This document shows positions 1-64,000 of a stretch of 64,000 bases of DNA, in pieces. Within the stretch, counting starts at the first letter, position 1; every line of letters begins with the position of its first letter. This DNA comes from Phycisphaerae bacterium (GTDB lineage: Bacteria; Planctomycetota; Phycisphaerae; UBA1845). Location: assembly GCA_024102815.1 (NCBI GenBank), contig JAGFJJ010000078.1, forward strand, positions 1 to 64,000, read 5' to 3'. Under the pieces are notes generated by a model. The model saw only the letters and a list, made by a program, of their open reading frames with translations, was not told the DNA's origin and did no database searches. The translations under genes and the position numbers were made by a program.

Positions 1-53
1 GGATATTGCACCCGTATCCCAACGAGCGATTCTACGCCAAGCACCCGAAGTAG
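1..53 (+). CDS. 3' end of a gene cut by the window edge
   Basis: Reading from base 3, the frame runs open to a TAG at 51-53 and gives a tail ending in PNERFYAKHPK. A short open frame at the edge could be chance. The hairpin that follows about 40 bases later makes a gene end plausible. The product cannot be identified from about 16 residues. Confidence 0.3.
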   Translation, partial: ILHPYPNERFYAKHPK

Positions 54-93
54 GAGCCGTATGCGGTAATTCCGCCTGTACGGATCTGTGCGG

Positions 94-117
94 GGGCCCC
101 GGGGCAACCCGGGGTCC
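94..117. terminator. GC-rich hairpin, possible terminator
   Basis: Bases 94-103 pair with 108-117 around a GCAA loop; the core is CCCCGGG/CCCGGGG, with one G-T pair. There is no T-tract on either side, so it is a stable hairpin that may end transcription of the upstream gene rather than a classical intrinsic terminator. Confidence 0.35.
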
Positions 118-227
118 TACCGCGACCGGTTTGTCAAGGGCGGCGGGGCGGACGTATCAGCTTACTGATTGGTATCGAGCGATGAAAGTATCCTTGCTGC
201 AAATGTTGCTTTGTCGATAATACCTGC

Positions 228-635
228 ATGCCTGAGACTGCCCAACTGGCCGAAGCGATCCTCGCGATGAGCAAGAAGTCGTGGATCGAGGCGTCGAGCG
301 AAACCGCCGAGATCACGGAATCCGAGTTCCTCGCGCTGGACTATCTGGCCGAAGTGGGGACGGCCACCGTGGGTGAGGCGCAGAAGCACATGAGGGTCGT
401 CCCGGCGCAGATGTCCCGTTTGTTGCGACGGCTCCAGGCCGCCAAGCTCGTCACATCCGGCATCAACCGCGAGGATCGCCGTCGGGTGGACATGACCATC
501 AGCGAATCCGGGCGGGCCGTACACGCGAAGTACCGCACGGCTAAGCTCGCCCCCATCGTCGCCGCGTTGGATCGCCTGAGCCGCGATGAGCGCGAAGCGT
601 TCATGAAGCTCGTCAACAAGATGACGGAGCGCTGA
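228..635 (+). CDS. MarR-like winged-helix transcriptional regulator
   Basis: This 135-residue protein has the size and layout of MarR family repressors. An N-terminal helix is followed by a winged helix-turn-helix in which ATVGEAQKHM (about residues 47-56) and PAQMSRLLRRL (about 59-69) form the helix pair and REDRRRVDM (about 82-90) forms the wing, with the basic DRR motif usual for the family. The C-terminal helix would serve dimerisation. No clear Shine-Dalgarno sequence precedes the ATG. The gene stands alone; on the opposite strand the dehydrogenase/cupredoxin unit ends close to its stop. Its ligand and targets cannot be told from the sequence. Confidence 0.75.
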   Translation: MPETAQLAEAILAMSKKSWIEASSETAEITESEFLALDYLAEVGTATVGEAQKHMRVVPAQMSRLLRRLQAAKLVTSGINREDRRRVDMTISESGRAVHAKYRTAKLAPIVAALDRLSRDEREAFMKLVNKMTER

Positions 636-650
636 GCCCGTTGGGGCCAG

Positions 651-755
651 TCAGTTGTCCAGCGCCCCTTGGTCGATCCAGTCTCGGATCAGGCCAAGGT
701 CGGTTGCGGAGAGCGGCGTCCCGAACAACGGCATCGTGCCGCCGCAAGGGGGTGT
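651..755 (-). pseudogene. C-terminal remnant of a planctomycete-type cytochrome c
   Basis: Directly after the TGA that ends the cupredoxin gene, and in the same reading frame, the minus strand continues for 34 codons to a second TGA. The peptide contains MPLFGTPLSATD and then LIRDWIDQGALDN, which resembles the end of planctomycete cytochrome c domains (MPxxxxPLS, then IRxWIxQGA). No CxxCH haem motif is present, so only the tail of such a domain survives. Either a deletion fused a cupredoxin gene to a cytochrome gene and left a stop between them, or the domain is decaying. Confidence 0.5.
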
Positions 756-1175
756 TCACGGACCAACAATCACCTTCGCCCGCCGCATCGCCTGCATGGT
801 CTGGTGGGGAATGCAGAAATACTCGAACTCGCCCACCTCACCGAACTGGCGGACGAATGATTCACCCGGCGACAGGTTCCCCGAGTCCCAAAGATCACCC
901 GCGTTGCCGTCGCTCGGATCACCGCTGGTCGAGGTATGAACGATGGGGAGCGATTCTCGGTTAGTCCAGCGGACCCTTTCGCCGACTTTGATCGTCACTT
1001 CCTTGGGGACAAAGGCGATTCCCTGCATGGAGACATCGGTCGTTCCTTCCACTGGTTCCGGCGCTGCCGGGGGAGCGCAGCCAAGATACAGGCCGATCGT
1101 CGCCGCCAGCATCAGGCGGGCGGGTTTGAATCGCACGTAGGCATAACCACAGCAATCCGTCGTTAGGTTCTTCAT
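756..1175 (-). CDS. Cupredoxin (plastocyanin/azurin-like) lipoprotein
   Basis: The 139-residue product has an N-terminal hydrophobic segment ending in the lipobox LYLGC, so the mature protein should be lipid-anchored in the periplasm. The rest is a type 1 copper domain: FVPKEVTIKVGERVRWTN is the usual first strand pair, His occurs in PIVHTS, and the C-terminal loop FCIPHQTMQAM supplies Cys, His and Met ligands. It would carry single electrons. The gene lies 48 bases downstream of the PQQ-type sugar dehydrogenase on the same strand, so it may accept electrons from that enzyme. An AAGGAC motif precedes the ATG. Confidence 0.85.
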   Translation of the reverse strand: MKNLTTDCCGYAYVRFKPARLMLAATIGLYLGCAPPAAPEPVEGTTDVSMQGIAFVPKEVTIKVGERVRWTNRESLPIVHTSTSGDPSDGNAGDLWDSGNLSPGESFVRQFGEVGEFEYFCIPHQTMQAMRRAKVIVGP

Positions 1176-1223
1176 TGAGTTCTGTCCTTTTCAAAATCGG
1201 GGCACTCGCGGTGCCCAGTTCCA

Positions 1224-2597
1224 TTAGGGAGCCAAAACGATCTTGTGGACCTCACCCGTGTCGCCGGTCGGTCCTACGTTGGCGGTTGTCAATACGTAGA
1301 CCTCACCCGTTTCGTCCTGACCGAAGCCAAGAATGAACCTGCCGATCCGGCCTCCCGTCCTTCCCGCCACAACCAGTTCGTTCAGCGTCCAAGTCCCGTC
1401 GGAGTTCTCTTGTGCTGCGAACAGCGTTCCATCACTCGAAATGAAATCCGTGCTGAAATCACCGAAGACATACCAGCCAGACAGTTCGGGGATCGCAGCG
1501 CCGCGATACACGAAGCCACCGATGGCCGCGATCCCCGCGACATGGCCCGCTTCTGCGACGTGCGGGTATTCGATGATCGGGCCGATCAACGGGTTGCCGT
1601 TGCGATCGACCGTCGCGCAATCGTTTGGCGGCATGCCGGGGTTCAACGGATCAAAGCAGTGCATGCCTTCTCGAATGTGCCAACCGTAGTTGCCGCCCGG
1701 AACAATGATATCGACTTCCTCAAACAAGTTTTGCCCCGCATCGGCCACGAACAGCCGACGGTCACCGCCGATGTCAAATGAGAATCGCCACGGGTTTCGC
1801 AAGCCGAAGGCCCAGATTTCGGGCTGTGCTCCCGGCTCGTTAACAAACGGATTGTCCGCCGGAATGGCGTACGGATCGCCGCTATCGACGTCGATGCGCA
1901 GAATCTTGCCTAGCAGCGTCGTGAGGTCCTGCCCGTTTCCAAGGTCCGACGTGTGGCCTTCCTCATTGTCGTTGGCCCCGCCTCCGTCTCCAAAGCCCAC
2001 GTAGAGGTAACCGTCCGGACCAAAGGCGATTTGTCCGCCGTTGTGGTTGAATTGCGGCTTGTCGACGGCCAGCAGAATGCGCTCCGACTCGGGATCGGCC
2101 ATGTCCGGGTCTCCCGTGGAAACCCGATATTCCGCAAGCACTTCCGAGTGGCAGCCAACGACGAACCCCGCGGGGTCGTTACACCCCTCCTCTGGCTGCC
2201 CGTCGCGGGACGCGCTGTAGCGCACAAAAAACCGTCCGTTGCTCGCGTACTCCGGGTGAAACGCCAAACCGAGCAGGCCGCGTTCATCATACGCTCCGTT
2301 GAGCGCCACGAGATTCGTGCCAAAGTCAAGAAACGGCCGGGCGTTGCGATTACCACCGGCATCGATGATCCAGATTTTCCCGACCTGATCCACTACGAAA
2401 AGTCGGCCCGTGCCGTCCGAAGGAGAGGCCAAGGCGAGCGGTGACGTGAGCCCTTGTGCCACCGTCTCTAAGGCAATGGTGGTCGCCGGCTGCGAGTCGG
2501 GCGGCGGTTCCATTGTCATTGGGCATCCGCCAGTCAAAGCCAGCGTGGCGAGCAAACCTAGTCGGCTTGCGGTATGAGTTCCCGGTAGGCTTCGCAT
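1224..2597 (-). CDS. PQQ-dependent sugar dehydrogenase (glucose/sorbosone dehydrogenase family), lipoprotein
   Basis: The product is a beta-propeller of the soluble glucose/sorbosone dehydrogenase superfamily, which oxidises aldose sugars with pyrroloquinoline quinone. Family landmarks are DERGLLGLAFHPEY, HNGGQIAFGPDGYLYVGFGD, WAFGLRNPWRFSFD, LFVADAGQN and GGNYGWHIREG. I place the start at the ATG at 2597 rather than the upstream ATG at 2627, because GAGGAGG lies at 2604-2610 just before it and because the sequence then begins as a signal peptide with the lipobox LTGGC. The mature protein has about 450 residues. The cupredoxin follows 48 bases downstream. The 16-bp palindrome at 2629-2644, about 30 bases upstream of this start, suggests TetR control. 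Confidence 0.85.
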   Translation of the reverse strand: MRSLPGTHTASRLGLLATLALTGGCPMTMEPPPDSQPATTIALETVAQGLTSPLALASPSDGTGRLFVVDQVGKIWIIDAGGNRNARPFLDFGTNLVALNGAYDERGLLGLAFHPEYASNGRFFVRYSASRDGQPEEGCNDPAGFVVGCHSEVLAEYRVSTGDPDMADPESERILLAVDKPQFNHNGGQIAFGPDGYLYVGFGDGGGANDNEEGHTSDLGNGQDLTTLLGKILRIDVDSGDPYAIPADNPFVNEPGAQPEIWAFGLRNPWRFSFDIGGDRRLFVADAGQNLFEEVDIIVPGGNYGWHIREGMHCFDPLNPGMPPNDCATVDRNGNPLIGPIIEYPHVAEAGHVAGIAAIGGFVYRGAAIPELSGWYVFGDFSTDFISSDGTLFAAQENSDGTWTLNELVVAGRTGGRIGRFILGFGQDETGEVYVLTTANVGPTGDTGEVHKIVLAP

Positions 2598-2628
2598 CTC
2601 GAACCTCCTCCGACTGACCCCGTGCATG

Positions 2629-2644
2629 AACGGACCGGTCCATC
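2629..2644. promoter_or_regulatory. 16-bp palindromic operator, copy 1 (predicted TetR site)
   Basis: AACGGACCGGTCCATC matches the copies at 3750 and 4859 in 13 to 14 of 16 positions and is itself a near-perfect palindrome (GGAC/GTCC core). It lies 32-47 bases upstream of the chosen dehydrogenase start, where a repressor would block the promoter. The link to the TetR genes is inferred from its recurrence. Confidence 0.6.
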
Positions 2645-3027
2645 TTACTTCATTATGTCCCCAGCCTGGCGGAGCCTTGCAACGCGCGGGTGCGTGGGTT
2701 CAGGCCGGCCGCCCGTGCCGTTAAGGGTTTCACCGAATCGCTCGGGTTTTGCCGTACTGACCCCTGAAACCACCGATGCTGACATCCTTCACCTGCGGGA
2801 ACCCGTAGATAGGAACCACCCGCCGACTTCCGTTCGCATCGGACACCGCAGACCCAGAAGATGGAGCGCCGGCCGCCCAGGCAATCCTCACGCGATCAAA
2901 AGACCGGGCGCGCACTCAGCACGCCCAGCCCAAGGAGACCGCAAGCGCAAGAAGGCCATGCAGCTTGCGTGTTGGAACGATTCCAGTCGAGGCGTTACCC
3001 GCCCGCCGGCGGCGCCTCACGTCGCGC
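2645..3027. other. Intergenic stretch with no supported gene
   Basis: About 380 bases upstream of the dehydrogenase promoter. Open frames exist on both strands, but none has a ribosome-binding site or a recognisable protein sequence. Confidence 0.5.
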
Positions 3028-3138
3028 TCACTGCGTGGCACCGCCCAGCAGTCCCGTCAAATCGAGGCCACCGAGCAAGTCCGGGAACAGAACGAGAACG
3101 GCCGCCACAGCGCCCACTACCCACCAAATCCAATTCAT
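3028..3138 (-). CDS. 36-residue single-pass membrane peptide
   Basis: The ATG at 3138 is preceded by AGGAGC at a good distance. The 36-residue product is almost entirely one membrane helix: MNWIWWVVGAVAAVLVLFPD, followed by a Leu/Gly-rich tail. A longer frame extends upstream, but that part has no protein character, so the short form is preferred. I do not recognise a family. It sits between the dehydrogenase unit and the lipoprotein gene at 3507, on the same strand as both. Confidence 0.45.
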   Translation of the reverse strand: MNWIWWVVGAVAAVLVLFPDLLGGLDLTGLLGGATQ

Positions 3139-3200
3139 AACAAAGCTCCTTATGCTAAAACCAACGACCGCAATCACGCTCCGAACGCGAGAGCGCCTTT

Positions 3201-3306
3201 CTAGAGCAACTTTGCTCCAAGCGTAGCGGCCTGCATACGGAAATACCCACTCCCTCACGGTCGCGGCTCGGTTCAACACGCTACGCTTGGATTGAAACCG
3301 CTCTAG
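3201..3306. repeat. Inverted repeat, possible MITE-like element
   Basis: CTAGAGC (3201-3207) is the reverse complement of GCTCTAG (3300-3306). Inside it, TCCAAGCGTAGCG (3216-3228) is the reverse complement of CGCTACGCTTGGA (3279-3291). The two arm pairs are symmetrically spaced, so the 106-bp segment could fold as one long stem with an internal loop of about 50 bases. It codes for nothing evident. A small non-autonomous transposable element or a strong bidirectional terminator would both fit. Confidence 0.5.
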
Positions 3307-3506
3307 TCGCTGCAGCGTGGTGCGAAGCCGGGATGGCGCGTTGTCTACTGATCCCGGCCCCGCATCACCGCTGATCGACGGTAGCTACTCGGACTCGGTA
3401 TCCATATGCGCGAAGCCGTCAAAGTTCTCGACCACCGTCATCGTGCCGCGGATGATGAGTTGTCCGCCGCCGGCTGTCGGACTCCGTGCCGAGTACTGCC
3501 GTGCGG

Positions 3507-3698
3507 CTACGGACCGAACAACCCCGCCACGAACTGGTTGACAAGAATCGGGACCGCTTGCGCGACAAAGTCTTGGAGCAAGGCGTTGAGGTCCACGGCA
3601 CAACCGCCCGTTTGGAGCAGTACGCCCCCCGCGCCCAGGCTTGCCAAGCGCTTGCACCAGCCGATCCGTCTTGCCCAGCCCGATGTAGAATCTCGCAT
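3507..3698 (-). CDS. Small putative lipoprotein (63 residues)
   Basis: The ATG at 3698 follows GGGGAGA at a workable distance. The protein starts with basic residues, then a hydrophobic run ending in LLQTGGC, which reads as a lipobox, then a hydrophobic C-terminal half (ALLQDFVAQAVPILVNQFVAG). Without the signal part, only about 30 residues would remain. No family is recognised. The predicted TetR operator at 3750-3765 lies 52 bases upstream, between this gene and the TetR gene on the other strand, as for the lipoprotein gene at 4575. The two look like equivalent modules. Confidence 0.5.
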   Translation of the reverse strand: MRDSTSGWARRIGWCKRLASLGAGGVLLQTGGCAVDLNALLQDFVAQAVPILVNQFVAGLFGP

Positions 3699-3749
3699 AC
3701 CCGAATCTCCCCGAAGACAATCCGACCGCTCCGGCCCGCGCCGTGATGG

Positions 3750-3765
3750 AACGGACTGGTCCGTC
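3750..3765. promoter_or_regulatory. 16-bp palindromic operator, copy 2 (predicted TetR site)
   Basis: AACGGACTGGTCCGTC, with arms ACGGAC/GTCCGT around TG. It differs from the copy at 4859 only at the first base. It lies between the divergent lipoprotein gene (3698, minus) and TetR gene (3911, plus). Confidence 0.65.
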
Positions 3766-3910
3766 CGCGCATTTTGCTTTACGGCTAGGTGTTCGTCAAG
3801 GCGGGTCAGGGCCTTCCAAGATTTCCCTTTTGAACGCCGTCGAGACGGTTTGCTTGCCCGAAACCAGCAGCCTCATGGAAACGACTCGCCCGATCCGTTA
3901 GGATTCGGGC

Positions 3911-4519
3911 ATGAAGAGGAACACCAGCGGTGCTCCAACCACGCCAGCCCGCAGCAGCAAGCGGGAGGCCATCCTGCATGAAGCGGCCAAGCTCTTTGCC
4001 AAGCACGGCTATGCGGACACCGACGTGCAAGTCGTCGCTGACCGGGCCAAGGTGGGGAAGGGTACGGTCTACCGCTACTTTGACGACAAGAAGGGTCTGT
4101 TCCTCACCGTGTCGGAAATGGTCTGGCGCGAGTTGCACCAGTACATCCTGGAGAGGATTACCAAGGGCCGCACCGCGATCGAGCAGATCGGCCTGGGCGT
4201 CCGAGCCAATTTCGAGTTCTTCCAACGGCACCCGCATTACATCGAAATCGCCATGATCGAGCGAGCCACGTTTCAGGACACCATCGAGGCCACGCAGTAC
4301 TCCTATCGCAAGTCGAACATCGAGGGGCTTCACCGGGTGCTGGAAGAGGCCGTGCGGGAGGGCAGACTTCGGCGGATCGACGTGCCCGCCGTGGCTGACC
4401 TCCTGTGCAATCTGACCTATGGTACGATCGTCGCGCACACGATGACGGGCCGACGCCGAGAACTCGTGCGTCAGACGAACCTCATCATGGACATGTTTCA
4501 GCGCGGGTTTGGCACGTAG
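3911..4519 (+). CDS. TetR/AcrR family transcriptional regulator 1
   Basis: This 202-residue protein has the classic N-terminal TetR domain: REAILHEAAKLFAKHGY, then DVQVVADRAKVGKGTVYRYF (about residues 42-61), the helix-turn-helix with the family's KGTxYRYF signature. The C-terminal helical domain (about residues 75-195) would bind an unknown ligand. The recognition helix is almost identical to that of the second TetR at 4890, so the two probably bind the same DNA; the shared palindrome at 3750 and 4859 is the obvious candidate. Repressors of this type usually control their own gene and a neighbouring efflux system. Confidence 0.85.
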   Translation: MKRNTSGAPTTPARSSKREAILHEAAKLFAKHGYADTDVQVVADRAKVGKGTVYRYFDDKKGLFLTVSEMVWRELHQYILERITKGRTAIEQIGLGVRANFEFFQRHPHYIEIAMIERATFQDTIEATQYSYRKSNIEGLHRVLEEAVREGRLRRIDVPAVADLLCNLTYGTIVAHTMTGRRRELVRQTNLIMDMFQRGFGT

Positions 4520-4574
4520 GGTCGAAGCGATCCGCCTTCGGCATTCCGCTGCTTCGACCCGCAACCCGAACGCT

Positions 4575-4790
4575 TCAAAAGTCGACTCGCGGCTCGTAGC
4601 GGCCACACCCGGTTTCGTCGTAGAGTAGCTGCTCGAACACGTTGAGGTCATCGTATTCGCCGGCTGAGATCGTATCCTCACCAAAACACTCGTTGAGAAG
4701 GCCCGCGGCGGGGCAGCCCTGAAAGGCCATTCCGCCGAACACTAGCGCCGTCGCCGCCGCCCGGCGTGCGATTCGTCGGTTGTTCTTCAT
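4575..4790 (-). CDS. Small putative lipoprotein (71 residues)
   Basis: An AGGAGA motif precedes the ATG at 4790. The N-terminus KNNRRIARRAAATALVFGG is a basic-plus-hydrophobic signal peptide ending at the lipobox MAFQGC. The mature part is acidic and contains three further cysteines (in GC, EC and GC contexts). The gene diverges from the second TetR gene, with the predicted operator at 4859-4874 between them, and so is likely repressed together with it. I recognise no family. Confidence 0.55.
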   Translation of the reverse strand: MKNNRRIARRAAATALVFGGMAFQGCPAAGLLNECFGEDTISAGEYDDLNVFEQLLYDETGCGRYEPRVDF

Positions 4791-4858
4791 CGTACATGTC
4801 TCCTGTGGCCCAGAATCGGACTACTTGACGCAGGTCGCACAACCGATATGATAGGCTG

Positions 4859-4874
4859 GACGGACTGGTCCGTC
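4859..4874. promoter_or_regulatory. 16-bp palindromic operator, copy 3 (predicted TetR site)
   Basis: GACGGACTGGTCCGTC is a perfect palindrome of 7-bp arms (GACGGAC/GTCCGTC) around TG. It ends 15 bases before the GTG start of the second TetR gene, which heads the efflux operon, and 69 bases upstream of the divergent lipoprotein gene. Confidence 0.7.
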
Positions 4875-4889
4875 AACTAATTTCACCGG

Positions 4890-5576
4890 GTGAAAACGAT
4901 GGGAACTCTGGGCAAGAAAGCCAGCGCCAAGCTTCGCGGACGACCGAAGGACAAGGCCCTGATTACGCGCCGCCGCGAGGAAATCCTGGAGGCGGCTACC
5001 CGGCTGTTCGCGACCGACGGCTTTGCCCGCGCCGACGTGCAGGTCGTCGCCGACGAGTTGGGCGTCGGCAAGGGAACCGTGTATCGCTACTTCGAGACGA
5101 AGGAAGCATTGTTTCTGGCAGCGGCGGATCGGGCCATGCACAGGCTCCGCGAGGCCGTACACGCCGTCGTCGACGAACAGGCGGACCCGCTGGAGCAGAT
5201 TGCCGCTGCGGTTCATGCGTACTTGGCATACTTCGACGCCCACCCCGAGTGCGTCGAGCTCCTGATCCTGGAGCGGGCCGCCTTCAAGGACCGCAAGAAG
5301 CCGACCTATTTCGAACACCGCGACGCCAACGTCGGGCGCTGGCTCGAGTTGTTCCGCGGATTGGTCGCTTCCGGGCGCGTGCGGGCCGCGCCGGCCGAGG
5401 AGTTTACAGAGACGATCAGTGACCTGCTCTACGGCACGATCTTCACGAACCACTTCGCGGGGCGCCGGGAACCGATGGAAGTCCAGGCGCAGCGCATTCT
5501 GAATACGCTGTTCCTCGGCATGCTAGGCGACGCGGAACGGGCGCGATACCCGGACCGGTGGGAGGTGCATTCATGA
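4890..5576 (+). CDS. TetR/AcrR family transcriptional regulator 2, first gene of the RND efflux operon
   Basis: The 228-residue protein is a paralogue of the TetR at 3911. After a basic N-terminal extension it has EEILEAATRLFATDGF, then DVQVVADELGVGKGTVYRYF, whose recognition helix matches the first TetR. The start may be the GTG at 4890 or the ATG three codons later; neither has a strong ribosome-binding site. Its TGA overlaps the ATG of the outer-membrane factor gene (ATGA), so regulator and pump are translationally coupled. The palindrome at 4859 sits on its promoter, which implies autorepression of the whole operon. Confidence 0.85.
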   Translation: MKTMGTLGKKASAKLRGRPKDKALITRRREEILEAATRLFATDGFARADVQVVADELGVGKGTVYRYFETKEALFLAAADRAMHRLREAVHAVVDEQADPLEQIAAAVHAYLAYFDAHPECVELLILERAAFKDRKKPTYFEHRDANVGRWLELFRGLVASGRVRAAPAEEFTETISDLLYGTIFTNHFAGRREPMEVQAQRILNTLFLGMLGDAERARYPDRWEVHS

Positions 5577-7519
5577 GCGGTCGTTTGCGTGTCCTGCGGG
5601 TTAGAGGTGCTGCGCGCTTCCCGTTACGCGGGGAGCTGGAATCACGGCAGTTCCGCGACAGCAGCGCGCCACCGTCATCGGCAACATTCTACGAGCGGGC
5701 CACGCCCCGGCCGCATCGGCGAACGCCGGCCGCGTACCGGGCCGCCGTCCTGGGTCTGGCATCGGCATTGCTCCTGCCCGGTTGCGCTGTCGGGCCGGAC
5801 TATCGCTCGCCGCGGACGGATGTTCCCGTCCGCTGGCACCAATCGGCGAGCAACGGGCTGGCGCCCGGAGACGCGAGCGTCGAGTTATGGTGGCAGGTTT
5901 TCGACGATGACCTGCTCTCCGACCTCATTTACCGGGCGGCTGAGAACAACCTCGATCTTCGTCTCGCTATCTTGCGCATCCGCGAAGCCCGCGCGCTGCG
6001 CGGCATCGCCGCCGGGGAGCTGCTGCCGGCACTGTCTGGTCAGGGCAGCTATGAGCGCTCGAAAGCCAGCGCCAACAGCCTGGGCGGCGCCCTGTCGCGT
6101 CCGGGGGCGACAAGCCTTGGGGCACGGTTCAGGGACTCGGTTGCGCGAGGCGTCGCAGGCAACGCTCTCGGCCAAGGTCTAACTTCGGCGCTGCCGGGCG
6201 CGGCGGGGGTGAGCAACACGCTGGCCAGCAGCCTGATCGGCCTGATTCCGCAGCGGAGGGAGCTACCCGAGACCGACGAGCAGGATCTCTTCGCTACCGG
6301 CTTTGACGCCTCGTGGGAGATCGACGTCTTCGGCGGCATTCGTCGCAACGTGGAGTCTGCCGATGCCGCCCTGCACGCAACAGTCGAGGACTATCGCGGC
6401 GTGCTCGTCTCGCTGCTGGCCGAGGTCGCGTCGACGTTTATCGACGTGCGCAGGCTTCAGGCCCGCATCGAAGCGACGGCTCAGAACATCGATCTCCAAA
6501 GACAAACGCTCTCTCTTACACAGTCGCGCTTCAGGCTCGGTTTAACGTCTGAACTCGATGTTCGCCAGGCCGAGACCAATCTGGCCACCACGGAGGCGGA
6601 ACTCCCCCTGCTCCAAACGGCGCTGGCCCTCGCCATCTACCGCATGGGCGTGCTGATTGGCCAGGAGCCGTCAGCGGTGTGGGACGAGTTGTCCGCGGAA
6701 CGGGCGATTCCCAAGCCTCCCTCGGAAGTTCTGGTCGGCGTCCCCGTCGACATTCTCCGCCGGCGGCCGGACATCCGTGCCGCTGAACGGCGCCTTGCCT
6801 CTCAATTCGCCCAGATCGGTGTCGCCACGGCCGATCTCTATCCGCGCTTCACGTTGTCGGGGACGTTCGCTTTCGAGGCGACGGATTTCAATCATGCAAT
6901 CGATACGCGCAGCATCGCCTATGGATTCGGGCCCACCGTGCGATGGAATATTTTCGACGGGCTGCGGAATCTGCACCGGATTGCCGCGGAAGAGGCCGCT
7001 GCGCAGCAAGCCTATGTTGCGTACGAACAAACGGTGTTGCTCGCGCTGGAAGAGGTCGAGGGGGCGCTGGTCGGCTACAAGCGCGAGCAGGATCGCTACG
7101 CCGCGCTTGACCGAGCGGTCGGGGCCGCCCGTCGCTCAACCCAGGTCGCCGAACGGCAGTACCGCGACGGCCTGACCGATTTCCAGCGCGTCCTGGATGC
7201 CCAGCGCTCGCTCGTTGTCCTGGAGGACGCCCTGGCGCAGAGCCGCGGTCAGATTGCCGTGGACCTCGTGGCCATCTACAAGGCCCTGGGAGGAGGCTGG
7301 ACCCTGGACGCCATGCCCCAGGGCGAATACCTGGACGAGCCGTCCGGCGCTCTTGCGGACTCGGTTGGCTACTTCTTCTCAGGCGGCAGGGAATCCCCGC
7401 CATGGGAAGGAGCGCCGGAAGATGACCGGGAGGAACCGTCGGACGCCGAGAAACCGGACGCCCCTCCGGCCGGTGTCGAACCGACCACAGAAAGAGAACC
7501 TGGGAGTAACCCTGAATGA
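5573..7519 (+). CDS. RND efflux outer-membrane factor, NodT/OprM-type lipoprotein
   Basis: This is the outer-membrane channel of a tripartite efflux pump. GGAGG precedes the ATG at 5573, giving about 648 residues. An unusually long N-terminal region of about 60 residues leads to the hydrophobic stretch and lipobox LLLPGCAVGPDY, typical of NodT family lipoproteins. Two OEP repeats follow; the second contains PVDILRRRPDIRAAER and YPRFTLSGTF, strong family landmarks. An acidic, Pro-rich tail of about 60 residues at the C-terminus is not usual. The stop overlaps the start of the adaptor gene by 4 bases. Confidence 0.9.
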   Translation: MSGRLRVLRVRGAARFPLRGELESRQFRDSSAPPSSATFYERATPRPHRRTPAAYRAAVLGLASALLLPGCAVGPDYRSPRTDVPVRWHQSASNGLAPGDASVELWWQVFDDDLLSDLIYRAAENNLDLRLAILRIREARALRGIAAGELLPALSGQGSYERSKASANSLGGALSRPGATSLGARFRDSVARGVAGNALGQGLTSALPGAAGVSNTLASSLIGLIPQRRELPETDEQDLFATGFDASWEIDVFGGIRRNVESADAALHATVEDYRGVLVSLLAEVASTFIDVRRLQARIEATAQNIDLQRQTLSLTQSRFRLGLTSELDVRQAETNLATTEAELPLLQTALALAIYRMGVLIGQEPSAVWDELSAERAIPKPPSEVLVGVPVDILRRRPDIRAAERRLASQFAQIGVATADLYPRFTLSGTFAFEATDFNHAIDTRSIAYGFGPTVRWNIFDGLRNLHRIAAEEAAAQQAYVAYEQTVLLALEEVEGALVGYKREQDRYAALDRAVGAARRSTQVAERQYRDGLTDFQRVLDAQRSLVVLEDALAQSRGQIAVDLVAIYKALGGGWTLDAMPQGEYLDEPSGALADSVGYFFSGGRESPPWEGAPEDDREEPSDAEKPDAPPAGVEPTTEREPGSNPE

Positions 7520-8727
7520 AGAACAAGAGAACTCGATGCACCTTGATTACCATCGTGGGACTGTCCGCCGTCGCGCTGAATCTGGGCGGCTGTGAACGAG
7601 GGCAGGCTACCGGTCCTCCGCAGAAGCCGGTGCCCGAGGTTGCCGTAGTCACCGTATCGTCGGAGCCGGTGACGCTGACCACTGAACTGCCCGGCCGCGT
7701 GGCTTCCTTTCTCGAAGCGGATGTACGGCCCCAGGTCAGCGGCATCATCCAGTCGCGCCTGTTCGAGGAGGGACAGGGTGTCGAGGCGGGCATGGTTCTC
7801 TACCAGATTGCCCCCGCCCGCTACCAGGCGACGTACGATCGCGCCAAGGCGGCGCTCGCCGTGGCGGAAGCGGAGCTGCCTGCAATCCAATCCCGCCTGG
7901 AACGCTACCGCAGCGCTCTGGCCGAGAACGCGGTGAGCCAGCAGGACTACGATGACACGGCCGCCGCTGTGCAGCAGGCTGAGGCGACGATCGCGCTGCG
8001 TCGGGCGGAAGTGGAAAGTGCCCATATCGACCTGTCCTATACGCGGATAACGGCTCCCATTTCGGGGCGCATTGGCAAGTCCAAGGTGACGGTCGGAAGC
8101 CTTGTGACGACCGACCAGCCTGCCGCGCTCGCGACGATCCACCAGTTCGACCCTGCTTACGTCGATGTGCCCCAGTCCTCCAAGCAGTTCCTCGAACTGC
8201 GCCGTGACTTGGAAACCGGGCGACTCAAGGCGGAGGGCGGCCGTGCCGTGCGGGTCGTCCTCGAAGAAGGGACGGCCTATCCCTTGGAGGGAACGCTCCA
8301 GTTCCGCGACGTACAGGTAGATCCCACCACCGGGTCGTTCGTCCTGCGCATCACCGTGCCGAATCCGGATCATGTTCTCTTGCCGGGCATGTTCGTGCGA
8401 GCCGTCGTCCAGGAGGGGGTCGTTCAGGAGGCGATCCTGGTTCCGCAGGAGGGCGTCAGCCGCAACCCCAAGGGAGAGGCGATCGCGCTGGTGGTCGACG
8501 ACGGCGGCAAGGTCGAGCAGCGGACGCTCGTGCTGAATCGAGCTCTGGGCCGCAGGTGGCTGGTCGACTCGGGCCTGGCGGTGGGGGATCGGCTGATTGT
8601 TGAAGGCCTGCAGAATGTGCGGCCGGGCGCCGATGTCAAAGTCGTTTCGGCGGAAAGTCGGACGCCCGGCGCGCAGGGCGATCGGACGCAGGAAGTCGTG
8701 GCGACGTCGAATCAAGGAACGCCGTGA
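7516..8727 (+). CDS. RND efflux periplasmic adaptor (AcrA/MexA-like membrane fusion protein)
   Basis: The 403-residue protein begins with a signal peptide and lipobox LNLGGC, so it is an inner-membrane-anchored periplasmic lipoprotein. The order of parts is that of AcrA: a barrel-sandwich lipoyl half (VTTELPGRVASFLEADVRPQVSGII), a helical hairpin (AKAALAVAEAELPAIQSRLE to QQAEATIALRRAEVE), the second lipoyl half (LSYTRITAPISGRIGKS), a beta-barrel, and the membrane-proximal domain (VLLPGMFVRAVV). It links the pump to the outer-membrane channel. It overlaps both neighbours by 4 bases. Confidence 0.92.
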   Translation: MKNKRTRCTLITIVGLSAVALNLGGCERGQATGPPQKPVPEVAVVTVSSEPVTLTTELPGRVASFLEADVRPQVSGIIQSRLFEEGQGVEAGMVLYQIAPARYQATYDRAKAALAVAEAELPAIQSRLERYRSALAENAVSQQDYDDTAAAVQQAEATIALRRAEVESAHIDLSYTRITAPISGRIGKSKVTVGSLVTTDQPAALATIHQFDPAYVDVPQSSKQFLELRRDLETGRLKAEGGRAVRVVLEEGTAYPLEGTLQFRDVQVDPTTGSFVLRITVPNPDHVLLPGMFVRAVVQEGVVQEAILVPQEGVSRNPKGEAIALVVDDGGKVEQRTLVLNRALGRRWLVDSGLAVGDRLIVEGLQNVRPGADVKVVSAESRTPGAQGDRTQEVVATSNQGTP

Positions 8728-11700
8728 TGATATCCAACTTCTTTCTAGAGCGCCCGGTCTTCGCCTGGGTGATCGCGATCGTCATCATGCTCGCCGGGGC
8801 CCTGGCGATCTACAGCCTGCCGATTTCGCAATACCCGCCGATTGCCCCGCCGTCGATCGCCGTCGATGCCTTCTACCCCGGCGCTTCCGCCGAGACCGTC
8901 GAAAACAGCGTGGTTCAGATCATCGAACAGAAGATGACGGGCCTGAACCGCCTCCTGTACATGTCGGCTACCAGCGACTCTTCCGGGGCCGGCCGGCTGG
9001 AACTCACGTTCGAGCCAGGCACCGATCCGGACTTGGCCTGGGCCGAGGTCCAGAACAAGCTTCAGCTTGCCACGGCGAGTCTACCCGACGTGGTGCAGCG
9101 CCAGGGCATCACGGTGAGCAAATCCACGCGGAACTACCTGATCATCGTCGGGCTGGTTTCGGAAGACGGAAGCATGGACGACATCGACCTGGCGGACTAT
9201 GCCCAGGCCAATGTGGAGAACGTGCTCGCTCGGGTGCCGGGCGTAGGAGAGGTGCAGGTCTTCAGCACGCAATATGCCATGCGGATCTGGCTCGATCCAG
9301 ACAAGCTGACGGCCTACGGCTTGGTGATCGAGGACGTGACCGCGGCGTTGCGGGATTACAACGTGGAAGTCTCCGCCGGCCAGTTAGGCGGAGCACCGGC
9401 CATGGAGGGTCAGAGGCTGAACGCCTCGATCGTCGTCCAGAACCTGCTTCAGACTCCGGAGGAGTTCGCGGCGATTCCGCTGCGCACCAATCCGGATGGT
9501 TCGATCGTGCGCGTCCAGGATGTGGGGCGAACCGAGTTGGGCACCGAGCGCTACGGCAGCCGGACGCGTTTCAACGGGCGTCCTTCAGCAGCCCTGGCGG
9601 TTCGGCAGGTGCCCGGAGCGAACTCCCTCGAGACCGCGGATGCGGTCAAGGCCAAGATGGGCGAGCTGGCCCGCTACTTTCCGCCGGGCATGAAGGAGAT
9701 ATATCCCTACGACACGACCCCATTTGTGAAGGTCGCCATCGAAGAGGTGGTCAAGACGCTGCTCGAAGCCATCGTGCTGGTCTTTCTGGTGATGTATCTT
9801 TTCCTCGGCAACATGCGGGCCACCCTGATTCCGACGATCGCCGTGCCGGTCGTCGTCCTGGGGACGTTCGCAGCCCTGGGGCTGTTCGGCTTCTCGATCA
9901 ACATGCTGACCATGTTCGCGATGGTGTTGGCGATCGGCCTGCTCGTCGATGACGCCATCGTGGTCGTCGAAAACGTGGAACGGGTCATGAGCGAGGAAGG
10001 GCTTCCGCCCCGCGAGGCGACGCGGAAGTCCATGGCCGAGATCACCAGCGCGCTGATCGGAATCGGCGTGGTGTTGTCGGCGGTGTTCGGGCCGATGGCC
10101 TTCTTCAGCGGCTCGACCGGGGTTATCTACCGCCAGTTCTCCGTAACTCTCATCGCCGCCATGCTGCTGTCCGTCGTCGTGGCTCTTATCCTGACGCCGG
10201 TTCTTTGCGCCTCACTGCTCAAGCCCGTGCCCAAGGGGCACGAAGCGGCCGAGACAGGCGCGCGCTTCCTGCGGCCCTTTTTCCACTGGTTCGACCGGAT
10301 CTTCAACTGGTGTAGAAGCGTGTACCTGAAGGTGGTGGGCTACGCGCTGTCTCGCAAGCTGCGTTTCGCCGTCGCCTATTTGCTGATCGTCGCGGCGATG
10401 GGCTATTTGTTCATGCGCATGCCCACGGCGTACCTCCCGGAAGAGGATCAGGGCATTATGTTCGTCCAGGCGCAGCTGCCCGAGGGAGCAACCCTGGAGC
10501 AGACCGACGAGGTCATGACCAAGGTCCGCGAGCATTTCCTGAAGGAAGAGGAAGAAGCGGTCGCTTCCTGCCTTACCATCTCCGGCCGCAGTTTTTCCGG
10601 CGTCGCGCAAAATGCCGGCATGGCCTTCGTCAAGCTCAAGGACTGGGAGATCCGGGATCGCCCGGAACTGAAGGTGAATGCGATTGTTGGTCGCGCCATG
10701 GCCGAGTTCTCGAGGATCCGCGAGGCGCGGGTGTTCGCGTTCCCGCCTCCAGCCGTTCTTGAGTTAGGGCAAGCCGGGGGATTCGACTTCCAGTTACAGG
10801 ATCGCGGTGGGCTCGGGCACGGAGCGTTGATGGCGGCCCGCAACCAGTTGCTTCAACTGGCGGTTGCAGACCCTGGCCTGACCCGCGTCCGCCCGAACGG
10901 GCTGGAGGACGTATCCGAGTACCGCATCGACGTGGACTGGGAGAAGGCCGGGGCGCTGGGTGTGCCGATCGACGCCATCCACAACACCGTTTCAGCAGCA
11001 TTCGGCAGCGCCTACGTGAACGACTTCATTCAGGGCGGACGAGTCAAGCGGGTATACGTCCAGCTCGACGCGCCCTACCGCATGCTGCCGGGCGATCTGG
11101 ACCGGTTGTACGTGCGAAATGACCAGAGTCTCATGACCCCGTTTCACACGCTGGCGTCCGGGCGCTGGAGCTTCGGGTCTCCGCGACTGGAGCGGTACAA
11201 CGCATTTCCATCGATCAATTTCTGGGGCGAACCCGCCCCCGGCCGCAGCTCCGGTGAAGCCATGGACACCATGGAAGCGTTTGTCGATCAACTGCCGCGC
11301 GGGATCGGTTTCGACTGGACCGGGATCTCCTACCAGGAGCGTCTGGCCACGGCCCAGGGACCGACCCTCTATGCTTTCTCGATCATTGTGATCTTTCTTT
11401 GTCTTGCGGCGCTATACGAGAGCTGGATCGTCCCCATCACGATTCTGCTGGCATTGCCGCTCGGCATCGTCGGCGGTGTCCTGGGTTCCTCGCTGCGGGG
11501 GATGCCCAACGACGTTTACTTTCAGATCGGACTGCTCACCGTTCTCGGGTTGACAACCAAAAACGCCATCCTGATCGTCCAGTTTGCCTTGGCCAAGGCG
11601 CGCGAGGGAATGGGCCTGATCGAAGCCACGCTCGAGGGTTCACGATTGCGACTACGTCCGATCGTCATGACTTCACTAGCGTTCGGTTTCGGCGTCCTGC

Positions 11701-11894
11701 CGCTGGCTACCGCCGCAGGCGCCGGCGCGGGCGCGCAGGTCGCCATCGGCACCGGAGTCCTGGGCGGTGTGGTCACAGCGACGTTTCTGGCAACCGTTTT
11801 CGTGCCGCTCTTCTTCGTAGCCGTGTATAGCACATTCGGCCGAAGACTGCGCCACGCTGCGGAGCCCCAATTCCCCGTGAGCGGAACTGCCTGA
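8724..11894 (+). CDS. RND multidrug efflux pump, HAE1/AcrB family
   Basis: At 1056 residues it has the normal length of AcrB-type pumps. It starts NFFLERPVFAWVIAIVIML, the usual first membrane helix, and has twelve predicted membrane helices in two halves with large periplasmic loops. The proton-relay residues are present: the Asp pair in GLLVDDAIVVVENV (helix 4) and the Lys in LTTKNAILIVQFA (helix 10). The second porter half includes LYESWIVPITILLALPLGIVGG. It would export hydrophobic or amphiphilic compounds using the proton gradient. The preceding TetR presumably controls it. Confidence 0.95.
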   Translation: MMISNFFLERPVFAWVIAIVIMLAGALAIYSLPISQYPPIAPPSIAVDAFYPGASAETVENSVVQIIEQKMTGLNRLLYMSATSDSSGAGRLELTFEPGTDPDLAWAEVQNKLQLATASLPDVVQRQGITVSKSTRNYLIIVGLVSEDGSMDDIDLADYAQANVENVLARVPGVGEVQVFSTQYAMRIWLDPDKLTAYGLVIEDVTAALRDYNVEVSAGQLGGAPAMEGQRLNASIVVQNLLQTPEEFAAIPLRTNPDGSIVRVQDVGRTELGTERYGSRTRFNGRPSAALAVRQVPGANSLETADAVKAKMGELARYFPPGMKEIYPYDTTPFVKVAIEEVVKTLLEAIVLVFLVMYLFLGNMRATLIPTIAVPVVVLGTFAALGLFGFSINMLTMFAMVLAIGLLVDDAIVVVENVERVMSEEGLPPREATRKSMAEITSALIGIGVVLSAVFGPMAFFSGSTGVIYRQFSVTLIAAMLLSVVVALILTPVLCASLLKPVPKGHEAAETGARFLRPFFHWFDRIFNWCRSVYLKVVGYALSRKLRFAVAYLLIVAAMGYLFMRMPTAYLPEEDQGIMFVQAQLPEGATLEQTDEVMTKVREHFLKEEEEAVASCLTISGRSFSGVAQNAGMAFVKLKDWEIRDRPELKVNAIVGRAMAEFSRIREARVFAFPPPAVLELGQAGGFDFQLQDRGGLGHGALMAARNQLLQLAVADPGLTRVRPNGLEDVSEYRIDVDWEKAGALGVPIDAIHNTVSAAFGSAYVNDFIQGGRVKRVYVQLDAPYRMLPGDLDRLYVRNDQSLMTPFHTLASGRWSFGSPRLERYNAFPSINFWGEPAPGRSSGEAMDTMEAFVDQLPRGIGFDWTGISYQERLATAQGPTLYAFSIIVIFLCLAALYESWIVPITILLALPLGIVGGVLGSSLRGMPNDVYFQIGLLTVLGLTTKNAILIVQFALAKAREGMGLIEATLEGSRLRLRPIVMTSLAFGFGVLPLATAAGAGAGAQVAIGTGVLGGVVTATFLATVFVPLFFVAVYSTFGRRLRHAAEPQFPVSGTA

Positions 11895-11913
11895 CCGCAA
11901 GGAGGTCGGGACT

Positions 11914-12798
11914 ATGGGCGGCGCATACACTGACTACCCGAGCGACGACCTTCGCTTCTGGTCGACGGAGGTCGTTGGGTCGGTTACCATCCTGCGATTT
12001 GCCCCCGGCTCAATTTCTGTCGGGGTGGACTTGCGCCGCATCGGGACGCTTTGGGAGCTGTTTGATGAGCTTGTCGTCGGTCCGCACCGGTTGCTCCTCA
12101 CCAGCTTCCCGTCGAGCGGACTGAACCATGGAGCATTGGTTCAGCTCAACGAGTGCTTTCGCCGTGTGAACGTGGCTGATGAGTCAACATATGCCGGCGA
12201 CTCCCGGGCGCGCACGGAGTTGGCCCGCGAAGAAGTCGCGATGCAGCGGTATATCACGTACCTCCGCGACCCTCGGCTCTTCGTGGTGGGGTCGTACCAA
12301 GGCGAGCTCGACATTCACTTCTTGGGTTTGCTACTTGCGTGTGACTTCCGGATCGCTTCAGAGGACACCGTGATCGTAAACCGCGGGCATCCGCTCGGCG
12401 TAAGCCCTGCTACGGCCGTGCCTTGGTTTCTCACGCGGATCGTAGGCCAGGATCACGCCCTGGAGATCTTGCTCGGATGCGAGGAGCTATCGGCACGCCG
12501 CGCGTACGAGCTGGGCTTCGTTCATCGCTTGACCAAGACAGGGTCGCACGAACGCGATTCAATTGCCTTTGTTGAGGCTGTAGCAGCAAAGGGAGTAAAG
12601 AATCTTCTCAGGCTAAAACGCGCGCTCGGCAGATCATCCGTTCCGCTCGACAAGTACCTTGAGGTCGAGGGAGTCGGTCTGGAACATCTACCAGTCACGA
12701 CGCCGTTCTGTACCAACTGTGGTTACAACCTCACAGGCAACGTGAGCGGAACGTGCCCGGAGTGCGGCAGGGCCATCCATCAGGACGGTGGTGAATGA
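11914..12798 (+). CDS. Crotonase-fold (enoyl-CoA hydratase/isomerase-like) protein with C-terminal zinc ribbon
   Basis: AAGGAGG precedes the ATG. Residues about 15-235 follow the enoyl-CoA hydratase/isomerase fold: a first strand-helix, the core VGSYQGELDIHFLGLLLACDFRIASEDT that normally forms the CoA-binding and oxyanion-hole region, then GVSPATAVPWFLTRIVG and ARRAYELGFVHRL. The usual Gly-rich oxyanion residues are altered (GELDIHFLG in place of AxGGG), so catalysis is doubtful. The last 30 residues are a four-Cys zinc ribbon (CTNCGYNLTG...CPECG), which I associate with planctomycete proteins. It lies between a complete and a truncated RND pump; its role there is unknown. Confidence 0.75.
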   Translation: MGGAYTDYPSDDLRFWSTEVVGSVTILRFAPGSISVGVDLRRIGTLWELFDELVVGPHRLLLTSFPSSGLNHGALVQLNECFRRVNVADESTYAGDSRARTELAREEVAMQRYITYLRDPRLFVVGSYQGELDIHFLGLLLACDFRIASEDTVIVNRGHPLGVSPATAVPWFLTRIVGQDHALEILLGCEELSARRAYELGFVHRLTKTGSHERDSIAFVEAVAAKGVKNLLRLKRALGRSSVPLDKYLEVEGVGLEHLPVTTPFCTNCGYNLTGNVSGTCPECGRAIHQDGGE

Positions 12799-12804
12799 CT
12801 GTGA

Positions 12805-13419
12805 ATGGCAGTTGGAAAGCGCAGCGCCTTGGGCGGCCTGGCCGACCCCATGCAAGGGTCGTTCGGCTACCTGTTCCTCGCGCGCTACCCAGCGACCGTC
12901 ATCGTCTACATGGTGCTGGCTTCTCAGTTCGAGAGCCTAGTCCATCCCTTCACAATCATGCTCGCGTTGCCACTTTCGGTTGTCGGTGCCTTCGGCTTGT
13001 TGATTCTGAGCGATATGACGGTGAGCATTTATACGATGATCGGCCTCATCCTCCTAATGGGGTTGGTTACGAAGAACGGCGTATTGCTGGTGGACTTCAT
13101 CAACACGCTTCGCCACCGTGACGGGCTGGAGCGGGATGCGGCGATCCTCAAGGCCGGGCCTATTCGTCTCCGTCCGATCCTAATGACGACCCTCGCCCTG
13201 ATCTTCGGCATGCTTCCCATCGCCCTGGGAACGGGAGCGGGTTCTGAATCACGCCAGCCGATGGCGATCGCCGTCATCGGCGGCTTGACGACTTCCACGC
13301 TGCTCACGCTGATCGTCGTGCCGGCGGTCTACACGATTGTCGATGATTTGGTGCATCCATCCACCTGGCGGGTGGCTCGCTGGCTAAGACGCAAGACGAT
13401 ACGCGCGACGCACGGCTGA
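12805..13419 (+). pseudogene. C-terminal fragment of a second RND pump
   Basis: Only about 200 residues of an RND transporter remain, beginning near the last membrane domain: VYMVLASQFESLVHPFTIML, LMGLVTKNGVLLVDF (with the helix-10 Lys), GPIRLRPILMTTLALIFGM and a normal C-terminus. The first 850 or so residues are missing, including the helix-4 Asp pair, so it cannot pump alone. The ATG has no ribosome-binding site and lies 6 bases after the crotonase stop. It differs clearly from the complete pump at 8724, so it is the relic of a separate gene, not a duplication of the neighbour. Confidence 0.8.
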
Positions 13420-13661
13420 GACGCCGCGGCCGCCCCGAGGCAGGCCACGATTCCGATCAGCCATCCCCAGCCCTCAGCGCCGCCTTTGTACTCTCGGATC
13501 TCCTTTGACCGCGCTTCAGGGGTTGGAAAAAACTCCAATTCCGGCAGGCCTTCCCGCCCGGTCGCTGGGCCGGGGACGGGGGTTTGCATCCCCCATCCTC
13601 CGACCCGCGAATTGCGGTCGGCGGCCTGCGGTACTTGAGCGAATCACTCGGATTCAAAAGG
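13420..13661. other. Junction region without a clear gene
   Basis: Between the pump fragment and the 39-residue peptide gene. An 86-codon minus-strand frame (13329-13589) contains a hydrophobic part (AEGWGWLIGIVACLGAAAAS) but runs into the pump fragment, has no ribosome-binding site and is not recognised. Confidence 0.4.
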
Positions 13662-13781
13662 TCAACGCAACGCTCGGAAACCCATCCACGCAAGGAAGGC
13701 GCACCCGATTGGGCCGGGGCGCTCCCAGGCGAAGGATACGAGCAACACGGCAACGATAAGAAACCACACGGTAGCATGCAT
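13662..13781 (-). CDS. 39-residue hydrophobic peptide, related to the one at 55112
   Basis: The peptide starts MHATVWFLIVAVLL and ends MGFRALR; it has one or two membrane helices. An open frame continues upstream, but the similarity to the peptide at 55112-55231 begins exactly at this Met and ends exactly at the stop, with 15 of 39 residues identical without gaps. About 25 bases upstream of the two starts are also similar (CCGGCCGACCCGTGCAAT against CCCGCCGACCTGCGCAAT on the plus strand). Matching ends argue for real genes. No function is known to me. Confidence 0.5.
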   Translation of the reverse strand: MHATVWFLIVAVLLVSFAWERPGPIGCAFLAWMGFRALR

Positions 13782-13917
13782 GAATCCGAGTCTGCCACAA
13801 CCGGCCGACCCGTGCAATGCCCTTGGACGCGACGCCTCGACGGCCCGCTCGGGGGACGGATCGGCCCGGCACCGGGCGACCAGGGCGTCCGGCCGGTCCG
13901 TGTCCCTGATGCGGTTG

Positions 13918-14535
13918 TCAAATCCGGGGTACTTGGAGGTCCTGCTCCAGCGCTCTGGGGCGTGACCAGCGTGCGTACTTCGCAAGCTCTATATTGACTT
14001 CGTCAACGTCAAAGTGCCTCGGATCGAAATCTTCTCCCGCCCATTCCCGGAAGGCCTCGTGCTCGGGGTGTCGAGCATTCCTGATGGCCTGCAGAAACTC
14101 GGCAAAGCCGTCGATACCTCCGACATCTTCAGGCGGGCAGCTCTGCTTACCATCCAGGCAGGTGACGCGCAGACAATGACCCTTCGGAATATCGTCGATC
14201 CGCTCAACCTGAAGTTCGTGGCACCAGGCGTCGCCGAAGTCGTACTCATAGAAAAACTTCGCCTTCTCGGTGACGATCAGGTCGGAGAGGCGGATTTTCG
14301 CCTCCTGTTCCCCATCATCGCCTGCATCCTCAAGTTCCTCCGCATACCTGCGGCCTTCAATCTCGAAGCAGTGAAGATGCGTCTCCTGCCAACCCATGAC
14401 GATTTGAATGATATCGTGTAGGCGGTCCAGGCTGATCTCGCCGGGGACGCAGAAGCGCCGCCAGATGGACGGCTTGGTTCCCACCAGCGTGATCTTGATC
14501 ACGTAAGCTCTTGCTTGCGAATAAGTCGAAACCAT
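13918..14535 (-). CDS. Plasmid pRiA4b ORF-3-like family protein
   Basis: The protein begins with AYVIKITLVGTKPSIWRRF, the hallmark of the PRiA4 ORF3 family found on plasmids and near transposons: a strand, then PxIWRR. Further matches are LHDIIQIVMGWQETHLHCFEI and FFYEYDFGDAWCHELQVE, with the family's YDFGDxWxH motif. The C-terminal third includes a Cys-Asp-Gly region (CLDGKQSCPPEDVGG), also typical. The start at 14535 is chosen because the family motif begins shortly after it; an upstream ATG at 14583 is possible. The function of the family is unknown. It lies downstream of the Qat operon on the same strand, 218 bases beyond qatD. Confidence 0.75.
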   Translation of the reverse strand: MVSTYSQARAYVIKITLVGTKPSIWRRFCVPGEISLDRLHDIIQIVMGWQETHLHCFEIEGRRYAEELEDAGDDGEQEAKIRLSDLIVTEKAKFFYEYDFGDAWCHELQVERIDDIPKGHCLRVTCLDGKQSCPPEDVGGIDGFAEFLQAIRNARHPEHEAFREWAGEDFDPRHFDVDEVNIELAKYARWSRPRALEQDLQVPRI

Positions 14536-14753
14536 TCGGCATCCATCCACGACGAAACCAAGGTACCTCGACGCAGGCGGCACGATCGAGAACGCCCAGG
14601 CGTTCGCGGCCCATGAGTCGCCGCGAACGACAAAGCTCTACGACCGAACAGAACGACGAGATTACACTTGACGAGATTGAACGCATCACGATTTGAGCGA
14701 CCATGCCCTCTCGGAGGCGGAATCACAGGAATCGTTATCTTAACACTCTGCAC

Positions 14754-15491
14754 TCATACAATAGCATGCGATTCTAGCTTCCTGAAATTCTCATCAAGTG
14801 TTCCACGAAGATCGCCCTGATCCATGCACCATAGAGTAGCCAGCTCGGTCGTCGTGATCTCAACATCCCACGGAAAGCACGACATGCCGTTGCGCCGGAC
14901 GAAGGGGCCGTCCGTTTCGGTAAGCACTCTGTCTCGCGGCATCTTCTCGACGAGCGCTCGTCCCTTCGCTGTTTTCAGCATCGGTAGACCGACACTAAAC
15001 CAACAGCCGTACTCAATCGCCTTCTTGAGCTCGGCTTGGGTACCTGCAAACCAGTGAAGGACTGCAAGTCCTGACTGTGGATACTCGTAGAGCGCTTCAA
15101 GCACCGGACTCACTGCACGCCTAGTGTGGATTGACATTACGCGGCCGCACTCGTGGCTTACCGTTTGTAATATGTGTCTAAACACTCGCACCTGCACTGG
15201 CCAATGGTCCCGCAGTTCGGGGCTACCGTCTAACCCGATTTCCCCGATCCACTTCGCTTTCTCTACAAGCGAATCGAACAGGTCTAACTCGACATGCCTC
15301 TCGTGAGCGATTTGCGGATGAAGCCCCAGGGCCGTATGAATGTGCTCTGAACCACCAGCCAGGCGTGAACTCTTCGTCCAAGCTGAGGGTGTCGTAGTTA
15401 CAGACAGCACCCTCATCGCAAGCACCCTACATCGGTCCGCAACCTTCTCCGGGTGTTGGTACAGATCGATATGGCAGTGACAGTCAATCAT
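14754..15491 (-). CDS. qatD: QatD: TatD-like metal-dependent nuclease of the Qat anti-phage system
   Basis: The 245-residue protein is a TatD family hydrolase. Metal ligands of the TIM barrel are visible: HCHIDL at the N-terminus, Glu in IGEIGLDG, His in MSIHTRR, His in VLHWFAG and Asp in LTETDGPF. As the fourth gene after QatA, QatB and QatC homologues, it matches QatD, the DNase of the Qat defence system. The ATG overlaps the stop of qatC by 4 bases. It is the last gene of the operon that begins with the HTH gene near 24.9 kb. Confidence 0.85.
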   Translation of the reverse strand: MIDCHCHIDLYQHPEKVADRCRVLAMRVLSVTTTPSAWTKSSRLAGGSEHIHTALGLHPQIAHERHVELDLFDSLVEKAKWIGEIGLDGSPELRDHWPVQVRVFRHILQTVSHECGRVMSIHTRRAVSPVLEALYEYPQSGLAVLHWFAGTQAELKKAIEYGCWFSVGLPMLKTAKGRALVEKMPRDRVLTETDGPFVRRNGMSCFPWDVEITTTELATLWCMDQGDLRGTLDENFRKLESHAIV

Positions 15492-16765
15492 CGCACACCC
15501 GCAGCAACCAAGAATGCCTTCAATTCCTCCAATCCACGCTCAACGACCCCTCGGTAATCTCGCACAACAGCACCGAGCGTCCACGGCAGCGACGTTGCCA
15601 AGAGACCGTCAAGTCCGTCTTCTTCCATTACGGCCAGAGCCATCGCCGCCGCACGAACGTCCTCAAACCCTGAGTGATCAGAGTCGTTCTTGCCCAAGTT
15701 CTTATACACGTAGCCAGTCCTGTCCGGGTGGCCCCACCGCTTAAAAGCAGCGCGGCGAATCTGGCATGGAACGCACCGTCCACAGTGCTGAAATCCATTT
15801 CGCCGGTAACGACCACAACTTATCGATCGACGAGCACGTTTCTTCAGGTAATCTTGGTCAAGACACTCCGCCAGCAGCTCGCCCTTTGTCTTAAAGCGAT
15901 AATCATTCTTGACCTGCACCCTGATTTCCAGCGTGCCCAGAAGCTCTTGAAACAAGTGCAAGAACACAGGGTGCGTTGTCCGTGTGCTAAGGCTGCCAAG
16001 CCTCGCTTCAGTGAGCGGAGGGTTGATCGATATTAGACCATTCTCACTCACAAAGAGCTCTACACATTGACCGTCCTGATATGCCCGTGTCGATAACGCC
16101 GCAAGCACACCATACGCAAGAAAGATAAAGGACCGCGAGCGTTGGGAACGCTCACGCTCGCCCGGACACTCGGCGTTGTGGTTGGTTTGAAAATGTCTAA
16201 GGCCGCCGCCCAGCTCACCGGCAAAGAGCGATTGATTTTCCGCCTCGCCGGGAACGACTTGACTCACTGCAATCGGCCTCCGGCCCTTTGCTACTGAATC
16301 GATCAACCCAACAAGACTATCGAGCCCCCCTGATAGTAGGGAAATACAATCTTCACCGGGATACACCGGCCTCGCGGGCGGTTCGTAGCCATGCCCACCA
16401 CGTACAAACGTCAGCGTCCAAATATCTGTCGTCAGAAATCGGAGCATTCGCTGAATCAGTTCAGCTTGTCGTGACCATTTCGAATCATCGGAGACAGGTA
16501 TCGTTAACTCAATCTCACGAGTCCATCCGTCGGGACTTTTCCCCCGAATCACGGCTTGATCGGCAGTGACCACCCCCAATGCCAAAGAGAGCAGGTCCCA
16601 CGCTTCCGCGGTTGGCACTAACTTCTGACGCCGTACGTGCTCCTGTACCGCAGCTCCAACCGAACCGCACAGGCGTTTGTCCGTGCGACCGTACAGAAGC
16701 ACTGGTAGTACACTCCGCGATAGTCGCGGCAAGTCCCTAGCCGACGCTTGGCAAACAACTTTCAT
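15488..16765 (-). CDS. qatC: QatC: QueC-like ATP-dependent protein of the Qat system
   Basis: The 425-residue protein carries the PP-loop motif SLLSGGLDSLVGLID (about residues 142-156), which in QueC (7-cyano-7-deazaguanine synthase) binds ATP, and near residue 340 a Cys cluster, HCGRCVPCQIRR, like the QueC zinc site. It is about twice as long as QueC, with an N-terminal domain of about 130 residues, as expected for QatC. In Qat the protein works in defence, probably by a QueC-like modification; its exact substrate is not evident here. It overlaps qatB and qatD by 4 bases each. Confidence 0.87.
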   Translation of the reverse strand: MKVVCQASARDLPRLSRSVLPVLLYGRTDKRLCGSVGAAVQEHVRRQKLVPTAEAWDLLSLALGVVTADQAVIRGKSPDGWTREIELTIPVSDDSKWSRQAELIQRMLRFLTTDIWTLTFVRGGHGYEPPARPVYPGEDCISLLSGGLDSLVGLIDSVAKGRRPIAVSQVVPGEAENQSLFAGELGGGLRHFQTNHNAECPGERERSQRSRSFIFLAYGVLAALSTRAYQDGQCVELFVSENGLISINPPLTEARLGSLSTRTTHPVFLHLFQELLGTLEIRVQVKNDYRFKTKGELLAECLDQDYLKKRARRSISCGRYRRNGFQHCGRCVPCQIRRAAFKRWGHPDRTGYVYKNLGKNDSDHSGFEDVRAAAMALAVMEEDGLDGLLATSLPWTLGAVVRDYRGVVERGLEELKAFLVAAGVR

Positions 16766-17592
16766 TCAGCGTACTCCGCAAACACTTCAAAGGCATCTCG
16801 AAGCGCCCGTTGTACGATTTGGGAAACTCGGCTGCCTCTGAGGCGTGTCCCAGACTCTCGAAGTTTTCGGAACGAGGCTGAGACAGTTTCACGAACGTAT
16901 TCTCTAATCTCCTTCAGGCGAGACAACGCCGCGCTTGCCGAGGGAGCGCGGTCTTGAATGTGTTTCCCAACATCAAGCACAAGTCGGCGATATACGTCGC
17001 GGCTGACAAAGCGCACTATTACGAATTCCCGCTGCTCCTCGGAGAGAGATAAGATATCGGCGTCAGGGTATCGCTCAAGCAATTCCGAGAGGGCATCATT
17101 GATCGAATACTGACTGGCCTCCGCATCCTGGGTACCGTTGGTCTCGCACGCGGCGAGCACAGCAGCTTGGATTACCTCACGAGCAGAGCGTCCTGACAGA
17201 AGATCGCGATCAAGTTTGGTCGGCTCGTCCGCTCGATCGGATGTTCCGCCAAGAGCGTGATAGAGATTTCCGGCAGTGATGGCTGTTTTGCCAAAGCGGC
17301 GTGTTGCGGTTCCGCTTCCGCCCAATCCTGTCGCAACGTAGCGACCGACGCCTCGGCGTAGTGCGTCGCGACTTCCCGACTCGGCAAACTCGCCTAGAGC
17401 CCGACGCGTGCCACCGAAGCGTCCCTGTGGCGCAACGGGAATTGGCACTGTGCGCGGAGTCAGAGCGCCATCCGGCTCATTGTTCTCTGGGCTCTCGCCC
17501 TCGGGCGCATCCGGTGTGCCAATATCGGGAACCCACGGCGGTACCATCGGTACGCCTGACGGGGAGCCATCGCTCGATTTAGACGTTCCCAT
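16762..17592 (-). CDS. qatB: QatB: uncharacterised subunit of the Qat system
   Basis: The 276-residue protein starts with a Ser/Gly/Pro-rich segment (GTSKSSDGSPSGVPMVPPWV) typical of QatB, continues with a low-complexity acidic part to about residue 50, and then is mostly helical with no enzyme motif. Assignment rests on this N-terminus and on its place between QatA and QatC. It overlaps qatA by 14 bases and qatC by 4. Confidence 0.8.
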   Translation of the reverse strand: MGTSKSSDGSPSGVPMVPPWVPDIGTPDAPEGESPENNEPDGALTPRTVPIPVAPQGRFGGTRRALGEFAESGSRDALRRGVGRYVATGLGGSGTATRRFGKTAITAGNLYHALGGTSDRADEPTKLDRDLLSGRSAREVIQAAVLAACETNGTQDAEASQYSINDALSELLERYPDADILSLSEEQREFVIVRFVSRDVYRRLVLDVGKHIQDRAPSASAALSRLKEIREYVRETVSASFRKLRESGTRLRGSRVSQIVQRALRDAFEVFAEYAE

Positions 17593-19432
17593 CCTCTCGC
17601 TGCTTTCTTATGGCAGTCTTCACCGGCTTCGACACGTCCGATTTTGACCAAGCCTCAAACACTTGTGCTACCCATGGCTCGCTGCTGATCTTTGGCACGA
17701 GAGCCGCCGTGATTTGCACAGGCGGTCGCTGCTCAAGGAAGCCAGCCAACCGGCGGCCTTGGCTTTGATCAGCTCGCGTGATCGCAAGACACGCATCGAG
17801 AATCGGAGGAACGCCCCACTCCTGCACTTGATTCGCTCGCTCCAGGACCCGGTCGAGTATGAGGGCTAGCTCGGGATGGCCCAACGCAGAAAGTCGGCCC
17901 GCCAGATCCGCCGCCATGTCAGGATGGTCGAGCAATGCTGCGAGTAGCTCCGCTCCTTCGGATGACAGCCGGTCCTCAGGAGAAATCAGCGGCGTGTGTT
18001 CTCTGCTGACGTAGATCGCTCCGCGTAGGTCGAGTTCTGCTAAGCGGGGTGGAACTGCTAACCATTCTCGGACAAATGGAGCGTCCCATGGATTCTCAAG
18101 TTCGAGCTCCTCCCCGGCAATAGCCTTTTGCTCCCAGGCACCGAGAAAACGTGCGTGTCCATGCTCATCAGCATTTATGGCATCCACGAGTTGCCGGTAC
18201 GCTTCGTCTCCACCACATCGCTCGAACAGAAGTAGCTTTGCGAGGGCCGCCTCATCGACCCCAATGCCGTTCGCGCGAGCCATTGCCATTCGTATGGCCA
18301 GCGCGTTCAGAAACCGCTTAATTAAGCGAGGATTCCCGCGAATCTCTGTTGCGGTGGTCATAAGCGGCGCTAGTCGATCGGCCGTGTCGAACTGCGCGAT
18401 CAACGAGTCAGAAAATTCCGCATCCAGCGTCTGCATGAACGCACGGTCTACGCGCTTCCCTTCCCAACTACGTCCCAGTTGCTCGCAAACTTGCGTACGC
18501 ACGGCTTCCTTGGCTCCTGCATCGATGCTGCTACTGTCGGCAAAAAGGAGCATCATGTACGCTCGTACTTCCTGGGTCCCCAGTGGTGGTACTCGGATCG
18601 GGACTTGGATAAGCTTATCAAAGTAACTCGTCACATGCTTCTCGCCAACACCCTCAAAGTGACGCCTCACCGCATGCTTAATCATTTCGTCGTCCGCGGC
18701 GATCACAAAAGAAGTGCTTTTGAGAAACAAGAATAAGCGAATTGCCTCCAACGTCGAGATTGACGTCTCAGGCAAACAGCGATCAAGATCGTCGATGAGT
18801 ACGACCAGAGTAACATTCAGTTCCCTTAGAGTTTCTTCAAAGCATGAGCGTATGGCGTGAATTTCCCTCGGCGGCGATGAATCCGCTTTGGGTTTCAGAA
18901 GTCCAGCCGCCTCGTCTGCCAATTGCGCACCTGCCTCCGACGCCTTCTCTACTCCTGAGGCGTCCGCCTTCCCACTCGCCACATTCTTTCCAAGCTGAAG
19001 AATCTCTCCGAGAAGTCCAACGGGCGGAAGACCAAGCGAGAGAGCAATGGCAGAGCCACCAGTCAACTTCGCGGCTCGCAACCAATTCACCCGTCCAAGA
19101 AGTTCCTTTGCCTTACCGACCGCAGTCTTCTTGCTCTCCGCGTCCTTCTTTAGGGCCTCAGCTATTACTTCAAGTAGCGCCGCCCGCACGTCATCGTAGC
19201 CCTGATACAGCCAAGCGTTGAACTCGACAAAGAGGAAGCGTTTCGCGTCCTCGTCTTGTTTTCTGAGGGAGGCCTGAATTAGCTTGATCATCGACGATTT
19301 CCCTACGCCCCAAGCGCCGGAAACGCCGATCGAGATGGGCCGCTGGTTGGCCTGCAAGATGATTTCGGCCACGGTATCGGCGACGCCCGAGAAATTCAGA
19401 AAGTCGATATCCGTTTCGTTATCAGGCCACAT
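17579..19432 (-). CDS. qatA: QatA: KAP-family P-loop NTPase of the Qat system
   Basis: The 617-residue protein is a KAP NTPase: Walker A GVSGAWGVGKSSMIKLI (about residues 38-54) and Walker B VVLIDDLDRCLPET (about 215-228) with the family's DDLDR motif, and an inserted helical, Ala/Leu-rich segment between them. KAP ATPases often associate with membranes, but the insert here is only weakly hydrophobic. The start lies 1 base after the stop of hsdS, so this defence module is joined to the restriction-modification genes with no room for a promoter of its own. Confidence 0.87.
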   Translation of the reverse strand: MWPDNETDIDFLNFSGVADTVAEIILQANQRPISIGVSGAWGVGKSSMIKLIQASLRKQDEDAKRFLFVEFNAWLYQGYDDVRAALLEVIAEALKKDAESKKTAVGKAKELLGRVNWLRAAKLTGGSAIALSLGLPPVGLLGEILQLGKNVASGKADASGVEKASEAGAQLADEAAGLLKPKADSSPPREIHAIRSCFEETLRELNVTLVVLIDDLDRCLPETSISTLEAIRLFLFLKSTSFVIAADDEMIKHAVRRHFEGVGEKHVTSYFDKLIQVPIRVPPLGTQEVRAYMMLLFADSSSIDAGAKEAVRTQVCEQLGRSWEGKRVDRAFMQTLDAEFSDSLIAQFDTADRLAPLMTTATEIRGNPRLIKRFLNALAIRMAMARANGIGVDEAALAKLLLFERCGGDEAYRQLVDAINADEHGHARFLGAWEQKAIAGEELELENPWDAPFVREWLAVPPRLAELDLRGAIYVSREHTPLISPEDRLSSEGAELLAALLDHPDMAADLAGRLSALGHPELALILDRVLERANQVQEWGVPPILDACLAITRADQSQGRRLAGFLEQRPPVQITAALVPKISSEPWVAQVFEAWSKSDVSKPVKTAIRKQREDGNV

Positions 19433-19433
19433 G

Positions 19434-20681
19434 TTACAGGTCCCCCTTGAACGCCTTGTCGAGGATGGACGGGAGCAAGGCGTCGAGTTCGGCGGCGGTC
19501 GCCTGCTGAAGGGCTTTGATCCGATCCACCTTGGCGAGCAAGCCGTCCAAGTCAGAAACGATGCGCCGCTGCTCGTTACGAGGCAACCCTTTGGGAAATG
19601 GAATCGCCATCACGGTGCCCTGCGATATCTTCTTCATCGTCGCGCTCGTTCCCTTGGCATTCGCAATAATGTACGCACGCACCTGAGGCGCTTGAAGCCA
19701 CAACCATACGAACCGCTTGTCGGCCAATCGTTCGTCCACCGGTACACGCATCATCAGGTCTGGATAAATGCACTGTGGGGGCTGTCCGGCATAGAGCGCC
19801 GCATGCCCCACCAATTCCGGAGTGTTGCTTCTTGTAATGAGCAGGTCGCCGTCTTCAAGCCAATAGTGGGCGGCTGCGTCAGTTGGCAGTGAGGTCTGCT
19901 TTATGGCGGTCGGATCAAACTCGTAGCCAGTGACCGCACTCAGGGTTAGTACAGGCGTGCCGCCGTCAGCATTGTCACACCTCGCCGACCATCCGTTACG
20001 CGGCTTGCCATCCAGAACATCTTGGAGAGCGCCATCGTGGCCGAGCCTCACTGCAATCTCGCGCAGGCGAGAACGAACGAGAACACCGCATTCGAGGCGT
20101 GATATCTGTCGCAAATCCATAGCCTTTTCTATATGTGTGGCAACGCGTTCGACCTGCCCAGCAATCCGCCGCTGCTCTGCTAAGGGCGGAAGCGGGACGA
20201 CGAGCTCTAAGAATCGTGGCGGGTTGAGCGTCAACTTCGACAGAGCGGCTGAGCCCGTCGACATTTGGCGGGCCTGTTCCCAGAGCGGCGGATATCGAAA
20301 ATACCACTTCAAGTAACTGAGATCGATCAGGTCTGGATCGTGTGTATATGTCGGAAACTTGTCCGACACGAACATGCCATCCAGTTCGTCCGAAACGACA
20401 CCGAAGGTTCCCTTCCATGCGAATAGCTTGTTGTAGATCACGTCTCCCGCTCTAATCACGAAGTGAGTCTTCTTGCGGATCTTCGTTGCGGTCTTCAATT
20501 CTCGATGAAACGGACCCTGTCCGTATAATCGCATACCGACGAGGTTGGCATCCTCCGTCGGCCCGAGAGTATAGGGCCGTCGGTTCGGCTTGAAGAGTTC
20601 AGAAAAAGGAACCACTGGCCACGGCTCATGCGCGGGCCGCATTGTTGACTCGAACGGGGCAGTCGCACTGGTGCTCAACAC
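19434..20681 (-). CDS. hsdS: HsdS: specificity subunit of a type I restriction-modification system
   Basis: The 415-residue protein has two target-recognition domains, each followed by a conserved helical spacer. The first spacer is LPPLAEQRRIAGQVERVATH (about residues 170-190) and the second LPRNEQRRIVSDLDGLLAKV near the C-terminus. The two target domains set the bipartite recognition sequence, which cannot be predicted by eye. Its start overlaps the end of hsdM by 7 bases. Confidence 0.9.
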   Translation of the reverse strand: MLSTSATAPFESTMRPAHEPWPVVPFSELFKPNRRPYTLGPTEDANLVGMRLYGQGPFHRELKTATKIRKKTHFVIRAGDVIYNKLFAWKGTFGVVSDELDGMFVSDKFPTYTHDPDLIDLSYLKWYFRYPPLWEQARQMSTGSAALSKLTLNPPRFLELVVPLPPLAEQRRIAGQVERVATHIEKAMDLRQISRLECGVLVRSRLREIAVRLGHDGALQDVLDGKPRNGWSARCDNADGGTPVLTLSAVTGYEFDPTAIKQTSLPTDAAAHYWLEDGDLLITRSNTPELVGHAALYAGQPPQCIYPDLMMRVPVDERLADKRFVWLWLQAPQVRAYIIANAKGTSATMKKISQGTVMAIPFPKGLPRNEQRRIVSDLDGLLAKVDRIKALQQATAAELDALLPSILDKAFKGDL

Positions 20682-22267
20682 ATACTCCCCTGTAGTTCCG
20701 CCTTGATGTCCTTCATGATCTCAATGATCTGCCGTTCTTTATCGATGATGTCACTGGCGAGCTGCTCAGGTGGAAGGTGTTCGAGTGCTTCCTGGCCGTT
20801 GGGATTCTTGATGTCAAGATTCACTGACACAAGAGCCCCGGCACTGTCGTATTGCAGAATGTCTTCGGCGGCCACTCTCCAGGCACAGTCGTTCTCCTCA
20901 CGTTTCCTCTTGGCAAACCACTTGATGCAGTCAGCGAACTCCTCAAATTGCATCGGCTTGGTCTTCGTGTAGTTCTTTCGGCCATCGGGTAGCAGCATTT
21001 CGTAGTACCAGATCTGCTTGGTCGGTCCGGATCGGTCGAAAAAAAGCAGGTTCGTCGGGATAGGTGTATACGGAGCGAAGACTCCGTTGGGCAGGCGGAC
21101 GAGTGTGTGCAGATTGAAGGACTTAAGAAGCTCCTCCTTGATACGCGACGCCACACCGGCGTTCGATAGGAATCCATCCGGAACAACCAAGCCTGCTCGC
21201 CCGGGCTTTCCATTATTCTTTTCCGGCCGCTTGAGCAGCCGCATGATGAGTTGAAGAAACAGGAGCGCCGTCTCAGACGTCTGCTTGTCCGCCGGGAAGT
21301 TGCTCTTGACGCCCGTCTCCTCCTCTCCTCCGAAAGGTGGATTCGTGAGGATTACGTCCACGCGATCTCTGTCGCCAATTTCGGTGACTTTGCGGGCAAG
21401 CGAGTTGCCGTATGTGATGTCCGGGTACTCAAGCCCGTGGAGCAGCAGATTCATCTGGGCGAGCATGTACGGAAGCGGCTTGGCCTCTTGGCCGAAGATG
21501 GTGGACTGTTGGAGCGTCTTGCGATCCTGGGTCTTCTTAACCTGCTTCGACAAGTGCTCGAACGCCTCGTTCAGGAATCCGCCGGTGCCGCACGCGGGGT
21601 CGAGCACGGTCTCACCGAGTTGCGGGTCGGTGACAGCCACCATGAACTGTACGACAGGCCGGGGGGTGTAGAACTCGCCTGAGTCCCCAGCCGCGTCGCG
21701 CATTTCCTTGAGCATCGACTCGTAGAGTCGGCTCAAGGTGTGAAGCTCTTCGGATGACGTGAAGTGGATGTCGTCAATTTTGTTGATGACATCGCGGAGC
21801 AGGTAGCCGCTCACCATGCGGTTGTAGACGCCGTCGAAAACGCGGGCGACAACCTCACGACGGCTGCGGCCATTGGATGACTGGAGTGACCGGAGATAGG
21901 CGATCAGCCCCGGCCCTTTCGTTCCATCGGGGCGGGTAGCGACTTCCTGGTTGACGAAGGCGATCAGTTCATCGCCCGTGATGCCATCGTCCTGGGCGGC
22001 CCAATCGCGCCAGCGATACGGAGGCTCGATGACCGGCTTGTACTTCTTGCTGCCGAGACCGGCCTCTTGCTCCCCAAGCTGCTCCATGTCGTCAAGAAAC
22101 TTGAGGAACATGATCCACGTGAGCATCGGGAGGCGGTCGAGATCGCCATTCAGCCCCTTGTCCTTCCGCATGATGTCGCGGGCGGACTTGATGAGCGAAC
22201 CGAGTTGCTGCGCTGTCGTCAACGGTTGCTCATCCTTCTTCGACTTCGCCCTTCGTGCTCGTGCCAT
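20675..22267 (-). CDS. hsdM: HsdM: N6-adenine methyltransferase of a type I restriction-modification system
   Basis: At 530 residues it has normal HsdM length. The N-terminal helical domain is followed by the methylase core with the S-adenosylmethionine motif LDPACGTGGFLNEAF (about residues 222-236) and the catalytic motif VILTNPPFGG (about 305-314). It methylates adenine in the sequence chosen by HsdS, and HsdRMS cuts unmodified DNA. The genes run hsdR, hsdM, hsdS, with 32 bases between hsdR and hsdM. Confidence 0.93.
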   Translation of the reverse strand: MARARRAKSKKDEQPLTTAQQLGSLIKSARDIMRKDKGLNGDLDRLPMLTWIMFLKFLDDMEQLGEQEAGLGSKKYKPVIEPPYRWRDWAAQDDGITGDELIAFVNQEVATRPDGTKGPGLIAYLRSLQSSNGRSRREVVARVFDGVYNRMVSGYLLRDVINKIDDIHFTSSEELHTLSRLYESMLKEMRDAAGDSGEFYTPRPVVQFMVAVTDPQLGETVLDPACGTGGFLNEAFEHLSKQVKKTQDRKTLQQSTIFGQEAKPLPYMLAQMNLLLHGLEYPDITYGNSLARKVTEIGDRDRVDVILTNPPFGGEEETGVKSNFPADKQTSETALLFLQLIMRLLKRPEKNNGKPGRAGLVVPDGFLSNAGVASRIKEELLKSFNLHTLVRLPNGVFAPYTPIPTNLLFFDRSGPTKQIWYYEMLLPDGRKNYTKTKPMQFEEFADCIKWFAKRKREENDCAWRVAAEDILQYDSAGALVSVNLDIKNPNGQEALEHLPPEQLASDIIDKERQIIEIMKDIKAELQGSMC

Positions 22268-22299
22268 GTTCCCTCTCTACTTGTTCAACCCACACCAGC

Positions 22300-24696
22300 C
22301 TACGCGGCGTAGAGTTCCTCCTGAAGCGTCGCGATCGCGGCCTGGAGTCGGTCCCTGCCCCCGAACAGCGTAATGATCTCCGCAACGTTTCCGTGCGAAC
22401 TGATCGGCGGCACATGGAGTGCGTCCGGGAGCTTGAACTCGCCGGGGCCATGCTCCGCGTACTTCTCAAGCAGTTCTTCCAGGATGGATCGGGCCTCCGG
22501 GCCGTACTGATCGAAAAAATCTTGCCTACCGGTCCGTACCCGTTCCGCACGCTCGCGACGTGTGCGAAGCGGTGCGTTGAAAGCCACGTGGCAGAGGAGG
22601 TCAAACGGATCGGCATCGGGCGCATTGGTAAGTTCGGCCAGTTGCTCGAAGTCGATCCCCTTCTCCGCCAGCTTGCTTATCACGTCCATCCGGTCGGCTG
22701 GCGCTCGCCAGACAGCTCGCAATTCCTCGACCGATCGAAACAGCGTGCGAACCGCTTCAGCGCTGTAATCCGTGTATTGAATGACGCGAAGCTGATTCCC
22801 GCTCGCATCCATTTCGTACACGACTTGGTGCGCGACTTCAACGTGCCCGCCATCGACGTAGAATTTCCTGCGCTCGTGTGTTGGCGGATCGACGATGATT
22901 GCCCCATCACCGTCGATGATCACTTCGCCGTCGTCACCGTCAAAATCATCGCCGTCTATATCCCGTCCATTGTCGATGACCTCTTCATCGACCACGTTGC
23001 CGTCTTCGTCGATCACGGACTCTGTCACAAGCTCCGGTTCACCGTCAAAGTCCGGGTCCGCGAAGTGCCGGGTAGCGGAGCCCGTGTAGTCGAGAATGCT
23101 GAAGTAAAGCTTGCCGTAATCCTCCCGCACGCGCGTGCCGCGCCCGATGATCTGTTTGAACTCACTCATGGAGCCAACCACGCGGGCGAGTGCCACGTTT
23201 TTCACCATCGGAGCATCGACGCCGGTGGTAAGCAGCTGCGAGGTAGTCAGGATGACCGGCGTCTCCGTCTCTAGCTCCTGAAAGTCGCTCAGGTGCCGCT
23301 TCCCCACTCCGCCCTCATCGGCGGTCACACGACACACGTAGTTCGGATGGTTCTGCACCAAGTCAGCGTTCAGGTTGTTGAGAATCTGGCGCATCTCGTC
23401 CGCGTGTTCTTGATCAACACAGAAGACAAGCGTCTTGGCAAACCGGTCCGTCTGCCGCATGAATTCGGTAATGTGCCGGGCAATGGCCTCGGTCCGCATC
23501 CGCAGCGAGACTACTTTCTCAAAGTCTTTGGTCTGATACTCCTCGTCCGGTATCTCGCGCCCAAAGCGATCAAGTTCGCCACTGGTTGGACGCCACCCCG
23601 CGGCATCCGCCGTCGTAATGACACGATGGACGCGATACGGTGCCAAGAATCCGTCGGCGATTCCTTCTCTCAGCGAGTAGGTATAGACGGGGTTTCCGAA
23701 GTAATCGTACGTGTCTCGATTATCGTCTCGAAGCGGCGTTGCGGTCATGCCGAACTGCACTGCCGGAGCGAAGTATTCAAGAATCTCTCGCCAGCTGCTA
23801 TCAGCACGAGCTGAGCCGCGGTGGCACTCGTCAACAATCACCATGTCGAAGAAGTCTGGTGCAAACTCCTTAAACAGACCGGGGCGGCGCTCATCGTGAG
23901 CGATCGCCTGATAGATCGCGAAGTACATTTCGCGACTCTTCACGACCTCGCCGTTCTCGATCTTGTATCGTGCGTCGCCAAATGGGACGAAGGTCTTGTC
24001 CTTCGGGTCGTCGATGAGGATGTTGCGGTCTGCAAGGTACAGAATCTTGGGGCGACGGTGCTCTCCGGTGCGATTCCAGCGGCTTGCCCAAAGCTTCCAG
24101 CAAACCTGAAAGGCCACCAGGGTCTTTCCGGTACCCGTTGCCATTGTGACGAGTATGCGACGCTTCCCCTGCACGACCGATTGAACGACTCGATTGATGG
24201 CGACTTCTTGATAGTAGCGAGGCGCTTTTTCGGGGAGCGAATGGAACGGTTGAAGAAGCTGTTCGCTCTGTTTCTCCGTCAGGCCCTCTGCTGTCGAAAG
24301 GCGCTGCCACAACTCAGCGGGGGAGGGAAAAGCGGCGATCTGTTGCTCCACTCCTGTCGTGAAGTCGAACTCGACGATTCCAGCCCCGTTCGTCGAGTAA
24401 GCGAATCGCAGACCGAGGATTTGCGCATACACCTTGGCTTGCCCGAGTCCTGCGCTCGGCGTCCTATACTCAGGCTTCGCCTCGACAACTGCTATCGGGA
24501 AATCGCGCGCATAGCGGAGCAGGTAGTCCGCACGCTTCTTGGTGCCGCGCCGAATCCGGTTTCCGGAGACGATAATTCGGCCATCGGTAAACGTGCGCTG
24601 CTCGGCGATTGAGCAGGGTTCAGTGTCCCACCCAGCTTCCGTAAGCCTGGGAACTACGTAAAGTCTGCATGTGTCGGCTTCGCTGTGCGCGCTCAT
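22300..24696 (-). CDS. hsdR: HsdR: restriction/translocase subunit of a type I system (EcoEI-like)
   Basis: The 798-residue protein starts with a nuclease domain (AVVEAKPEYRTPSAGLGQAKVYA, a PD-(D/E)xK core), then has a superfamily 2 helicase: Walker A MATGTGKTLVAF, motif II VDECHRGS, motif III GMTATPLRDDN and motif VI QIIGRGTRVREDYGK. A strongly acidic insert of Asp/Glu/Gly repeats (around residues 560-600) precedes the C-terminal domain that docks to the methylase. The length fits the EcoEI type. The gene overlaps the small HTH gene upstream by 4 bases. Confidence 0.92.
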   Translation of the reverse strand: MSAHSEADTCRLYVVPRLTEAGWDTEPCSIAEQRTFTDGRIIVSGNRIRRGTKKRADYLLRYARDFPIAVVEAKPEYRTPSAGLGQAKVYAQILGLRFAYSTNGAGIVEFDFTTGVEQQIAAFPSPAELWQRLSTAEGLTEKQSEQLLQPFHSLPEKAPRYYQEVAINRVVQSVVQGKRRILVTMATGTGKTLVAFQVCWKLWASRWNRTGEHRRPKILYLADRNILIDDPKDKTFVPFGDARYKIENGEVVKSREMYFAIYQAIAHDERRPGLFKEFAPDFFDMVIVDECHRGSARADSSWREILEYFAPAVQFGMTATPLRDDNRDTYDYFGNPVYTYSLREGIADGFLAPYRVHRVITTADAAGWRPTSGELDRFGREIPDEEYQTKDFEKVVSLRMRTEAIARHITEFMRQTDRFAKTLVFCVDQEHADEMRQILNNLNADLVQNHPNYVCRVTADEGGVGKRHLSDFQELETETPVILTTSQLLTTGVDAPMVKNVALARVVGSMSEFKQIIGRGTRVREDYGKLYFSILDYTGSATRHFADPDFDGEPELVTESVIDEDGNVVDEEVIDNGRDIDGDDFDGDDGEVIIDGDGAIIVDPPTHERRKFYVDGGHVEVAHQVVYEMDASGNQLRVIQYTDYSAEAVRTLFRSVEELRAVWRAPADRMDVISKLAEKGIDFEQLAELTNAPDADPFDLLCHVAFNAPLRTRRERAERVRTGRQDFFDQYGPEARSILEELLEKYAEHGPGEFKLPDALHVPPISSHGNVAEIITLFGGRDRLQAAIATLQEELYAA

Positions 24697-24938
24697 GCAG
24701 ACCCCCGTTCGCCACGATCAAGCCATCGGTCAATAGCGTCCTTGCGAAACCGCCAATGCCTTCCTACCTTCTGACCCGGTATCTTCCCCTCCTGAGCAAG
24801 CTTGTACGCCGTGGATCTCGCAAGGCGCAGATACTCCGCAAGCTCGTTGAGCGTCAGGATGAGATCAGCGGGGCGTTTCGCGCCTTCGGTCGAGCCTCCC
24901 ACCTTCATCGCACCGCTACGTGTCTGCGCCTTGGCCAT
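24693..24938 (-). CDS. Excisionase-type helix-turn-helix protein, first gene of the restriction-Qat operon
   Basis: The core LTLNELAEYLRLARSTAYKL, then VGRHWRFRKDAIDRWL, is the helix-turn-helix domain of the excisionase/MerR-like (HTH_17) family. Such proteins act as recombination directionality factors or as small repressors. Several ATGs are possible (24947, 24938, 24908), none with a clear ribosome-binding site; I give 24938. The TGA overlaps the hsdR ATG, so it is well placed to regulate the eight-gene operon, although excisionase activity toward the integrase at 50733 is also possible. Confidence 0.75.
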   Translation of the reverse strand: MAKAQTRSGAMKVGGSTEGAKRPADLILTLNELAEYLRLARSTAYKLAQEGKIPGQKVGRHWRFRKDAIDRWLDRGERGSA

Positions 24939-25118
24939 GCCAACCATTGGGCGCCATTTACCAGTCGTTGTCAATTGATGCTGCGTCCGTGCCCGCCTCC
25001 TATCGGCCGTACGCTTCGCTTCCACCCGCCACCCTGCAGTAGCCCAGGCATGCCCGTTCATTCTTCAAAGATGGGCCGGTGGTGCGCCAACCCATTTCTC
25101 GTACCTGCTTCCCGTGTG

Positions 25119-26240
25119 CTAGGCCACCAGGGCGAGCAGCCGGCTCGCCTTTTCGTCGGCCTCCGTCCGATCGCCGGCAAACTCCAGCTTCCCGGCGAGG
25201 CGGGTGAGCGCGTCCACAACGGCGAAGATCGTAAACGCCCCTTGCCGCTCGGCCATACGAAGTGCTTCCTTGGCCGCCGAACGACCGATTCCGCGATCAG
25301 TCAACACCTTGGCGACCTCCTCGGCGTCGTCGCCCAGCTTCGTCTCCATGGCCTTCTTGACTACCTTGGCGAATCCATCACGCCGCTCGTCGCGTTTGGT
25401 CACGAGGTTCTCGATGATCCGACGGATCTCCGTCAGAGACTCATGCACGTTGGCCGTGTGCTTACGCGAGAACTCGACAACCTCGACCGCGTCCCACACG
25501 ATGTGATTCGCGCAGACCTTCTGAAACCAGAACGTCTGCACGCCGACCGATCGCTTGCCGACCTCCGAATTCCAGATGAAGAAGCCGGGAGCAAACGCTT
25601 CGCCGTTGATCTCCGCCCACCCGAGCGGGTCAATCAAGAAGCAGAACATGTCCTGTTCGCCGGCGTAAAGCCCGGTCGCTCCCTCCGCGGCCTCGCGTGG
25701 CTCCGGGTCAGGTTCGAACGGAATGTCGTCATCAAGCACCGGGTCGGTCGTCGGTCGATCGACAGCGCCGCCCGCAACAAAACCGGCTCGCTGCGGCGGC
25801 TGAAAGTCGGTCGCGAACTCCCGCACCACGTTGAGCAGATCCACGTCCCACAACCGCGTGTACGCTACGCCGTGGACCGAACGGATCCCGTTGCCAGACG
25901 TGAGTAGCTGCACCGGCTTATCAGAGCGCGGCAACGTCTCGGCGAGCGCCGTTCCCGCCGTTTCCGGCTTCAGCCGGTTCAGCGTATCCTTGCTCACTCT
26001 CGCCAACCGGCACACCTGCGAGAACGACCAGTCGTTCATCTGATACGGCTCAGCGCCGCCGAACGCGAGACCCAATCGCCCGTCACCCACATGCGGCCGC
26101 AAGTCTTGCGGCGGGTGCCAGTAATCGACGGACCGCTCGCGACGCTGCTGGCAGCGCTCGTAAAGCGAAACCAACGAATCGAAACACTCATCCGGCGAGC
26201 GACGAAACAGCTCCCTGCTCGCACGTGTCAAGTTCTGCAT
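25119..26240 (-). CDS. DUF932 family plasmid/phage protein
   Basis: The 373-residue protein matches the DUF932 family (phage/plasmid-like protein, TIGR03299 type), with PQTLTSGNGIRSVHGVAYTRLWDVDLL-like features: QLLTSGNGIRSVHG, then RLWDVDLLNVV, and later DMFCFLIDP and FFIWNSEVGKRSVGVQTFWF. Proteins of this family are common on plasmids and integrative elements; their function is not known. An AAGGAGAAAGGC ribosome-binding region precedes the ATG. The gene lies about 180 bases upstream of the HTH gene on the same strand and may belong to the same transcript. Confidence 0.8.
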   Translation of the reverse strand: MQNLTRASRELFRRSPDECFDSLVSLYERCQQRRERSVDYWHPPQDLRPHVGDGRLGLAFGGAEPYQMNDWSFSQVCRLARVSKDTLNRLKPETAGTALAETLPRSDKPVQLLTSGNGIRSVHGVAYTRLWDVDLLNVVREFATDFQPPQRAGFVAGGAVDRPTTDPVLDDDIPFEPDPEPREAAEGATGLYAGEQDMFCFLIDPLGWAEINGEAFAPGFFIWNSEVGKRSVGVQTFWFQKVCANHIVWDAVEVVEFSRKHTANVHESLTEIRRIIENLVTKRDERRDGFAKVVKKAMETKLGDDAEEVAKVLTDRGIGRSAAKEALRMAERQGAFTIFAVVDALTRLAGKLEFAGDRTEADEKASRLLALVA

Positions 26241-26489
26241 GCCTTTCTCCTTGTAAATTGGCGCCTATGCCTTCAAAACCGAACTACGCACCACCGGCCC
26301 TCTCGCCCACCCGCGCTGTCCGGAGCGCGGACCGGCGCAAGGCCTGATGTACACTTCTACCCATCCGTCGATTTGTAAGAGCGGCGACCGAAGTGACCCC
26401 GAGGTGTTCCTTGACTTGTGCGCAGCACAACTGTCCGAGGCGAGGGTGTCGGGCATGCTGTTTTCAACACCCTCGAAGAAAACCGTCCC

Positions 26490-26744
26490 TCAGACCTCGT
26501 CTTGGGACCGCTGGTGAATCCAGGTGTGGGCCATGTCCGCCACCTTGGCCACCAGGGGCAGGTCATCTCGCCCGAACGAGTCCGATTGCTTCCAGTCGTC
26601 GCCGTCCTTGTAGAGGCGTCGAATCTGGACGTTGTGGCGAAAGCCGCCACCCTCGGTCTCGTTTCCCCAGATGACCGCCTTGATCCGCCCAAGCCGGACC
26701 TCGTGCACCGGTCGATTCTTTTCGCTTTGATTGTCCTTTGCCAT
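26490..26744 (-). CDS. Small conserved plasmid protein, paralogue of the gene at 61885
   Basis: The 84-residue protein is clearly related to the 76-residue one at 61885: both start MA, have PVHE-x-R-(L/I)-G-(R/K)-I, a Trp after it, and SF-x-(R/P)-DDL-x-x-VAK-(V/L)-AD-(M/L)-AHTW near the end. The start at 26744 is chosen over 26750 because AAGGAA lies 8 bases upstream and because it matches the start of the paralogue. The fold looks like a small mixed alpha/beta domain. I do not know a function. The leader contains an inverted repeat that covers the ribosome-binding site. Confidence 0.7.
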   Translation of the reverse strand: MAKDNQSEKNRPVHEVRLGRIKAVIWGNETEGGGFRHNVQIRRLYKDGDDWKQSDSFGRDDLPLVAKVADMAHTWIHQRSQDEV

Positions 26745-26752
26745 ATCCATGG

Positions 26753-26884
26753 TTCCTTTCAATAGCATTCGGTTTCAATCGAGACCAGATCGAAAACACG
26801 GCGAAGGAATTCTCGTGTCCTCCGTCGCATCGGTTCCACTTGGCTCCGCAACAGCGCTACTCGACGTTCCTGGCACGGAGCCAA
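26753..26884 (-). promoter_or_regulatory. Leader with inverted repeats covering the ribosome-binding site (leader class, copy 1, weakest)
   Basis: In plus-strand terms, TTCCTT (26753-26758, the complement of the Shine-Dalgarno sequence) pairs with AAGGAA (26804-26809); inside, GTTT..TCGA (26772-26782) pairs with TCGAAAAC (26790-26797). Further upstream, TTGGCTCCG (26840-26848) pairs with CGGAGCCAA (26876-26884). The arrangement is the same as at 37001, 53727, 60430 and 61802, but the stem is imperfect. Confidence 0.4.
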
Positions 26885-27161
26885 CAATGCGAATCACCAC
26901 CTCCTTTCGCCAACCTTACTCAGCATGCCCTCCCCTCGGGGCTGCACGAACGTGCCGGTCGCGCAGCCGCGGAAGGAGGCCGATTCAACTACCCCTTCGG
27001 TGTGTTAGAAACCGTGGACATGAACGAAGAATTGTCCAAGCAGTGACCGTAGCATGACTTCGCCGCACCCGTCATCCATGCCGTTGCCGCTGCTCAACTT
27101 CCGGCGCGACACTTCCGGCATGAGATACCCTTCCATCACGAACCCTTCTTCAGCCGACAAC
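26885..27161. other. Non-coding stretch with short inverted repeats
   Basis: No gene is supported. GCACGAACGTGC and GGCTGC...GCAGCC (around 26940-26977) are small hairpins. The stretch separates the small-protein leader from the iteron-like repeats. Confidence 0.35.
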
Positions 27162-27248
27162 CACGTGTCTTTCGCGATGCAAAACGAGGCGACAATCACG
27201 TGTCGCTCGCGTTGCGATTCGGCCGCCTACACGTGTCCCTCGCGTTGC
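27162..27248. repeat. Three iteron-like direct repeats, candidate replication origin
   Basis: The 19-base unit CACGTGTC-NN-TCGCG-W-TGC occurs at 27162-27180, 27197-27215 and 27230-27248, spaced 35 and 33 bases apart, about three helical turns. The middle and last copies differ at one position within the unit. Phased direct repeats next to a rep gene are the standard layout of an iteron-controlled plasmid origin. Each copy starts with the palindrome CACGTG. Confidence 0.6.
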
Positions 27249-27342
27249 ACTTTCTTCAAGCCCGCGAGTCCCATGCCCAGCCACAACTTGTCGAAATGAC
27301 TCGATCAATCGACCTGAATCCCGCCGAACCGTGGACGTGCCA

Positions 27343-27372
27343 AAGTACTTGTACAAAGAAGTACCTGTACAA
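27343..27372. repeat. Tandem 14-base direct repeat near the end of rep
   Basis: AAGTACTTGTACAA (27343-27356) and AAGTACCTGTACAA (27359-27372) differ at one base and start 16 bases apart. They contain GTAC palindromes. They lie between the iteron-like repeats and the end of the rep gene and may be part of the origin. Confidence 0.45.
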
Positions 27373-27384
27373 CCAAAGGTGCCT

Positions 27385-28671
27385 TTAGAGAAGCTGCTTC
27401 TTTTCATCTCCTTGAAGGACGCTCCGCACACTGGTGAATCCATGCCGCTCGCTGACTTTCACGGCGTCCTTAGCCGGTCCGCCGAACACTTCGCTCTGAA
27501 GGCGGCTGAATACCGCCATCGCTTCCTTCGATTCATCCTGCCCACGCGATTCCTCACGACGCAGCTCGCGCCACCAATCCGGCGGAGTCCGGTTCCCCTT
27601 CGCCGCCTTGGTCACCGAATCCACCAGGTAGGCCATCGGGCTTTTTCGGAAGAACGACGGGCCGAAGCGCTCCAGCGCCGCCTGCGTAATGTCCACCCAT
27701 TCCGCCAGCACCCGCCTCGGATATCGTCGCACCAACCTCGATGCCGCGTGCATGTCGAATCCAACGCCCACGAGTGAATCGCAGAGCGGGTCATCCCTCA
27801 TCGCCGCGTGGACTGTGCCGCCGCGCACCTTGTCGAAATACGCTCCCCGCGTCAGGCAGATGCGGTATTCTCCCGGTCGTGTTTTCTGGATCATCCCCTC
27901 TTGAACCACTCCAATCTTCCTCAACCGCTCGATGCACCGTCCGACCTTGACCTTCATGTTTCGCACGGAAAGCGTCGGCGCGAACCCGAGCAGATTCGTG
28001 CCCAGTTCGATTAACTCCATCGGTGGCAGTTCCGTCCTTCGAGCGAATACTTTGCACGCGAACAAGAACAATCGCCGGCTTGCGGTATCGAGGCTGCGGT
28101 AACATTCAAGATCAAACCGAAACTGCCCGGCCGCGGCGTTTGCGGCCTCAAAGAACAGTGGATCCCAGGCGATGCGCCAGGCGCGACTCGAATTCGGGTC
28201 CTGCGGCAGGCTGAAACTCAGGAACCCGAAGCTTACCCGCCGGTGCTCCCGGCGAACCGGATCGTAGAAATTGTCGCACAGGTATTTGACCGCCGACAGC
28301 CGTCGCAGACTGGCTTCGAACTGTTTGTATTGGCGACCGCCGCGGCGCCCCTGCGTATCGATCAGGTTCAGGCGACGAAGACACCAATGCGGGGTCGCCC
28401 GAAGCTCCGCGTCGTCCACGCCGTGCGTCATCGTCAGCGCCAAAAGCCCCCACAGGTATAGTTCGTCACCGGCCGACAGGCCGAGCGGACAGAACACGCG
28501 GACCTTGGCTGAGCGACGCTTTCTGTTGGCATCGGTGAACCGGTAGCTCGTCGAATGCACGAGGTTCTCCAGCGCGCTTTGTCGGGCATCCAGCGGGCAC
28601 AGGGCGTGCTCCACGAGTGTCAATTGCCCGATTCCCGACCGAGCCGGATGGCGTTTCCTCGCAGGCTCCAT
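27385..28671 (-). CDS. Plasmid replication initiator protein (Rep)
   Basis: The 428-residue protein resembles the RepA-like initiators of large plasmids, made of winged-helix domains: LYLWGLLALTMTHGVDDAEL, then RRLNLIDTQGRRGGRQYKQFEASLRRLSAVKYLCDNF, and DTASRRLFLFACKVFARR and VKVGRCIERLRKIGVVQEG further on, all basic helix-rich segments. The start at 28671 follows GGAGAGAA; the frame extends upstream but without protein character. Divergent parA/parB genes and iteron-like repeats beyond its 3' end support the assignment. Which Rep family it belongs to needs a profile search. Confidence 0.7.
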   Translation of the reverse strand: MEPARKRHPARSGIGQLTLVEHALCPLDARQSALENLVHSTSYRFTDANRKRRSAKVRVFCPLGLSAGDELYLWGLLALTMTHGVDDAELRATPHWCLRRLNLIDTQGRRGGRQYKQFEASLRRLSAVKYLCDNFYDPVRREHRRVSFGFLSFSLPQDPNSSRAWRIAWDPLFFEAANAAAGQFRFDLECYRSLDTASRRLFLFACKVFARRTELPPMELIELGTNLLGFAPTLSVRNMKVKVGRCIERLRKIGVVQEGMIQKTRPGEYRICLTRGAYFDKVRGGTVHAAMRDDPLCDSLVGVGFDMHAASRLVRRYPRRVLAEWVDITQAALERFGPSFFRKSPMAYLVDSVTKAAKGNRTPPDWWRELRREESRGQDESKEAMAVFSRLQSEVFGGPAKDAVKVSERHGFTSVRSVLQGDEKKQLL

Positions 28672-28944
28672 TTCTCTCCGTGCTTTAAGTTCCTTGAACC
28701 CAGGTAACACAGCGGCGCCCTTTAGGAAACCGCCGAATGCGCCGAGCGGCCCTTCGGTTCCTGCGAGTCGGCCAACCTGCCGATCGCGTCGATTTCGCTT
28801 GACGACCTTCCGCGAGATGTGCCAGGGTTTCTTGTGTGCTTTGGCGGGCTTACACGGAATTGCCACTGGCAATCTTCCGCGACGGGCTTGACCGCACAAT
28901 CGGCAGCCAACGGCGCGACGCAATCGCGCCGACAGGACGTACAA
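28672..28944. other. Divergent rep/parA promoter region with one inverted repeat
   Basis: No gene is supported. Around 28727-28762, AGGAAACCGCCGAA can pair with TTCGGTTCCT, leaving a small inner GCC/GGC hairpin. This could be a regulatory site for rep or parA. I found no canonical parS sequence. Confidence 0.4.
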
Positions 28945-29751
28945 GTGACAACGATCTGTCTTATCAATCAGAAGGGAGGTTGCGGCAAAACGTCCACCTG
29001 CCTGCACTTGGCCGGTGCGTTTGTCGCCCTGGGTCGTTCTGTGCTCCTGGTCGATGCCGACCCACAAGGCTCACTCAGCCAGGCCTTCCTCGGATCCAGC
29101 ACCGTCGAACAACTCCCGGCCGACCACACCGTCGCGGCGTTGTTCGATGATAGCCGATTCGTTTCCGCTCCGCAAAGCCTCGTCGTCCCGACCGCCTTCG
29201 AGAACATTATGCTGGTGCCCGCGAATCAGCATCTGGGAACGTTCAACACACCCTGCCCGGAGAATAGTGGGATGCTCCAATTCGTCCTCAGGAATCTGCT
29301 CGACGAGTTCGTCGAGTTTGACCTCGCCCTTATCGACTGCCCGCCGAATCTGTATGCGTGTAGCTGGGCCGCGATGGTGGCCGCCGACTTCGTGGTGATT
29401 CCGGTTCCCCCTGAAGACTTCGGAACCCAGGGGCTTCGCGCCGTCCACCAGGCCATCGAGCAGGCCAGGGTCCTCAATCCGTCCCTGCGCCGAATGGGCC
29501 ACCTGGTGACCCGCTGCGACCGCCGTCTGCTCATTCACTGCGCCTACGAGAAGCGACTCCGCGCCATCTACGATCACATGGTTCTTCAGACCGTCATTCC
29601 CGAGGCGTCGGCCTTCAAAGTCGCCGTCGCGGCGCGAAAACCCGTCGAGCAACACGATCCGCGTTCCGTCGCCGCCGGCCTCACCCGCCAGTTGGCCAGC
29701 GAGATCGAGGACCGGATCGCAGCCCACGACGCCAAACAACGAGCAGCATGA
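28945..29751 (+). CDS. parA: ParA family partition ATPase
   Basis: The protein has the deviant Walker A motif of ParA/MinD ATPases, CLINQKGGCGKTSTCLHLAG, close to the N-terminus, then LLVDADPQGSLSQAF and the Walker B region DLALIDCPPNLYACSWAA. I choose the GTG at 28945, preceded by AGGA, because the frame upstream lacks family character; this gives 268 residues. Together with ParB, two bases downstream, it would position the replicon for segregation. Confidence 0.9.
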   Translation: MTTICLINQKGGCGKTSTCLHLAGAFVALGRSVLLVDADPQGSLSQAFLGSSTVEQLPADHTVAALFDDSRFVSAPQSLVVPTAFENIMLVPANQHLGTFNTPCPENSGMLQFVLRNLLDEFVEFDLALIDCPPNLYACSWAAMVAADFVVIPVPPEDFGTQGLRAVHQAIEQARVLNPSLRRMGHLVTRCDRRLLIHCAYEKRLRAIYDHMVLQTVIPEASAFKVAVAARKPVEQHDPRSVAAGLTRQLASEIEDRIAAHDAKQRAA

Positions 29752-29752
29752 C

Positions 29753-30658
29753 ATGGCAAGCACCAGAGGCACCTTAGCGAAACTCACTCCGAACCTCGAC
29801 GAGTCCATGGGCCGTCGCGATGCCGAGGTCCAACCAATGCTGTCGCCGGTTGCATCCCTGAAAGACGAGGGACGGCGTCCGTTGCGCAAAGTCGGTACCG
29901 TAGAGATCAACCGCGTCGTCCCCGATCCCGATCAGCCGCGGGCGGAATTCGCGGAGGATGCCATCGAACGCCTGGCCCAGAGCATCCGCGAGAAGGGACA
30001 GCTTCTGCCGATTCACGTGCGCTGGTCCGAAGCAGCCAAGAAATGGATCATCATTTCAGGCGAGCGCCGCTGGCGGGCGACACTCCAGGCAGGCCTGCCC
30101 ACGATCGATTGCTACTTCCAGGAGAAGCCGCTGAACCCGTCCGAAATCCTTGAGCAGCAGTTGGTCGAAAACCTGCTCCGTGAAGACCTCAAACCCATCG
30201 AACAGGCCCGCGCCTTCGCAGGCCTGATGAAACTCAACGGCTGGAACGGCAAGCAGGTCGCCGAGGCGCTTCGCGTTCAGCCATCAACGGTGAGCCGTGC
30301 CTTGGCGCTCTTACGCCTGCCTGACGATATTCAGAAGCAGGTCGACGCCGGCGAGATTCCGGCGCGCTCAGCCTATGAGCTTTCCAAGGTGAAAGACGAC
30401 CGCGCCCGCAGCCGGCTTGCCGCCGAAACAGCGGCCGGCCGTCTATCGCATCACCAGGCCGCCAAAGTCGCACGCCAGCGCCGCGGCAAACCGGCGCGCA
30501 AAGCAACCGGCATTCGTCTCACTTTTCCCACGGAGCACGGATTCAGGATCACCGTTACCGCGAACCGCACCGGTACCTATCACGACGTTGAAGCCGCTCT
30601 TCTCGAAGTCGTCGAGGAAGTCCGCCAGCGCCTCCGCAACAACGTGCAACTTTTTTGA
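29753..30658 (+). CDS. parB: ParB family partition protein
   Basis: The 301-residue protein has the ParB N-terminal domain (VVPDPDQPRAEFAEDAIERL, the GERRWRA box, then LVENLLREDLKPIEQARAF) and a central helix-turn-helix (WNGKQVAEALRVQPSTVSRAL). It would bind a parS site and stimulate ParA. The GERRWRA box is the CTP-binding motif of ParB clamps. It begins 2 bases after the parA stop. Confidence 0.9.
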   Translation: MASTRGTLAKLTPNLDESMGRRDAEVQPMLSPVASLKDEGRRPLRKVGTVEINRVVPDPDQPRAEFAEDAIERLAQSIREKGQLLPIHVRWSEAAKKWIIISGERRWRATLQAGLPTIDCYFQEKPLNPSEILEQQLVENLLREDLKPIEQARAFAGLMKLNGWNGKQVAEALRVQPSTVSRALALLRLPDDIQKQVDAGEIPARSAYELSKVKDDRARSRLAAETAAGRLSHHQAAKVARQRRGKPARKATGIRLTFPTEHGFRITVTANRTGTYHDVEAALLEVVEEVRQRLRNNVQLF

Positions 30659-30945
30659 GTCAGCGTCGGCTCTCGCTTCGCGTGATGTCTGCTGTCGTCG
30701 TAAGGCAACGCTTCCACAATTTGACTTCAATGTGACGGGCTTTCGCCAGTCCGACAGGAGATCAATCCGCGCTTGCACGGCCCCGTCGATCTCAGGCATG
30801 GGAGAAGCAGGAAACCGTCTGAGCGCGCGGGAGAACTTCCACGGGTCCCATTAAGTCCCGGTTGCCGTCGCCGAGCTTCTTGTCGTTGAGCGGGAACTTG
30901 GCCAGTTCATAGTAGATTCACGGCTGCACCCCTCACCTCACGCAC
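30659..30945. other. Spacer with a possible gene remnant
   Basis: A minus-strand frame at about 30795-30915 reads YYELAKFPLNDKKLGDGNR and looks protein-like, but it has no start, no ribosome-binding site and no family that I recognise. Probably a gene fragment between parB and the Gabija genes. Confidence 0.3.
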
Positions 30946-32028
30946 TCAGGGCGTCCAGCGCGTAGGCACGATCGCCGACGGACCGTCGTAAACAAACGCT
31001 ACGCTGTGCCTTGCTCGCGTGATTGCCACATGAAGCCGCTCCTTTCCGGACAGCTCATCCAAATCACCCGTCTTCAAGTACTCTTTAATCGCCCTGGTCG
31101 GCACGATTAGCACTCGGTCGCATTCCATTCCCTTGGCTATTCCGAAGTTCAGGCCTCCCCGTTCATAATCGGGGGCGTTTTTCCTCCTCCCATGCTTCAA
31201 CACCTGAGGGCGGAAGTGTTCGAGATAGTCCGCCACTTTCTTCGCCTGCACCAAGAACACTCCATCGTGCCCGGTCTGCACGTCGCAACGAGGGATCATT
31301 CCCTCCATGCCCGGCCAGAGTAGATTGGCGAAATCGCATATTGCGCGGTTACACCGACGGGTTTCGTTCATTGTTTCGATTTTGCAAAGCCCGTCGTCCT
31401 CCCACTTTTCCATTAATTCCGTGATGCCGCTTTTGCGGAAGTGGTTGTTCTTCCGCGCAAGATTGGTGCTCAGAACGCTCTGGCGCGGATCCCCCACAAG
31501 AGTGATGCGGATATCGGATCGGAGTAGCAGTTCTACGAAATCCCAATCCCAAGCCGCCAAATCCTGACATTCATCGATGAATAGATCAGTGTACACTTGG
31601 CGCAATCGACGGATTACACTCCCCTGCGAGGCCGCATCGCACCGAACAGCAAATTTTGCGATCTTGTCCGTATAGATCAAATCGCCGCCACATAAGTAGT
31701 GGCGGGCGATGTCCGATTCGCCATGCCAATATGGAGATTGGCCCTGTACAAAGCAGATCGACTCAATCCGTTTATCGCGATAGACGACGTGCTGATACGG
31801 TCTTGCGCCCTCTCGCAACAAGAATCCGAACCACGTCATCACACCGACATGCCTTGGAATACCCCCATGCCGCTCGCCAAATCGGTCGATGATCCTCTCA
31901 GTGTTGTTGATCGTATACGTGACAAACGCAATCCGCCGATTAGTATTGGCGATCGCATCCAGCACAAGACGTGTGGTCTTTCCCGAACCTGCGCATGCAA
32001 TAATGACCCTGTTCTTACTCGATGGCAC
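30946..32028 (-). CDS. gajB: GajB 1: UvrD-like helicase of Gabija system 1
   Basis: The 360-residue protein is a compact superfamily 1 helicase: Walker A IACAGSGKTTRLVLDAI at the N-terminus, motif Ia/Ib (FVTYTINNTERI), motif II FIDECQDLAAWDW, motif III LVGDPRQSVL, motif IV ETRRCN, and motif VI VAITRARHSVAFVYD. It starts with GTG and overlaps the OLD-nuclease gene by 14 bases. A GajA-GajB pair is the Gabija anti-phage system: GajA cuts DNA and GajB is needed for activation. It is shorter than the 586-residue GajB at 58440, lacking most accessory subdomain sequence. Confidence 0.8.
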   Translation of the reverse strand: MPSSKNRVIIACAGSGKTTRLVLDAIANTNRRIAFVTYTINNTERIIDRFGERHGGIPRHVGVMTWFGFLLREGARPYQHVVYRDKRIESICFVQGQSPYWHGESDIARHYLCGGDLIYTDKIAKFAVRCDAASQGSVIRRLRQVYTDLFIDECQDLAAWDWDFVELLLRSDIRITLVGDPRQSVLSTNLARKNNHFRKSGITELMEKWEDDGLCKIETMNETRRCNRAICDFANLLWPGMEGMIPRCDVQTGHDGVFLVQAKKVADYLEHFRPQVLKHGRRKNAPDYERGGLNFGIAKGMECDRVLIVPTRAIKEYLKTGDLDELSGKERLHVAITRARHSVAFVYDGPSAIVPTRWTP

Positions 32029-33634
32029 GCTTGATGTACTCCGGCACTGTCCAGTTTTCCGTTGACTTGAACATTCGGAGAGCCCAATCCGTCTTGTGGT
32101 CCGGATTGCCCATGTACTTGAGCAAGGCCGCGTCGTCCTCGTACGTTTTCTCGAAAATCGCGTTCAGCCTTTCGCGGTTGTTCGCCTTCAGAAGTTGCGG
32201 TTCGAGCGTCGGGCAATGCTCGTCATCGTCGTAGAGAATCCTGATGGTCGAATGTGCTCCTTTCAGATAATTTGCGTACTTTTTTCGCAGCGCTTCTATC
32301 TTCCCATCGTTGTCTGTGACGACGCAAACATTCAGATTTAATAGTACCGCAATTTCCAAGAAGCGCTTGAACGCGAGCGAGCGAACGGAAATCACATCGA
32401 CACCATCCTCAAGCGGCAGCTTTCCGTGCTTGTCCTTGTACCCACGCTGCACGATCAACTCATCCGACGGGCCTTCGACAAGGATGCTTCGCTTGGCAAG
32501 GATGAGCCGCAACGTGTCATATCCAGGAAGTTTCATAAAGTACTCGCTCGTTGAAGGATCCAGTCCTCCGAGGGCAGCGGTCTGGCCAGTTTGTGAAATC
32601 AGTCTGAGATTGTCGATTCCCAATTTATTCAACACATAAGCACTGTGCGTAGCCACAATAACCTGATGCTTGTCGTCGCATTGGGCAGCTATCTCCGCCA
32701 TCAGCTTGCTCATGTTGGAATGGGAAAGGTGGTTTTCAGGCTCTTCAATGAGCAGAACGCGCGACTTCGCGGCACCTGCGATGGCAACCCGCATCTGGAT
32801 GCGGCACTGCTCGCCCTTCCCTGCACAGTCGAATGGAAGGTCATCCAGGTGTGGCGTAATCGCACTTTCCCAAGACGATCGGGACGACTGGTCCATTTGA
32901 ACCGTCAGTTTCTTGCCTGTATCGCTCTTGTGCCTCTGTTCAAGCTTCTTGTTCAAAGACTTCAGACCATCCCCTCTGGAGAACTCATGCCGTAGCTTTC
33001 GATATGCAAGCGAAAGGGCCTGGCGATCCTCGGGTTCGAGATCATCTTTCACGACCTGGGCTAGATACATGTTCGGACCGCGATAGGCGCGCCCAATGCT
33101 GGTATCGATCAGTTTGGCCCTGAGCGGGGCTGCTCTGGGCTTGATCGTCTCGCCCTTGAACGATTGCCACACAACGGTGTAGTACTCGACAGGGATGAGG
33201 TCGGGATTATTCGGATTTGTGACGTACTCCTTCAACTCTTCTGTATATTCGTTATTAGGTTTAATGTGCAACTGCAAACCTGGGCACGCAACGTGTTCAT
33301 GACCATGAGTGCCGGTGAGTTCTCCAAGTTCGGGATCTTGGCAATCGTCGTTGAAGTAAGCTTCGATCAGAATTGTCGGAGCGCTAGTGAGCTTGCCGCT
33401 TCGAAGAGTTGCGAAGTATTCCGCCACCCGCTCAAGGTTGAAGAGGTACGGATCGACACCATAGAAGATGCTGCGTCCGTCATACTGGCACGTGAGCACG
33501 AGGTTAATCGCCTCCAGCACCGAGGTCTTTCCCGTCTCGTTGTCGCCAACTATGACGTTCAGCTTCTCGTTTAGTGAGAGGTCGAAATCGGTGAGGCGTT
33601 TGAATCCATCGATGTAAATCCGGGTAAGATGCAT
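32015..33634 (-). CDS. gajA: GajA 1: OLD-family nuclease (ABC ATPase + TOPRIM) of Gabija system 1
   Basis: The 539-residue protein begins with an ABC-type ATPase: FKRLTDFDLSLNEKLNVIVG, Walker A GDNETGKTSVLEAINL (about residues 30-45), Walker B RVLLIEEPENHLSHSN (about 291-306) and the switch His in QVIVATHSAYVLNKLG. The C-terminal TOPRIM domain has ILVEGPSDELIVQ (the Glu) and CVVTDNDGKIEAL (the Asp-x-Asp), the metal-binding residues for nicking DNA. With the helicase gene directly behind it, this is a Gabija pair. Confidence 0.85.
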   Translation of the reverse strand: MHLTRIYIDGFKRLTDFDLSLNEKLNVIVGDNETGKTSVLEAINLVLTCQYDGRSIFYGVDPYLFNLERVAEYFATLRSGKLTSAPTILIEAYFNDDCQDPELGELTGTHGHEHVACPGLQLHIKPNNEYTEELKEYVTNPNNPDLIPVEYYTVVWQSFKGETIKPRAAPLRAKLIDTSIGRAYRGPNMYLAQVVKDDLEPEDRQALSLAYRKLRHEFSRGDGLKSLNKKLEQRHKSDTGKKLTVQMDQSSRSSWESAITPHLDDLPFDCAGKGEQCRIQMRVAIAGAAKSRVLLIEEPENHLSHSNMSKLMAEIAAQCDDKHQVIVATHSAYVLNKLGIDNLRLISQTGQTAALGGLDPSTSEYFMKLPGYDTLRLILAKRSILVEGPSDELIVQRGYKDKHGKLPLEDGVDVISVRSLAFKRFLEIAVLLNLNVCVVTDNDGKIEALRKKYANYLKGAHSTIRILYDDDEHCPTLEPQLLKANNRERLNAIFEKTYEDDAALLKYMGNPDHKTDWALRMFKSTENWTVPEYIKRAIE

Positions 33635-33809
33635 GACGGCCTATCAATCCTCCGTCGCTATTGTGCTGCTGCGGTCAAGCTCGGGATCTGATGATTCCTC
33701 ACTTTATCAAGAATCGTGGCTGTTTGTCGCCGCGCCGAAACAACGTTCGCCCGGCCGCCACTCCGTTCGCTCCACCATTGTGGCGCGCATTCGACTTCGA
33801 AGGGCGCGC

Positions 33810-34139
33810 TCACAGTAGCTCGTTCAAAATCCGGACGGCCTTTTCGCGTTGCTCCTTGCTCGCACCATTCCACAGGTCGGCAAGCCGCTCGTCCAGCAGC
33901 CCCAGCCGCTTTCCGAGCGCCTTCGGTCGAAATAGGAACAGCTCCGCCGGCTCGCACGAGATTCCTCGCGCGAGCCTCTCGACGGTGTCAAGCGTGCAGT
34001 TGGCCTCTCCCCGCTCGACCTCGCCGATTCGCTGCATGACGAAGCCCCGCCCGCACCGCTTCGCGAGCTGCTCCTGGGTCAGCCCCGCGCGTTTTCGCAG
34101 CTCCCGGACCCGGGCGCCAAACTCTCGCTTTATGTCCAT
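33810..34139 (-). CDS. XRE-family transcriptional regulator
   Basis: FGARVRELRKRAGLTQEQLA and the region up to CTLDTVERLARGI form a Cro/C1-type helix-turn-helix in the first 65 residues, followed by a short helical tail. The start at 34139 is preceded by GGAG; an upstream ATG at 34166 is possible. The protein would bind DNA as a dimer. It diverges from the cupin gene at 34327, which it may control. It is not clear whether it also controls the Gabija genes, which end up downstream on the same strand. Confidence 0.85.
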   Translation of the reverse strand: MDIKREFGARVRELRKRAGLTQEQLAKRCGRGFVMQRIGEVERGEANCTLDTVERLARGISCEPAELFLFRPKALGKRLGLLDERLADLWNGASKEQREKAVRILNELL

Positions 34140-34326
34140 GATCGAGCACTCCGCCGCCTTCGCCACAACCTGCCCATGCTAGAGCGTTTATTTTGACCCA
34201 TACACACGCCTTGAACTGTACGCGGCGAGCGATACAATATAGAGGGTGTAGTTGTCGGCTAAAGCGCCCTAACGCGTGTTTCGGGCGGGCCGGCGTGCGA
34301 GGTCTTCCGTCAGGAGGAGGTTTGCC

Positions 34327-34989
34327 ATGTTGAATTGCAGGTTCGAGTCGGTCGAGGGGCTTTGCGGGCTTGAGGTCAACGAGTTTGCATGCCCGATGTC
34401 CTTCGTATTTGACGTCGGAAGAAAGGCCCTCCGCGAGGTTCGCTTGGAGCTGAACGCTTGCCGCGTTACGCAGCCGGTCGCGCTTCGCGCACGGCTGCTC
34501 AACTGCACGTTCGCTTCGCTTGCAGCCGGATTCGCTCGATATCCGATCGAGCTTCGCTCACCGTTCGAGGGCGCTTCATCGGTTGCCGGAGCGGTCTGGC
34601 CGGGGGCGGAGCTACGGAACGAGGATCGCGACGACGGGCTCGCCAAGCTCCGCTTCGACCGCGGCGCTTGCGAGCTTCCCATGCACGCCCACGAATACTC
34701 CGACCGGTTCATCGTCGTGCTCTCGGGTGCGGGCCTCTATCACTTCTCCGCCGAGTCCCTCAGCGACTTCACGGGTCGCGATGTCCGATCGGCTTCGGTG
34801 ACAAAGGGCGACGTCGTTTGCTTTACCCGCGGACTCGTTCACACGTTCAGCGCTCCGGACCAGGAACTCGTGCTGCTTTCCTATCACGCGCCGTTGATCG
34901 CCTTCGATGATCCCCGCCAATACTCGCTACCGGCCGTGAGGTGGACCTACGAGGAGCACGCACAGGCCAGCAACGTCCTTCATTCTTGA
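34327..34989 (+). CDS. Cupin-domain protein
   Basis: AGGAGGAGG lies just upstream of the ATG at 34327. The 220-residue protein has a unique N-terminal half and a C-terminal cupin barrel: LPMHAHEYSDRFIVVLSG carries the first metal-binding His pair and GLVHTFSAPDQELVLLSYH the second His motif, with TKGDVVCFTRG between them. A metal-dependent binding or enzyme role is likely, but the substrate is unknown. The divergent XRE gene suggests a regulator-cupin pair. Confidence 0.7.
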   Translation: MLNCRFESVEGLCGLEVNEFACPMSFVFDVGRKALREVRLELNACRVTQPVALRARLLNCTFASLAAGFARYPIELRSPFEGASSVAGAVWPGAELRNEDRDDGLAKLRFDRGACELPMHAHEYSDRFIVVLSGAGLYHFSAESLSDFTGRDVRSASVTKGDVVCFTRGLVHTFSAPDQELVLLSYHAPLIAFDDPRQYSLPAVRWTYEEHAQASNVLHS

Positions 34990-35013
34990 CGTCCATGGCA
35001 CGAAGAAAATCAC

Positions 35014-35649
35014 TTACCGGAGCACGTTGCGGATGCGGCGAATCACGTGGAGCGGTGGTGGATCGGACGGCTGCTTTCGATAGCGGTATCGAATGAACGA
35101 ACGACCGTGGATGAACATGACGCATGCAGAAAAAGCAACGTACACCAGGTATACGCACCGCAACTCGTAACCGACCGACGGCAGCGCCGCGAAAACCGAT
35201 TGACACGCAATCAGCATCACCAAGCTCGACGTTACTACGGCCAGCCCCGTCCCCAGCGCGGTGCGATCCAGCGTGCCGTGCGGGGTCTTCTTCGGGTGCC
35301 GCGACTGGAATGCCATCAACTCTTCTCCGGCAATCGCGTTGACCAGACGCTCGATTTCATCGATGCGCCGAAGATGGTCTTCTTTCGACTTTGCATGATT
35401 GGCCGTGGTGATGACAAGCCACATGAGCCCCAGCGGCAGCGTCAAGAGCAACCACAGGCGCGTTTCGCCGGAAAGCGAACTCATGCTGCCCAGCAGCAAC
35501 GCAAACAGCCCGCCGGCCACGGGAAGCCGCCGGTCCATGGCCGTCATGCGGAACGTCAGCAGTGCGTTGAGTGCGCGATACTCTTCCAGAAGCACGTTGA
35601 TGCGATCTCGATTCGATAAGGGCGGATCGATGCCGTCTTGTTGTCTCAC
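35014..35649 (-). CDS. Membrane protein of unknown function, possibly 5'-truncated
   Basis: From about residue 15, the frame encodes a helical protein with two pairs of membrane segments: LPVAGGLFALLLGSMSSLSG and LWLLLTLPLGLMWLVITTAN, then a cytoplasmic-looking Asp/Arg/Glu region (KSKEDHLRRIDEIERLVNAI), then VVTSSLVMLIACQSVFAALP and LVYVAFSACVMFIHGRSF. The open frame runs on upstream to 35913 but there it is only antisense to the transposase fragment. I set the start at a GTG at 35649; the proximity of the transposase remnant means the true 5' end may have been lost. Confidence 0.5.
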   Translation of the reverse strand: MRQQDGIDPPLSNRDRINVLLEEYRALNALLTFRMTAMDRRLPVAGGLFALLLGSMSSLSGETRLWLLLTLPLGLMWLVITTANHAKSKEDHLRRIDEIERLVNAIAGEELMAFQSRHPKKTPHGTLDRTALGTGLAVVTSSLVMLIACQSVFAALPSVGYELRCVYLVYVAFSACVMFIHGRSFIRYRYRKQPSDPPPLHVIRRIRNVLR

Positions 35650-36498
35650 CCGATCATGTTTAGCACGCTCCCCGATTCCCTGCCGAGCAGAATCGTCAAC
35701 GCGCCGCTCTTGCTGGTGATCGGGATGGATGGCGGTCGCGTACAAACCCTTGAAAAACAAGGAGAAAACGGGAGCCGCTGGCGGGAGGACAAGGTGAGCG
35801 CGATTACGTCGTATCTGCCCGGCGACGGAACCACGGAGCATCCGCCGACGCCGCTGGCGACGACCTACGTGGCCACGATGGAGAAGACGGAGGTCTTCGG
35901 GAAGCTGGTTCACGTGGAAGCGGAACGGCGTGGCCTGCGACAGGCGGTCACGGTGTTGGTGATGGGCGACGGCGGAAACTGGATCGATCCGCTAAGTGAG
36001 CGGGAATGCCTGCACGACCGCCGGATCGTGGACTATTACCACGCGGCCGAACACCTGCACGAAGCGGCGCGGGCGGCGCTGGGCAAGGACATCGCTGAGA
36101 CTCAGGCGTTGGCCGGGCAACTGAAGGACGCCTTGTGGAACGGTGAGTTGGCTACGGTGATCGCCACGTTGCGGACGCACGCGGAACGACTGGGAGCGCC
36201 CGGGCCGGGCGATGGACCGGATCATCCGCGTCGGGTGCTGGCGAACAACGTGAACTACTTCGAAACCCATCGCCGCCACATGGACTACCCGACGTTCCGG
36301 CGCAAGGGCTGGCCGATCGGATCGGGCGTCACGGAATCGGCGGTCAAGCAGTTCAACAAACGCGTAAAAGGGACCGAGCAGTTCTGGAGCCTGTCGGGCG
36401 TCGAGTCGATCCTGGCCCTCCGCGCCGTCTGGCTGTCCCAAGACGACCGGTGGACAAGGTACTGGAACGCCCGGCCAGCCTATGCCAAGGCCGCCTAA
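35638..36498 (+). pseudogene. ISKra4-family transposase, C-terminal part
   Basis: From about residue 20 (LLLVIGMDGGRVQ) to the end, the sequence resembles ISKra4 transposases: the DGG motif, CLHDRRIVDYYHAAEHLHEAA, ANNVNYFETHRRHMDYPTFR and GWPIGSGVTESAVKQFNKRVKGTEQFW. The N-terminal 150 to 200 residues, including the DNA-binding domain, are missing, so it is the remnant of an insertion sequence. It lies directly against the truncated membrane-protein gene on one side and an IS630-type fragment on the other. Confidence 0.8.
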
Positions 36499-36635
36499 AC
36501 TGTCACGGACCCTTCATCCACCGCCAAGAGGACGTTCGCGTGACGGATCTTGTACGCCGCCGCCCTGCCCACCCGAACCAACTGCTTCAACCCATCCCGC
36601 TCCTCGGCCTCCAGCCGAACGATCCACCTTTTCAT
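36495..36635 (-). pseudogene. N-terminal fragment of an IS630-type transposase
   Basis: An excellent AAGGAGG precedes the ATG at 36635. The 46 residues begin MKRWIVRLEAEERDGLKQLV and continue through GRAAAYKIRHANVLLAVDEG, which is the first helical part of the helix-turn-helix in IS630-family transposases (VRLTxEERxxLxxLVxxG, then AxxIRHAxxLLxAD). It then stops where it meets the ISKra4 remnant, whose stop overlaps its own. The rest of the transposase is absent. Confidence 0.65.
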
Positions 36636-37000
36636 GCCGATCCTCCTTGAGACAGGGCATCCATGCCCTTACAAGGATCGGCTATCCAACATCTTTACCC
36701 GCACATTCGAGTGAATCGGACCACTAGGTTCTGTCCGGCAAGCATCACACGTTTCGCAAACGCCGCCGTTCCCCTCCGCATTGACACGCCCTGTCTTGCT
36801 TTGCCCGCATTCGCTCCGAGCCGGTCGGCTACCCGCCTGCCCGCCGGACAGGCGGGCAAGCGGCCGGTCGAAACGGCATGCGTCGCGCCAGGCGGCGTGA
36901 AATCCCCGCGCGATGAATCCAACGAACTTGCATCTGTTCGCAGGGCCGCCTGTCACTCCTCCTGCTGATCGCTTCGACCTGTAGCCGTCCGTCTCTCCGC
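36636..37000. other. Long leader with paired inverted repeats upstream of the methylase-helicase gene
   Basis: No gene is supported. CCCGCCTG (36832-36839) pairs with CAGGCGGG (36849-36856). CAGGCGGC (36889-36896) pairs with GCCGCCTG (36945-36952) and encloses CGAAC/GTTCG (36923-36927/36936-36940). These branched repeats precede the ribosome-site hairpin at 37001, as at 60306 and 61711. Confidence 0.4.
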
Positions 37001-37077
37001 CCGTCCCCGCGAGGGGTGATCGGGTTTCCCCAGCGCCCGGCGAAGGAAACCCGATCACCCTTTTTTCGCGAGGACGG
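37001..37077 (+). promoter_or_regulatory. Terminator-like hairpin in the leader, with the ribosome-binding site in the outer stem (leader class, copy 2)
   Basis: A perfect 16-bp stem, GGGTGATCGGGTTTCC (37014-37029) with its complement at 37045-37060, is followed by six Ts and so looks like an intrinsic terminator 20 bases before a start codon. Around it, CCGTCCCCGCGA (37001-37012) pairs at 11 of 12 positions with 37066-37077, which includes the Shine-Dalgarno GAGGA at 37070-37074. The gene should therefore stay off unless the structure is opened. Confidence 0.6.
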
Positions 37078-37080
37078 ACC

Positions 37081-40000
37081 ATGAGTGCAAAGCAAGTCAT
37101 ACAAGCCAAGCCGATGCGCAGAGAACAGCTCACCCTGTTCGCGCTGTTCGATGCGGCAGCGACAGAGAACCCTCGGACTCAGGCATTACCGGCAGCGGGG
37201 CTGGCGAACCATCGCCGTCTGCCGACGCCGCCGTCATCGCGTCCCGACCTGGGTGAGGACCCGACGACGACGGCTTTATACGGCAGACGGCAAGACGGCG
37301 GAGATTTATGGGCAGAGGGATCACCCGTTCAGACGCTTGCCCGAAGGATCGCGGCGGTGCTACACACCGAGCCGGCCACCCATATCGACAACCCACGCCT
37401 CGACGCGCTAACCCGCGAAATCTTCGGAACCGCCGTCGGCCACGCCCGTGACGCCTACGACGCCGCCGAAGGGGGCATGAATCTGCACATTGGCGAGTTT
37501 GCCATCGACTTCCGCGACGGGCGAGAAGCGATCGAGCGGCTACTTGAAGTCACGCAACGAATGCCTCGACAGTCCCGCCGAGACGAACGACAGGTTGAGT
37601 TGCAGCAGTTCAGCACGCCGCCGGCAGAAGCGTTCGTCGTCGTAGCAGCGGCGGCGATTCAACCGGGAATGTCCGTGCTTGAGCCGAGTGCCGGTACTGG
37701 CAATCTCGCGGTACTGGCACGATTGGCCGGGGCGGAAGTCGAGACCAACGAGATCGACCCCCGCCGGCGAGAACTTCTTACCATGCAGGGGTTCCCGGTG
37801 ACGGCGGTCGATGCGGAACGCCTCCACAATCTGCTTGATCCCGACAAAACCTTCGACGCCATCGTGATGAACCCGCCGTTCTCGGCGACCGGCGGTCGGG
37901 TCACGGGGCACAACACCAAGTTCGGCGCCCGACACGTCGAGCAGGCCTTACTCCGACTGAAACCCGGCGGTCGACTCGTCGCCGTCGTCGGCCAGGGAAT
38001 GGCCCTCGATCGCGTCGGCTTTCGCGAATGGTGGCAGATGATCGAGGAGCGTTTCCACGTCCGGGCCAACATCGGCATGGACGGCAACGGTTACGGGAAG
38101 TTCGGCACGTCGTTCGGCAATCAGATCGTCGTCATCGACAACGACGGACCCACGGCGAACGAAGAGGACGTGATCACCGGCTCGGAGCTTTCGCCGCAGG
38201 CCGCGTATGAACTGATTCGCGGCCTTGCCGACGAAGATATCCCGGCCCACATCGAACACGCCAGCCGGCGAACGGATCGCAACGGAAAGCCACGTAGCGA
38301 AACGCAACGCACCGCCGACCGAAACAGCATCGGCGAACTTGTCACCAACACGATGAGGCCCGCCGCCCAGATCGAAACGGGTACGGTGTTTTCACGCTAC
38401 GAAGTGCGGAAGGCCACCGTTCGCGGATCGGAGCAGCACCCCGCGAACGTCGTCGAATCGACCACGATGGCCAGCGTCGAGCCGCCGGACATCATCTACA
38501 GGCACCACTTGCCCCCGGAGTTGATCGTCGAAGGCAGAGTGTCCGACCTGCAAATCGAGGATACGATCTACGCGGGACAGGCCACCGAGACGATGCTTCT
38601 CGACGGCAACCGCCGCGGGCACTGGAACGGCGACGGTACCGGGATCGGCAAGGGCCGCGAAATCTACGCCTTCATCTACGATCAATTCCAGCAGGGCCGG
38701 CGAAAGCACGTCCACGTATCCGCGTCCCACCAACTCGTTGTGGACGCCGAACGGGACCGCGACGCCGTCGGCTTGCCCTTGCCCATCATCCATCAGGCGA
38801 AACGCAAGCCCACGGACGTTGTGACCGCGTCGCAAGGCGTGTTCTTCACGACCTACACCATGTTGGCGGGAGACTTCAAACAGAATCGCCCCCGATTCAA
38901 GCAGCTTGCGGATTGGCTCGGTTCGGACTTCGACGGCGTGATCGCCTTCGACGAATCGCACTTGATGAAGAACGCCGCATCGACGCCCTACGGTGGAAAG
39001 GCCAGCACCGACGCCGGCACCCAGCGGGGAAACATGGGGATCGAACTTCAGCGGATGTTCCCCAACGCCCGCGTCCGCTACTTCAGTGCCACCGGGGCCA
39101 CCGAGGTCCGGCATATGGCCGCGTACGAACGGCTCGGACTCTGGGGACCGGGAGCACCGTTCCCCGACTTCCCGTCGTTCGTGCTGGCGATGGAGCGGGG
39201 CGGCGTTGCGGCAATGGAGATGCTCTGCCGTGATCTCAAAGCCGTCGGATCGTACCTTGCCCGGACGATCAGCTACGGCCCCAGCCGAAACGACGACGGA
39301 ACCATCGTTCCCGATTCCGCCGTCGAGTACGAACCGCTTCAACACAACATGACCCCCGACGAACGCGGGCAGTACGACCAGATCGCCGAGCTTTGGTCGG
39401 AATTGCTCGTTGCCTTTGAGGCGGCGGAGGAGACCGCTGGCCAGCAGCGGAACCCGAACCGCTACGCCCAGTTCTACGCAACGCAGCAGCGTTTCTTCCT
39501 GCAATTGATGATGGCCTACGAGCTTCCCGACGTGATCCCGGCCATCGAACGCGACCTGTCCGAGGGCCGGTCCGTCGTGGTCAGCCTGTTCAACACCAAC
39601 GAGGCCCAGACCGACCGCAAGGTGAGTCGGGCGTTGGCTGACGGACTGGACCTGTCGGAACTCGACGCCACGCCCCGTGAGATGATCGTGCAACTCGTTG
39701 AGAAGCAATTCCCGATTCACCAGTACCAAGAGGTGACCGACCCCAAGACCGGCAAGGTCAAATCCGTCCGGGTGGAAGATGAAAACGGCAACCCGGAGAT
39801 CAACCGCGAGAACGTAGCCAAGCAGGCGGAACTACTCGACAGGGTTGCGGACCTCGACTTCCCGCAGAACCCCATCGACACGCTTGTCGATCACTTCGGC
39901 CCGGAGAACGTCGCCGAGATCACCGGACGCTCGCATCGCTTCGAACGCGGCAAGTACGTTCGTCGCAAGATCAGTGGCGTCGGAACCAAGCGATTGAACG

Positions 40001-41484
40001 AACACGAGACGCGGCAGTTCCAGGACGGAACGAAACGCTTGGCCATCGTATCCGGTGCCGGAGCTACGGGAATCAGTTTGCACGCCGACGTGGATGCGAA
40101 GAACCACGAGCGGCGGGTGTTCTACGCGTTTCAGCTTTCGTGGTCGGCGGATCAGCAGATGCAGGTGTTCGGCAGGGTGCATCGCTCGCATCAGGTGTCG
40201 GCCCCGATCATCCGGCTGGTGTTACTCGATCTTGCCGGCCAGAAGCGGCAGGTAAACGCCGTATCGAAGCGACTGGCAGCGTTGGGAGCACTGACCAAAG
40301 GCGAGCGACAATCCCTTGGCGGAGTGTTGTTCCGCCCGGAAGATGTTACCGACCAGTACGGTGCCGCGGCACTGGCACGCCTTTACGGCGAGATCACCCA
40401 CAACCGGCACAAGGACGCGGGACTCGGCGTGCGTGAGCTTGAGCGGATGGGCGTGCTCGACAAGGACAAGACGGCGGTACGCGAGAGCCTGATACGCAAG
40501 GTCAATCACTTTCTGAATCGCATCATGGTGCTTCCGGTTGAAAAGCAGAATGCGGTTTTCGAGCTTTTCTATGAGCGGTACGTCGAGGCCGTCGATGCCG
40601 CCAAACGTCGCGGAGCGTTCGACTTTGGGGTGTCGGAGATTAGGGCGAGGAACCTGCGAAGCGCCTGTCCCCCGCAGACCCTTCACACAGACGAGGCGTC
40701 GGGGGCACGGACGGTCCTGCACGAACTGCAAGGCGAGATCGACGTTGAGCGGCACGAGTTCGATACCGCCCGGTGCCGGTTCGCCGTCGAGGGCTTCTAC
40801 CGCAACATCCGAGGCGGGACGGTCTACGCCGTGTCCGCCCATCACGACGATTCGCTACGACAGGCGGTGCTAATGGGCGTCAAGCGAACCACTCGGATTG
40901 TCGTTGAACGGCACGAGCTTGCCGCGAAGTACACCAAGGTCGGGAACGACGCCGCACGCGAATGGTGGGACGCGGCCTATGCCAGCACCCCCGCCACGGC
41001 CACGGAGAAGTTCTACGTCCTGAGCGGTGCCATCATCCCGATCTACGACAAGATCATGGGCGGGCAGGGCATCGACAACACCAAAGTCGCCCGGGCGATC
41101 CTTGAAAATGGCGAAGCCCTTGTCGGCTTCAACTTGAGTCCCAAGGATGTTGGGCCGGTCAAGCAGAGGCTCGGTATCGGCAATCCGCTGGCCGATTCGA
41201 CCGCCGAGGAGATTCTGGAATTGGTCGACGCCGGTGGAGTGATCGAACTGGACAACGGATGGCGGATCACGCTTTCGGTCGTATCCAGCGAGAGCGTCGT
41301 CGAGCTTGTCCTGAACGGCGTCATCGGAAACAAGGACGAGATCCGCGGTTACGGATTCATCGACGAGACCATCCACTACAAACGCCGCTGGTTCGCCCGC
41401 ATCGACGAGGCGGACGCGGTGCTGGCCCGATTGCTAGCCCGCCGGAAACCCGTACGGGACATCACGTTCGACCAGGCCGCGTAA
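37081..41484 (+). CDS. Giant methyltransferase-helicase fusion, DarB/strawberry-notch-like antirestriction protein
   Basis: The 1467-residue protein has three parts. Residues about 150-430 are an N6-adenine methylase: LEPSAGTGNLAVLARLAGAE (cofactor motif) and DAIVMNPPFSATGG (catalytic motif). Residues about 480-740 are the first helicase domain: WNGDGTGIGKGREIYAF (Walker A), VIAFDESHLMKNA (motif II), FSATGATEV (motif III). Residues about 970-1100 are the strawberry-notch-type C-terminal helicase: IVSGAGATGISLHAD and QQMQVFGRVHRSHQ (motif VI). Such methylase-helicase fusions occur on plasmids, and the best known relative in plan is phage P1 DarB, which protects incoming DNA from type I restriction. 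The leader hairpin suggests control at DNA entry. Confidence 0.75.
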   Translation: MSAKQVIQAKPMRREQLTLFALFDAAATENPRTQALPAAGLANHRRLPTPPSSRPDLGEDPTTTALYGRRQDGGDLWAEGSPVQTLARRIAAVLHTEPATHIDNPRLDALTREIFGTAVGHARDAYDAAEGGMNLHIGEFAIDFRDGREAIERLLEVTQRMPRQSRRDERQVELQQFSTPPAEAFVVVAAAAIQPGMSVLEPSAGTGNLAVLARLAGAEVETNEIDPRRRELLTMQGFPVTAVDAERLHNLLDPDKTFDAIVMNPPFSATGGRVTGHNTKFGARHVEQALLRLKPGGRLVAVVGQGMALDRVGFREWWQMIEERFHVRANIGMDGNGYGKFGTSFGNQIVVIDNDGPTANEEDVITGSELSPQAAYELIRGLADEDIPAHIEHASRRTDRNGKPRSETQRTADRNSIGELVTNTMRPAAQIETGTVFSRYEVRKATVRGSEQHPANVVESTTMASVEPPDIIYRHHLPPELIVEGRVSDLQIEDTIYAGQATETMLLDGNRRGHWNGDGTGIGKGREIYAFIYDQFQQGRRKHVHVSASHQLVVDAERDRDAVGLPLPIIHQAKRKPTDVVTASQGVFFTTYTMLAGDFKQNRPRFKQLADWLGSDFDGVIAFDESHLMKNAASTPYGGKASTDAGTQRGNMGIELQRMFPNARVRYFSATGATEVRHMAAYERLGLWGPGAPFPDFPSFVLAMERGGVAAMEMLCRDLKAVGSYLARTISYGPSRNDDGTIVPDSAVEYEPLQHNMTPDERGQYDQIAELWSELLVAFEAAEETAGQQRNPNRYAQFYATQQRFFLQLMMAYELPDVIPAIERDLSEGRSVVVSLFNTNEAQTDRKVSRALADGLDLSELDATPREMIVQLVEKQFPIHQYQEVTDPKTGKVKSVRVEDENGNPEINRENVAKQAELLDRVADLDFPQNPIDTLVDHFGPENVAEITGRSHRFERGKYVRRKISGVGTKRLNEHETRQFQDGTKRLAIVSGAGATGISLHADVDAKNHERRVFYAFQLSWSADQQMQVFGRVHRSHQVSAPIIRLVLLDLAGQKRQVNAVSKRLAALGALTKGERQSLGGVLFRPEDVTDQYGAAALARLYGEITHNRHKDAGLGVRELERMGVLDKDKTAVRESLIRKVNHFLNRIMVLPVEKQNAVFELFYERYVEAVDAAKRRGAFDFGVSEIRARNLRSACPPQTLHTDEASGARTVLHELQGEIDVERHEFDTARCRFAVEGFYRNIRGGTVYAVSAHHDDSLRQAVLMGVKRTTRIVVERHELAAKYTKVGNDAAREWWDAAYASTPATATEKFYVLSGAIIPIYDKIMGGQGIDNTKVARAILENGEALVGFNLSPKDVGPVKQRLGIGNPLADSTAEEILELVDAGGVIELDNGWRITLSVVSSESVVELVLNGVIGNKDEIRGYGFIDETIHYKRRWFARIDEADAVLARLLARRKPVRDITFDQAA

Positions 41485-41694
41485 CGCAATTGGGATCCTC
41501 AAAAGCCGCCTGACGGTACAGCGCAACTTATCGATTCGCCCGGCGACGTGACTATCGTAGGCAAAAAAGGTTACCGCAATCACGCCCCATTTCGAATCCG
41601 TGGCCTCCCGGATCGAGTAGTGGCATCTGGTGAAACGTTTCACGCCAAGTGAGCCAATCGGCGTATTCGAACAAGGGACGGTTTTCGCCTCCGC
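41485..41694. other. Spacer, no gene
   Basis: About 210 bases between the methylase-helicase gene and the hairpin at 41695. No start with a ribosome-binding site and no recognisable protein. Confidence 0.4.
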
Positions 41695-41730
41695 CTGAGG
41701 GGGAACCAGAGTACGCAGGTTCCCCCTCAG
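41695..41730. repeat. Perfect 13-bp hairpin upstream of an IS3 fragment
   Basis: CTGAGGGGGAACC (41695-41707) is an exact inverted repeat of 41718-41730 around a 10-base loop. There is no T-tract. It lies about 90 bases before the transposase fragment and may be part of the insertion sequence end or a terminator for the 4.4-kb gene upstream. Confidence 0.5.
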
Positions 41731-41817
41731 ACTCCCCCTCCTTCCTTCTTTCTCCTCCGGGGGGAAGAGGGCGGTCGGGTCGGGTAGCATGGCGTCGTCG
41801 CCGCCGGGAGGACCGTC

Positions 41818-42132
41818 ATGAGCACGAACCGGAAACGTCGGAAGTGGACGCCGGAGCAGAAGCTCCGGATCGTGATCGAGAGTTTGCAATCGGAACGCAA
41901 GACGGCGGAGATCTGCCGCCGCGAAGGCCTCTCGCCCAACCAGATGTACGACTGGCGGAAGAAGCTGCTGGGCAGCGCCCAAGCGGTCTTCGCCGCCAAA
42001 GACCGCAACGACTCATCCCGTGGACCGAGGATCGACACCCTTATTCGACGAAGCGAGTTGTCTCACTTTGAGCGAAACAAATCACTGGCAAGCGTCGCTT
42101 GGTACTACTTTAATGAGGCGGCGCCTATCTGA
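41818..42132 (+). pseudogene. IS3-type transposase OrfA, broken
   Basis: The first 55 residues are an OrfA helix-turn-helix of the IS3/IS911 group: RRKWTPEQKLRIVIESLQSE, then ICRREGLSPNQMYDWRKKLL. From about residue 60 the sequence leaves the family. No OrfB (integrase core with DDE) follows. GGAGG lies just before the start. This is one more IS remnant in the region. Confidence 0.75.
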
Positions 42133-42498
42133 GGTGTGGAAACTGCACGATAACGCCGAGCGCCCGGGTGAAGTGTTTGGGGGCGCCCAACCGGTCAACG
42201 GGCCAAACCGATGGACCCCTTCGATGGATCACCTGAGCGACGTCGCCACGTTCAGTAATCTGGCGCCGTCTTGATCGGGCTCTGGGGCAGCATTTTTCGC
42301 GATTGCGAGGCCCAACCGGGGTGAAGCGTGACGCCGGAGTGTTTCGGTGTACGATGGAGCAACTCCAGGGCTGTGGTTACGAACGATCAATGGTGGCCGG
42401 AGCGTGAACTGCACGGCGGTCGTCACGGAGGTGTCCGAACATGTCCCGAAGGTGATGTGCCACATCATGGCGCGCGGGCATGGGCAACAGGTGATCGT
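42133..42498. other. Spacer before the Shango-like operon
   Basis: The open frame of the next gene extends back to 42328, but residues before the Met at 42499 have no protein character. Nothing else is supported here; the promoter of the three-gene operon should lie in this segment. Confidence 0.45.
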
Positions 42499-44781
42499 AT
42501 GGCCGAAACCATCCTCATCGTCCTAATCGCCATCGTAGCGGTTGTACTCCTGGGTGTCCGTGACAAGCTTTCGGCTCTGCTTGGCGCCGGGGACCGAACC
42601 GCACAGCGTCGGACCGCTAGTCGAGCGGATCGCATCGACTCCGATTGGCGCGTTATGGCAGCGCCGTCACACAAGTCTAAACCGAAATGGCTCGGTTATG
42701 GTGACGTGCTTCAAGTAAAGGGCTTTGAGATTGCGCACCCCTTGACGTACCTGTCGAGCCCCGGCGGTTCGGCAATTGACCCTTCGGAGATCGATCGGTC
42801 CCTGCCCATCGCGAGAGATTCAGAGGCAGACGATCTGCCGTATTGGCCTTGGTACGCCCGGATGAACTCGGCCCAGCGGCACATCTACCTTGACTGGTTG
42901 TCATCCGACCGCGCCAAGCTGCCCAACACCGATGGTTACCTGTTCGTTTATTACTACGGCTTGGAGCGGCGCGCGCTGGTTGATGACGCGGATCACAAGA
43001 CGGTGTTCGAGGAGGTGCAGCGGCTTCGCCAAGTCTACGAAGAATACGGCCCCAAGCGTGGTCGAAACAGTTTCATGAACTACAGCTCGGCGTTCCTGTG
43101 GTTTCTTGCGGCGTACAAACCTGACGAGATCAAGCAGAAGAGGGTCCAAAGGCTCGCGGAGTTGACGCGTGTATGGAACGAAGAGAAGCTCGCCGCGGCG
43201 CTGGCTTGGTGCGTTTCTCGAAAGCGACCCTTGCCTTCGTGGCTTGCGTTTGCCGTCGCTGAGCAATCACCGCAATCGCAGCGAAGCGTAGTCACCAAGC
43301 GAGTTGGCGACGAGTTCCGTGTGTTGTTCGCCAAACGGTACCAGGAGCAGTTCACCGAGGGACTGCCGCTACGGACCTCGAAGCGGGAGCGGCATATCTC
43401 CTACCGCCCCGCGAGCGCCGTGATCGATCACGCTTCGCTGGCGGTCCCGAATGCCCTTGGTATCCCCAGTCAATTCAAGCTGCTCTCTTCGATCTGGAAC
43501 GGTTGCATCGATGATTTGCGAAAGCTGAGTGCCGTAACCCGTGAGAAGACTGATGCTCCGCTCACGGCCAAAGCGTGGGAAGCGATGCCGCCCGAACTCC
43601 GCCGTTCGCTCGAACATCCCCAGAACAACGCCGTCTGCGATCTGATCGCAGAAAGTGCGGATGAGGACGGACACGTGTTCGTCCGGGCTGGTGAACTTGC
43701 TCGTGCGATGCAAGTTGAGAAAGGCGATCGCCTTACGATTGGCCAAAGTCGAGCGATTGCCGCTACGGTCGAGCACATCGGGTTCGCGTTGGAGCCCGAC
43801 CCGCGTCTGACCGGGAAGAGCTACAAAGCCGATTCGCTGATCGCCGCATTTCCACAGGCCTACGAGGGCGATCCCGACTACAAGCGTTACGGCGGGGCCG
43901 CTTGCATGATGCGACTCGGCCTGGCCGTGGCCGAAGCCGACGGGCATGTCGATGATGAGGAACTGCACCGCGTGCGGGATCAGATCGAGGACGGATTCGA
44001 ACTCAACGACCATGAGCGCCGGCGATTGGAGGCCTTGCAGACGCTGCTCATCAAGACCGGTTCGGACATCGCCGGCCTGGGCAAACGGCTGCAGGAGGTC
44101 GTAGCCGAGAGCGGCCGGAGGTCGGTCGGGAAGCTGCTGATCGGTGTTGCTGCCTGCGATGGTGTCATCACCAAGGGCGAATTGCGGGCGCTTCGCAAGT
44201 GTTTCCGGTCTCTCGGGCTGACATCCGAGGGGCTCGACGCGATGCTCCAGGAACTCGCCTCTGACCTAGCCGAAGCTCCCGTCAGCGTGACACCGGGACG
44301 GCCGCGCGAGGCCGGGGAACCCATCCCACTCACCCGAGCAGCGGATGCGGAGATCCAACTGGATCGTGAGGCTATCGCAAGAATCATGCATGAGACCCGG
44401 GATGTGAGTGCGCTGCTGGCGAAAGCGATGGATATTCCCACTGAAGTGCAATCCGACCATCTTGTTGCGGTGATGGATCCTCGGGTCGATAACGACGATG
44501 CGCCACGCATACCGACAACAGCCATCGATTCTCCCAATCCCTCAGCCACGTCCGCACAACTACCGCCCGCGCGGTTCGCGGCTTTCTATACGGAGCTTGT
44601 CACCAAGAAGCGCTGGACCCGGGAGGATGCCGCACAACTCGCGCGGCGTCATGGCCACATGCTGAGCGGGGCGATCGAATCGATCAACGAGTGGGCCTTC
44701 GATGAATTCGGCGCCCAACTCGTGTACGATGGTGAGGATGACGTGGAACTGGAGCTTGATCTGCTGGAAGGAAGTGGCTAA
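42499..44781 (+). CDS. sngA: SngA-like TerB-domain membrane protein of a Shango-type defence system
   Basis: From the ATG at 42499, the protein has 760 residues. It starts with a membrane helix, ETILIVLIAIVAVVLLGV, then a TerB N-terminal domain (LPYWPWYARMNSAQRHIYLDW and LFVYYYGLERRAL), a central TerB domain (MRLGLAVAEADGHVDDEELH, with the acidic DGHVDDEE motif, then NDHERRRLEAL), and a TerB C-terminal region (RWTREDAAQLARRHGHML to INEWAFDEFGAQLVYDGEDD). With the ATPase and helicase genes 3 bases apart behind it, the order equals the Shango system, whose SngA is a TerB-domain protein. The membrane helix would place the complex at the inner membrane. Confidence 0.75.
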   Translation: MAETILIVLIAIVAVVLLGVRDKLSALLGAGDRTAQRRTASRADRIDSDWRVMAAPSHKSKPKWLGYGDVLQVKGFEIAHPLTYLSSPGGSAIDPSEIDRSLPIARDSEADDLPYWPWYARMNSAQRHIYLDWLSSDRAKLPNTDGYLFVYYYGLERRALVDDADHKTVFEEVQRLRQVYEEYGPKRGRNSFMNYSSAFLWFLAAYKPDEIKQKRVQRLAELTRVWNEEKLAAALAWCVSRKRPLPSWLAFAVAEQSPQSQRSVVTKRVGDEFRVLFAKRYQEQFTEGLPLRTSKRERHISYRPASAVIDHASLAVPNALGIPSQFKLLSSIWNGCIDDLRKLSAVTREKTDAPLTAKAWEAMPPELRRSLEHPQNNAVCDLIAESADEDGHVFVRAGELARAMQVEKGDRLTIGQSRAIAATVEHIGFALEPDPRLTGKSYKADSLIAAFPQAYEGDPDYKRYGGAACMMRLGLAVAEADGHVDDEELHRVRDQIEDGFELNDHERRRLEALQTLLIKTGSDIAGLGKRLQEVVAESGRRSVGKLLIGVAACDGVITKGELRALRKCFRSLGLTSEGLDAMLQELASDLAEAPVSVTPGRPREAGEPIPLTRAADAEIQLDREAIARIMHETRDVSALLAKAMDIPTEVQSDHLVAVMDPRVDNDDAPRIPTTAIDSPNPSATSAQLPPARFAAFYTELVTKKRWTREDAAQLARRHGHMLSGAIESINEWAFDEFGAQLVYDGEDDVELELDLLEGSG

Positions 44782-44784
44782 GGC

Positions 44785-46137
44785 ATGCGTGCACGAATCA
44801 CGGGGCGCGAGCGGTCGGCGATTTTGAGTTCCCTTGCGGCAGGTGTCGTTCCCAGCATCGGGCTTCATCATATCCAGGTCGGTCGCAAGGACGAGGTGAA
44901 CGCGCTGCTCAGCGATCTCGCAAAGGTGGAGAATGACGCGGCGTTTATCCGATTCGTGGTCGGCCGGTTCGGCTCAGGAAAGACGTTCTTCCTGAACCTC
45001 GTCCACACAGTCGCATTGGAACGGAAACTCGTCGTCGCGAGCGCCGACATCACAACGCAGCGTCGCCTTCATGGCACCGGTGGACAGGCGCGAACTCTCT
45101 ATAGCGAGTTGATGCGGAACATCGCTTCGCGGAGCCGGCCCGAAGGCGGCGCGCTTCCCAACCTGATCGAACGGTGGGTATCCGATCTGGCTCACGAAGT
45201 ATCCTCCTCCGGCGGAACGGCCGAGGACGTTGGACGCCGTCTTCACGATGCGTGCAAACCGCTGCAAGAGCTGGTGAGCGGACACGATTTCGCGAAGGTC
45301 ATCGAGCAATACTACCGTGGATTCCTCGACCACAACGAAGCGCTGCAACAGGCCGCGATCCGCTGGCTCCGCGGAGAGTACACGACCAAGACCGAAGCCC
45401 GGCAGGATCTCGGTGTCCGAACGATCATTGACGACAGCTCCTTCTACGAATACCTGAAACTCATGGCGGGGTTCGTTCGCATCGCCGGATACGCCGGGCT
45501 GGTGGTTTGTATCGATGAACTCGTCGTGCTGTCCCATCGATTGAACAACAAGACGGCCCGGAACAACAACTACGAGGCGATTCTACGCATCCTAAACGAC
45601 TGCCTGCAGGGATCGGTGCAGGGACTCGGTTTCATTTTCGCGGCAACCGACGACTGTTTGATGGACAAGCGGCGCGGGCTATTCAGCTACGAGGCACTCG
45701 CCACCCGGCTGGCACCCAACCGGTTCGCATCGGATGAGGTCGTTGATTTCTCCGGCCCCGTGCTGTCGCTTGCCAGCCTGACGCCCGAGGATTGCTACGT
45801 ACTGTTGCACAACATCCGCCGGGTGCATGCGAAGGCGGACGACACCAACCATGCGCTGCCCGACGAGGCAATCGAGGCATTCCTCAAAGACTGCAACCAA
45901 CGGATGGGAGCGGCTTACTTCCTGACCCCGCGCGAGACGGTGAAGGATTTCGTTGGCCTGCTCAACGTGCTTGAGCAGAATGAACAAGCGGATTGGCGTA
46001 CGCTGCTCGGGGCTATCAAGACAACGGCGTCGGACGCGACCGATCCTTACGCGAGCGTCCCGGAGCAGGAGGATGGTCCGGACGACGAACCTGTTGCTAC
46101 GCGAGGTGATGACGACCTTGCCAGCTTCAAGCTCTAA
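44785..46137 (+). CDS. sngB: SngB-like ATPase (DUF2791/BrxD family) of a Shango-type system
   Basis: The 450-residue protein has Walker A in FVVGRFGSGKTFFLNLVH (about residues 59-76) and Walker B in AGLVVCIDELVVLS (about 236-249), then the sensor region GLGFIFAATDDCLMD. These are features of the DUF2791 ATPases, which include BrxD of BREX and SngB of Shango. It starts 3 bases after the TerB gene, so the two are surely co-transcribed. No BREX methylase or PglZ gene is present, which argues for Shango. Confidence 0.78.
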   Translation: MRARITGRERSAILSSLAAGVVPSIGLHHIQVGRKDEVNALLSDLAKVENDAAFIRFVVGRFGSGKTFFLNLVHTVALERKLVVASADITTQRRLHGTGGQARTLYSELMRNIASRSRPEGGALPNLIERWVSDLAHEVSSSGGTAEDVGRRLHDACKPLQELVSGHDFAKVIEQYYRGFLDHNEALQQAAIRWLRGEYTTKTEARQDLGVRTIIDDSSFYEYLKLMAGFVRIAGYAGLVVCIDELVVLSHRLNNKTARNNNYEAILRILNDCLQGSVQGLGFIFAATDDCLMDKRRGLFSYEALATRLAPNRFASDEVVDFSGPVLSLASLTPEDCYVLLHNIRRVHAKADDTNHALPDEAIEAFLKDCNQRMGAAYFLTPRETVKDFVGLLNVLEQNEQADWRTLLGAIKTTASDATDPYASVPEQEDGPDDEPVATRGDDDLASFKL

Positions 46138-46140
46138 GCG

Positions 46141-49071
46141 ATGACGGATACCAACGATTTTTCTCAACCGGCCTCACCTTCAAGCGACGTCTCCAGCGCG
46201 TTCGAACTGCTTGCTCGTGGCGTGCAGCGCCAGCTCTGGCGCATGGGCTGGACGGAGTTACGACCGATTCAGGTCCATGCGATTCGCGCGATAACGCAGT
46301 CCGATGCTGACGTGGTGATTGCAGCAGAAACCGCAAGTGGAAAAACCGAAGCGGCGTTCCTGCCGATCATTTCGAGGATATCCGACGAGCCGCCAAGCTC
46401 AGTCCGCGCACTGTATGTCGGCCCGCTTCGAGCGTTGATCAACGATCAGTTTCAGCGCATCGAGGATCTCTGTCAGTACGTGGACGTTCCGACCCATCGT
46501 TGGCACGGAGATGTCGGCGCCGCCGCCAAGTCCTCCCTACTCAAGAACCCGGCCGGCGTCCTTCTCATTACACCCGAGTCCATCGAATCGCTCTTCGTCA
46601 ATCGGTCGTCCCATTTGCCGCGCCTGTTCGGCGGATTGCGGTACGTGGTGATCGACGAGCTGCACTCCTTCCTCGACAGTGAACGGGGCATCCACTTGCA
46701 GAGCCTGTTGTGCCGGTTGCGGCGTGTCGTGGGTGCATCCGATGGATCGTTTCGCACGGTGGGATTGTCCGCCACGCTCGGCGAAATGATCGCCGCTCAG
46801 CGATACGTGAACCGGGACAAACCGAAGACCGTTGCGGTCATCCGCGACGACGCTGGCGGGAAAGAGCTCCGATATCGTCTGCATGCCTATGTCTCGGAGC
46901 CGTCCACTGAGCTGGCTGTCGCTGAGGATGCACGCGAAGACTCGGGCGAACTCGACGTGATGCGGCAAATCGCGGAAGACCTCGTGGAACATTGTCGCGG
47001 CTCCAGCAACCTGGTATTCGCCAATGCCAAAGGCGACATCGAAGTTTACGCCGACCTCTGCAACGAAATCACACGGCGCGATGCCCTGCCGGAATCCTTC
47101 CTCGTGCATCATGGTTCGCTTTCCCGTGAAATCCGGGAAGATACCGAGGCCGGAATGAAGGACGGCCATCGGCAGACCGCAATCTGTTCGAGTACGCTTG
47201 AGATGGGTATCGACATCGGCAGCGTTCGGACGGTCGGTCAGATTGGGGCAACCTGGTCGGTCTCGTCGCTGAAACAACGCCTCGGAAGAAGTGGGCGCAA
47301 AGATGACGATCCCCGGATCATGCGCGTATACATCGCTTGTCGCGACCCCGGATCCGATGGAAGTCTTCTTGATCGGCTGCACCTCGAATTGATACAGGCG
47401 ATTGCCGCCACGGAGCTGCTGCTGAGCGGATGGGTCGAACCGCCGACACCCGCCACATGCGACCTGAGCACGCTGACCCAACAAATCATCAGTGTCATCG
47501 CCGAGACCGGGGGGACGACCGCTTCCGAACTCCACGCCCGGCTCATCCGTCTCGGCGCCTTCCGGGACATCGAGTTGAGTTTGTTCAAGGCATTGTTGCA
47601 GTGTCTTGGCCGGGCTGACATCGCGGAGCAGATCGCAACCGGTGAGTTGATCCTCGGCCTGGAAGGGGAAAGAATCCGCGCCGGACGCGACTTCTATGCA
47701 GCGTTTCAAACGCCGGCGGAGTTCACCGTGACCACCGGACAGCGCTTGATCGGAACGGTGCCGATTCTCGGGTCACCGAGCGTGGATGACCACATTCTGC
47801 TGGGTGGCCGGCGCTGGAAGGTGGTGAGCGTCGACTATGACCGATCGGAGATTCTCGTTGAGCCGGCGCGCGGCAAGAAGCGCCCGTTGTTTATGGGCGG
47901 GGTCGGCGCGGTGCATGGCCGGATCCGTGAGACTATGCGAGATGTCTTGCACTCTGGCGATCGATACGTTTACCTCAACTCGACGGCATCCGACTTGCTG
48001 GCCCGCGCGCGCCGCACGGCGGAAGAAGCCGGCATGCTCACCGATCCCGTGGTCGCGATCGACGACCGAAAGTCACTTTGGTTCAATTGGGCTGGAACGA
48101 ACACGCAGAGCACGATGGCGGCGTTGCTGGGTGCGATCGGGGTTGACGTGATCGACCGCGGTGTGGGTTTGGAGGTCGCCCTACCCAAATCCGAGGTCGG
48201 AACCGCCCTTGCGAAAGTACTCTCGGCCAAGCCCGATCCCGAATCTGTTGCTGAGCACGTCCTCCCTAAGCTCAGGAGGAAGTATGACGAGTTCCTGTCC
48301 GACAAGCTGCTCGATACCGCAATCATACGGGACGTCTTGAATCTCGACGAAGCCGTACGACTCTGCCGCAATCTGGCCAATCCGATCGAGCACCGCAGCG
48401 AAAAAAGCGCCACGAACATCAGCACCCGGCCGACCGGCGTTCGGGCTCCGCGCATCATATCCGGACGCCCCATGAAGGCCCTTCGCTCCTACCTGGTCTT
48501 CGACTTCGAGACTACCGGGTTGGACTGTCATCGCGATCGGATCATCCAGGTCGGGCTCTGCCGGGTAGCGGAAGGTAAAGTCGTGGATCGCACAGGTTGG
48601 CTCGTGCGCCAGGATGTCCCGATCCGCCCCGAGGCGCAGCGAAAGCATGGCATCACGGTTGAAGCTCTGCGGAAACACGGGACGACGCCCGAGGCGAGCC
48701 TGACCCGCCTTCTCGCCGCAATGCGGGAGGCGCCGGCGTGCATGGGACATAACATCCACATGTTCGACCTTCGATTCCTGCGAGCGGAATGCCGGCGCGC
48801 CGGCGTACGGGAGCCCAACTCATCCGCGTTCATCGACACCGCTGCGCTCTTCAAAGGATGGCGTTTGGGCGCTCCGTATGACCACCGGCACGAATCACCG
48901 CGTGACCATGCGATTCGAGTTCTGTCGACGAGAGTCAAGGACCTCAAGTACTCGATCGCCGCCTGCCTAGAGGCCCTTGGGGTCGAGGCTGACAAGTCGG
49001 GGATGCACGATGCAAGCGAGGATGCCTATCTGACTTACTTGATCTTCGAGGCACTGCAAGGTCGGCTGTAG
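46141..49071 (+). CDS. sngC: SngC-like Lhr-type helicase fused to a DnaQ-type exonuclease
   Basis: Residues 1 to about 770 are a DEAD/DEAH helicase of the Lhr type: Q-motif region MGWTELRPIQVHAI, Walker A AAETASGKTEAAF, motif II VVIDELHSFLD, motif III GLSATLGE and motif VI LKQRLGRSGRKDDD, with the winged-helix and Lhr core after it. Residues about 780-976 are a DEDDh 3'-5' exonuclease: YLVFDFETTGLDCHRD (Asp, Glu), MGHNIHMFDLRFL (Asp) and HDASEDAYLTYLIF (His, Asp), all four motifs intact. Position as third gene matches SngC. The exonuclease fusion would add DNA degradation to unwinding. Confidence 0.78.
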   Translation: MTDTNDFSQPASPSSDVSSAFELLARGVQRQLWRMGWTELRPIQVHAIRAITQSDADVVIAAETASGKTEAAFLPIISRISDEPPSSVRALYVGPLRALINDQFQRIEDLCQYVDVPTHRWHGDVGAAAKSSLLKNPAGVLLITPESIESLFVNRSSHLPRLFGGLRYVVIDELHSFLDSERGIHLQSLLCRLRRVVGASDGSFRTVGLSATLGEMIAAQRYVNRDKPKTVAVIRDDAGGKELRYRLHAYVSEPSTELAVAEDAREDSGELDVMRQIAEDLVEHCRGSSNLVFANAKGDIEVYADLCNEITRRDALPESFLVHHGSLSREIREDTEAGMKDGHRQTAICSSTLEMGIDIGSVRTVGQIGATWSVSSLKQRLGRSGRKDDDPRIMRVYIACRDPGSDGSLLDRLHLELIQAIAATELLLSGWVEPPTPATCDLSTLTQQIISVIAETGGTTASELHARLIRLGAFRDIELSLFKALLQCLGRADIAEQIATGELILGLEGERIRAGRDFYAAFQTPAEFTVTTGQRLIGTVPILGSPSVDDHILLGGRRWKVVSVDYDRSEILVEPARGKKRPLFMGGVGAVHGRIRETMRDVLHSGDRYVYLNSTASDLLARARRTAEEAGMLTDPVVAIDDRKSLWFNWAGTNTQSTMAALLGAIGVDVIDRGVGLEVALPKSEVGTALAKVLSAKPDPESVAEHVLPKLRRKYDEFLSDKLLDTAIIRDVLNLDEAVRLCRNLANPIEHRSEKSATNISTRPTGVRAPRIISGRPMKALRSYLVFDFETTGLDCHRDRIIQVGLCRVAEGKVVDRTGWLVRQDVPIRPEAQRKHGITVEALRKHGTTPEASLTRLLAAMREAPACMGHNIHMFDLRFLRAECRRAGVREPNSSAFIDTAALFKGWRLGAPYDHRHESPRDHAIRVLSTRVKDLKYSIAACLEALGVEADKSGMHDASEDAYLTYLIFEALQGRL

Positions 49072-49203
49072 CGGCGCGCCCTTGTGGGGAAACCGGTATT
49101 TTGCTACGAGGATATCGCTTGCCGATCTCGTTCGCGTTCCCGTGTATCGCTGAAAGAAACAAGTGACATTCGCGTCTGCGATCCCTTCGGGTAGCCTGAC
49201 GAG

Positions 49204-49419
49204 GTGATGCCTGCGTACGCGATGAGCATCCACAAGAGACACCAGGGCAGCGAGTTCCCCGCCGTCGTGATCCCCGTCCACACGCAGCACTACATGATGG
49301 TGCAACGCGACCTGCTTTACACGGGCATCACGGGGGGCAAGCGGCTCGCCGTGGTGGTCACAGCCATGAAAGTGCGCGTTGTAGTTACGGCTGCTCCGCT
49401 TCTCGTGGCTGTGAATTAG
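49204..49419 (+). pseudogene. Remnant of a RecD2-type helicase, C-terminal part
   Basis: AYAMSIHKRHQGSEFPAVVI, then VHTQHYMMVQRDLLYTGITGGKRLAVVV, matches the end of RecD2-type helicases (HKSQGSEFPAVVIP, LLYTAITRGKKL). The Ser-Gln of the HKSQG box has become Arg-His-Gln, one residue longer, and Arg in TRGK is Gly, so motif VI is lost. Over 600 upstream residues are absent. It is a decayed fragment. Confidence 0.75.
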
Positions 49420-49444
49420 GCGCCAACTTCCCGGCTCGTCGTGG

Positions 49445-49834
49445 CTATTTCTTCGGCGCTGACTTGTTCACTGAGACGATTCGGTCGTCCTTGTCGAACT
49501 CGATAACAAGGATCTCGTTTTCCCCTGTAGCAAGTTCAATCGGGGTTCCAATTGCTTCCCAGATTCCGAGCGTAAGGACATCCAAAGCGCCGTGAGCGAC
49601 GGCTCGCCCTGGGCTTGGCTCATTGTCCGTCTCGAATTGGTAGATGCTGGTGCTTCCGTGTTGGTGCTGAATCGTCGAGTCGGGAGTACCCAGTGCTAAC
49701 TCTGTTTCGGTCTTCGATACTCCAGGACGAATCGCCGAAAGGTCTGGGGGGCGCTCGCCCCTGGCCGCCATGACAACCGAACAACCTGAAAGCGTGATAA
49801 GGAGGACGATGATACGGACCGGTGATGTTTTCAT
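49445..49834 (-). CDS. Small lipoprotein, SmpA/OmlA-like in outline
   Basis: The 129-residue protein begins with a signal peptide and the lipobox LITLSGC. Then DLSAIRPGVSKTETELALGT, a pattern of a helix after RxGxS/T followed by GTP, is reminiscent of the BamE/SmpA fold, and STIYQFET with a final EILVIEFDKDDRIVSV gives the remaining strands. A BamE-like periplasmic role is only a guess. It ends about 25 bases after the RecD2 remnant on the other strand; the Sel1 lipoprotein gene lies directly upstream. Confidence 0.6.
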   Translation of the reverse strand: MKTSPVRIIVLLITLSGCSVVMAARGERPPDLSAIRPGVSKTETELALGTPDSTIQHQHGSTSIYQFETDNEPSPGRAVAHGALDVLTLGIWEAIGTPIELATGENEILVIEFDKDDRIVSVNKSAPKK

Positions 49835-49858
49835 TTCAACCTCTTCGATGATTATGCG

Positions 49859-50212
49859 TTACTTGGGTGGCATGTCAGATGGCGGAACCTCGAAGAGGCG
49901 CTGCCACATGATGCCGTTTGCGAACAAGTTGTCTCGTGCGACGTAATCGCCTTGTCGCGCGGCTTGTATCCACCAGCGCTGGCCGGCGTCCTTGTCAACG
50001 GCGTACCCGCCCAAACCGTAGTAATAGCAAGTTCCGACGTTGTTTTGTGCTTCGACGTTTCCACGCGTCGCCTCCTGTTCATAAATCGGGCATGCGGCTG
50101 CGTAATCCTCCCGGTACATCGCGGAGTCGGCCAACATAAGTCGCATGTCGCAACCGTTCGCGCTGACAAGAATGATCAGGACAATACAACCGCTTCGTGC
50201 AGTCTGCTGCAT
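49859..50212 (-). CDS. Lipoprotein with Sel1-like repeats
   Basis: The 117-residue protein has an N-terminal hydrophobic segment ending in VSANGC, a lipobox, and then about two Sel1-like repeats: ACPIYEQEATRGNVEAQNNVGTCYYYG and KDAGQRWWIQAARQGDYVAR. Such repeats form helical solenoids for protein binding. The next gene downstream, a second lipoprotein, is 24 bases away on the same strand, so both may form an operon. Confidence 0.65.
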   Translation of the reverse strand: MQQTARSGCIVLIILVSANGCDMRLMLADSAMYREDYAAACPIYEQEATRGNVEAQNNVGTCYYYGLGGYAVDKDAGQRWWIQAARQGDYVARDNLFANGIMWQRLFEVPPSDMPPK

Positions 50213-50330
50213 GTTGGAAGAATCGCATACTTACGGTCCGGAGATCAAGCGCCGACCCTCAGCCCTTCCCACCGGAGCCTCGCTTCCGCTGGTTGGCATT
50301 GCGGTGATTCGTCCCCCGACGCCAAGATGT

Positions 50331-50429
50331 CCCTATCCGCTGGCCGGCCGCATGCGCATTGATGAATAGGGCGCGGTGCCTGGGATTCCTGACGACGCCG
50401 AAGAGCCGCCGCACCTCGTCGGGACTCGG
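50331..50429 (-). pseudogene. Short remnant of a tyrosine recombinase
   Basis: In the minus strand, PSPDEVRRLFGVVRNPRHRA, then LFINAHAAGQRIG, closely resembles the start of the catalytic domain of XerC/D-like integrases (PSxEEVRRLLxAxxNPRxRxLxxxxYAxGLRIxE). The rest is lost and the catalytic Arg context is broken. It lies about 300 bases from the intact integrase on the opposite strand. Confidence 0.55.
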
Positions 50430-50602
50430 GCGGCGAAATGCGAAGCTCCTTCGACAAGGCTGATCAGACCCGACCGCCCGGCGCGGCCCGGCGCCGCAGC
50501 GCACGAGAACAACGACGCTCCGAATTCCAAGTCGATAAAGCCGACCGATGACGTGCGGGATTGGACCGGCCGCGGACCCCACTTGCGCCGAGACCGCGAC
50601 TT

Positions 50603-50622
50603 ATGATAACGGATTCTATCAT
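50603..50622. promoter_or_regulatory. AT-rich inverted repeat in the integrase leader
   Basis: ATGATA (50603-50608) and TATCAT (50617-50622) form an inverted repeat around 8 bases, 110 bases before the integrase gene. AT-rich sequence is rare here; TATGAT at 50602-50607 could be a -10 box. Operator, promoter or attachment-site core are all possible. Confidence 0.35.
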
Positions 50623-50732
50623 CAGCCGCGGCGCGGGGCGGAAACGCGGAAACCGCAGGCACAACGGGCAATCTTTCTCCCGCCGAGAGTGCCGTCCCGG
50701 CGCCGACACCAACGTGCAAGGAGGCGCGACCC

Positions 50733-51824
50733 ATGAGCGATGACAGGAGCGCGATCGTTGCGGATCACACCGCGCCGTGCAACGACGTGCGGCGGGGTCT
50801 TCCGCCGATGCTAATTGGACACGCGACGCCGGAGGTTCGTCGTCGGGTCGAGAAGTTCTACACGTCGGTGTCCGACCTCTTCGAAGCATGGGTGGCACGG
50901 CGACGGAGCCCGCACACGCAACGCGCCTATCGTCAGGACGTAACCTGCTTCATCAGCTTCATGGGGCTCGATTGGCCCGGAGAATCGTGGCGGATTTACA
51001 CCGTCTCGGTAAAAGACGTTCAGGCTTTTCGCGAGGACCTGATCGCCCGCGGCGCGGCACCGAAGACGCTCAACCGGCGAATCTCGTCGGTATCGAGCTT
51101 CTACAAGTTCCTGGCGGCAACGGCCGCCGAGCTTCGACTGCCGATCACCGTGCCCAACCCCGCCCACGCGCAGTTCATCAGCCGGGAATCCAACGATCCG
51201 CTCCACGACACGAAGGCGCTGTCGGCCACGCGTGCACGGCAACTGATGAGCATGCCTGCCGGCAACACGCTGGTCGAGGCCCGCGATCGGGCGATTCTGA
51301 AGTTTTACCTGTACACAGCCGCCAGAATCAGCGCCGGGTGCCGACTCAGGGTCAGCGATTTCCACCGCGACGGCGAGGAAGCCACGATCCGCCTGAGCGA
51401 AAAAGGCCATCGCCATCGGACGATCGGCCTGCACTTCACCGCCGCCGAAGCGATCGCGGAGTACATCGAGAGAGCCGGGCTCACCGGCGGGCCGCTGTTT
51501 CGACCCCGCGTCTCGTCCAACTGCGATCGGCTCGCCGATCGGCCATTTCATCCAATGGGCATGTATCACTTGATCATGGGGTATCTGCGCCGCCTCCCGG
51601 GGGCGATCAAGCGAGAGGCGGCGCCTCATGAAGCGACGGCACCGCGGTGCATCTACACGCCGCATTCGCTACGCGCCACGACGGCGACGCTGCTGCTCGG
51701 CGCCGGCGTCGATATGCGGAAAGTCCAGGATCTGCTCGGCCATCAACACGTCACCACGACGCAGATCTACGACAAGCGGCGAATCGCCGTGTCCGAGAGT
51801 GCCTCGCACGACGTCCCGATTTGA
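50733..51824 (+). CDS. Tyrosine recombinase (phage integrase family)
   Basis: AAGGAGG precedes the ATG. The 363-residue protein has an N-terminal SAM-like core-binding domain (SPHTQRAYRQDVTCFISFMG, then APKTLNRRISSVSSFYKFLA) and the catalytic domain: Arg in YTAARISAGCRL, Lys in LSEKGHRHR, the HSLRATTATLL box (His, Arg), GHQHVTTTQIYDKR (His and the nucleophile Tyr). All catalytic residues are present. It could integrate and excise the element or resolve dimers. The ARISAG sequence has an Ala-Gly change where most have GLRxxE. Confidence 0.9.
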   Translation: MSDDRSAIVADHTAPCNDVRRGLPPMLIGHATPEVRRRVEKFYTSVSDLFEAWVARRRSPHTQRAYRQDVTCFISFMGLDWPGESWRIYTVSVKDVQAFREDLIARGAAPKTLNRRISSVSSFYKFLAATAAELRLPITVPNPAHAQFISRESNDPLHDTKALSATRARQLMSMPAGNTLVEARDRAILKFYLYTAARISAGCRLRVSDFHRDGEEATIRLSEKGHRHRTIGLHFTAAEAIAEYIERAGLTGGPLFRPRVSSNCDRLADRPFHPMGMYHLIMGYLRRLPGAIKREAAPHEATAPRCIYTPHSLRATTATLLLGAGVDMRKVQDLLGHQHVTTTQIYDKRRIAVSESASHDVPI

Positions 51825-51885
51825 GGAAACTCACATCCCCAGCCTGCCACCTGACGAAGAGTTGGTCGCACGGCACACTTCACGC

Positions 51886-52020
51886 ATGATGAAAGGCCCC
51901 AAGCCGGATGACGGATACGTTGTACCGTTCCACGAGGGTTTCGCCGATATGGCTCGGGCCGACTGCCGTGCGGCAAGGCATCGCGAGGCAGCGTCGTCGC
52001 ATCCGCTACCGCGGCCATAA
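51886..52020 (+). CDS. Possible 44-residue protein
   Basis: MMKGPKPDDGYVVPFHEGFA starts a 44-residue frame 60 bases after the integrase stop. There is no ribosome-binding site and no family I recognise. The sequence is only weakly protein-like. Confidence 0.25.
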   Translation: MMKGPKPDDGYVVPFHEGFADMARADCRAARHREAASSHPLPRP

Positions 52021-52067
52021 TGCTCCTGGTTGAAAGTCTGAAACTGGCCTTCGGCGGCTGACGCGGC

Positions 52068-52340
52068 TTAGCGATTTGCAGCCCACAACGATGTATGAAC
52101 TCGGTTTGGCCAGCGGCAAGCCGCGGGCCTGTCCACGAGCTGATGACCGCCATCGGGCTTTGGCACCAAGAGAAAGGGTTCGATCTCAAGCAATTCCGAG
52201 TCCCACGTGTATTCAAAGCGGGCCGGGGTCCATCGGCCGTCATGCGTCCAGGCTTCGACAATGTCACCGGCATGAAGCGGCTCGCCTTCGAGATAGTAGC
52301 GGGGGCCGTCGCGTTCCCAATGAAGCTGTAGGTGTCCCAT
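52068..52340 (-). CDS. Small plasmid protein, possibly DUF5348-like
   Basis: From the Met at 52340 the 90-residue sequence reads GHLQLHWERDGPRYYLEGEPLHAGDIVEAW, with ARFEYTWDSELLEIEPFLLV further on. The LH-x-GD motif with a Trp-rich second half resembles the DUF5348 family of small plasmid proteins; this is tentative. It is the last gene of a minus-strand series that starts at 53721. Confidence 0.55.
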   Translation of the reverse strand: MGHLQLHWERDGPRYYLEGEPLHAGDIVEAWTHDGRWTPARFEYTWDSELLEIEPFLLVPKPDGGHQLVDRPAACRWPNRVHTSLWAANR

Positions 52341-52450
52341 GACTTCAGCCTGCCACAGGACGTGTACCAAATGCAACCTTATTCGACTCGGGGTACACCG
52401 GGCCGAATCGTCGGTCGCCCGGGCCCGTTCACCACCTATTGCCAGCTTCC

Positions 52451-53092
52451 TTACGCGCCTTGGCCGAGCTTGGATGGCCGCAGTGCTTGCACGACACGCC
52501 GCCGTGAACGTACGCACTTCCAGTCGACCAGAGCAAGCCCTGCGGTCTTGCGCTGCTTGTTGACGGCCCGGACGATCGTGTACATCTGCCGACGTACGGG
52601 CGCATACGGCTCGTATGGCATGTGACGAATCTGGTGTTCGATCGCGCCCGCGTCGATTCGTGTCGACAATCGCAGCAACTCGCCGCGGATCTTGCGGTAG
52701 GTTTCCAGCGAAAGGCGTACAGAGGCCCGTCCGCTATAGAGTCCGATGGAATAGCCGGCGAAGTGAATCGGTTGGCCGCGGGCGGCGTTGCGAATAACCT
52801 TCGCTTCGTCCTCAAAGAGACGGTGTTGCCCTTCCGTTGCGAGCAACAGGAAAAACCGCTCAAATCGAAGGTACTGCACGCTGGCCTGTCCCAGTTTCTT
52901 ACGACGATAGCGCGTCCATTTGGAAACGGCGATGTCGTATCGCTCCAGCAGCTTACGGTCGACGGCCATCGGATCCTTGTGTTCGGGAATCCGCCCCGGC
53001 ACGTAGAAATGATAGCCGTTGACCAGATGACTCACCGCGAGTTGCTGGACAAAGCCAGCGATGCTCGCCGCCTCATATCGATATGCTTCCAT
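52451..53092 (-). CDS. Plasmid protein of unknown function (213 residues)
   Basis: The protein is basic and helical, with YRYEAASIAGFVQQLAVSHL, YHFYVPGRIPEHKDP and LSLETYRKIRGELLRLSTR among its clearer segments. The hydrophobic/basic texture and codon pattern are those of a real gene, and it lies between two likely plasmid genes on the same strand. YHFYVPGRIPE is an unusual motif. No domain can be named; a nucleic-acid-binding role would be a guess. Confidence 0.6.
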   Translation of the reverse strand: MEAYRYEAASIAGFVQQLAVSHLVNGYHFYVPGRIPEHKDPMAVDRKLLERYDIAVSKWTRYRRKKLGQASVQYLRFERFFLLLATEGQHRLFEDEAKVIRNAARGQPIHFAGYSIGLYSGRASVRLSLETYRKIRGELLRLSTRIDAGAIEHQIRHMPYEPYAPVRRQMYTIVRAVNKQRKTAGLALVDWKCVRSRRRVVQALRPSKLGQGA

Positions 53093-53154
53093 GCAAATGC
53101 CCCTCCATCAAAGGGTGGAGACTGTTTGCGGCACAATCTCCTGAAGCCGTTGAA

Positions 53155-53370
53155 TCAACCTCCTTTCGTACCGAAACAGAACTCGATCAACTCGACGAGC
53201 TCCTGGCGGGTCGGGTCACGCGAGAACGCCTCCTGATACTCGCGCCGAATGCGGCTCAGCATTTCGGCCGGAACCTCGTCCGGCGTGCCGAACCCGCTCT
53301 CGGTTTCTTCGAGTATGTTGGCCGGCGCATCGCCGATGACACCGCCCGATCCCGTACGCCACCAACCCAT
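53155..53370 (-). CDS. 71-residue conserved plasmid protein
   Basis: GAGGAGG lies about 10 bases before the ATG. The peptide starts MGWWRTGSGGVIGDAPANIL, and the GxVIGDxPA pattern recurs, to my knowledge, in small plasmid-borne proteins. The C-terminal half is a helical hairpin (AEMLSRIRREYQEAF and RQELVELIEFCF). Function unknown. It lies 16 bases downstream of the plasmid-related gene at 53387. Confidence 0.6.
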   Translation of the reverse strand: MGWWRTGSGGVIGDAPANILEETESGFGTPDEVPAEMLSRIRREYQEAFSRDPTRQELVELIEFCFGTKGG

Positions 53371-53386
53371 GACCTGCAAAACCTCC

Positions 53387-53653
53387 TCAGTAATCTTCCG
53401 GGAGCAGGATCGTCGTCGCCGATCGGTCCGCCTCGGTGATGATCCAGAACTTCGTGTCGCCAGCCCGGTAGACGGACAGCAACCGAAACCCGTTACGCAG
53501 CGACAGCTCGTTCTCCGCGACGTCCTCGGGGTCAACCTCACCCCAGTCGCCGGCGGCGTGCCGGGCCAGCGCCGTCTGTACGGCGCCGGCCGGCAGCACG
53601 TTTGCCGCGTTACGCGTAATCATCACGCGTCCCAGGTCGAACTTCGCGGCCAT
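53387..53653 (-). CDS. 88-residue plasmid-related protein
   Basis: The start at 53653 is preceded by GGAGAG. KFDLGRVMITRNAANVL, HAAGDWGEVDPEDVAENELS and FWIITEADRSATTILLPEDY form the conserved pattern of a small protein family often annotated as plasmid-related, with WIITEADRSxTTxLLPEDY at the end. The strand-rich tail ending in LPEDY is distinctive. Function unknown. It is part of the minus-strand plasmid operon. Confidence 0.7.
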   Translation of the reverse strand: MAAKFDLGRVMITRNAANVLPAGAVQTALARHAAGDWGEVDPEDVAENELSLRNGFRLLSVYRAGDTKFWIITEADRSATTILLPEDY

Positions 53654-53721
53654 CGCCACTCTCCGGTTCGACACTCACCGACCACACAAAGCGGGCCGGC
53701 ATCGCTTACAGCCACCTTCAT
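53623..53721 (-). CDS. 32-residue leader ORF of the plasmid operon
   Basis: A very strong AAAGGAGG precedes the ATG at 53721. The peptide begins MKVAVSDAGPLCVV and overlaps the 88-residue gene by 31 bases, so its translation could couple to that gene. No family is recognised. The Shine-Dalgarno sequence is in the stem described at 53727. Confidence 0.4.
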   Translation of the reverse strand: MKVAVSDAGPLCVVGECRTGEWRWPRSSTWDA

Positions 53722-53726
53722 CGCGA

Positions 53727-53826
53727 ACCTCCTTTCGTTCACCGGCCACCTCCGGACGCGCAACGCCGCGGGCACGCAGTTGCAACTGCTTGCTTCCCGT
53801 CTTGCGGTTGCGCATTCCATGGAGGT
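53727..53826 (-). promoter_or_regulatory. Nested inverted repeat covering the ribosome-binding site (leader class, copy 3)
   Basis: In plus-strand terms, ACCTCC (53727-53732, complement of the Shine-Dalgarno) pairs with GGAGGT (53821-53826); inside, GCGCAAC (53758-53764) pairs with GTTGCGC (53807-53813); in the middle is the perfect palindrome GCAGTTGCAACTGC (53776-53789). On the minus strand this is a leader hairpin that hides the ribosome site of the plasmid operon. Confidence 0.5.
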
Positions 53827-54599
53827 AGCGCACGTTTTTGCTTACCACAATGCACAGCGGATCACTCCTCCCGGAGCAATCTGCTGTACCCAAGGGAAAT
53901 GGCTCAAGAAAACCACGCCGGCGTTAGTCCACGCGTGGACCACGCCAGCCTCACCGTCGGGCGGTGACATGAAACCCGTCAACCCTTTCGTCGTCGCATC
54001 CGATCGCGGCACCACCCGCAATCGCGAACGAGCCGGCCACTGCCTTGCAGCCGCCTCGCCGACACGTCACAGACGCGTCGCTCCTACTTAGGTCACACTC
54101 CCCCACTGCGGCGTTTGAAGCACCCCGTCGATCAAACGAGGCACCGGGCACCACCCCGGTAGCCGCAGTGGTTCCCGGATTAGTGTTGACTATCGCTTTG
54201 ACGGTCACGTCGCTAGAGAGATTCCTCTCAGGTCCGGCGCCGGATACGCGTACTCCCGTACGCGTACCGTTTGCACAACGCGGCACGATCATCGCGCTAC
54301 GTTGCGATTTCAGCAGGCCGAAGCAAGAAGCGCCCGCTTACCCATCGACGCCGACTTTTCGCAGTTCGGCACCGTCTCCGTCAAAGCTTACCGGCAAGCC
54401 CTTGCGGGCCTTTCGTGGTTGAGCTCTTCGCCGCCGCAACTTTCGTTGCAGTCGCCGAACCCGATCATCAGGTCCGGGCGCGCGTGTCGCCACGTCGCGC
54501 ACTCCCCACGCCGGCCGAGGTTGAACGAACCTTGCGGGACTTCCACCCGATTTGCGCGATGCAAGTCGCGCTGTGGTCCGGACCCCCTGGAGGGATTTG
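53827..54599. other. Long stretch without a supported gene
   Basis: Open frames are present on both strands, but they lack ribosome-binding sites and recognisable protein. The sequence is rich in short inverted repeats. It is likely intergenic or a decayed region upstream of the minus-strand plasmid operon. Confidence 0.45.
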
Positions 54600-54715
54600 T
54601 TCCGATTCGTCGGAACGCACCACCTTCAGCCAACACGGCCCTTGACACAACGCATGCCGCGATGCGGCACTGGTCGCTAAGCGATGCCCGAGCTTCGCTC
54701 GGTCCGCTGTGTCAT
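54600..54715. repeat. Cluster of hairpins with a branched structure
   Basis: GTTCCGA-TTCG-TCGGAAC (54600-54617) is a 7-bp hairpin with a TTCG tetraloop. Then TGACACA (54644-54650) pairs with TGTGTCA (54709-54715) and encloses three hairpins: GCCGC-GAT-GCGGC (54657-54669), TCGC-TAA-GCGA (54675-54685) and CCGAGC-TTC-GCTCGG (54689-54703). The loops are only 3 bases, so it is not a tRNA. A structured RNA, an origin of transfer or a single-strand recognition site would fit. Confidence 0.45.
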
Positions 54716-55111
54716 GGGTGTGTCTCCGTCGCCCCGCTTCAAGCGGCAAGGCATCGGATAGAACGTCGGGATTGACGATTCTCTTGGTGAGAGAACGCTT
54801 TACTCCGACGAGCCTCCGTCGATCCGGACAAGCCAGTCTCCTGGCATCCGGCTCTACGGGTCGCACGGCGCGGCGGTTGGTAATCCGCCACCTTTCGGCA
54901 TGCTGGTGAGGCCGCCTACTCCGGTTGCCGGCGTGTCACACGCCAAACTTCGACGATGAGAGCCATCTCACACGGATCGGCGTATCGTACCGACCGGGGC
55001 GGTACAAGACCGAAAAGTTCATGTAGGTTGAACGACGTACGTGGTTGCCCGGACGCGGCGCGTTCGAGCGGGCCGCAAAGAACGGCAACTACGCGTTAGT
55101 TCGGGGCCCGG
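54716..55111. other. Spacer, no gene seen
   Basis: Nothing with a ribosome-binding site or protein character was found between the hairpin cluster and the small peptide gene at 55112. Confidence 0.4.
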
Positions 55112-55231
55112 CTACCGTAATGCTCGGATTCCGATGATGGCGAGCAAGACGTAGAGCGCGTGCATCGGATACTGCCCGGCGTAGACGAACGCCAACGCGC
55201 CGATCAGGAGGAATAGAGGTGTTGCCTGCAT
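55112..55231 (-). CDS. 39-residue hydrophobic peptide, related to the one at 13662
   Basis: The peptide starts MQATPLFLLIGALAFVY and ends IGIRALR. It aligns end to end with the peptide at 13662-13781 (15 of 39 identical, no gaps). Most of it is hydrophobic, with a Pro in the middle, as for two short membrane helices. A GTGGGG precedes the ATG. The two flank the defence region, 41 kb apart, on the same strand. Function unknown. Confidence 0.5.
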   Translation of the reverse strand: MQATPLFLLIGALAFVYAGQYPMHALYVLLAIIGIRALR

Positions 55232-55425
55232 GCGCCCCACGTTTGCACGACCCGCCGACCTGCGCAATCGGTTTCCTTCAGGCGTGGGGTGGCTAGCAAG
55301 CAAAGGCATCGCCGTCAGGCACTGTTTGGGCAGCTTGGTCCAGACCGTTCCAAACCGGTTGACGCGCAGTACCTTCGGTGGTACCTGAAAATCGACCTTA
55401 GTCCTGAAGAATCCGGAATTTCCGT

Positions 55426-56706
55426 ATGACCGAGCCGACAATCCTTTGTCCAAACTGCAAGACCGAGATCAAGCTGACGGAATCGCTCGCGGCTCCGCTG
55501 CTTGAATCCACGCGCCGGGATTATGAGCAACGCCTTACCCAAAAGGAATCCGAGGTCAGCAAGCGGGAAACTGCCGTCAGGAAGCAGCAAGCGGCGATCG
55601 CGAAGGCCCAGGAATCCATCGACGAGCAGGTTGCCGCGCAGCTGAAAGTTGAGCGGGCCGGCATCAGCGCAGCCGAGGCCAAGAAAGCCCGCGAGGCGTT
55701 GGCCGACGAAATCGAAATGGCCCGCCAGGATAAGGCGGCGACCGAGGCCCTTCTCAAAGACCGGGACACAAAACTCGCCGAGGCCCGCAAGAACGAACTG
55801 GAACTTCGGCAGGATCGTCAACGCCTCCAGGAGGAAAAGGAGCAGTTCGAGCTTGAGATGCAGCGGGCCGTTGACGCCGAGCGCTCAAAGATTCGCGAGT
55901 CCGCGCAGAAGGACGCCGACGAGCAAGCCCGCCTCAAGCTGGCCGAAAAGGACAAGACCATCACCGACTTGCAGACCAAACTCCAGGACGCCCTTCGCAA
56001 GGCCGAGCAGGGGTCACAGCAGCTTCAGGGCGAAATTCAGGAACTCGAACTGGAAGCCGTCCTCCGCGAGAACTTCCCGCGCGACTCGATCGAGCCGGTT
56101 CCGAAAGGCGAATACGGCGGCGACGTGCTCCACCGAGTTCTCGGACCGTCCGGCCAGCCTTGCGGATCGATCCTATGGGAATCGAAACGGACAAGAAACT
56201 GGAGCGACGGTTGGCTTGCCAAGCTGCGCGAGGACATGCGCGCCGCCGGCGCCGAGATCGCCGTCGTCGTGTCGCAGGCCCTTCCCAAGGACACCGACAC
56301 GTTCAATCTGATTGACGGCGTGTGGGTCACGTCGTTCAAATGCGCCGTTCCGCTCGGCGTGGCACTGCGTCACACGCTGATCGGCATCGCCGCAACGAGG
56401 ACGGCTGGTGAAGGGCAGCAGACCAAAATGGAGATGGTATACCAGTACCTCACCGGCCCACGGTTCCGCCACCGAGTGCAGGCCATCGTCGAGAAGTTCA
56501 CCGACATGCAGGAGGATCTTGAGAGGGAGCGCAAGACGATGACGCGGCTCTGGGCCAAGCGAGAGGAGCAGATTCGCGGCGTCATCGAGTCCACTGCCGG
56601 CATGTACGGCGACCTCCAGGGTATCGCCGGGAAAACGATGCAGGAAATCGAAGGGCTGGAAGTGATGCTACTTCCGCAAGAAACGGATATCGACGGCCCT
56701 AAGTGA
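55426..56706 (+). CDS. DUF2130 coiled-coil protein upstream of Gabija system 2
   Basis: The 426-residue protein starts CPNCKTEIKLTESLAAPLL, with a Cys-x-x-Cys that may bind zinc, then has a long Ala/Lys/Glu-rich coiled coil (about residues 30-215), and then the conserved DUF2130 part: LREDMRAAGAEIAVVVSQAL, FNLIDGVWVTSFKCAVPLGV and ALRHTLIGI. LWESKRTRNWSDGWL is a core motif that resembles a nuclease strand (Glu-Ser-Lys). The family has no established function. The gene ends 9 bases before gajA, so it appears to belong to that operon. Confidence 0.8.
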   Translation: MTEPTILCPNCKTEIKLTESLAAPLLESTRRDYEQRLTQKESEVSKRETAVRKQQAAIAKAQESIDEQVAAQLKVERAGISAAEAKKAREALADEIEMARQDKAATEALLKDRDTKLAEARKNELELRQDRQRLQEEKEQFELEMQRAVDAERSKIRESAQKDADEQARLKLAEKDKTITDLQTKLQDALRKAEQGSQQLQGEIQELELEAVLRENFPRDSIEPVPKGEYGGDVLHRVLGPSGQPCGSILWESKRTRNWSDGWLAKLREDMRAAGAEIAVVVSQALPKDTDTFNLIDGVWVTSFKCAVPLGVALRHTLIGIAATRTAGEGQQTKMEMVYQYLTGPRFRHRVQAIVEKFTDMQEDLERERKTMTRLWAKREEQIRGVIESTAGMYGDLQGIAGKTMQEIEGLEVMLLPQETDIDGPK

Positions 56707-56715
56707 GCACGCACC

Positions 56716-58455
56716 ATGCACATAAGCCGAGTTGTTGTACGGAATTTCCGGAATCTCGCCACAATTGACGTTTCGCTGCGCAAGGGCGTTACCTGCATCA
56801 TCGGCGAGAACAACATTGGAAAAACGAATCTACTGCACGCACTCCGGTTGGTATTGGATGGTGACTTGCCTGGCTACGCGCGGCAGTTGACACTAGCGGA
56901 TGTGAACGAACCCGCCGCGGCCGAACATCCGTTTCACGTCGTAGTCGCAGTTGAGTTTAGCGACTTTGAAGATGATGTTGATGCGTCGGCGTTCGCAGCT
57001 TTTTTTAAGATACGGGAGAATTTGGCACGTCTCACGTACCGCTTTCGTCCGAATCCGACCGCCCGGGATGCACTTGAAGCTGAGGAGCGTGAGGCCGAAG
57101 ACCTTACTATTGATGACTATCGCTGGGAGATCACAGGAGGCGGGAATGAGGACCCGTCAAACATCGATTGGCATGAGGACTTTGGCCGCACCATCCGTAT
57201 CTCGGACTTGAACGACTACTTGGTAGTCTTCCTGCACGCGCTACGCGATGTCGTCGCCGATCTCAGGTCCTCTCGGCAGTCGCCACTTCGCCGAATCATT
57301 CGCTCGCTCAAGTTGCCGCGCGACGAACAGGCGCGTCTTGTCGAAGTCCTCTCGGACGCAAACACGGAGATTGCATCGACCGACACCATCAAGCGCATCG
57401 GCGAATTGCTTGACGAGCGTCTCTCAGCCACCGCCGGCGAGGCATTCAAGCTGTCGGTCGCCCTCGGTATGGGCAGTCCCACGTTTTCCGCCATCGAACG
57501 AGCACTTACACTATTGCTGTCGAGCGACAGCCACTCTCGATTCGAACCGGGGCAGAACGGGCTGGGGCTGAACAACGTTCTCTATGTCGCGCTCCTACTC
57601 CAATACTTCGAGAGCCGACTTGAGGCTGACGAATGCGCCGGCGCAGTGATTCTATTTGAAGAGCCGGAATCGCACCTTCACCCCCAGCTTCAGCGAGTCC
57701 TGTTGGAGACCCTTAAGGCGCATTCCGTCCAGGTAATCGTTACCACCCACAGCACGCACGTTACTGCTGCCACTGACATCGACGACTATGTAGTCCTTTC
57801 GCTAGGCCCGCATGGTGTTGTCAACGCCCACGTACCGCGCTTGGCCAATCACTTGAGCCGTGCAGATCGCGCCGACCTCAACCGATATCTGGACGCCACC
57901 AAATCGACGCTGCTCTTCGCCCGGCGAGTGATCTTGGTGGAGGGGCCAGCGGAGCTTTTCCTCGTCCCGACCATTGCGAAGCACGTATGCGGCATTGATC
58001 TCGATCGGCACGGTGTCGCAGTCGTGCCGATATTCGGGACCTACTTCGCCCCGTTCGCTAAGTTATTCGGCCCCGATGGCGTTCGTAAGCGCTGCGCGAT
58101 CGTTACCGATCGCGATGATGACCCGGCAGAGGAGGGGGAGGCCCCTCGGAATCTGGGGAAATACGAGAACGAGTTCGTGAAGGTTTTCGCATGTGACACG
58201 ACTCTCGAAAGAGAATTGGCAATCGCAGGAATATCTGAGCCGCTGCGCCTCACCGCGGCGGAGTTGCGTACCCGAAGGCTTAGGCAAGCTCTGGACACAG
58301 ACCCAGTCGACTTTAACGCTCTCGGAAAGCGTATCCTGAAAGCGGCGGAGTTGAGATCCAAGGGACGGTTCGCCCAAGTGCTGTCTAAGCACATGCAAGC
58401 GGCAACCGATGCGCCGGAGTACCTGAAAGACGCCATCGCTTGGGTGACGGAATGA
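56716..58455 (+). CDS. gajA: GajA 2: OLD-family nuclease of Gabija system 2
   Basis: The 579-residue protein has the GajA layout. The ATPase domain has Walker A IIGENNIGKTNLLHALRLVL (about residues 30-49), Walker B VILFEEPESHLHPQLQ (about 312-327) and the switch His in VIVTTHSTHVTAAT. The TOPRIM domain has VILVEGPAELFLVPTIA and AIVTDRDDDPAEE, with the Glu and Asp residues of the active site. It is only distantly similar to the GajA at 32015. The stop overlaps gajB by 16 bases. Confidence 0.88.
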   Translation: MHISRVVVRNFRNLATIDVSLRKGVTCIIGENNIGKTNLLHALRLVLDGDLPGYARQLTLADVNEPAAAEHPFHVVVAVEFSDFEDDVDASAFAAFFKIRENLARLTYRFRPNPTARDALEAEEREAEDLTIDDYRWEITGGGNEDPSNIDWHEDFGRTIRISDLNDYLVVFLHALRDVVADLRSSRQSPLRRIIRSLKLPRDEQARLVEVLSDANTEIASTDTIKRIGELLDERLSATAGEAFKLSVALGMGSPTFSAIERALTLLLSSDSHSRFEPGQNGLGLNNVLYVALLLQYFESRLEADECAGAVILFEEPESHLHPQLQRVLLETLKAHSVQVIVTTHSTHVTAATDIDDYVVLSLGPHGVVNAHVPRLANHLSRADRADLNRYLDATKSTLLFARRVILVEGPAELFLVPTIAKHVCGIDLDRHGVAVVPIFGTYFAPFAKLFGPDGVRKRCAIVTDRDDDPAEEGEAPRNLGKYENEFVKVFACDTTLERELAIAGISEPLRLTAAELRTRRLRQALDTDPVDFNALGKRILKAAELRSKGRFAQVLSKHMQAATDAPEYLKDAIAWVTE

Positions 58456-60200
58456 AGCTGACTGACGCGCAGCGCGCAGCCGTTGATGAAGAATCTCGAC
58501 ACGTCTTGGTTGTAGCTTGTCCGGGGAGTGGTAAAACGCGAACCATTGTAGCCCGCCTCCTGCGTGCGATCGAACACGTCCGCTGTACCCCTCGCCGCGT
58601 AGCGTGCATCACCTATACCAACGCTGCTGCCCACGAGATCGAGGCCAGACTCAAAAAGCTGATCAGTGCCGACGATGCCGACTACTGCGATGTCGGCACC
58701 ATTCATTCGTTTTGCCTGCAAGCAGTGCTCCGGCATCACCACCGCCTGCTCGGCGGATACCAGTCCGGACTGGCGGTCGCGGCACCCGAGTCCCCCGAGT
58801 TTGCCGAAGCCGCGCAGCAGGCTCTCGCGGATACGATGCGCGGGCATGGCAACACTCAGGAGTTTGAGCGCGTTCGCCGCGATGCCGCAGGAGAGCCGCT
58901 GATCCCGACAGACGTGGGACTAACAGACGAATGTGTACGTCGCTTCTGGGAACTGCTGGCCGAGTGGCAATTCGTCGATTTTCCGAGCATTACCTACCTG
59001 ACCTTTCGGCTGTTTGAACTGCATTCACACCTAGCCAAAAGCGTGTCCTCCCGCTACCGAGAAATCCTTATCGATGAAATGCAGGACACAGACGCGCTGC
59101 AAGTGCAGGTGCTGCGCCGCCTTGCCGACGTTCGTCGGAGCCGCTTCTTTCTGGTCGGCGATCACTTTCAGTCCATCCAGGGATTTGCCGGGGCCCAGCC
59201 CGAGCGCATGTTCGAGCTTGCCGCGCACCTGGACGCTCGTACCGACTTCCCGCTCCATGAAAACTGGCGCAGCAGTTCAAGTATCGTTGCACTCGGTGAA
59301 GCCCTTTGCCCGCGCGACCCAACAATGGTCGCCGTAGGCCCGGATGCAGATTACCACAGTCGGCCTCGCATCATGACTGCTGCTTCTGGTGTCGACGCCG
59401 TCGTTGGTGGGTTCATCCCGCTCCTAGCCCGCGAGGGTATTGCGGTGACGGATGCAGCCGTGCTTGCACCCGCATGGTATATGTTGTTTCCCATCGCCCG
59501 CGAACTCCGCCGTTTAGGGGTGCCTGTCTCCGGACCGGGCGCGCGCCCTTACCGGCGAGCGCGGCTCTTCACCGGTTTGATTGAGTACCTGTGTGCCTAT
59601 ATTGACACACCCGCACCGCAACTTTTGCACCGTGTTCAGGTTCAGCTATTCCACACGGTTCAGCAAACGGAAGGTCTAACCCGCTTTGACATTTGGGATC
59701 GCCTGGGCAGACTCTCCGTCATGCGTCTAGTCATTTGCGGTCGTGAATTGCGAAGCCGTAACGCCTCGGCAATTGCGTGGCTGGCGGCGGCGGCACCCGC
59801 CTTCACAGGGATCCTTCGGGAGCACGGCCTCATTAAGGAGGCGGGGGCAACCGCCATCGAGACATCGGCTTCTGAGATCATCGCGGACATCCGCCGCAAC
59901 CGCGATTTCGACGCCGACGACTTGACCGTGGACGATATCGGCGATTTTGCCCATCCTGATGGGAGTTTGCGCCTGCTCACTCTCCATTCCGCCAAAGGAC
60001 GTGAATTCGAAGCAGTGTGCATTATCGAGCTTCAGGACAGTCAGTTTCCCCATCCGCGCGGAGATATTGAAGAATCACGTCGCGTTCTTTACGTCGGAAT
60101 TACACGCCCGCGTAAGGTGCTACTTCTGTGCCATCGGCGCGGCATAACGTTCACTCGGTATCTTTCAGAATCGCGCGTAGTTGCAGCTCTGAACGAATGA
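58440..60200 (+). CDS. gajB: GajB 2: UvrD-like helicase of Gabija system 2
   Basis: The 586-residue superfamily 1 helicase has all the motifs: Walker A VVACPGSGKTRTIVARLL near the N-terminus, VACITYTNAAAHEIEARL (Ia), ILIDEMQDTDALQ (II), LVGDHFQSIQGFAGAQ (III), LHENWRSSSS (IV), LTLHSAKGREFEAV (V) and VLYVGITRPRKVLLL (VI). It overlaps gajA by 16 bases. It is much longer than GajB 1 and near the usual size. Together with GajA it should form a DNA-cutting Gabija complex. Confidence 0.88.
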   Translation: MGDGMKLTDAQRAAVDEESRHVLVVACPGSGKTRTIVARLLRAIEHVRCTPRRVACITYTNAAAHEIEARLKKLISADDADYCDVGTIHSFCLQAVLRHHHRLLGGYQSGLAVAAPESPEFAEAAQQALADTMRGHGNTQEFERVRRDAAGEPLIPTDVGLTDECVRRFWELLAEWQFVDFPSITYLTFRLFELHSHLAKSVSSRYREILIDEMQDTDALQVQVLRRLADVRRSRFFLVGDHFQSIQGFAGAQPERMFELAAHLDARTDFPLHENWRSSSSIVALGEALCPRDPTMVAVGPDADYHSRPRIMTAASGVDAVVGGFIPLLAREGIAVTDAAVLAPAWYMLFPIARELRRLGVPVSGPGARPYRRARLFTGLIEYLCAYIDTPAPQLLHRVQVQLFHTVQQTEGLTRFDIWDRLGRLSVMRLVICGRELRSRNASAIAWLAAAAPAFTGILREHGLIKEAGATAIETSASEIIADIRRNRDFDADDLTVDDIGDFAHPDGSLRLLTLHSAKGREFEAVCIIELQDSQFPHPRGDIEESRRVLYVGITRPRKVLLLCHRRGITFTRYLSESRVVAALNE

Positions 60201-60305
60201 GTGTTGCGCGCATGGCCTACTCACGTCCCGGCTTCTCCGCTGTCTGTTCGCTCTCCGGGCAGTGAATCCCGTTGTTTTGCCACCGGCGACATCGCCGTCG
60301 CGCTT

Positions 60306-60408
60306 CCGTCCTTCGGCCGGACGGGTGGCCGGGCAACGCCCGCGCCCTCGCCGGTCGGCGAGTCGGCGACAAGTCGCCTGCACGGGCCTTGCAATCTCCG
60401 GCCACCCG
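60306..60408 (+). promoter_or_regulatory. Branched inverted repeats upstream of ardC
   Basis: CGGGTGGCCGG (60322-60332) pairs with CCGGCCACCCG (60398-60408), a perfect 11-bp stem. It encloses CTCGCC-GGTC-GGCGAG (60347-60362) and GGCGAC/GTCGCC (60365-60370/60373-60378). Just before it, CCGTCC (60306-60311) pairs with GGACGG (60319-60324). The result is a cruciform-like element directly upstream of the leader hairpin at 60430. Confidence 0.5.
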
Positions 60409-60429
60409 ACGCGCCGCCGGCTCGTCGCC

Positions 60430-60508
60430 TTGGTTCCTCCGAAAGGGTTTTTCGTTCGCCAACCGGCGGGCGAACGAACGAAAAACCCTTTCTTGAAGGA
60501 GGAACCAA
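60430..60508 (+). promoter_or_regulatory. Long hairpin covering the ribosome-binding site of ardC (leader class, copy 4)
   Basis: TTGGTTCCTCC (60430-60440) pairs perfectly with GGAGGAACCAA (60498-60508), which holds the Shine-Dalgarno GGAGG (60498-60502). Directly inside, GAAAGGGTTTTTCGTT (60441-60456) pairs with 60477-60492. The total is 27 base pairs ending 3 bases before the ATG. This is the clearest member of the leader class. Confidence 0.65.
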
Positions 60509-60510
60509 AG

Positions 60511-61377
60511 ATGGCACAACAAATCGAATCCACGAACCGAGCAGCGGAGAAACGGCGTCAGGCGAAGAGCCTCATCGACGGAGCGTTGAACGACCTTGCA
60601 GGCGCCCTCGAACAGGGCAAGAGTCAAACACTCGTCGCCTACCTCGCAACGATAGCCAGATTCCACCGCTACAGCTTCGGAAACATCATGCTCATCGCAT
60701 CCCAACGACCGGACGCGACCCATGTGGCCGGCTACCGCAAATGGCAGCAACTCGGGCGACAGGTAAAGCACGGCGAAAAAGGCATCCTGATCTTCGCGCC
60801 GATGTTCCTCAAGAACCGTGCCGACGAGTCACCACCGGAGACTTCCACCCCTGACGAGCCCGACAAACTTCTCCGCTTTCGTGTCGTCCACGTCTTCGAT
60901 GTGTCGCAGACCGAAGGCGAAGCGCTCCCCGAGCATGCCACCGTCAACGGCGACCCAGCCGGATTCACCGATAAACTGAAGAGATTCGCCGCCGATTCCG
61001 GTATCGTCGTCGAGTATTCCGCCCACATCGGTTCCGCACACGGCTATTCCTGTGGTGGTGGGATCGTCCTGCGCGACGACCTATCACCGGCCGAGACGTT
61101 CTCTACGTTGGCACATGAACTGGCCCACGAGTTCCTGCACCACGGCGAAGGCGCCGTTCGCGGCTCGAAAACGGTTCGCGAAACCGAAGCCGAAGCGGTA
61201 GCGTTTGTCGTGTCCCATGCCATCGGCCTGGACACCAACACCGCGTCATCCGATTACATCCAGCTCTACGCGGGTGACAAGGACACGCTGTCCCAGTCCC
61301 TCGACCGCATCCAGAAAACGGCCTCGAAAATCCTCGCCGCGATCTCCGACGACGAAGACGCCACGGCCGACGTGTAG
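60511..61377 (+). CDS. ardC: ArdC-like antirestriction protein
   Basis: The 288-residue protein has the ArdC N-terminal single-stranded-DNA-binding domain (YSFGNIMLIASQRPDATHVA, GYRKWQQLGRQVKHGEKGI) and a C-terminal zinc metalloprotease-like domain with HELAHEFLHH, and Glu residues in RETEAEAVAFVVSHAIGL. ArdC proteins are made early during plasmid transfer and protect the incoming DNA from restriction. The start at 60511 is fixed by GGAGG and the family N-terminus. The leader hairpin covers the ribosome site. Confidence 0.88.
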   Translation: MAQQIESTNRAAEKRRQAKSLIDGALNDLAGALEQGKSQTLVAYLATIARFHRYSFGNIMLIASQRPDATHVAGYRKWQQLGRQVKHGEKGILIFAPMFLKNRADESPPETSTPDEPDKLLRFRVVHVFDVSQTEGEALPEHATVNGDPAGFTDKLKRFAADSGIVVEYSAHIGSAHGYSCGGGIVLRDDLSPAETFSTLAHELAHEFLHHGEGAVRGSKTVRETEAEAVAFVVSHAIGLDTNTASSDYIQLYAGDKDTLSQSLDRIQKTASKILAAISDDEDATADV

Positions 61378-61389
61378 ACCGTTCCACCG

Positions 61390-61409
61390 ACGACGGCTCA
61401 CGCCGTCGT
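61390..61409. terminator. Hairpin after ardC, probable terminator
   Basis: ACGACGGC (61390-61397) pairs with GCCGTCGT (61402-61409) around a 4-base loop, 12 bases after the ardC stop. Only two Ts follow, so strength is uncertain. Confidence 0.5.
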
Positions 61410-61801
61410 TAGTCTCATCGCGGGCGCATTGTCTCCTGGCTTCCTTCTCCTGTTACGCTTCCACGGGCACCCGGCCGCCCTGCACACCGGACTATTCGGC
61501 ATTTCGCTGTTCGATGTCGTGTCCCCGCATACCGCTCGCTCCCGGCGCCAGTCCGTACCGGGTCCTGCTCGAAGTTCCCTCGTGCCGCAGTACGAGGCAC
61601 GGAAACGTCTTCCACGTGCCTTTCTCACCTCCAATCGGCCCGCGGTATGCCCGATTCGCATGCTTCGCAGTTTGTACGGCCATGCACGCCCCGTCCGGCG
61701 AATTGAGTTGTGCCGCCGGCAACGCTCACGCCACGGACAAGCCCGTGTCATTCGCTCTGCACTCCGGCGGCAAGGCTCAATTTGATTCGCCGTGACGAGG
61801 C
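61410..61801. other. Long leader of the small conserved gene, with paired inverted repeats
   Basis: No gene is supported. CGTGCC...GGCACG (around 61580-61600) is a hairpin. TGCCGCCGG (61711-61719) pairs with CCGGCGGCA (61764-61772) and encloses CACGG/CCGTG (61732-61736/61743-61747). The layout is that of the region before ardC, with no sequence similarity that I can see. Confidence 0.4.
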
Positions 61802-61883
61802 TTTGTTTCTCCGTTTCGGTTTCACGTTCACCAGAGCAAGCTTTGGCAAATGAACGTGAAACCTCAACAAAAGGAGAAACAAA
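61802..61883 (+). promoter_or_regulatory. Long hairpin covering the ribosome-binding site (leader class, copy 5)
   Basis: TTTGTTTCTCC (61802-61812) pairs perfectly with GGAGAAACAAA (61873-61883), which contains the Shine-Dalgarno AAGGAG (61871-61876) in part. Inside, GGTTTCACGTTCA (61818-61830) pairs perfectly with TGAACGTGAAACC (61851-61863). The 24 base pairs end 1 base before the ATG. Confidence 0.6.
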
Positions 61884-61884
61884 C

Positions 61885-62115
61885 ATGGCCAACAACAAAC
61901 CCGTACACGAAGCGCGAATCGGCAAAATCCGAGCAGCCGTTTGGGAAAACAAGGGCGAGAAAGGCGCGTGGTACAACGTCACCCTCACCCGCTCCTACCT
62001 CGATGGCAAGGAGTGGAAAGACACTTCGAGTTTCCGCCCCGACGACCTGCTGGCCGTCGCCAAGCTCGCGGACCTGGCCCACACGTGGTGCCTCGAACAA
62101 CGAAACGCTGAATAG
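61885..62115 (+). CDS. Small conserved plasmid protein, paralogue of the gene at 26490
   Basis: The 76-residue protein begins MANNKPVHEARIGKIRAAVW and ends with SFRPDDLLAVAKLADLAHTW, close to the protein at 26490-26744 throughout. The pattern of strand, strand, strand, helix suggests a small nucleic-acid-binding or protein-binding domain; no function is known to me. It lies between ardC and a DUF2958 gene on the same strand. Confidence 0.75.
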   Translation: MANNKPVHEARIGKIRAAVWENKGEKGAWYNVTLTRSYLDGKEWKDTSSFRPDDLLAVAKLADLAHTWCLEQRNAE

Positions 62116-62121
62116 TCCGCC

Positions 62122-62145
62122 GGCCGCCGGGTTCGCCCGGCGGCC
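62122..62145. terminator. UUCG-tetraloop hairpin, probable terminator
   Basis: GGCCGCCGGG (62122-62131) pairs perfectly with CCCGGCGGCC (62136-62145) around TTCG, a very stable tetraloop. It lies 7 bases after the small gene and 21 bases before the DUF2958 gene. Two Ts follow after CC. It would separate the two genes. Confidence 0.5.
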
Positions 62146-62166
62146 CCTTAACCAGGAGGAGAAACC

Positions 62167-62478
62167 ATGAAACTACTGATCGACGAAATCCGTCATCGAC
62201 TACCAACCATCTACGCCACGCAGAACGACCCGGATCCCATCATCCAGGCGAGGTTGTTCACCCCATGGACCAACTGGACCTGGTACGTCACCGAATTCGA
62301 TGGGGATGACCTGCTCTTTGGTATAGTCGAGGGCTTCGAAACCGAGTGGGGCTACTCATCGCTCGCCGAGCTTGAAGGCATCCGAGGACCGTGCGGGCTT
62401 CGCATCGAACGCGACCAGGATTTTGACCCGACGCCGCTCAGCGCGGTGCCATCGATTCGCCGCCTCGTCACCGCATGA
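62167..62478 (+). CDS. DUF2958 family plasmid protein
   Basis: AGGAGGAG precedes the ATG. The 103-residue protein fits DUF2958: LLIDEIRHRLPTIYATQNDP, ARLFTPWTNWTWYVTEFDGD, LLFGIVEGFETEWGYSSLAE and GLRIERDQDFDPTPLS. These are typical of this family of plasmid and integrative-element proteins, with a metal-enzyme-like Asp/Glu pattern but unknown function. It follows the ardC module on the same strand. Confidence 0.85.
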   Translation: MKLLIDEIRHRLPTIYATQNDPDPIIQARLFTPWTNWTWYVTEFDGDDLLFGIVEGFETEWGYSSLAELEGIRGPCGLRIERDQDFDPTPLSAVPSIRRLVTA

Positions 62479-62538
62479 AGACCGCCCCAGTCGGCCCCAA
62501 TACCGGGCGTCCTATCGCCATCTGTGCGCGACGGAAGC

Positions 62539-63837
62539 TTAAGCACGTTGCATAGGCGCAACGCCGCTGTTGATGATGGCTTCGTCTGGCAAGCCATTCT
62601 TCTTCCGACTGGCCCGTCGCGAATGGAGCCAACTGAAGCCGATAATGGCCAACATGCTCGTTGATTTGATCACTTGCCGTGCCGTCACTTCCGGTCCGAC
62701 CACGGCGTTCCATGACTCCGCTTCTTGCTCCATTTCCCTGTATTGTTGCTCCATCAAGTAATGCACTGAACTGCGAATCCCGTTCTCGAACTGCACCGCA
62801 TTGTAGCGATCCCATTCCGCGGAATAGAGAGCAGCGGCCTCCGACAAGCTGTCTCCACCAAATGCCAGATCCGGGGTGGGCTCAATCGGTTCAGGCATCA
62901 TAGATACGCTGGGCGGCGCGCCAACATCGAGCCTCTCAGGTTGCGTCCAACAACATAACCAAAACACCACTACGATCCAGCCCAGTAACAACAGCTCGTC
63001 CGAACTCGCCACACGGCCGAACCTGCTTCTCCGTCGCGGAAGGGCTGGCACGGCCCCTTCGTCGCTCGGCGCCAACATGGGGACTTCCGGGGGTTCAATG
63101 ATCATCCTGGCGATCAAAATGCAAGGGATTCCGAGCGTGAACAGCAAGGCCACCACCCAGCCGAACGGCCAGTCAGTAAAGAAAACGTGCACGAGTACCA
63201 GCGCGGCCACGCCGGCGCCGAGCCACCAAACGGCGCCCCCTGCGGGTTGCTCATCTTGACTGCGACTGATCCGCCATATGTAGCCCCACGTGACGGCGCT
63301 CATTGCCAGCAGCGGCCAAATACTCCCGAATTCTCCGAGGAGTGCGTAGCCTATCCCGATTCCGGCGAAGACCGCCACGAACCTGAGTTCCTGACTGGCC
63401 CGGGAGCGGGCAACAAAGAGGATCCAGCAACCTGCAAGCAGCACCACACACAGCGGCGCAACGACGAGAGCCCGCCACGCGATATTGCTCCAATTGATTA
63501 CATTGAATACCAGCACCTGTGGCGAGACCGCCAGCAGTACCGTTCCTATCAGAATGACAGTTAGTCGCCGCCATGTGCGCCCCCAGAACGCCGCGTTGCA
63601 ACGAGGCTCGGACGGACAACAGCACGCTATGGAAAATACGAACGTGAGGCCTCCCAGTACGCAGATGGCAGCGACCTGGGCTGTGCTGTTTCGCCGTTCA
63701 AATTCACTTGCCACGTACGTCCAGACAAAAACATGGGCCACCAACTCGGCAAGGACCAAACCGAGAATCACCAAGCCGAGATACGAAGCCCAGCTTCGAT
63801 TTGACGTCTCCTGTTGTACGTCACTGAGCGCTTCCAT
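62539..63837 (-). CDS. Polytopic membrane protein of unknown function
   Basis: GGGAGG lies before the ATG at 63837. The 432-residue protein has about nine hydrophobic helices in the first 320 residues, for example YLGLVILGLVLAELVAHVFV, VLGGLTFVFSIACCC and ALVVAPLCVVLLAGCWILFV, then a hydrophilic Pro-rich part (VPMLAPSDEGAVPALPRRRS), another helix (LLLLGWIVVVFWLCC) and a C-terminal soluble region with a last helix near VIKSTSMLAIIGFSW. No known family is apparent. It converges on the DUF2958 gene. Confidence 0.65.
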   Translation of the reverse strand: MEALSDVQQETSNRSWASYLGLVILGLVLAELVAHVFVWTYVASEFERRNSTAQVAAICVLGGLTFVFSIACCCPSEPRCNAAFWGRTWRRLTVILIGTVLLAVSPQVLVFNVINWSNIAWRALVVAPLCVVLLAGCWILFVARSRASQELRFVAVFAGIGIGYALLGEFGSIWPLLAMSAVTWGYIWRISRSQDEQPAGGAVWWLGAGVAALVLVHVFFTDWPFGWVVALLFTLGIPCILIARMIIEPPEVPMLAPSDEGAVPALPRRRSRFGRVASSDELLLLGWIVVVFWLCCWTQPERLDVGAPPSVSMMPEPIEPTPDLAFGGDSLSEAAALYSAEWDRYNAVQFENGIRSSVHYLMEQQYREMEQEAESWNAVVGPEVTARQVIKSTSMLAIIGFSWLHSRRASRKKNGLPDEAIINSGVAPMQRA

Positions 63838-64000
63838 ATTTGGCCTCCCAGATGTCAAGGTCTTTTCGCGCGGCATTCCGACCAGCCGTGTCGCCAAGTT
63901 CCGATTGTACCTGGACCGTTCTCTGAAGACACACACGGCGCAGCTTGTAGTCCGGGGCCGTATGCATGTCGAGCACGCGCATCATTCGCGCTAACTCAAC
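63838..64000. other. Right edge, upstream of the membrane-protein gene
   Basis: No gene is supported; it holds the promoter region of the membrane-protein gene on the minus strand. Confidence 0.4.

Follow-up and report, generated by a model that had tools for sequence, protein, structure and literature searches.

Single-strand promoters are best known in enterobacterial plasmids, where, according to the available text of PMC11541004, they have been sought via sequence similarity or -35/-10 boxes. As described in the accessible portions of PMC9849209 and PMC11541004, the Frpo/ssi sequences of F and ColIb-P9 are non-coding, repeated on one element and folded in the template strand. The leader described here shares the first two properties, appears by its better fit to fold in the template strand as well and, like Frpo/ssi, precedes methylase and anti-restriction genes, those behind Frpo being leading-region genes. 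It differs from Frpo in that the ribosome-binding site (RBS) lies inside the fold, in its planctomycete hosts and in its downstream genes, which so far include neither SSB nor psiB. BLASTN detected neither Frpo similarity nor any leader match in plasmids or phages, the plasmid collection holding at least 5000 Frpo-bearing records.

Another structured family, STAXI, also occurs near anti-restriction genes, and a function in single-stranded DNA (ssDNA) is discussed for it in the available part of PMC2864571. STAXI differs in its tandem pseudoknots, its occurrence in Enterobacteriales and its Rfam entry (RF01728), which has no match at the leader. Table 1 of the same source lists a Rhodopirellula-1 candidate motif, assigned to Proteobacteria and Planctomycetes, that has no Rfam accession. 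At gathering score, Rfam 15 (STAXI included) yielded no match to the leader, the sole match being a group II intron; relaxed scans returned only miRNA-like and PhotoRC-I models far below their gathering scores, and these were disregarded. The CUP repeats of IncN plasmids resemble the leader as a repeated regulatory sequence before anti-restriction genes. CUP is a protein-repressed double-stranded promoter, unlike the ssDNA fold proposed for the leader.

A defence-rich conjugative element

The window (the whole 64-kb stretch of DNA that was analysed) covers part of a conjugative element, whose relaxase, coupling protein and trb-type T4SS genes lie to its right. The element had been described as carrying a type I system, ArdC, Qat, Shango and two Gabija systems. 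This description held for type I, ArdC, Qat, Shango and GajA, all of which were located, and the second Gabija-like pair was recognized on Pfam domains alone.

14754-19432, Qat A-D
19434-24696, type I S/M/R genes
32015-33634, GajA
37081-41484, + strand, methylase/strawberry-notch-type helicase, 1467 aa (ORF, Pfam domains, sequence strings)
42328-49071, Shango
50733-51824, + strand, tyrosine integrase of the element
56716-60200, second Gabija-like pair (Pfam only: OLD-like TOPRIM ATPase and UvrD)
68680-82787 of contig C78, + strand, right of the window, relaxase, coupling protein and trb-type T4SS genes

The methylase-helicase

The 1467-aa ORF begins with ATG, and between this codon and an in-frame stop at 36982 there is no alternative start. 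The original prediction of an adenine methylase joined to a strawberry-notch-type helicase was borne out by matches to an MTS methylase domain (E value, 6.6e-5), AAA_34 (2.4e-94) and Helicase_C_4 (6.4e-71). The strings NPPF, GTGIGKGR and DESH occur at residues 264, 519 and 624, respectively, and are presumably methylase-helicase motifs. Relatives covering at least 80% of the protein length were found in 396 of 72,556 plasmid records, every one below 60% identity, and no solved structure matched in a sequence comparison.

Methylase-helicase dyads have already been published from phages, plasmids and conjugative transposons (PMC5512222, in the part available). Like the protein studied here, both these and DarB of phage P1 are fusions, encoded on mobile elements, of an adenine-type methylase with an SF2 helicase, as far as that text describes them. 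The likeness to DarB stood for this overall plan and not for identity: in BLASTP, the methylase core alone could be aligned (E value, 2e-5; 30% over 118 aa). The DarB helicase is of the SNF2-rel_dom/Helicase_C type, whereas the strawberry-notch module found here consists of AAA_34/Helicase_C_4. Judged from its sequence, the protein thus shares the plan of DarB but is not DarB itself.

A conserved, covarying leader in three copies

The start codon of the methylase-helicase gene lies 20 nt behind a perfect 16-bp inverted repeat (37014-37029/37045-37060) followed by six Ts, exactly as originally noted; the loop measures 15 nt. With spacing up to 60, only two perfect repeats of at least 16 bp occur in the window (37014-37060 and 60441-60492). 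As both are copies of one leader and the leader folds with a z score of -6.6 against 200 shuffles, the repeat is beyond chance. A structure of importance before this gene had been correctly recognized. The 16-bp stem makes up only the inner half of the hairpin, which continues into an outer stem that pairs the RBS.

36799-37000, + strand, leader copy 1, upstream structured domain (mapped from consensus pairs): long-range helix of 36813-36824 with 36989-37000, inner helix of 36875-36892 with 36949-36965
37002-37076, + strand, gene-proximal hairpin of leader copy 1 (inverted-repeat listing, folding): outer stem 37002-37012/37066-37076, containing the RBS AGGA; inner stem as above; T-rich internal loop 37061-37066
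60367-60505, + strand, leader copy 2 (covariance model R2, 59.4 bits): outer stem 60430-60440/60498-60508, inner stem 60441-60458/60475-60492
60511-61377, + strand, ArdC-like anti-restriction protein, 288 aa (ArdcN, Peptidase_M78)
61746-61880, + strand, leader copy 3, weak (R2, 22.9 bits): outer stem 61802-61812/61873-61883, inner stem 61818-61830/61851-61863
61885-62115, + strand, 76-aa ORF of a recurrent small family without a Pfam match (ORF call, Pfam search)

The leader, which recurs on mobile elements of planctomycetes, is a conserved, repeated structure of about 280 nt that covariance models also found in other planctomycete genomes, where it precedes ArdC, methylase-helicase genes and small ORFs. 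Model R2 gave matches in 24 of 114 genomes and in 6 of 392 genomes, and those in G007, G054, G041, G106 and G030, as well as in G482, were judged false because they had no ORF start behind them or were symmetric palindromes. Thirty-nine matches with an ORF directly behind were picked by hand as leaders, relatives included (26 clusters). The outer stem pairs the RBS, whose core lies in the 3' arm, in all 39, and the start codon follows 4 to 9 nt behind in nearly all. Two-sided changes were observed in 26 of 27 pairs, with a covariation score of 0.608 versus 0.206 after shuffling, and stems differ among the leader copies of one element. The upstream domain was analysed in 23 of the 39 leaders, picked for the upstream blocks that they visibly share, with analyses A6-A8 covering 18 of the 23; in these leaders, conservation reached about 200 nt upstream of the hairpin and included a covarying long-range helix. 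Relatives only partly retain a pairing between 36792-36810 and the start-codon region, and this pairing was dropped. Matches to the motif CCTGTCACKYCCGYTGC with one mismatch were apparently no commoner than those to a reversed control, and exact matches alone were trusted.

Strand preference of the fold

Several comparisons suggest that the fold belongs to the DNA strand opposite the message. In whole-leader consensus folds, the opposite strand had G-T:A-C cell counts of 90:23 and 89:25, the mRNA strand 41:70 and 27:62; isolated mismatches in the hairpin comprised 26 A-C versus 5 G-T on the mRNA strand. All 4 comparisons of consensus energy gave the lower value for the opposite strand. With DNA parameters, the upstream domain had a z score of -2.91 on the opposite strand versus -1.09 on the mRNA strand and was lower on the former in 22 of 23 leaders. 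Eleven of 11 further leaders agreed, and composition-corrected energies of 81 control regions showed no strand difference. Frpo copies leaned in the same direction as the leaders (sequence L153 excluded). Plain counts of G-U against A-C in the hairpin (16:14, then 41:52) were partly changed by trimming; the former covers 21 of 23 leaders, the anchors of L061 and of one or both L111 rows being probably misplaced. They were replaced by the isolated mismatches and whole-leader folds because a near-apical mismatch is conserved and junctions are ambiguous. The strand tests fit ssDNA and antisense RNA equally.

The orientation relative to transfer was assessed with the coupling protein (PF02534, present in 12 of 23 genomes) as strand marker, since matches to the relaxase families PF11843 (4 of 23 genomes) and PF03432 (5 of 19) were too few. 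On 5 of 6 contigs, leaders lay on the strand of the coupling-protein gene, with one upstream of that gene, a geometry matching that of leading genes to tra in F; contig G420 had the opposite arrangement. The leader fold fits the template strand, which, by the geometry seen in F, may also be the strand transferred in conjugation.

Possible functions of the leader

Our tentative reading, in which we place some but less than even confidence, is that the leader is an Frpo-like structure on the transferred strand, acting as ssDNA, for early anti-restriction expression. The element would enter the recipient as ssDNA, and the hairpin formed by each leader would be duplex-like, with an inner stem, an unpaired internal loop and an outer stem, and would permit transcription from a single-stranded template ahead of second-strand synthesis. 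ArdC, the methylase-helicase and the small proteins could thus act before host restriction, and once the DNA has become double-stranded, the fold would dissolve and expression would stop; the genes immediately behind the leaders are those for anti-restriction and others with a probable role in establishment. This reading is favored by the covariation, the opposite-strand fit, the controls, the conjugative nature of the element and the leader/coupling-protein geometry, as well as by the requirement for ArdC in the recipient reported in the available text of PMC7213743. Against it count the lack of leader matches in plasmids and phages, the paired RBS, the compatibility of the strand tests with antisense RNA, the share of composition in the raw energies, the relatedness of the leaders, the exception on G420 and the absence of sigma-70-like -35/-10 sites from either strand of 36000-42500, although planctomycete promoters may differ. 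By analogy, the leader is a candidate for working as Frpo does in F, an equivalence that we hold with the same reserve. It is doubtful, but conceivable, that it represents a family of single-strand-specific gene starters that have no relation to Frpo and lack sigma-factor boxes; here, the transferred strand itself would fold into an upstream duplex, a pre-opened bubble and an RBS-carrying downstream duplex, so that anti-restriction genes across the element are on only during entry. A leader covarying on the strand opposite the message, outside the enterobacterial group, would offer an alignment-based search for such switches, which would in turn reveal genes expressed on entry, including small ORFs without an assigned function.

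The original interpretation of the 16-bp stem as a terminator was not supported. An intrinsic terminator or attenuator ahead of the methylase-helicase gene would account for the six Ts and perfect stem of copy 1, which a terminator scan had omitted because its loop limit was 8. However, at least five Ts occur in only 6 of 39 leaders, and the two nearest relatives have TTAA or TACC at the position of TTTTTT. As the run is not conserved, and the Ts moreover belong to an internal loop that the RBS-pairing outer stem closes, we rejected this explanation as highly improbable. A translation-blocking mRNA leader was named as the main rival of the ssDNA reading. Here, the outer stem would hide the RBS and keep read-through transcripts silent until an unknown factor or a transcription start inside the hairpin frees it. 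This explains the pairing of the RBS more simply than ssDNA does and suits both the covarying outer stem and the close start codons, but the mRNA strand has more A-C mismatches than G-U pairs and folds less well than the other strand, and we consider such an operator unlikely.

The opposite-strand fold could also be that of an antisense RNA covering and repressing the leader, as in plasmid copy control. Every strand test suits such an RNA as well as ssDNA, and the stem differences between copies of one element would supply specificity. Nevertheless, we consider it very unlikely, as no conserved promoter was seen behind the start codon in the sigma-70-like scan of 36000-42500 and Frpo, an ssDNA structure, has a similar skew. 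We also find it quite unlikely that the folded ssDNA serves some other purpose on the transferred strand, such as second-strand priming or binding of ArdC or another entry protein. This option shares the opposite-strand evidence with early expression from ssDNA and agrees with the missing promoter boxes and with the binding of ssDNA by ArdC described in the available part of PMC7213743, but the constant spacing of 4 to 9 nt to the start codons of many different genes points to gene expression.

Structure of the gene-proximal hairpin

The leader precedes three genes in the window; these and neighboring features mentioned below are:
4890-8727: efflux operon (TetR regulator, outer-membrane efflux protein, HlyD-type fusion protein), left of the defence genes
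37081-41484, + strand: methylase-helicase, behind leader copy 1
54753-54856, - strand: group II intron match
60511-61377: ArdC gene, behind leader copy 2
61885-62115: 76-aa ORF, behind leader copy 3
62167-62478: DUF2958 gene

Rereading of the sequence confirmed the methylase-helicase ORF and, ahead of it, the stem of 16 bp, the run of six Ts and the 20 nt between stem and start codon. The original prediction had taken stem and T-run for a terminator; both are present as described, but RNA folding of copy 1 makes them part of a larger hairpin, whose outer stem encloses the T-run and has the ribosome-binding site among its paired bases. Two-stem hairpins of the same kind precede the start codon in three relative loci, L002 (the nearest relative, protein 83% identical), L051 and L052, with paired changes between loci (e.g., one position is C-G, G-C or T-A). 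The T-run is replaced by TACC in L002 and TTAA in L051, and the L052 inner stem is broken in part. Two-sided changes were found in 6 of 27 pairs among these four sequences and in 26 of 27 in a 13-leader alignment, which scored 0.608 for covariation versus 0.206 when shuffled and at most 0.253 with partners slid; as this alignment had been fitted to the model, its figures are inflated, although the slid controls are still far lower. A 19-nt pair (36792-36810 with 37081-37099, 84% complementary) also connects upstream sequence with the region around the start codon and is kept just partly among relatives.

Recurrence of the leader before other genes

Covariance models R1 (four leaders: window, L002, L051 and L052) and R2 (13 leaders, including that of L052 but no window sequence) both detected the leader in planctomycete genomes. 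In the window, R2 scored copy 1 at 111 bits and found two further copies, the third weak (22.9 bits). R2 matched at least 24 of 114 genomes of the order (E of 0.01 or better; five judged false) and at least 6 of 392 phylum-sampled genomes (own genome included; one judged false), counts that are lower bounds because at most 9 to 30 candidates were scored per genome.

An ORF almost always starts 4 to 9 nt behind the model end. Behind 39 collected leaders lay 23 ArdC-like genes, 6 methylase-helicase genes, 5 ORFs of 76 to 90 aa, 2 ORFs of 89 to 102 aa, a DUF2958 gene (starting 23 nt behind its leader), a 172-aa ORF and one other ORF. When ArdC was searched first, the leader stood directly before the gene in 17 of 30 loci, and in 10 of 12 further stretches (one of these genes also belongs to the first set); ArdC loci lacking it were mostly more distant relatives. 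Among methylase-helicase relatives further removed, 13 could be read upstream of the gene, and none showed such a hairpin; in one of these (L012), the gene is flanked by two leaders of the family.

The 76- to 90-aa ORF recurs behind leaders in the window, L068, L096, L105 and L112, and two copies tested had no Pfam match. In the window it is followed by the DUF2958 gene, which may belong to the same entry-gene set, as a leader precedes a DUF2958 gene in another genome (L115, 1189-1647). Nearly perfect intergenic palindromes of the GGGGGTTTTGTTCAC type in L098, L099 and L102 (near 1450-1680; arms about 25 to 28 bp) matched the model weakly on both strands and were rejected as leaders; they are perhaps attenuators or mobile repeats.

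The methylase-helicase

Profile matches were weak for the methylase and strong for AAA_34 and Helicase_C_4, and the NPPF, Walker-type and DESH strings are present. The proposed likeness to DarB held for the shared plan, but the alignment is limited to the methylase core, and the DarB helicase scores to families other than AAA_34 and Helicase_C_4. Relatives at 80% coverage or more occur in 396 of 72,556 plasmid records, with identity below 60% throughout; none of 169 matching phage records reaches that coverage. Named relatives are mainly Planctomycetota MAGs (Phycisphaerae and others), plus one MAG labelled Nitrospira and one Acidobacteriota. The protein is of a known kind (PMC5512222). In four of the six methylase-helicase loci behind leaders (L060/L051 from 1250, L062, L063 and L078; genomes G080, G051 and G017), the frame breaks soon past the start, leaving 32 to 127 aa, while the leaders themselves are well kept.

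Upstream domain and folding strand

Conserved blocks, e.g., GGTCGCGCCAGG and CCTGTCACGCCCGYTGC, are common to 23 leaders over approximately 200 nt upstream of the hairpin. RNAalifold predicted two helices there, one long-range and one inner; in an alignment-free test of 21 leaders, cognate arms of the long-range helix gave -17.63 kcal/mol versus -13.93 when permuted (0 of 10,000 permutations).

A paired ribosome-binding site is also the expected look of an mRNA operator. Selection on the mRNA would be expected to leave more G-U pairs than A-C mismatches on that strand; in tests that fit single-stranded DNA and antisense RNA alike and cannot tell them apart, and on leaders that are related rather than independent samples, this was reversed, with 26 A-C versus 5 G-T isolated hairpin mismatches (once per cluster and context). 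In most of these, the C lies on the 5' arm and the A on the 3' arm, so that 3'-arm constraint combined with GC-ward mutation could contribute to the excess. For whole leaders under RNA parameters, G-U:A-C was 27:62 and 41:70 on the mRNA strand (two alignments) versus 89:25 and 90:23 on the opposite strand, and consensus energy was lower for the opposite strand in all four comparisons. With DNA parameters, hairpin arms alone were more stable on the opposite strand in 31 of 39 leaders and on the mRNA strand in 7. Raw upstream-domain energies favored the opposite strand in 23 of 23 leaders, in part a composition effect, as C-rich control regions also fold better there (17 of 21). The z scores, again with DNA parameters (mean, -2.91 opposite versus -1.09 mRNA strand), were lower on the opposite strand in 22 of 23 leaders, while 81 control regions showed no strand difference (p = 0.89). 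The sign agreed in 11 of 11 further leaders, with a smaller effect (-1.52 versus -0.61), and their hairpins agreed in 7 of 11. On the opposite strand, all three window copies fold into the hairpin plus a single large closed domain. An mRNA operator pairing the ribosome-binding site in the leader is the main rival reading, at about one chance in four.

Transfer-gene context and proposed role

The window lies in a 137-kb contig whose element genes (integrase, relaxase with DUF3363, coupling protein and trb-type T4SS genes) are all on the + strand; the three leaders share this strand and lie left of the transfer genes. Among six contigs with both leader and coupling protein, five have the leader upstream on the same strand, one of them (G038) with an additional third leader downstream; in the sixth (G420), the two are on opposite strands. 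On the F plasmid, methylase, antirestriction, ssb and psiB genes have the same arrangement relative to tra, and the transferred strand serves as template for the leading genes (PMC9849209). The ArdC protein encoded by R388 is required in the recipient cell (PMC7213743).

The favored reading, at somewhat less than even odds, is that the leader acts through a fold of the transferred strand: this strand would fold at each leader, allowing early transcription of establishment genes, and the paired ribosome-binding site would be part of a downstream duplex. In the strand comparison, ten Frpo copies (known single-strand promoters, from F-type plasmids) lean in the same direction as the leaders, with a mean of -132.1 on the T-strand versus -122.7. 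However, the leader should not be filed as Frpo, because it showed no -35/-10 boxes (sigma-70 consensus, 36000-42500; planctomycete promoters may differ) and no sequence similarity to Frpo (BLASTN against plasmids). The oriT of the window element was not found. Titles and abstract openings of the papers listed yielded no published description of the leader; the Rhodopirellula-1 candidate motif of PMC2864571, which has no Rfam model, could be the same element. Besides the group II intron match in the window, another was seen in L080 (843-936, - strand), approximately 340 nt ahead of a leader.

Follow-up and report, generated by a model that had tools for sequence, protein, structure and literature searches.

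A putative two-module leader that encloses the Shine-Dalgarno sequence of ardC and other genes of mobile elements

The locus and its mobile element

The stretch of DNA analysed here (the window; 64 000 nucleotides) corresponds to positions 1-64000 of a 137 kb contig. Directly to its right, at 68.7-83 kb (68680-83000) of the contig, lie genes for a MOBP relaxase with DUF3363, a coupling protein and VirB4, VirB9, VirB10 and VirB11, all on the plus strand, and integrases and a ParAB pair are also found on the contig. Because the relaxase and type IV secretion system (T4SS) genes adjoin the window, the element is conjugative or integrative-conjugative, and it carries a defence island. Two complete Gabija-type pairs (GajA OLD-like and GajB UvrD-like; 30946-33634, minus strand, and 56716-60200, plus strand) and a Shango-type operon, SngABC (a TerB-domain protein, a BrxC/D-like ATPase and a helicase with an exonuclease domain; 42328-49071, plus strand), were recognized in the window with PADLOC models. 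The genes ardC, S (small and conserved) and SNO (for an SNO-type helicase) are all located on the plus strand, to the left of the relaxase and T4SS genes. The features discussed below, including two leaders claimed earlier that we do not accept as members, are as follows.

26753-26809, minus: claimed leader of the S paralogue (z -0.2)
36884-36969, plus: module A of the SNO leader, CGCGCC-AGGCGGC...GCCGCCT-GTCACTC (27.8 bits with covariance model R1; outside the R1 training set)
37001-37077, plus: hairpin burying the Shine-Dalgarno (SD) sequence of the SNO/DarB-like gene (z -6.8)
37081-41484, plus: SNO-type helicase with a methyltransferase domain, DarB-like
53727-53826, minus: claimed plasmid-operon leader (z -4.3; a stem is present and hides the SD of no identified gene)
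60306-60408, plus: branched inverted repeat 5' of the ardC hairpin (z -3.2)
60430-60508, plus: hairpin burying the SD of ardC (folding, shuffles)
60511-61377, plus: ardC coding sequence, ArdcN and Peptidase_M78
61727-61764, plus: module A of the S leader, CACGCC-ACGG-ACAAGC-CCGT-GTCATTC (30.9 bits with R1; in its training alignment, A4)
61802-61883, plus: hairpin burying the SD of S (z -7.5; the apical part contains ATGA)
61885-62115, plus: gene S, 76 amino acids, predicted beta4-alpha fold
62167-62478, plus: DUF2958 gene, likely downstream in the S operon, without a hairpin of its own

The S protein matched no Pfam or NCBIfam family. Its identification as a PC4 or PUR protein was considered and dropped: AlphaFold predicts the beta4-alpha fold at high confidence, yet no significant structural match was obtained. 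Small proteins of the S type (61885-62115 and 26490-26726 in the window) occur in several copies per genome.

Hairpins enclosing the Shine-Dalgarno sequence

The sequence-only reading of this DNA had claimed that five leaders, those of ardC, S, SNO, a plasmid operon and a paralogue of S, share one plan in which a long inverted repeat buries the SD. All five were folded as RNA and compared with dinucleotide shuffles (200 each), and the opposite strand was folded as DNA. The common plan stands for ardC, S and SNO, with z-scores of -7.9, -7.5 and -6.8, respectively. Their opposite strands fold equally convincingly as DNA (-7.0, -6.2 and -5.8). In these three leaders an outer stem of around 11 bp contains the SD, a bulge of several nucleotides lies in the 3' arm just before it, the inner stem is mostly perfect Watson-Crick, and the 3' side of the loop reads GYGA (ATGA in S). 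The ardC hairpin comprises 29 Watson-Crick pairs without a mismatch and a single 5-nt bulge on the 3' arm (60493-60497), and none of the 200 shuffles was as good. Its 11-bp outer stem (TTGGTTCCTCC/GGAGGAACCAA, 60430-60440/60498-60508) holds the SD, GGAGG (60498-60502); the inner stem pairs 60441-60458 with 60475-60492, and the loop contains GGCGAA. The SNO hairpin has a 16-bp perfect inner stem, a bulge on the 3' side and an apical GGCGAAGG.

The remaining two claimed leaders did not hold. That of the S paralogue was rejected, as 74 of 200 shuffles fold as well. In the plasmid operon the folding excess is weak, the large stem leaves out the SD of the ATG at 53721, and the start of the operon's first conserved protein lies further downstream. 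A homologue of the 95-amino-acid protein of this operon (58% identity, at locus L074) does carry the element. Further observations concern the neighbourhood of this operon: positions 54753-54856 (minus strand) match a group II intron domain (RF00029, 45.2 bits), followed on the 3' side by a long, GC-rich and apparently structured stretch that includes the claimed leader; no reverse transcriptase was seen nearby.

Equally good stems might have arisen by chance before other genes of the window. A loose scan of all open reading frames for SD-covering hairpins, based on minimum free energy, separated real from shuffled sequence poorly and gave way to a score in which only Watson-Crick pairs count, so that G-U and A-C are on the same footing. 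Within the window, ardC and SNO alone have a hairpin that scores at least 36 with an SD and a start codon behind it; the S hairpin scores 39 once it is allowed to run into the ATG. Rfam searches, at the gathering level on the window and at the E-value level on the leaders, returned only chance hairpin families for the leaders.

Conservation of the hairpin among relatives

Three sources supplied homologues of ArdC: genomes of the phylum, a set of named genomes (80 loci, for the most part of Planctomycetota and Acidobacteriota) and viral contigs. Many of these loci are metagenome-assembled, and start codons were picked by SD and homology. Among the first 73 ardC leaders, 22 beat all 1460 shuffles, and the SD lies inside the hairpin in every one of the 22. 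With rules that were partly developed on data later counted, and with clade members that are not independent of one another, a hairpin scoring at least 30 was found in 51 of 204 non-redundant ardC leaders, as against 1 of 180 to 201 shuffled controls. It is missing from around three-quarters of the ardC leaders sampled, and none of the 70 leaders from viral contigs has it. The position of the hairpin is strict: within the 112 nt before the ardC start, all 43 hairpins scoring at least 34 end between -3 and +10 nt from the start codon, none ends elsewhere, and the SD is within the stem in all 43. The arms are of unrelated sequence between clades, with the pairing kept.

A comparison that is independent of the data on which the hairpin rules were developed is offered by the SNO leader of the window and its homologue at locus L377. 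Both stems carry double compensatory changes between the two: CCGTCC/GGACGG has become CGGTCC/GGACCG, and ATCGGG/CCCGAT has become ATGGGG/CCCCAT. Selection for the fold, which the sequence-only reading had proposed, is thus strongly supported, by the perfect pairing of unrelated sequences in relatives and by the compensatory changes between the SNO leader and L377.

In 1.33 Mb of related loci, 77 hairpins score at least 36, compared with 12 in shuffles. Twenty-eight of the 77 precede an SD and a start codon, mostly of ardC, with a few others that include S genes and the SNO gene of the window. On plasmid pK2D_1 (CP036351), the hairpin stands before an 80-amino-acid zinc-ribbon gene adjoining a primase-like gene. 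The recurrence of ardC and SNO behind such hairpins supports the link to antirestriction and entry genes that had been suggested from the window. In front of ardC at four other acidobacterial loci (L116, L117, L120 and L133) stands another conserved palindrome, GGCATGTA..TACATGCC.

A second conserved module upstream

Comparison of upstream regions revealed a small motif, module A, of the form YGYGCC-[variable stem]-GKCAY, around 50 nt upstream of the hairpin (module B). Of 44 leaders, 27 have it at a distance of 38-68 nt, as against 0 of 1320 shuffles. Twenty-eight module A sequences were aligned, and five of the pairs have changed on both sides; complementarity had been a criterion of sequence choice for some of the pairs, though not for the outer one. 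Double-change cells number 40, compared with 10.4 in shuffled alignments (0 of 500 shuffles), and the signal is lost when the partner is shifted. The outer pair alternates between G-C and A-T, such that CGCGCC goes with GKCAC and CACGCC with GTCAT.

In the host genome of 5.1 Mb, the leaders of S and SNO are the only matches to covariance model R1. A search of 397 genomes of the class, which is only partly independent since the sample overlaps that used to collect the ArdC loci, gave 27 matches. As we read them, 18 are followed by the hairpin and an ArdC start, one (L377) by the hairpin and an SNO homologue, one is a fragment near ArdC, and seven have no clear start. Several loci (L386, L387, L396, L366:11394, L090:5750 and L073:304) show module A and then a conserved hairpin, several of them with 'TTATACGGCAG', without a clear start codon, and one frame among them resembles the N-terminus of the SNO protein; these loci may hold SNO genes in decay, or module A may serve another purpose in them.

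Branched inverted repeats had been noted further upstream of four of the five claimed leaders. Those at 61711-61772 and 36832-36952 were confirmed, with module A inside each, the repeat at 60306-60408 is not recognized by R1, and that at 26840-26884 has a z-score of around -2. The repeat upstream of ardC carries CGCGCC (60341) and TGCAC (60379) around 50 nt before the hairpin, and is possibly a diverged module A. Kissing of the apical GTGA with a TCAC of module A is suggestive in some leaders (TCATT/AATGA in S of the window) and inconsistent overall, and was set aside as a lead.

These comparisons show, with high confidence, a conserved cis element made up of the two modules. We take it for a cis-regulatory element that conjugative elements and plasmids of Planctomycetota and Acidobacteriota carry for the most part before ardC and also before S and SNO-type genes, and that very likely represents a previously undescribed genetic switch of mobile elements.

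Which strand folds

The mismatches in the hairpins bear on whether RNA or single-stranded DNA is the folded molecule. Over 1650 aligned columns of the 51 hairpins, 10 are G-U and 52 are A-C, counts that presuppose strong pairing, as the score decided which hairpins were included. When only isolated mismatches in different contexts are counted, G-U stands at 4 and A-C at 20 (p 0.0015), whereas terminators of the same loci have 23 G-U versus 18 A-C. For 18 acidobacterial leaders, the consensus fold reaches z -11.7 on the antisense strand and only z -7.7 on the sense strand. The scarcity of G-U, the more frequent A-C and the better antisense fold argue against a plain sense-RNA helix and mildly for the template strand. 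As proof of the folded strand, the asymmetry is weakened by composition: the right arm of the hairpin is poor in T (5%) and rich in A (40%), and few G occur in the unpaired stretch leading up to the start codon, so that C-A would be preferred to T-G even if nothing folded. The mismatch counts could also be skewed by selection for an mRNA leader low in G.

These strand preferences, as well as genes typical of entry functions (ardC and SNO/methyltransferase), would suit a single-strand promoter with a built-in lock, similar in function to Frpo. The template strand would fold on entering the cell and polymerase would start within or just beyond the hairpin. Transcripts born on single-stranded DNA would then be without the left arm and open to translation, and those born on double-stranded DNA would stay locked. 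We searched for sigma-70 promoters of consensus type in linear sequence and found no promoter-like site on either strand at 60100-60515, 61378-61890 or 36500-37085. The leaders of relatives have a higher G+C content and fewer -10-like sites than control genes. The missing promoter 5' of the three leaders and the -10-poor leaders elsewhere favour this explanation; against it, no -35/-10 was seen by eye inside the hairpins, the A-C excess is seen alike in the two phylum groups (G-U versus A-C, 8 versus 33 in Acidobacteria and 2 versus 19 in the others) despite their differing gene orientation, and a promoter would have no reason to enclose the SD.

The orientation of ardC relative to the relaxase gene points both ways. 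The relaxase gene is typically in the lagging region (Samuel et al., PMC11541004); if this applies here, with oriT beside the relaxase gene, the transferred strand would be the template in the window, where ardC, S and SNO are co-oriented with the MOBP relaxase, and the coding strand in the Planctomycetota set, where ardC is divergent from a MOBF relaxase in 10 of 10 pairs checked (on the assumption that oriT lies between them). Co-orientation of ardC and relaxase is also found at L265, L269 and L234 (some Acidobacteria), and other cases vary. An Frpo-like single-strand promoter, one of two models in the sequence-only reading, is thus not established, given that no sigma-70 -35/-10 sites were found and that orientation varies between elements, and we regard it as rather unlikely. 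In the strict form of a single-strand-triggered switch, the entering template strand would fold into both modules and start transcripts inside the hairpin that escape the lock; antirestriction genes would be active on incoming single-stranded DNA alone and silent once the element is established. This form seems to us improbable.

A second explanation draws on the same antisense preference. In FinP/traJ of F, two stem-loops cover the leader, and one of the two includes the SD. By control of this kind, a small RNA from the opposite strand would cover the leader and its two hairpins, and its pairing would govern access to the SD. Two hairpins on the antisense strand, the covered SD and the better antisense fold agree with such a scheme, but inspection by eye brought up neither a promoter nor a terminator conserved on that strand, and we consider it very unlikely.

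Proposed mechanism

We lean towards a translational lock, judged from the position of the SD inside the stem. The other model of the sequence-only reading, an RNA switch, is plausible for the same reason, the SD being always inside. Module A is a small hairpin with the conserved flanks YGYGCC and GKCAY. Module B, around 50 nt after it, is a long and nearly perfect hairpin of free sequence, with the SD in its 3' arm and a loop ending in the conserved GYGA. In an ordinary transcript begun upstream, the left arm would sequester the SD and translation would be off; a signal received by module A or by the loop would open or bypass the hairpin and allow expression. Such a signal would most likely come when the element enters a new cell. 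A T-poor, A-rich right arm is expected where a leader must be open in use. Counted against the lock are a perfect helix of 28 bp, which exceeds the need, mismatches that are not RNA-like, the better antisense fold, and the fact that most ardC leaders are free of the hairpin.

Long, nearly perfect helices of arbitrary sequence are typical substrates of RNase III. The hairpin might accordingly be an mRNA processing site, at which cleavage of the long helix frees the SD or stabilizes the message. The anatomy of the hairpin fits such substrates, and cleavage would free the SD; module A, the conserved GYGA loop and the scarcity of G-U would be left unexplained, and we give this possibility little credence.

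If the proposed lock is real, mobile elements that silence their antirestriction genes by means of a portable hairpin switch, free in sequence, would be present in many bacteria of soil and groundwater. For the question of how antirestriction genes are switched on at entry outside Enterobacteria, the leaders supply a defined element and a search model.

Comparison with known systems

We found no description of this element in the open-access literature. It resembles leaders and riboswitches that sequester the SD in having a sensor-like conserved module followed by an SD-hiding stem; the SD is paired in a conserved stem, and compensatory changes are found among relatives. It differs from them in the absence of a known aptamer, in its unusually long and perfect stem of free sequence, in its few G-U pairs and in its restriction to genes of mobile elements. 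With FinP/traJ it shares the two stem-loops over the leader with the SD in one, whereas no antisense gene was identified here.

The Frpo/ssi single-strand promoters of F-type plasmids (PMC11541004) are likewise hairpins 5' of anti-defence genes on conjugative elements, and the present leaders could also act on entering single-stranded DNA. Unlike in Frpo, however, no -35/-10 sites were found in them, their hairpin encloses the SD, they have an additional module A and arms of free sequence, and their orientation to the relaxase gene is inconsistent. Frpo is near in context and not in anatomy.

STAXI is also near in context. This conserved structured motif, found beside antirestriction, SSB and integrase genes, consists of two or three tandem pseudoknots with frequent UUCG loops, and its authors raised the question of whether it acts as RNA or as single-stranded DNA (Weinberg 2010, PMC2864571). 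The STAXI covariance model of Rfam has no match in the window or in the leaders. The leaders described here are, like STAXI, a conserved structure at antirestriction genes for which the same question arises, and their mixed signature of RNA and single-stranded DNA bears on whether motifs of this sort act as the one or the other.
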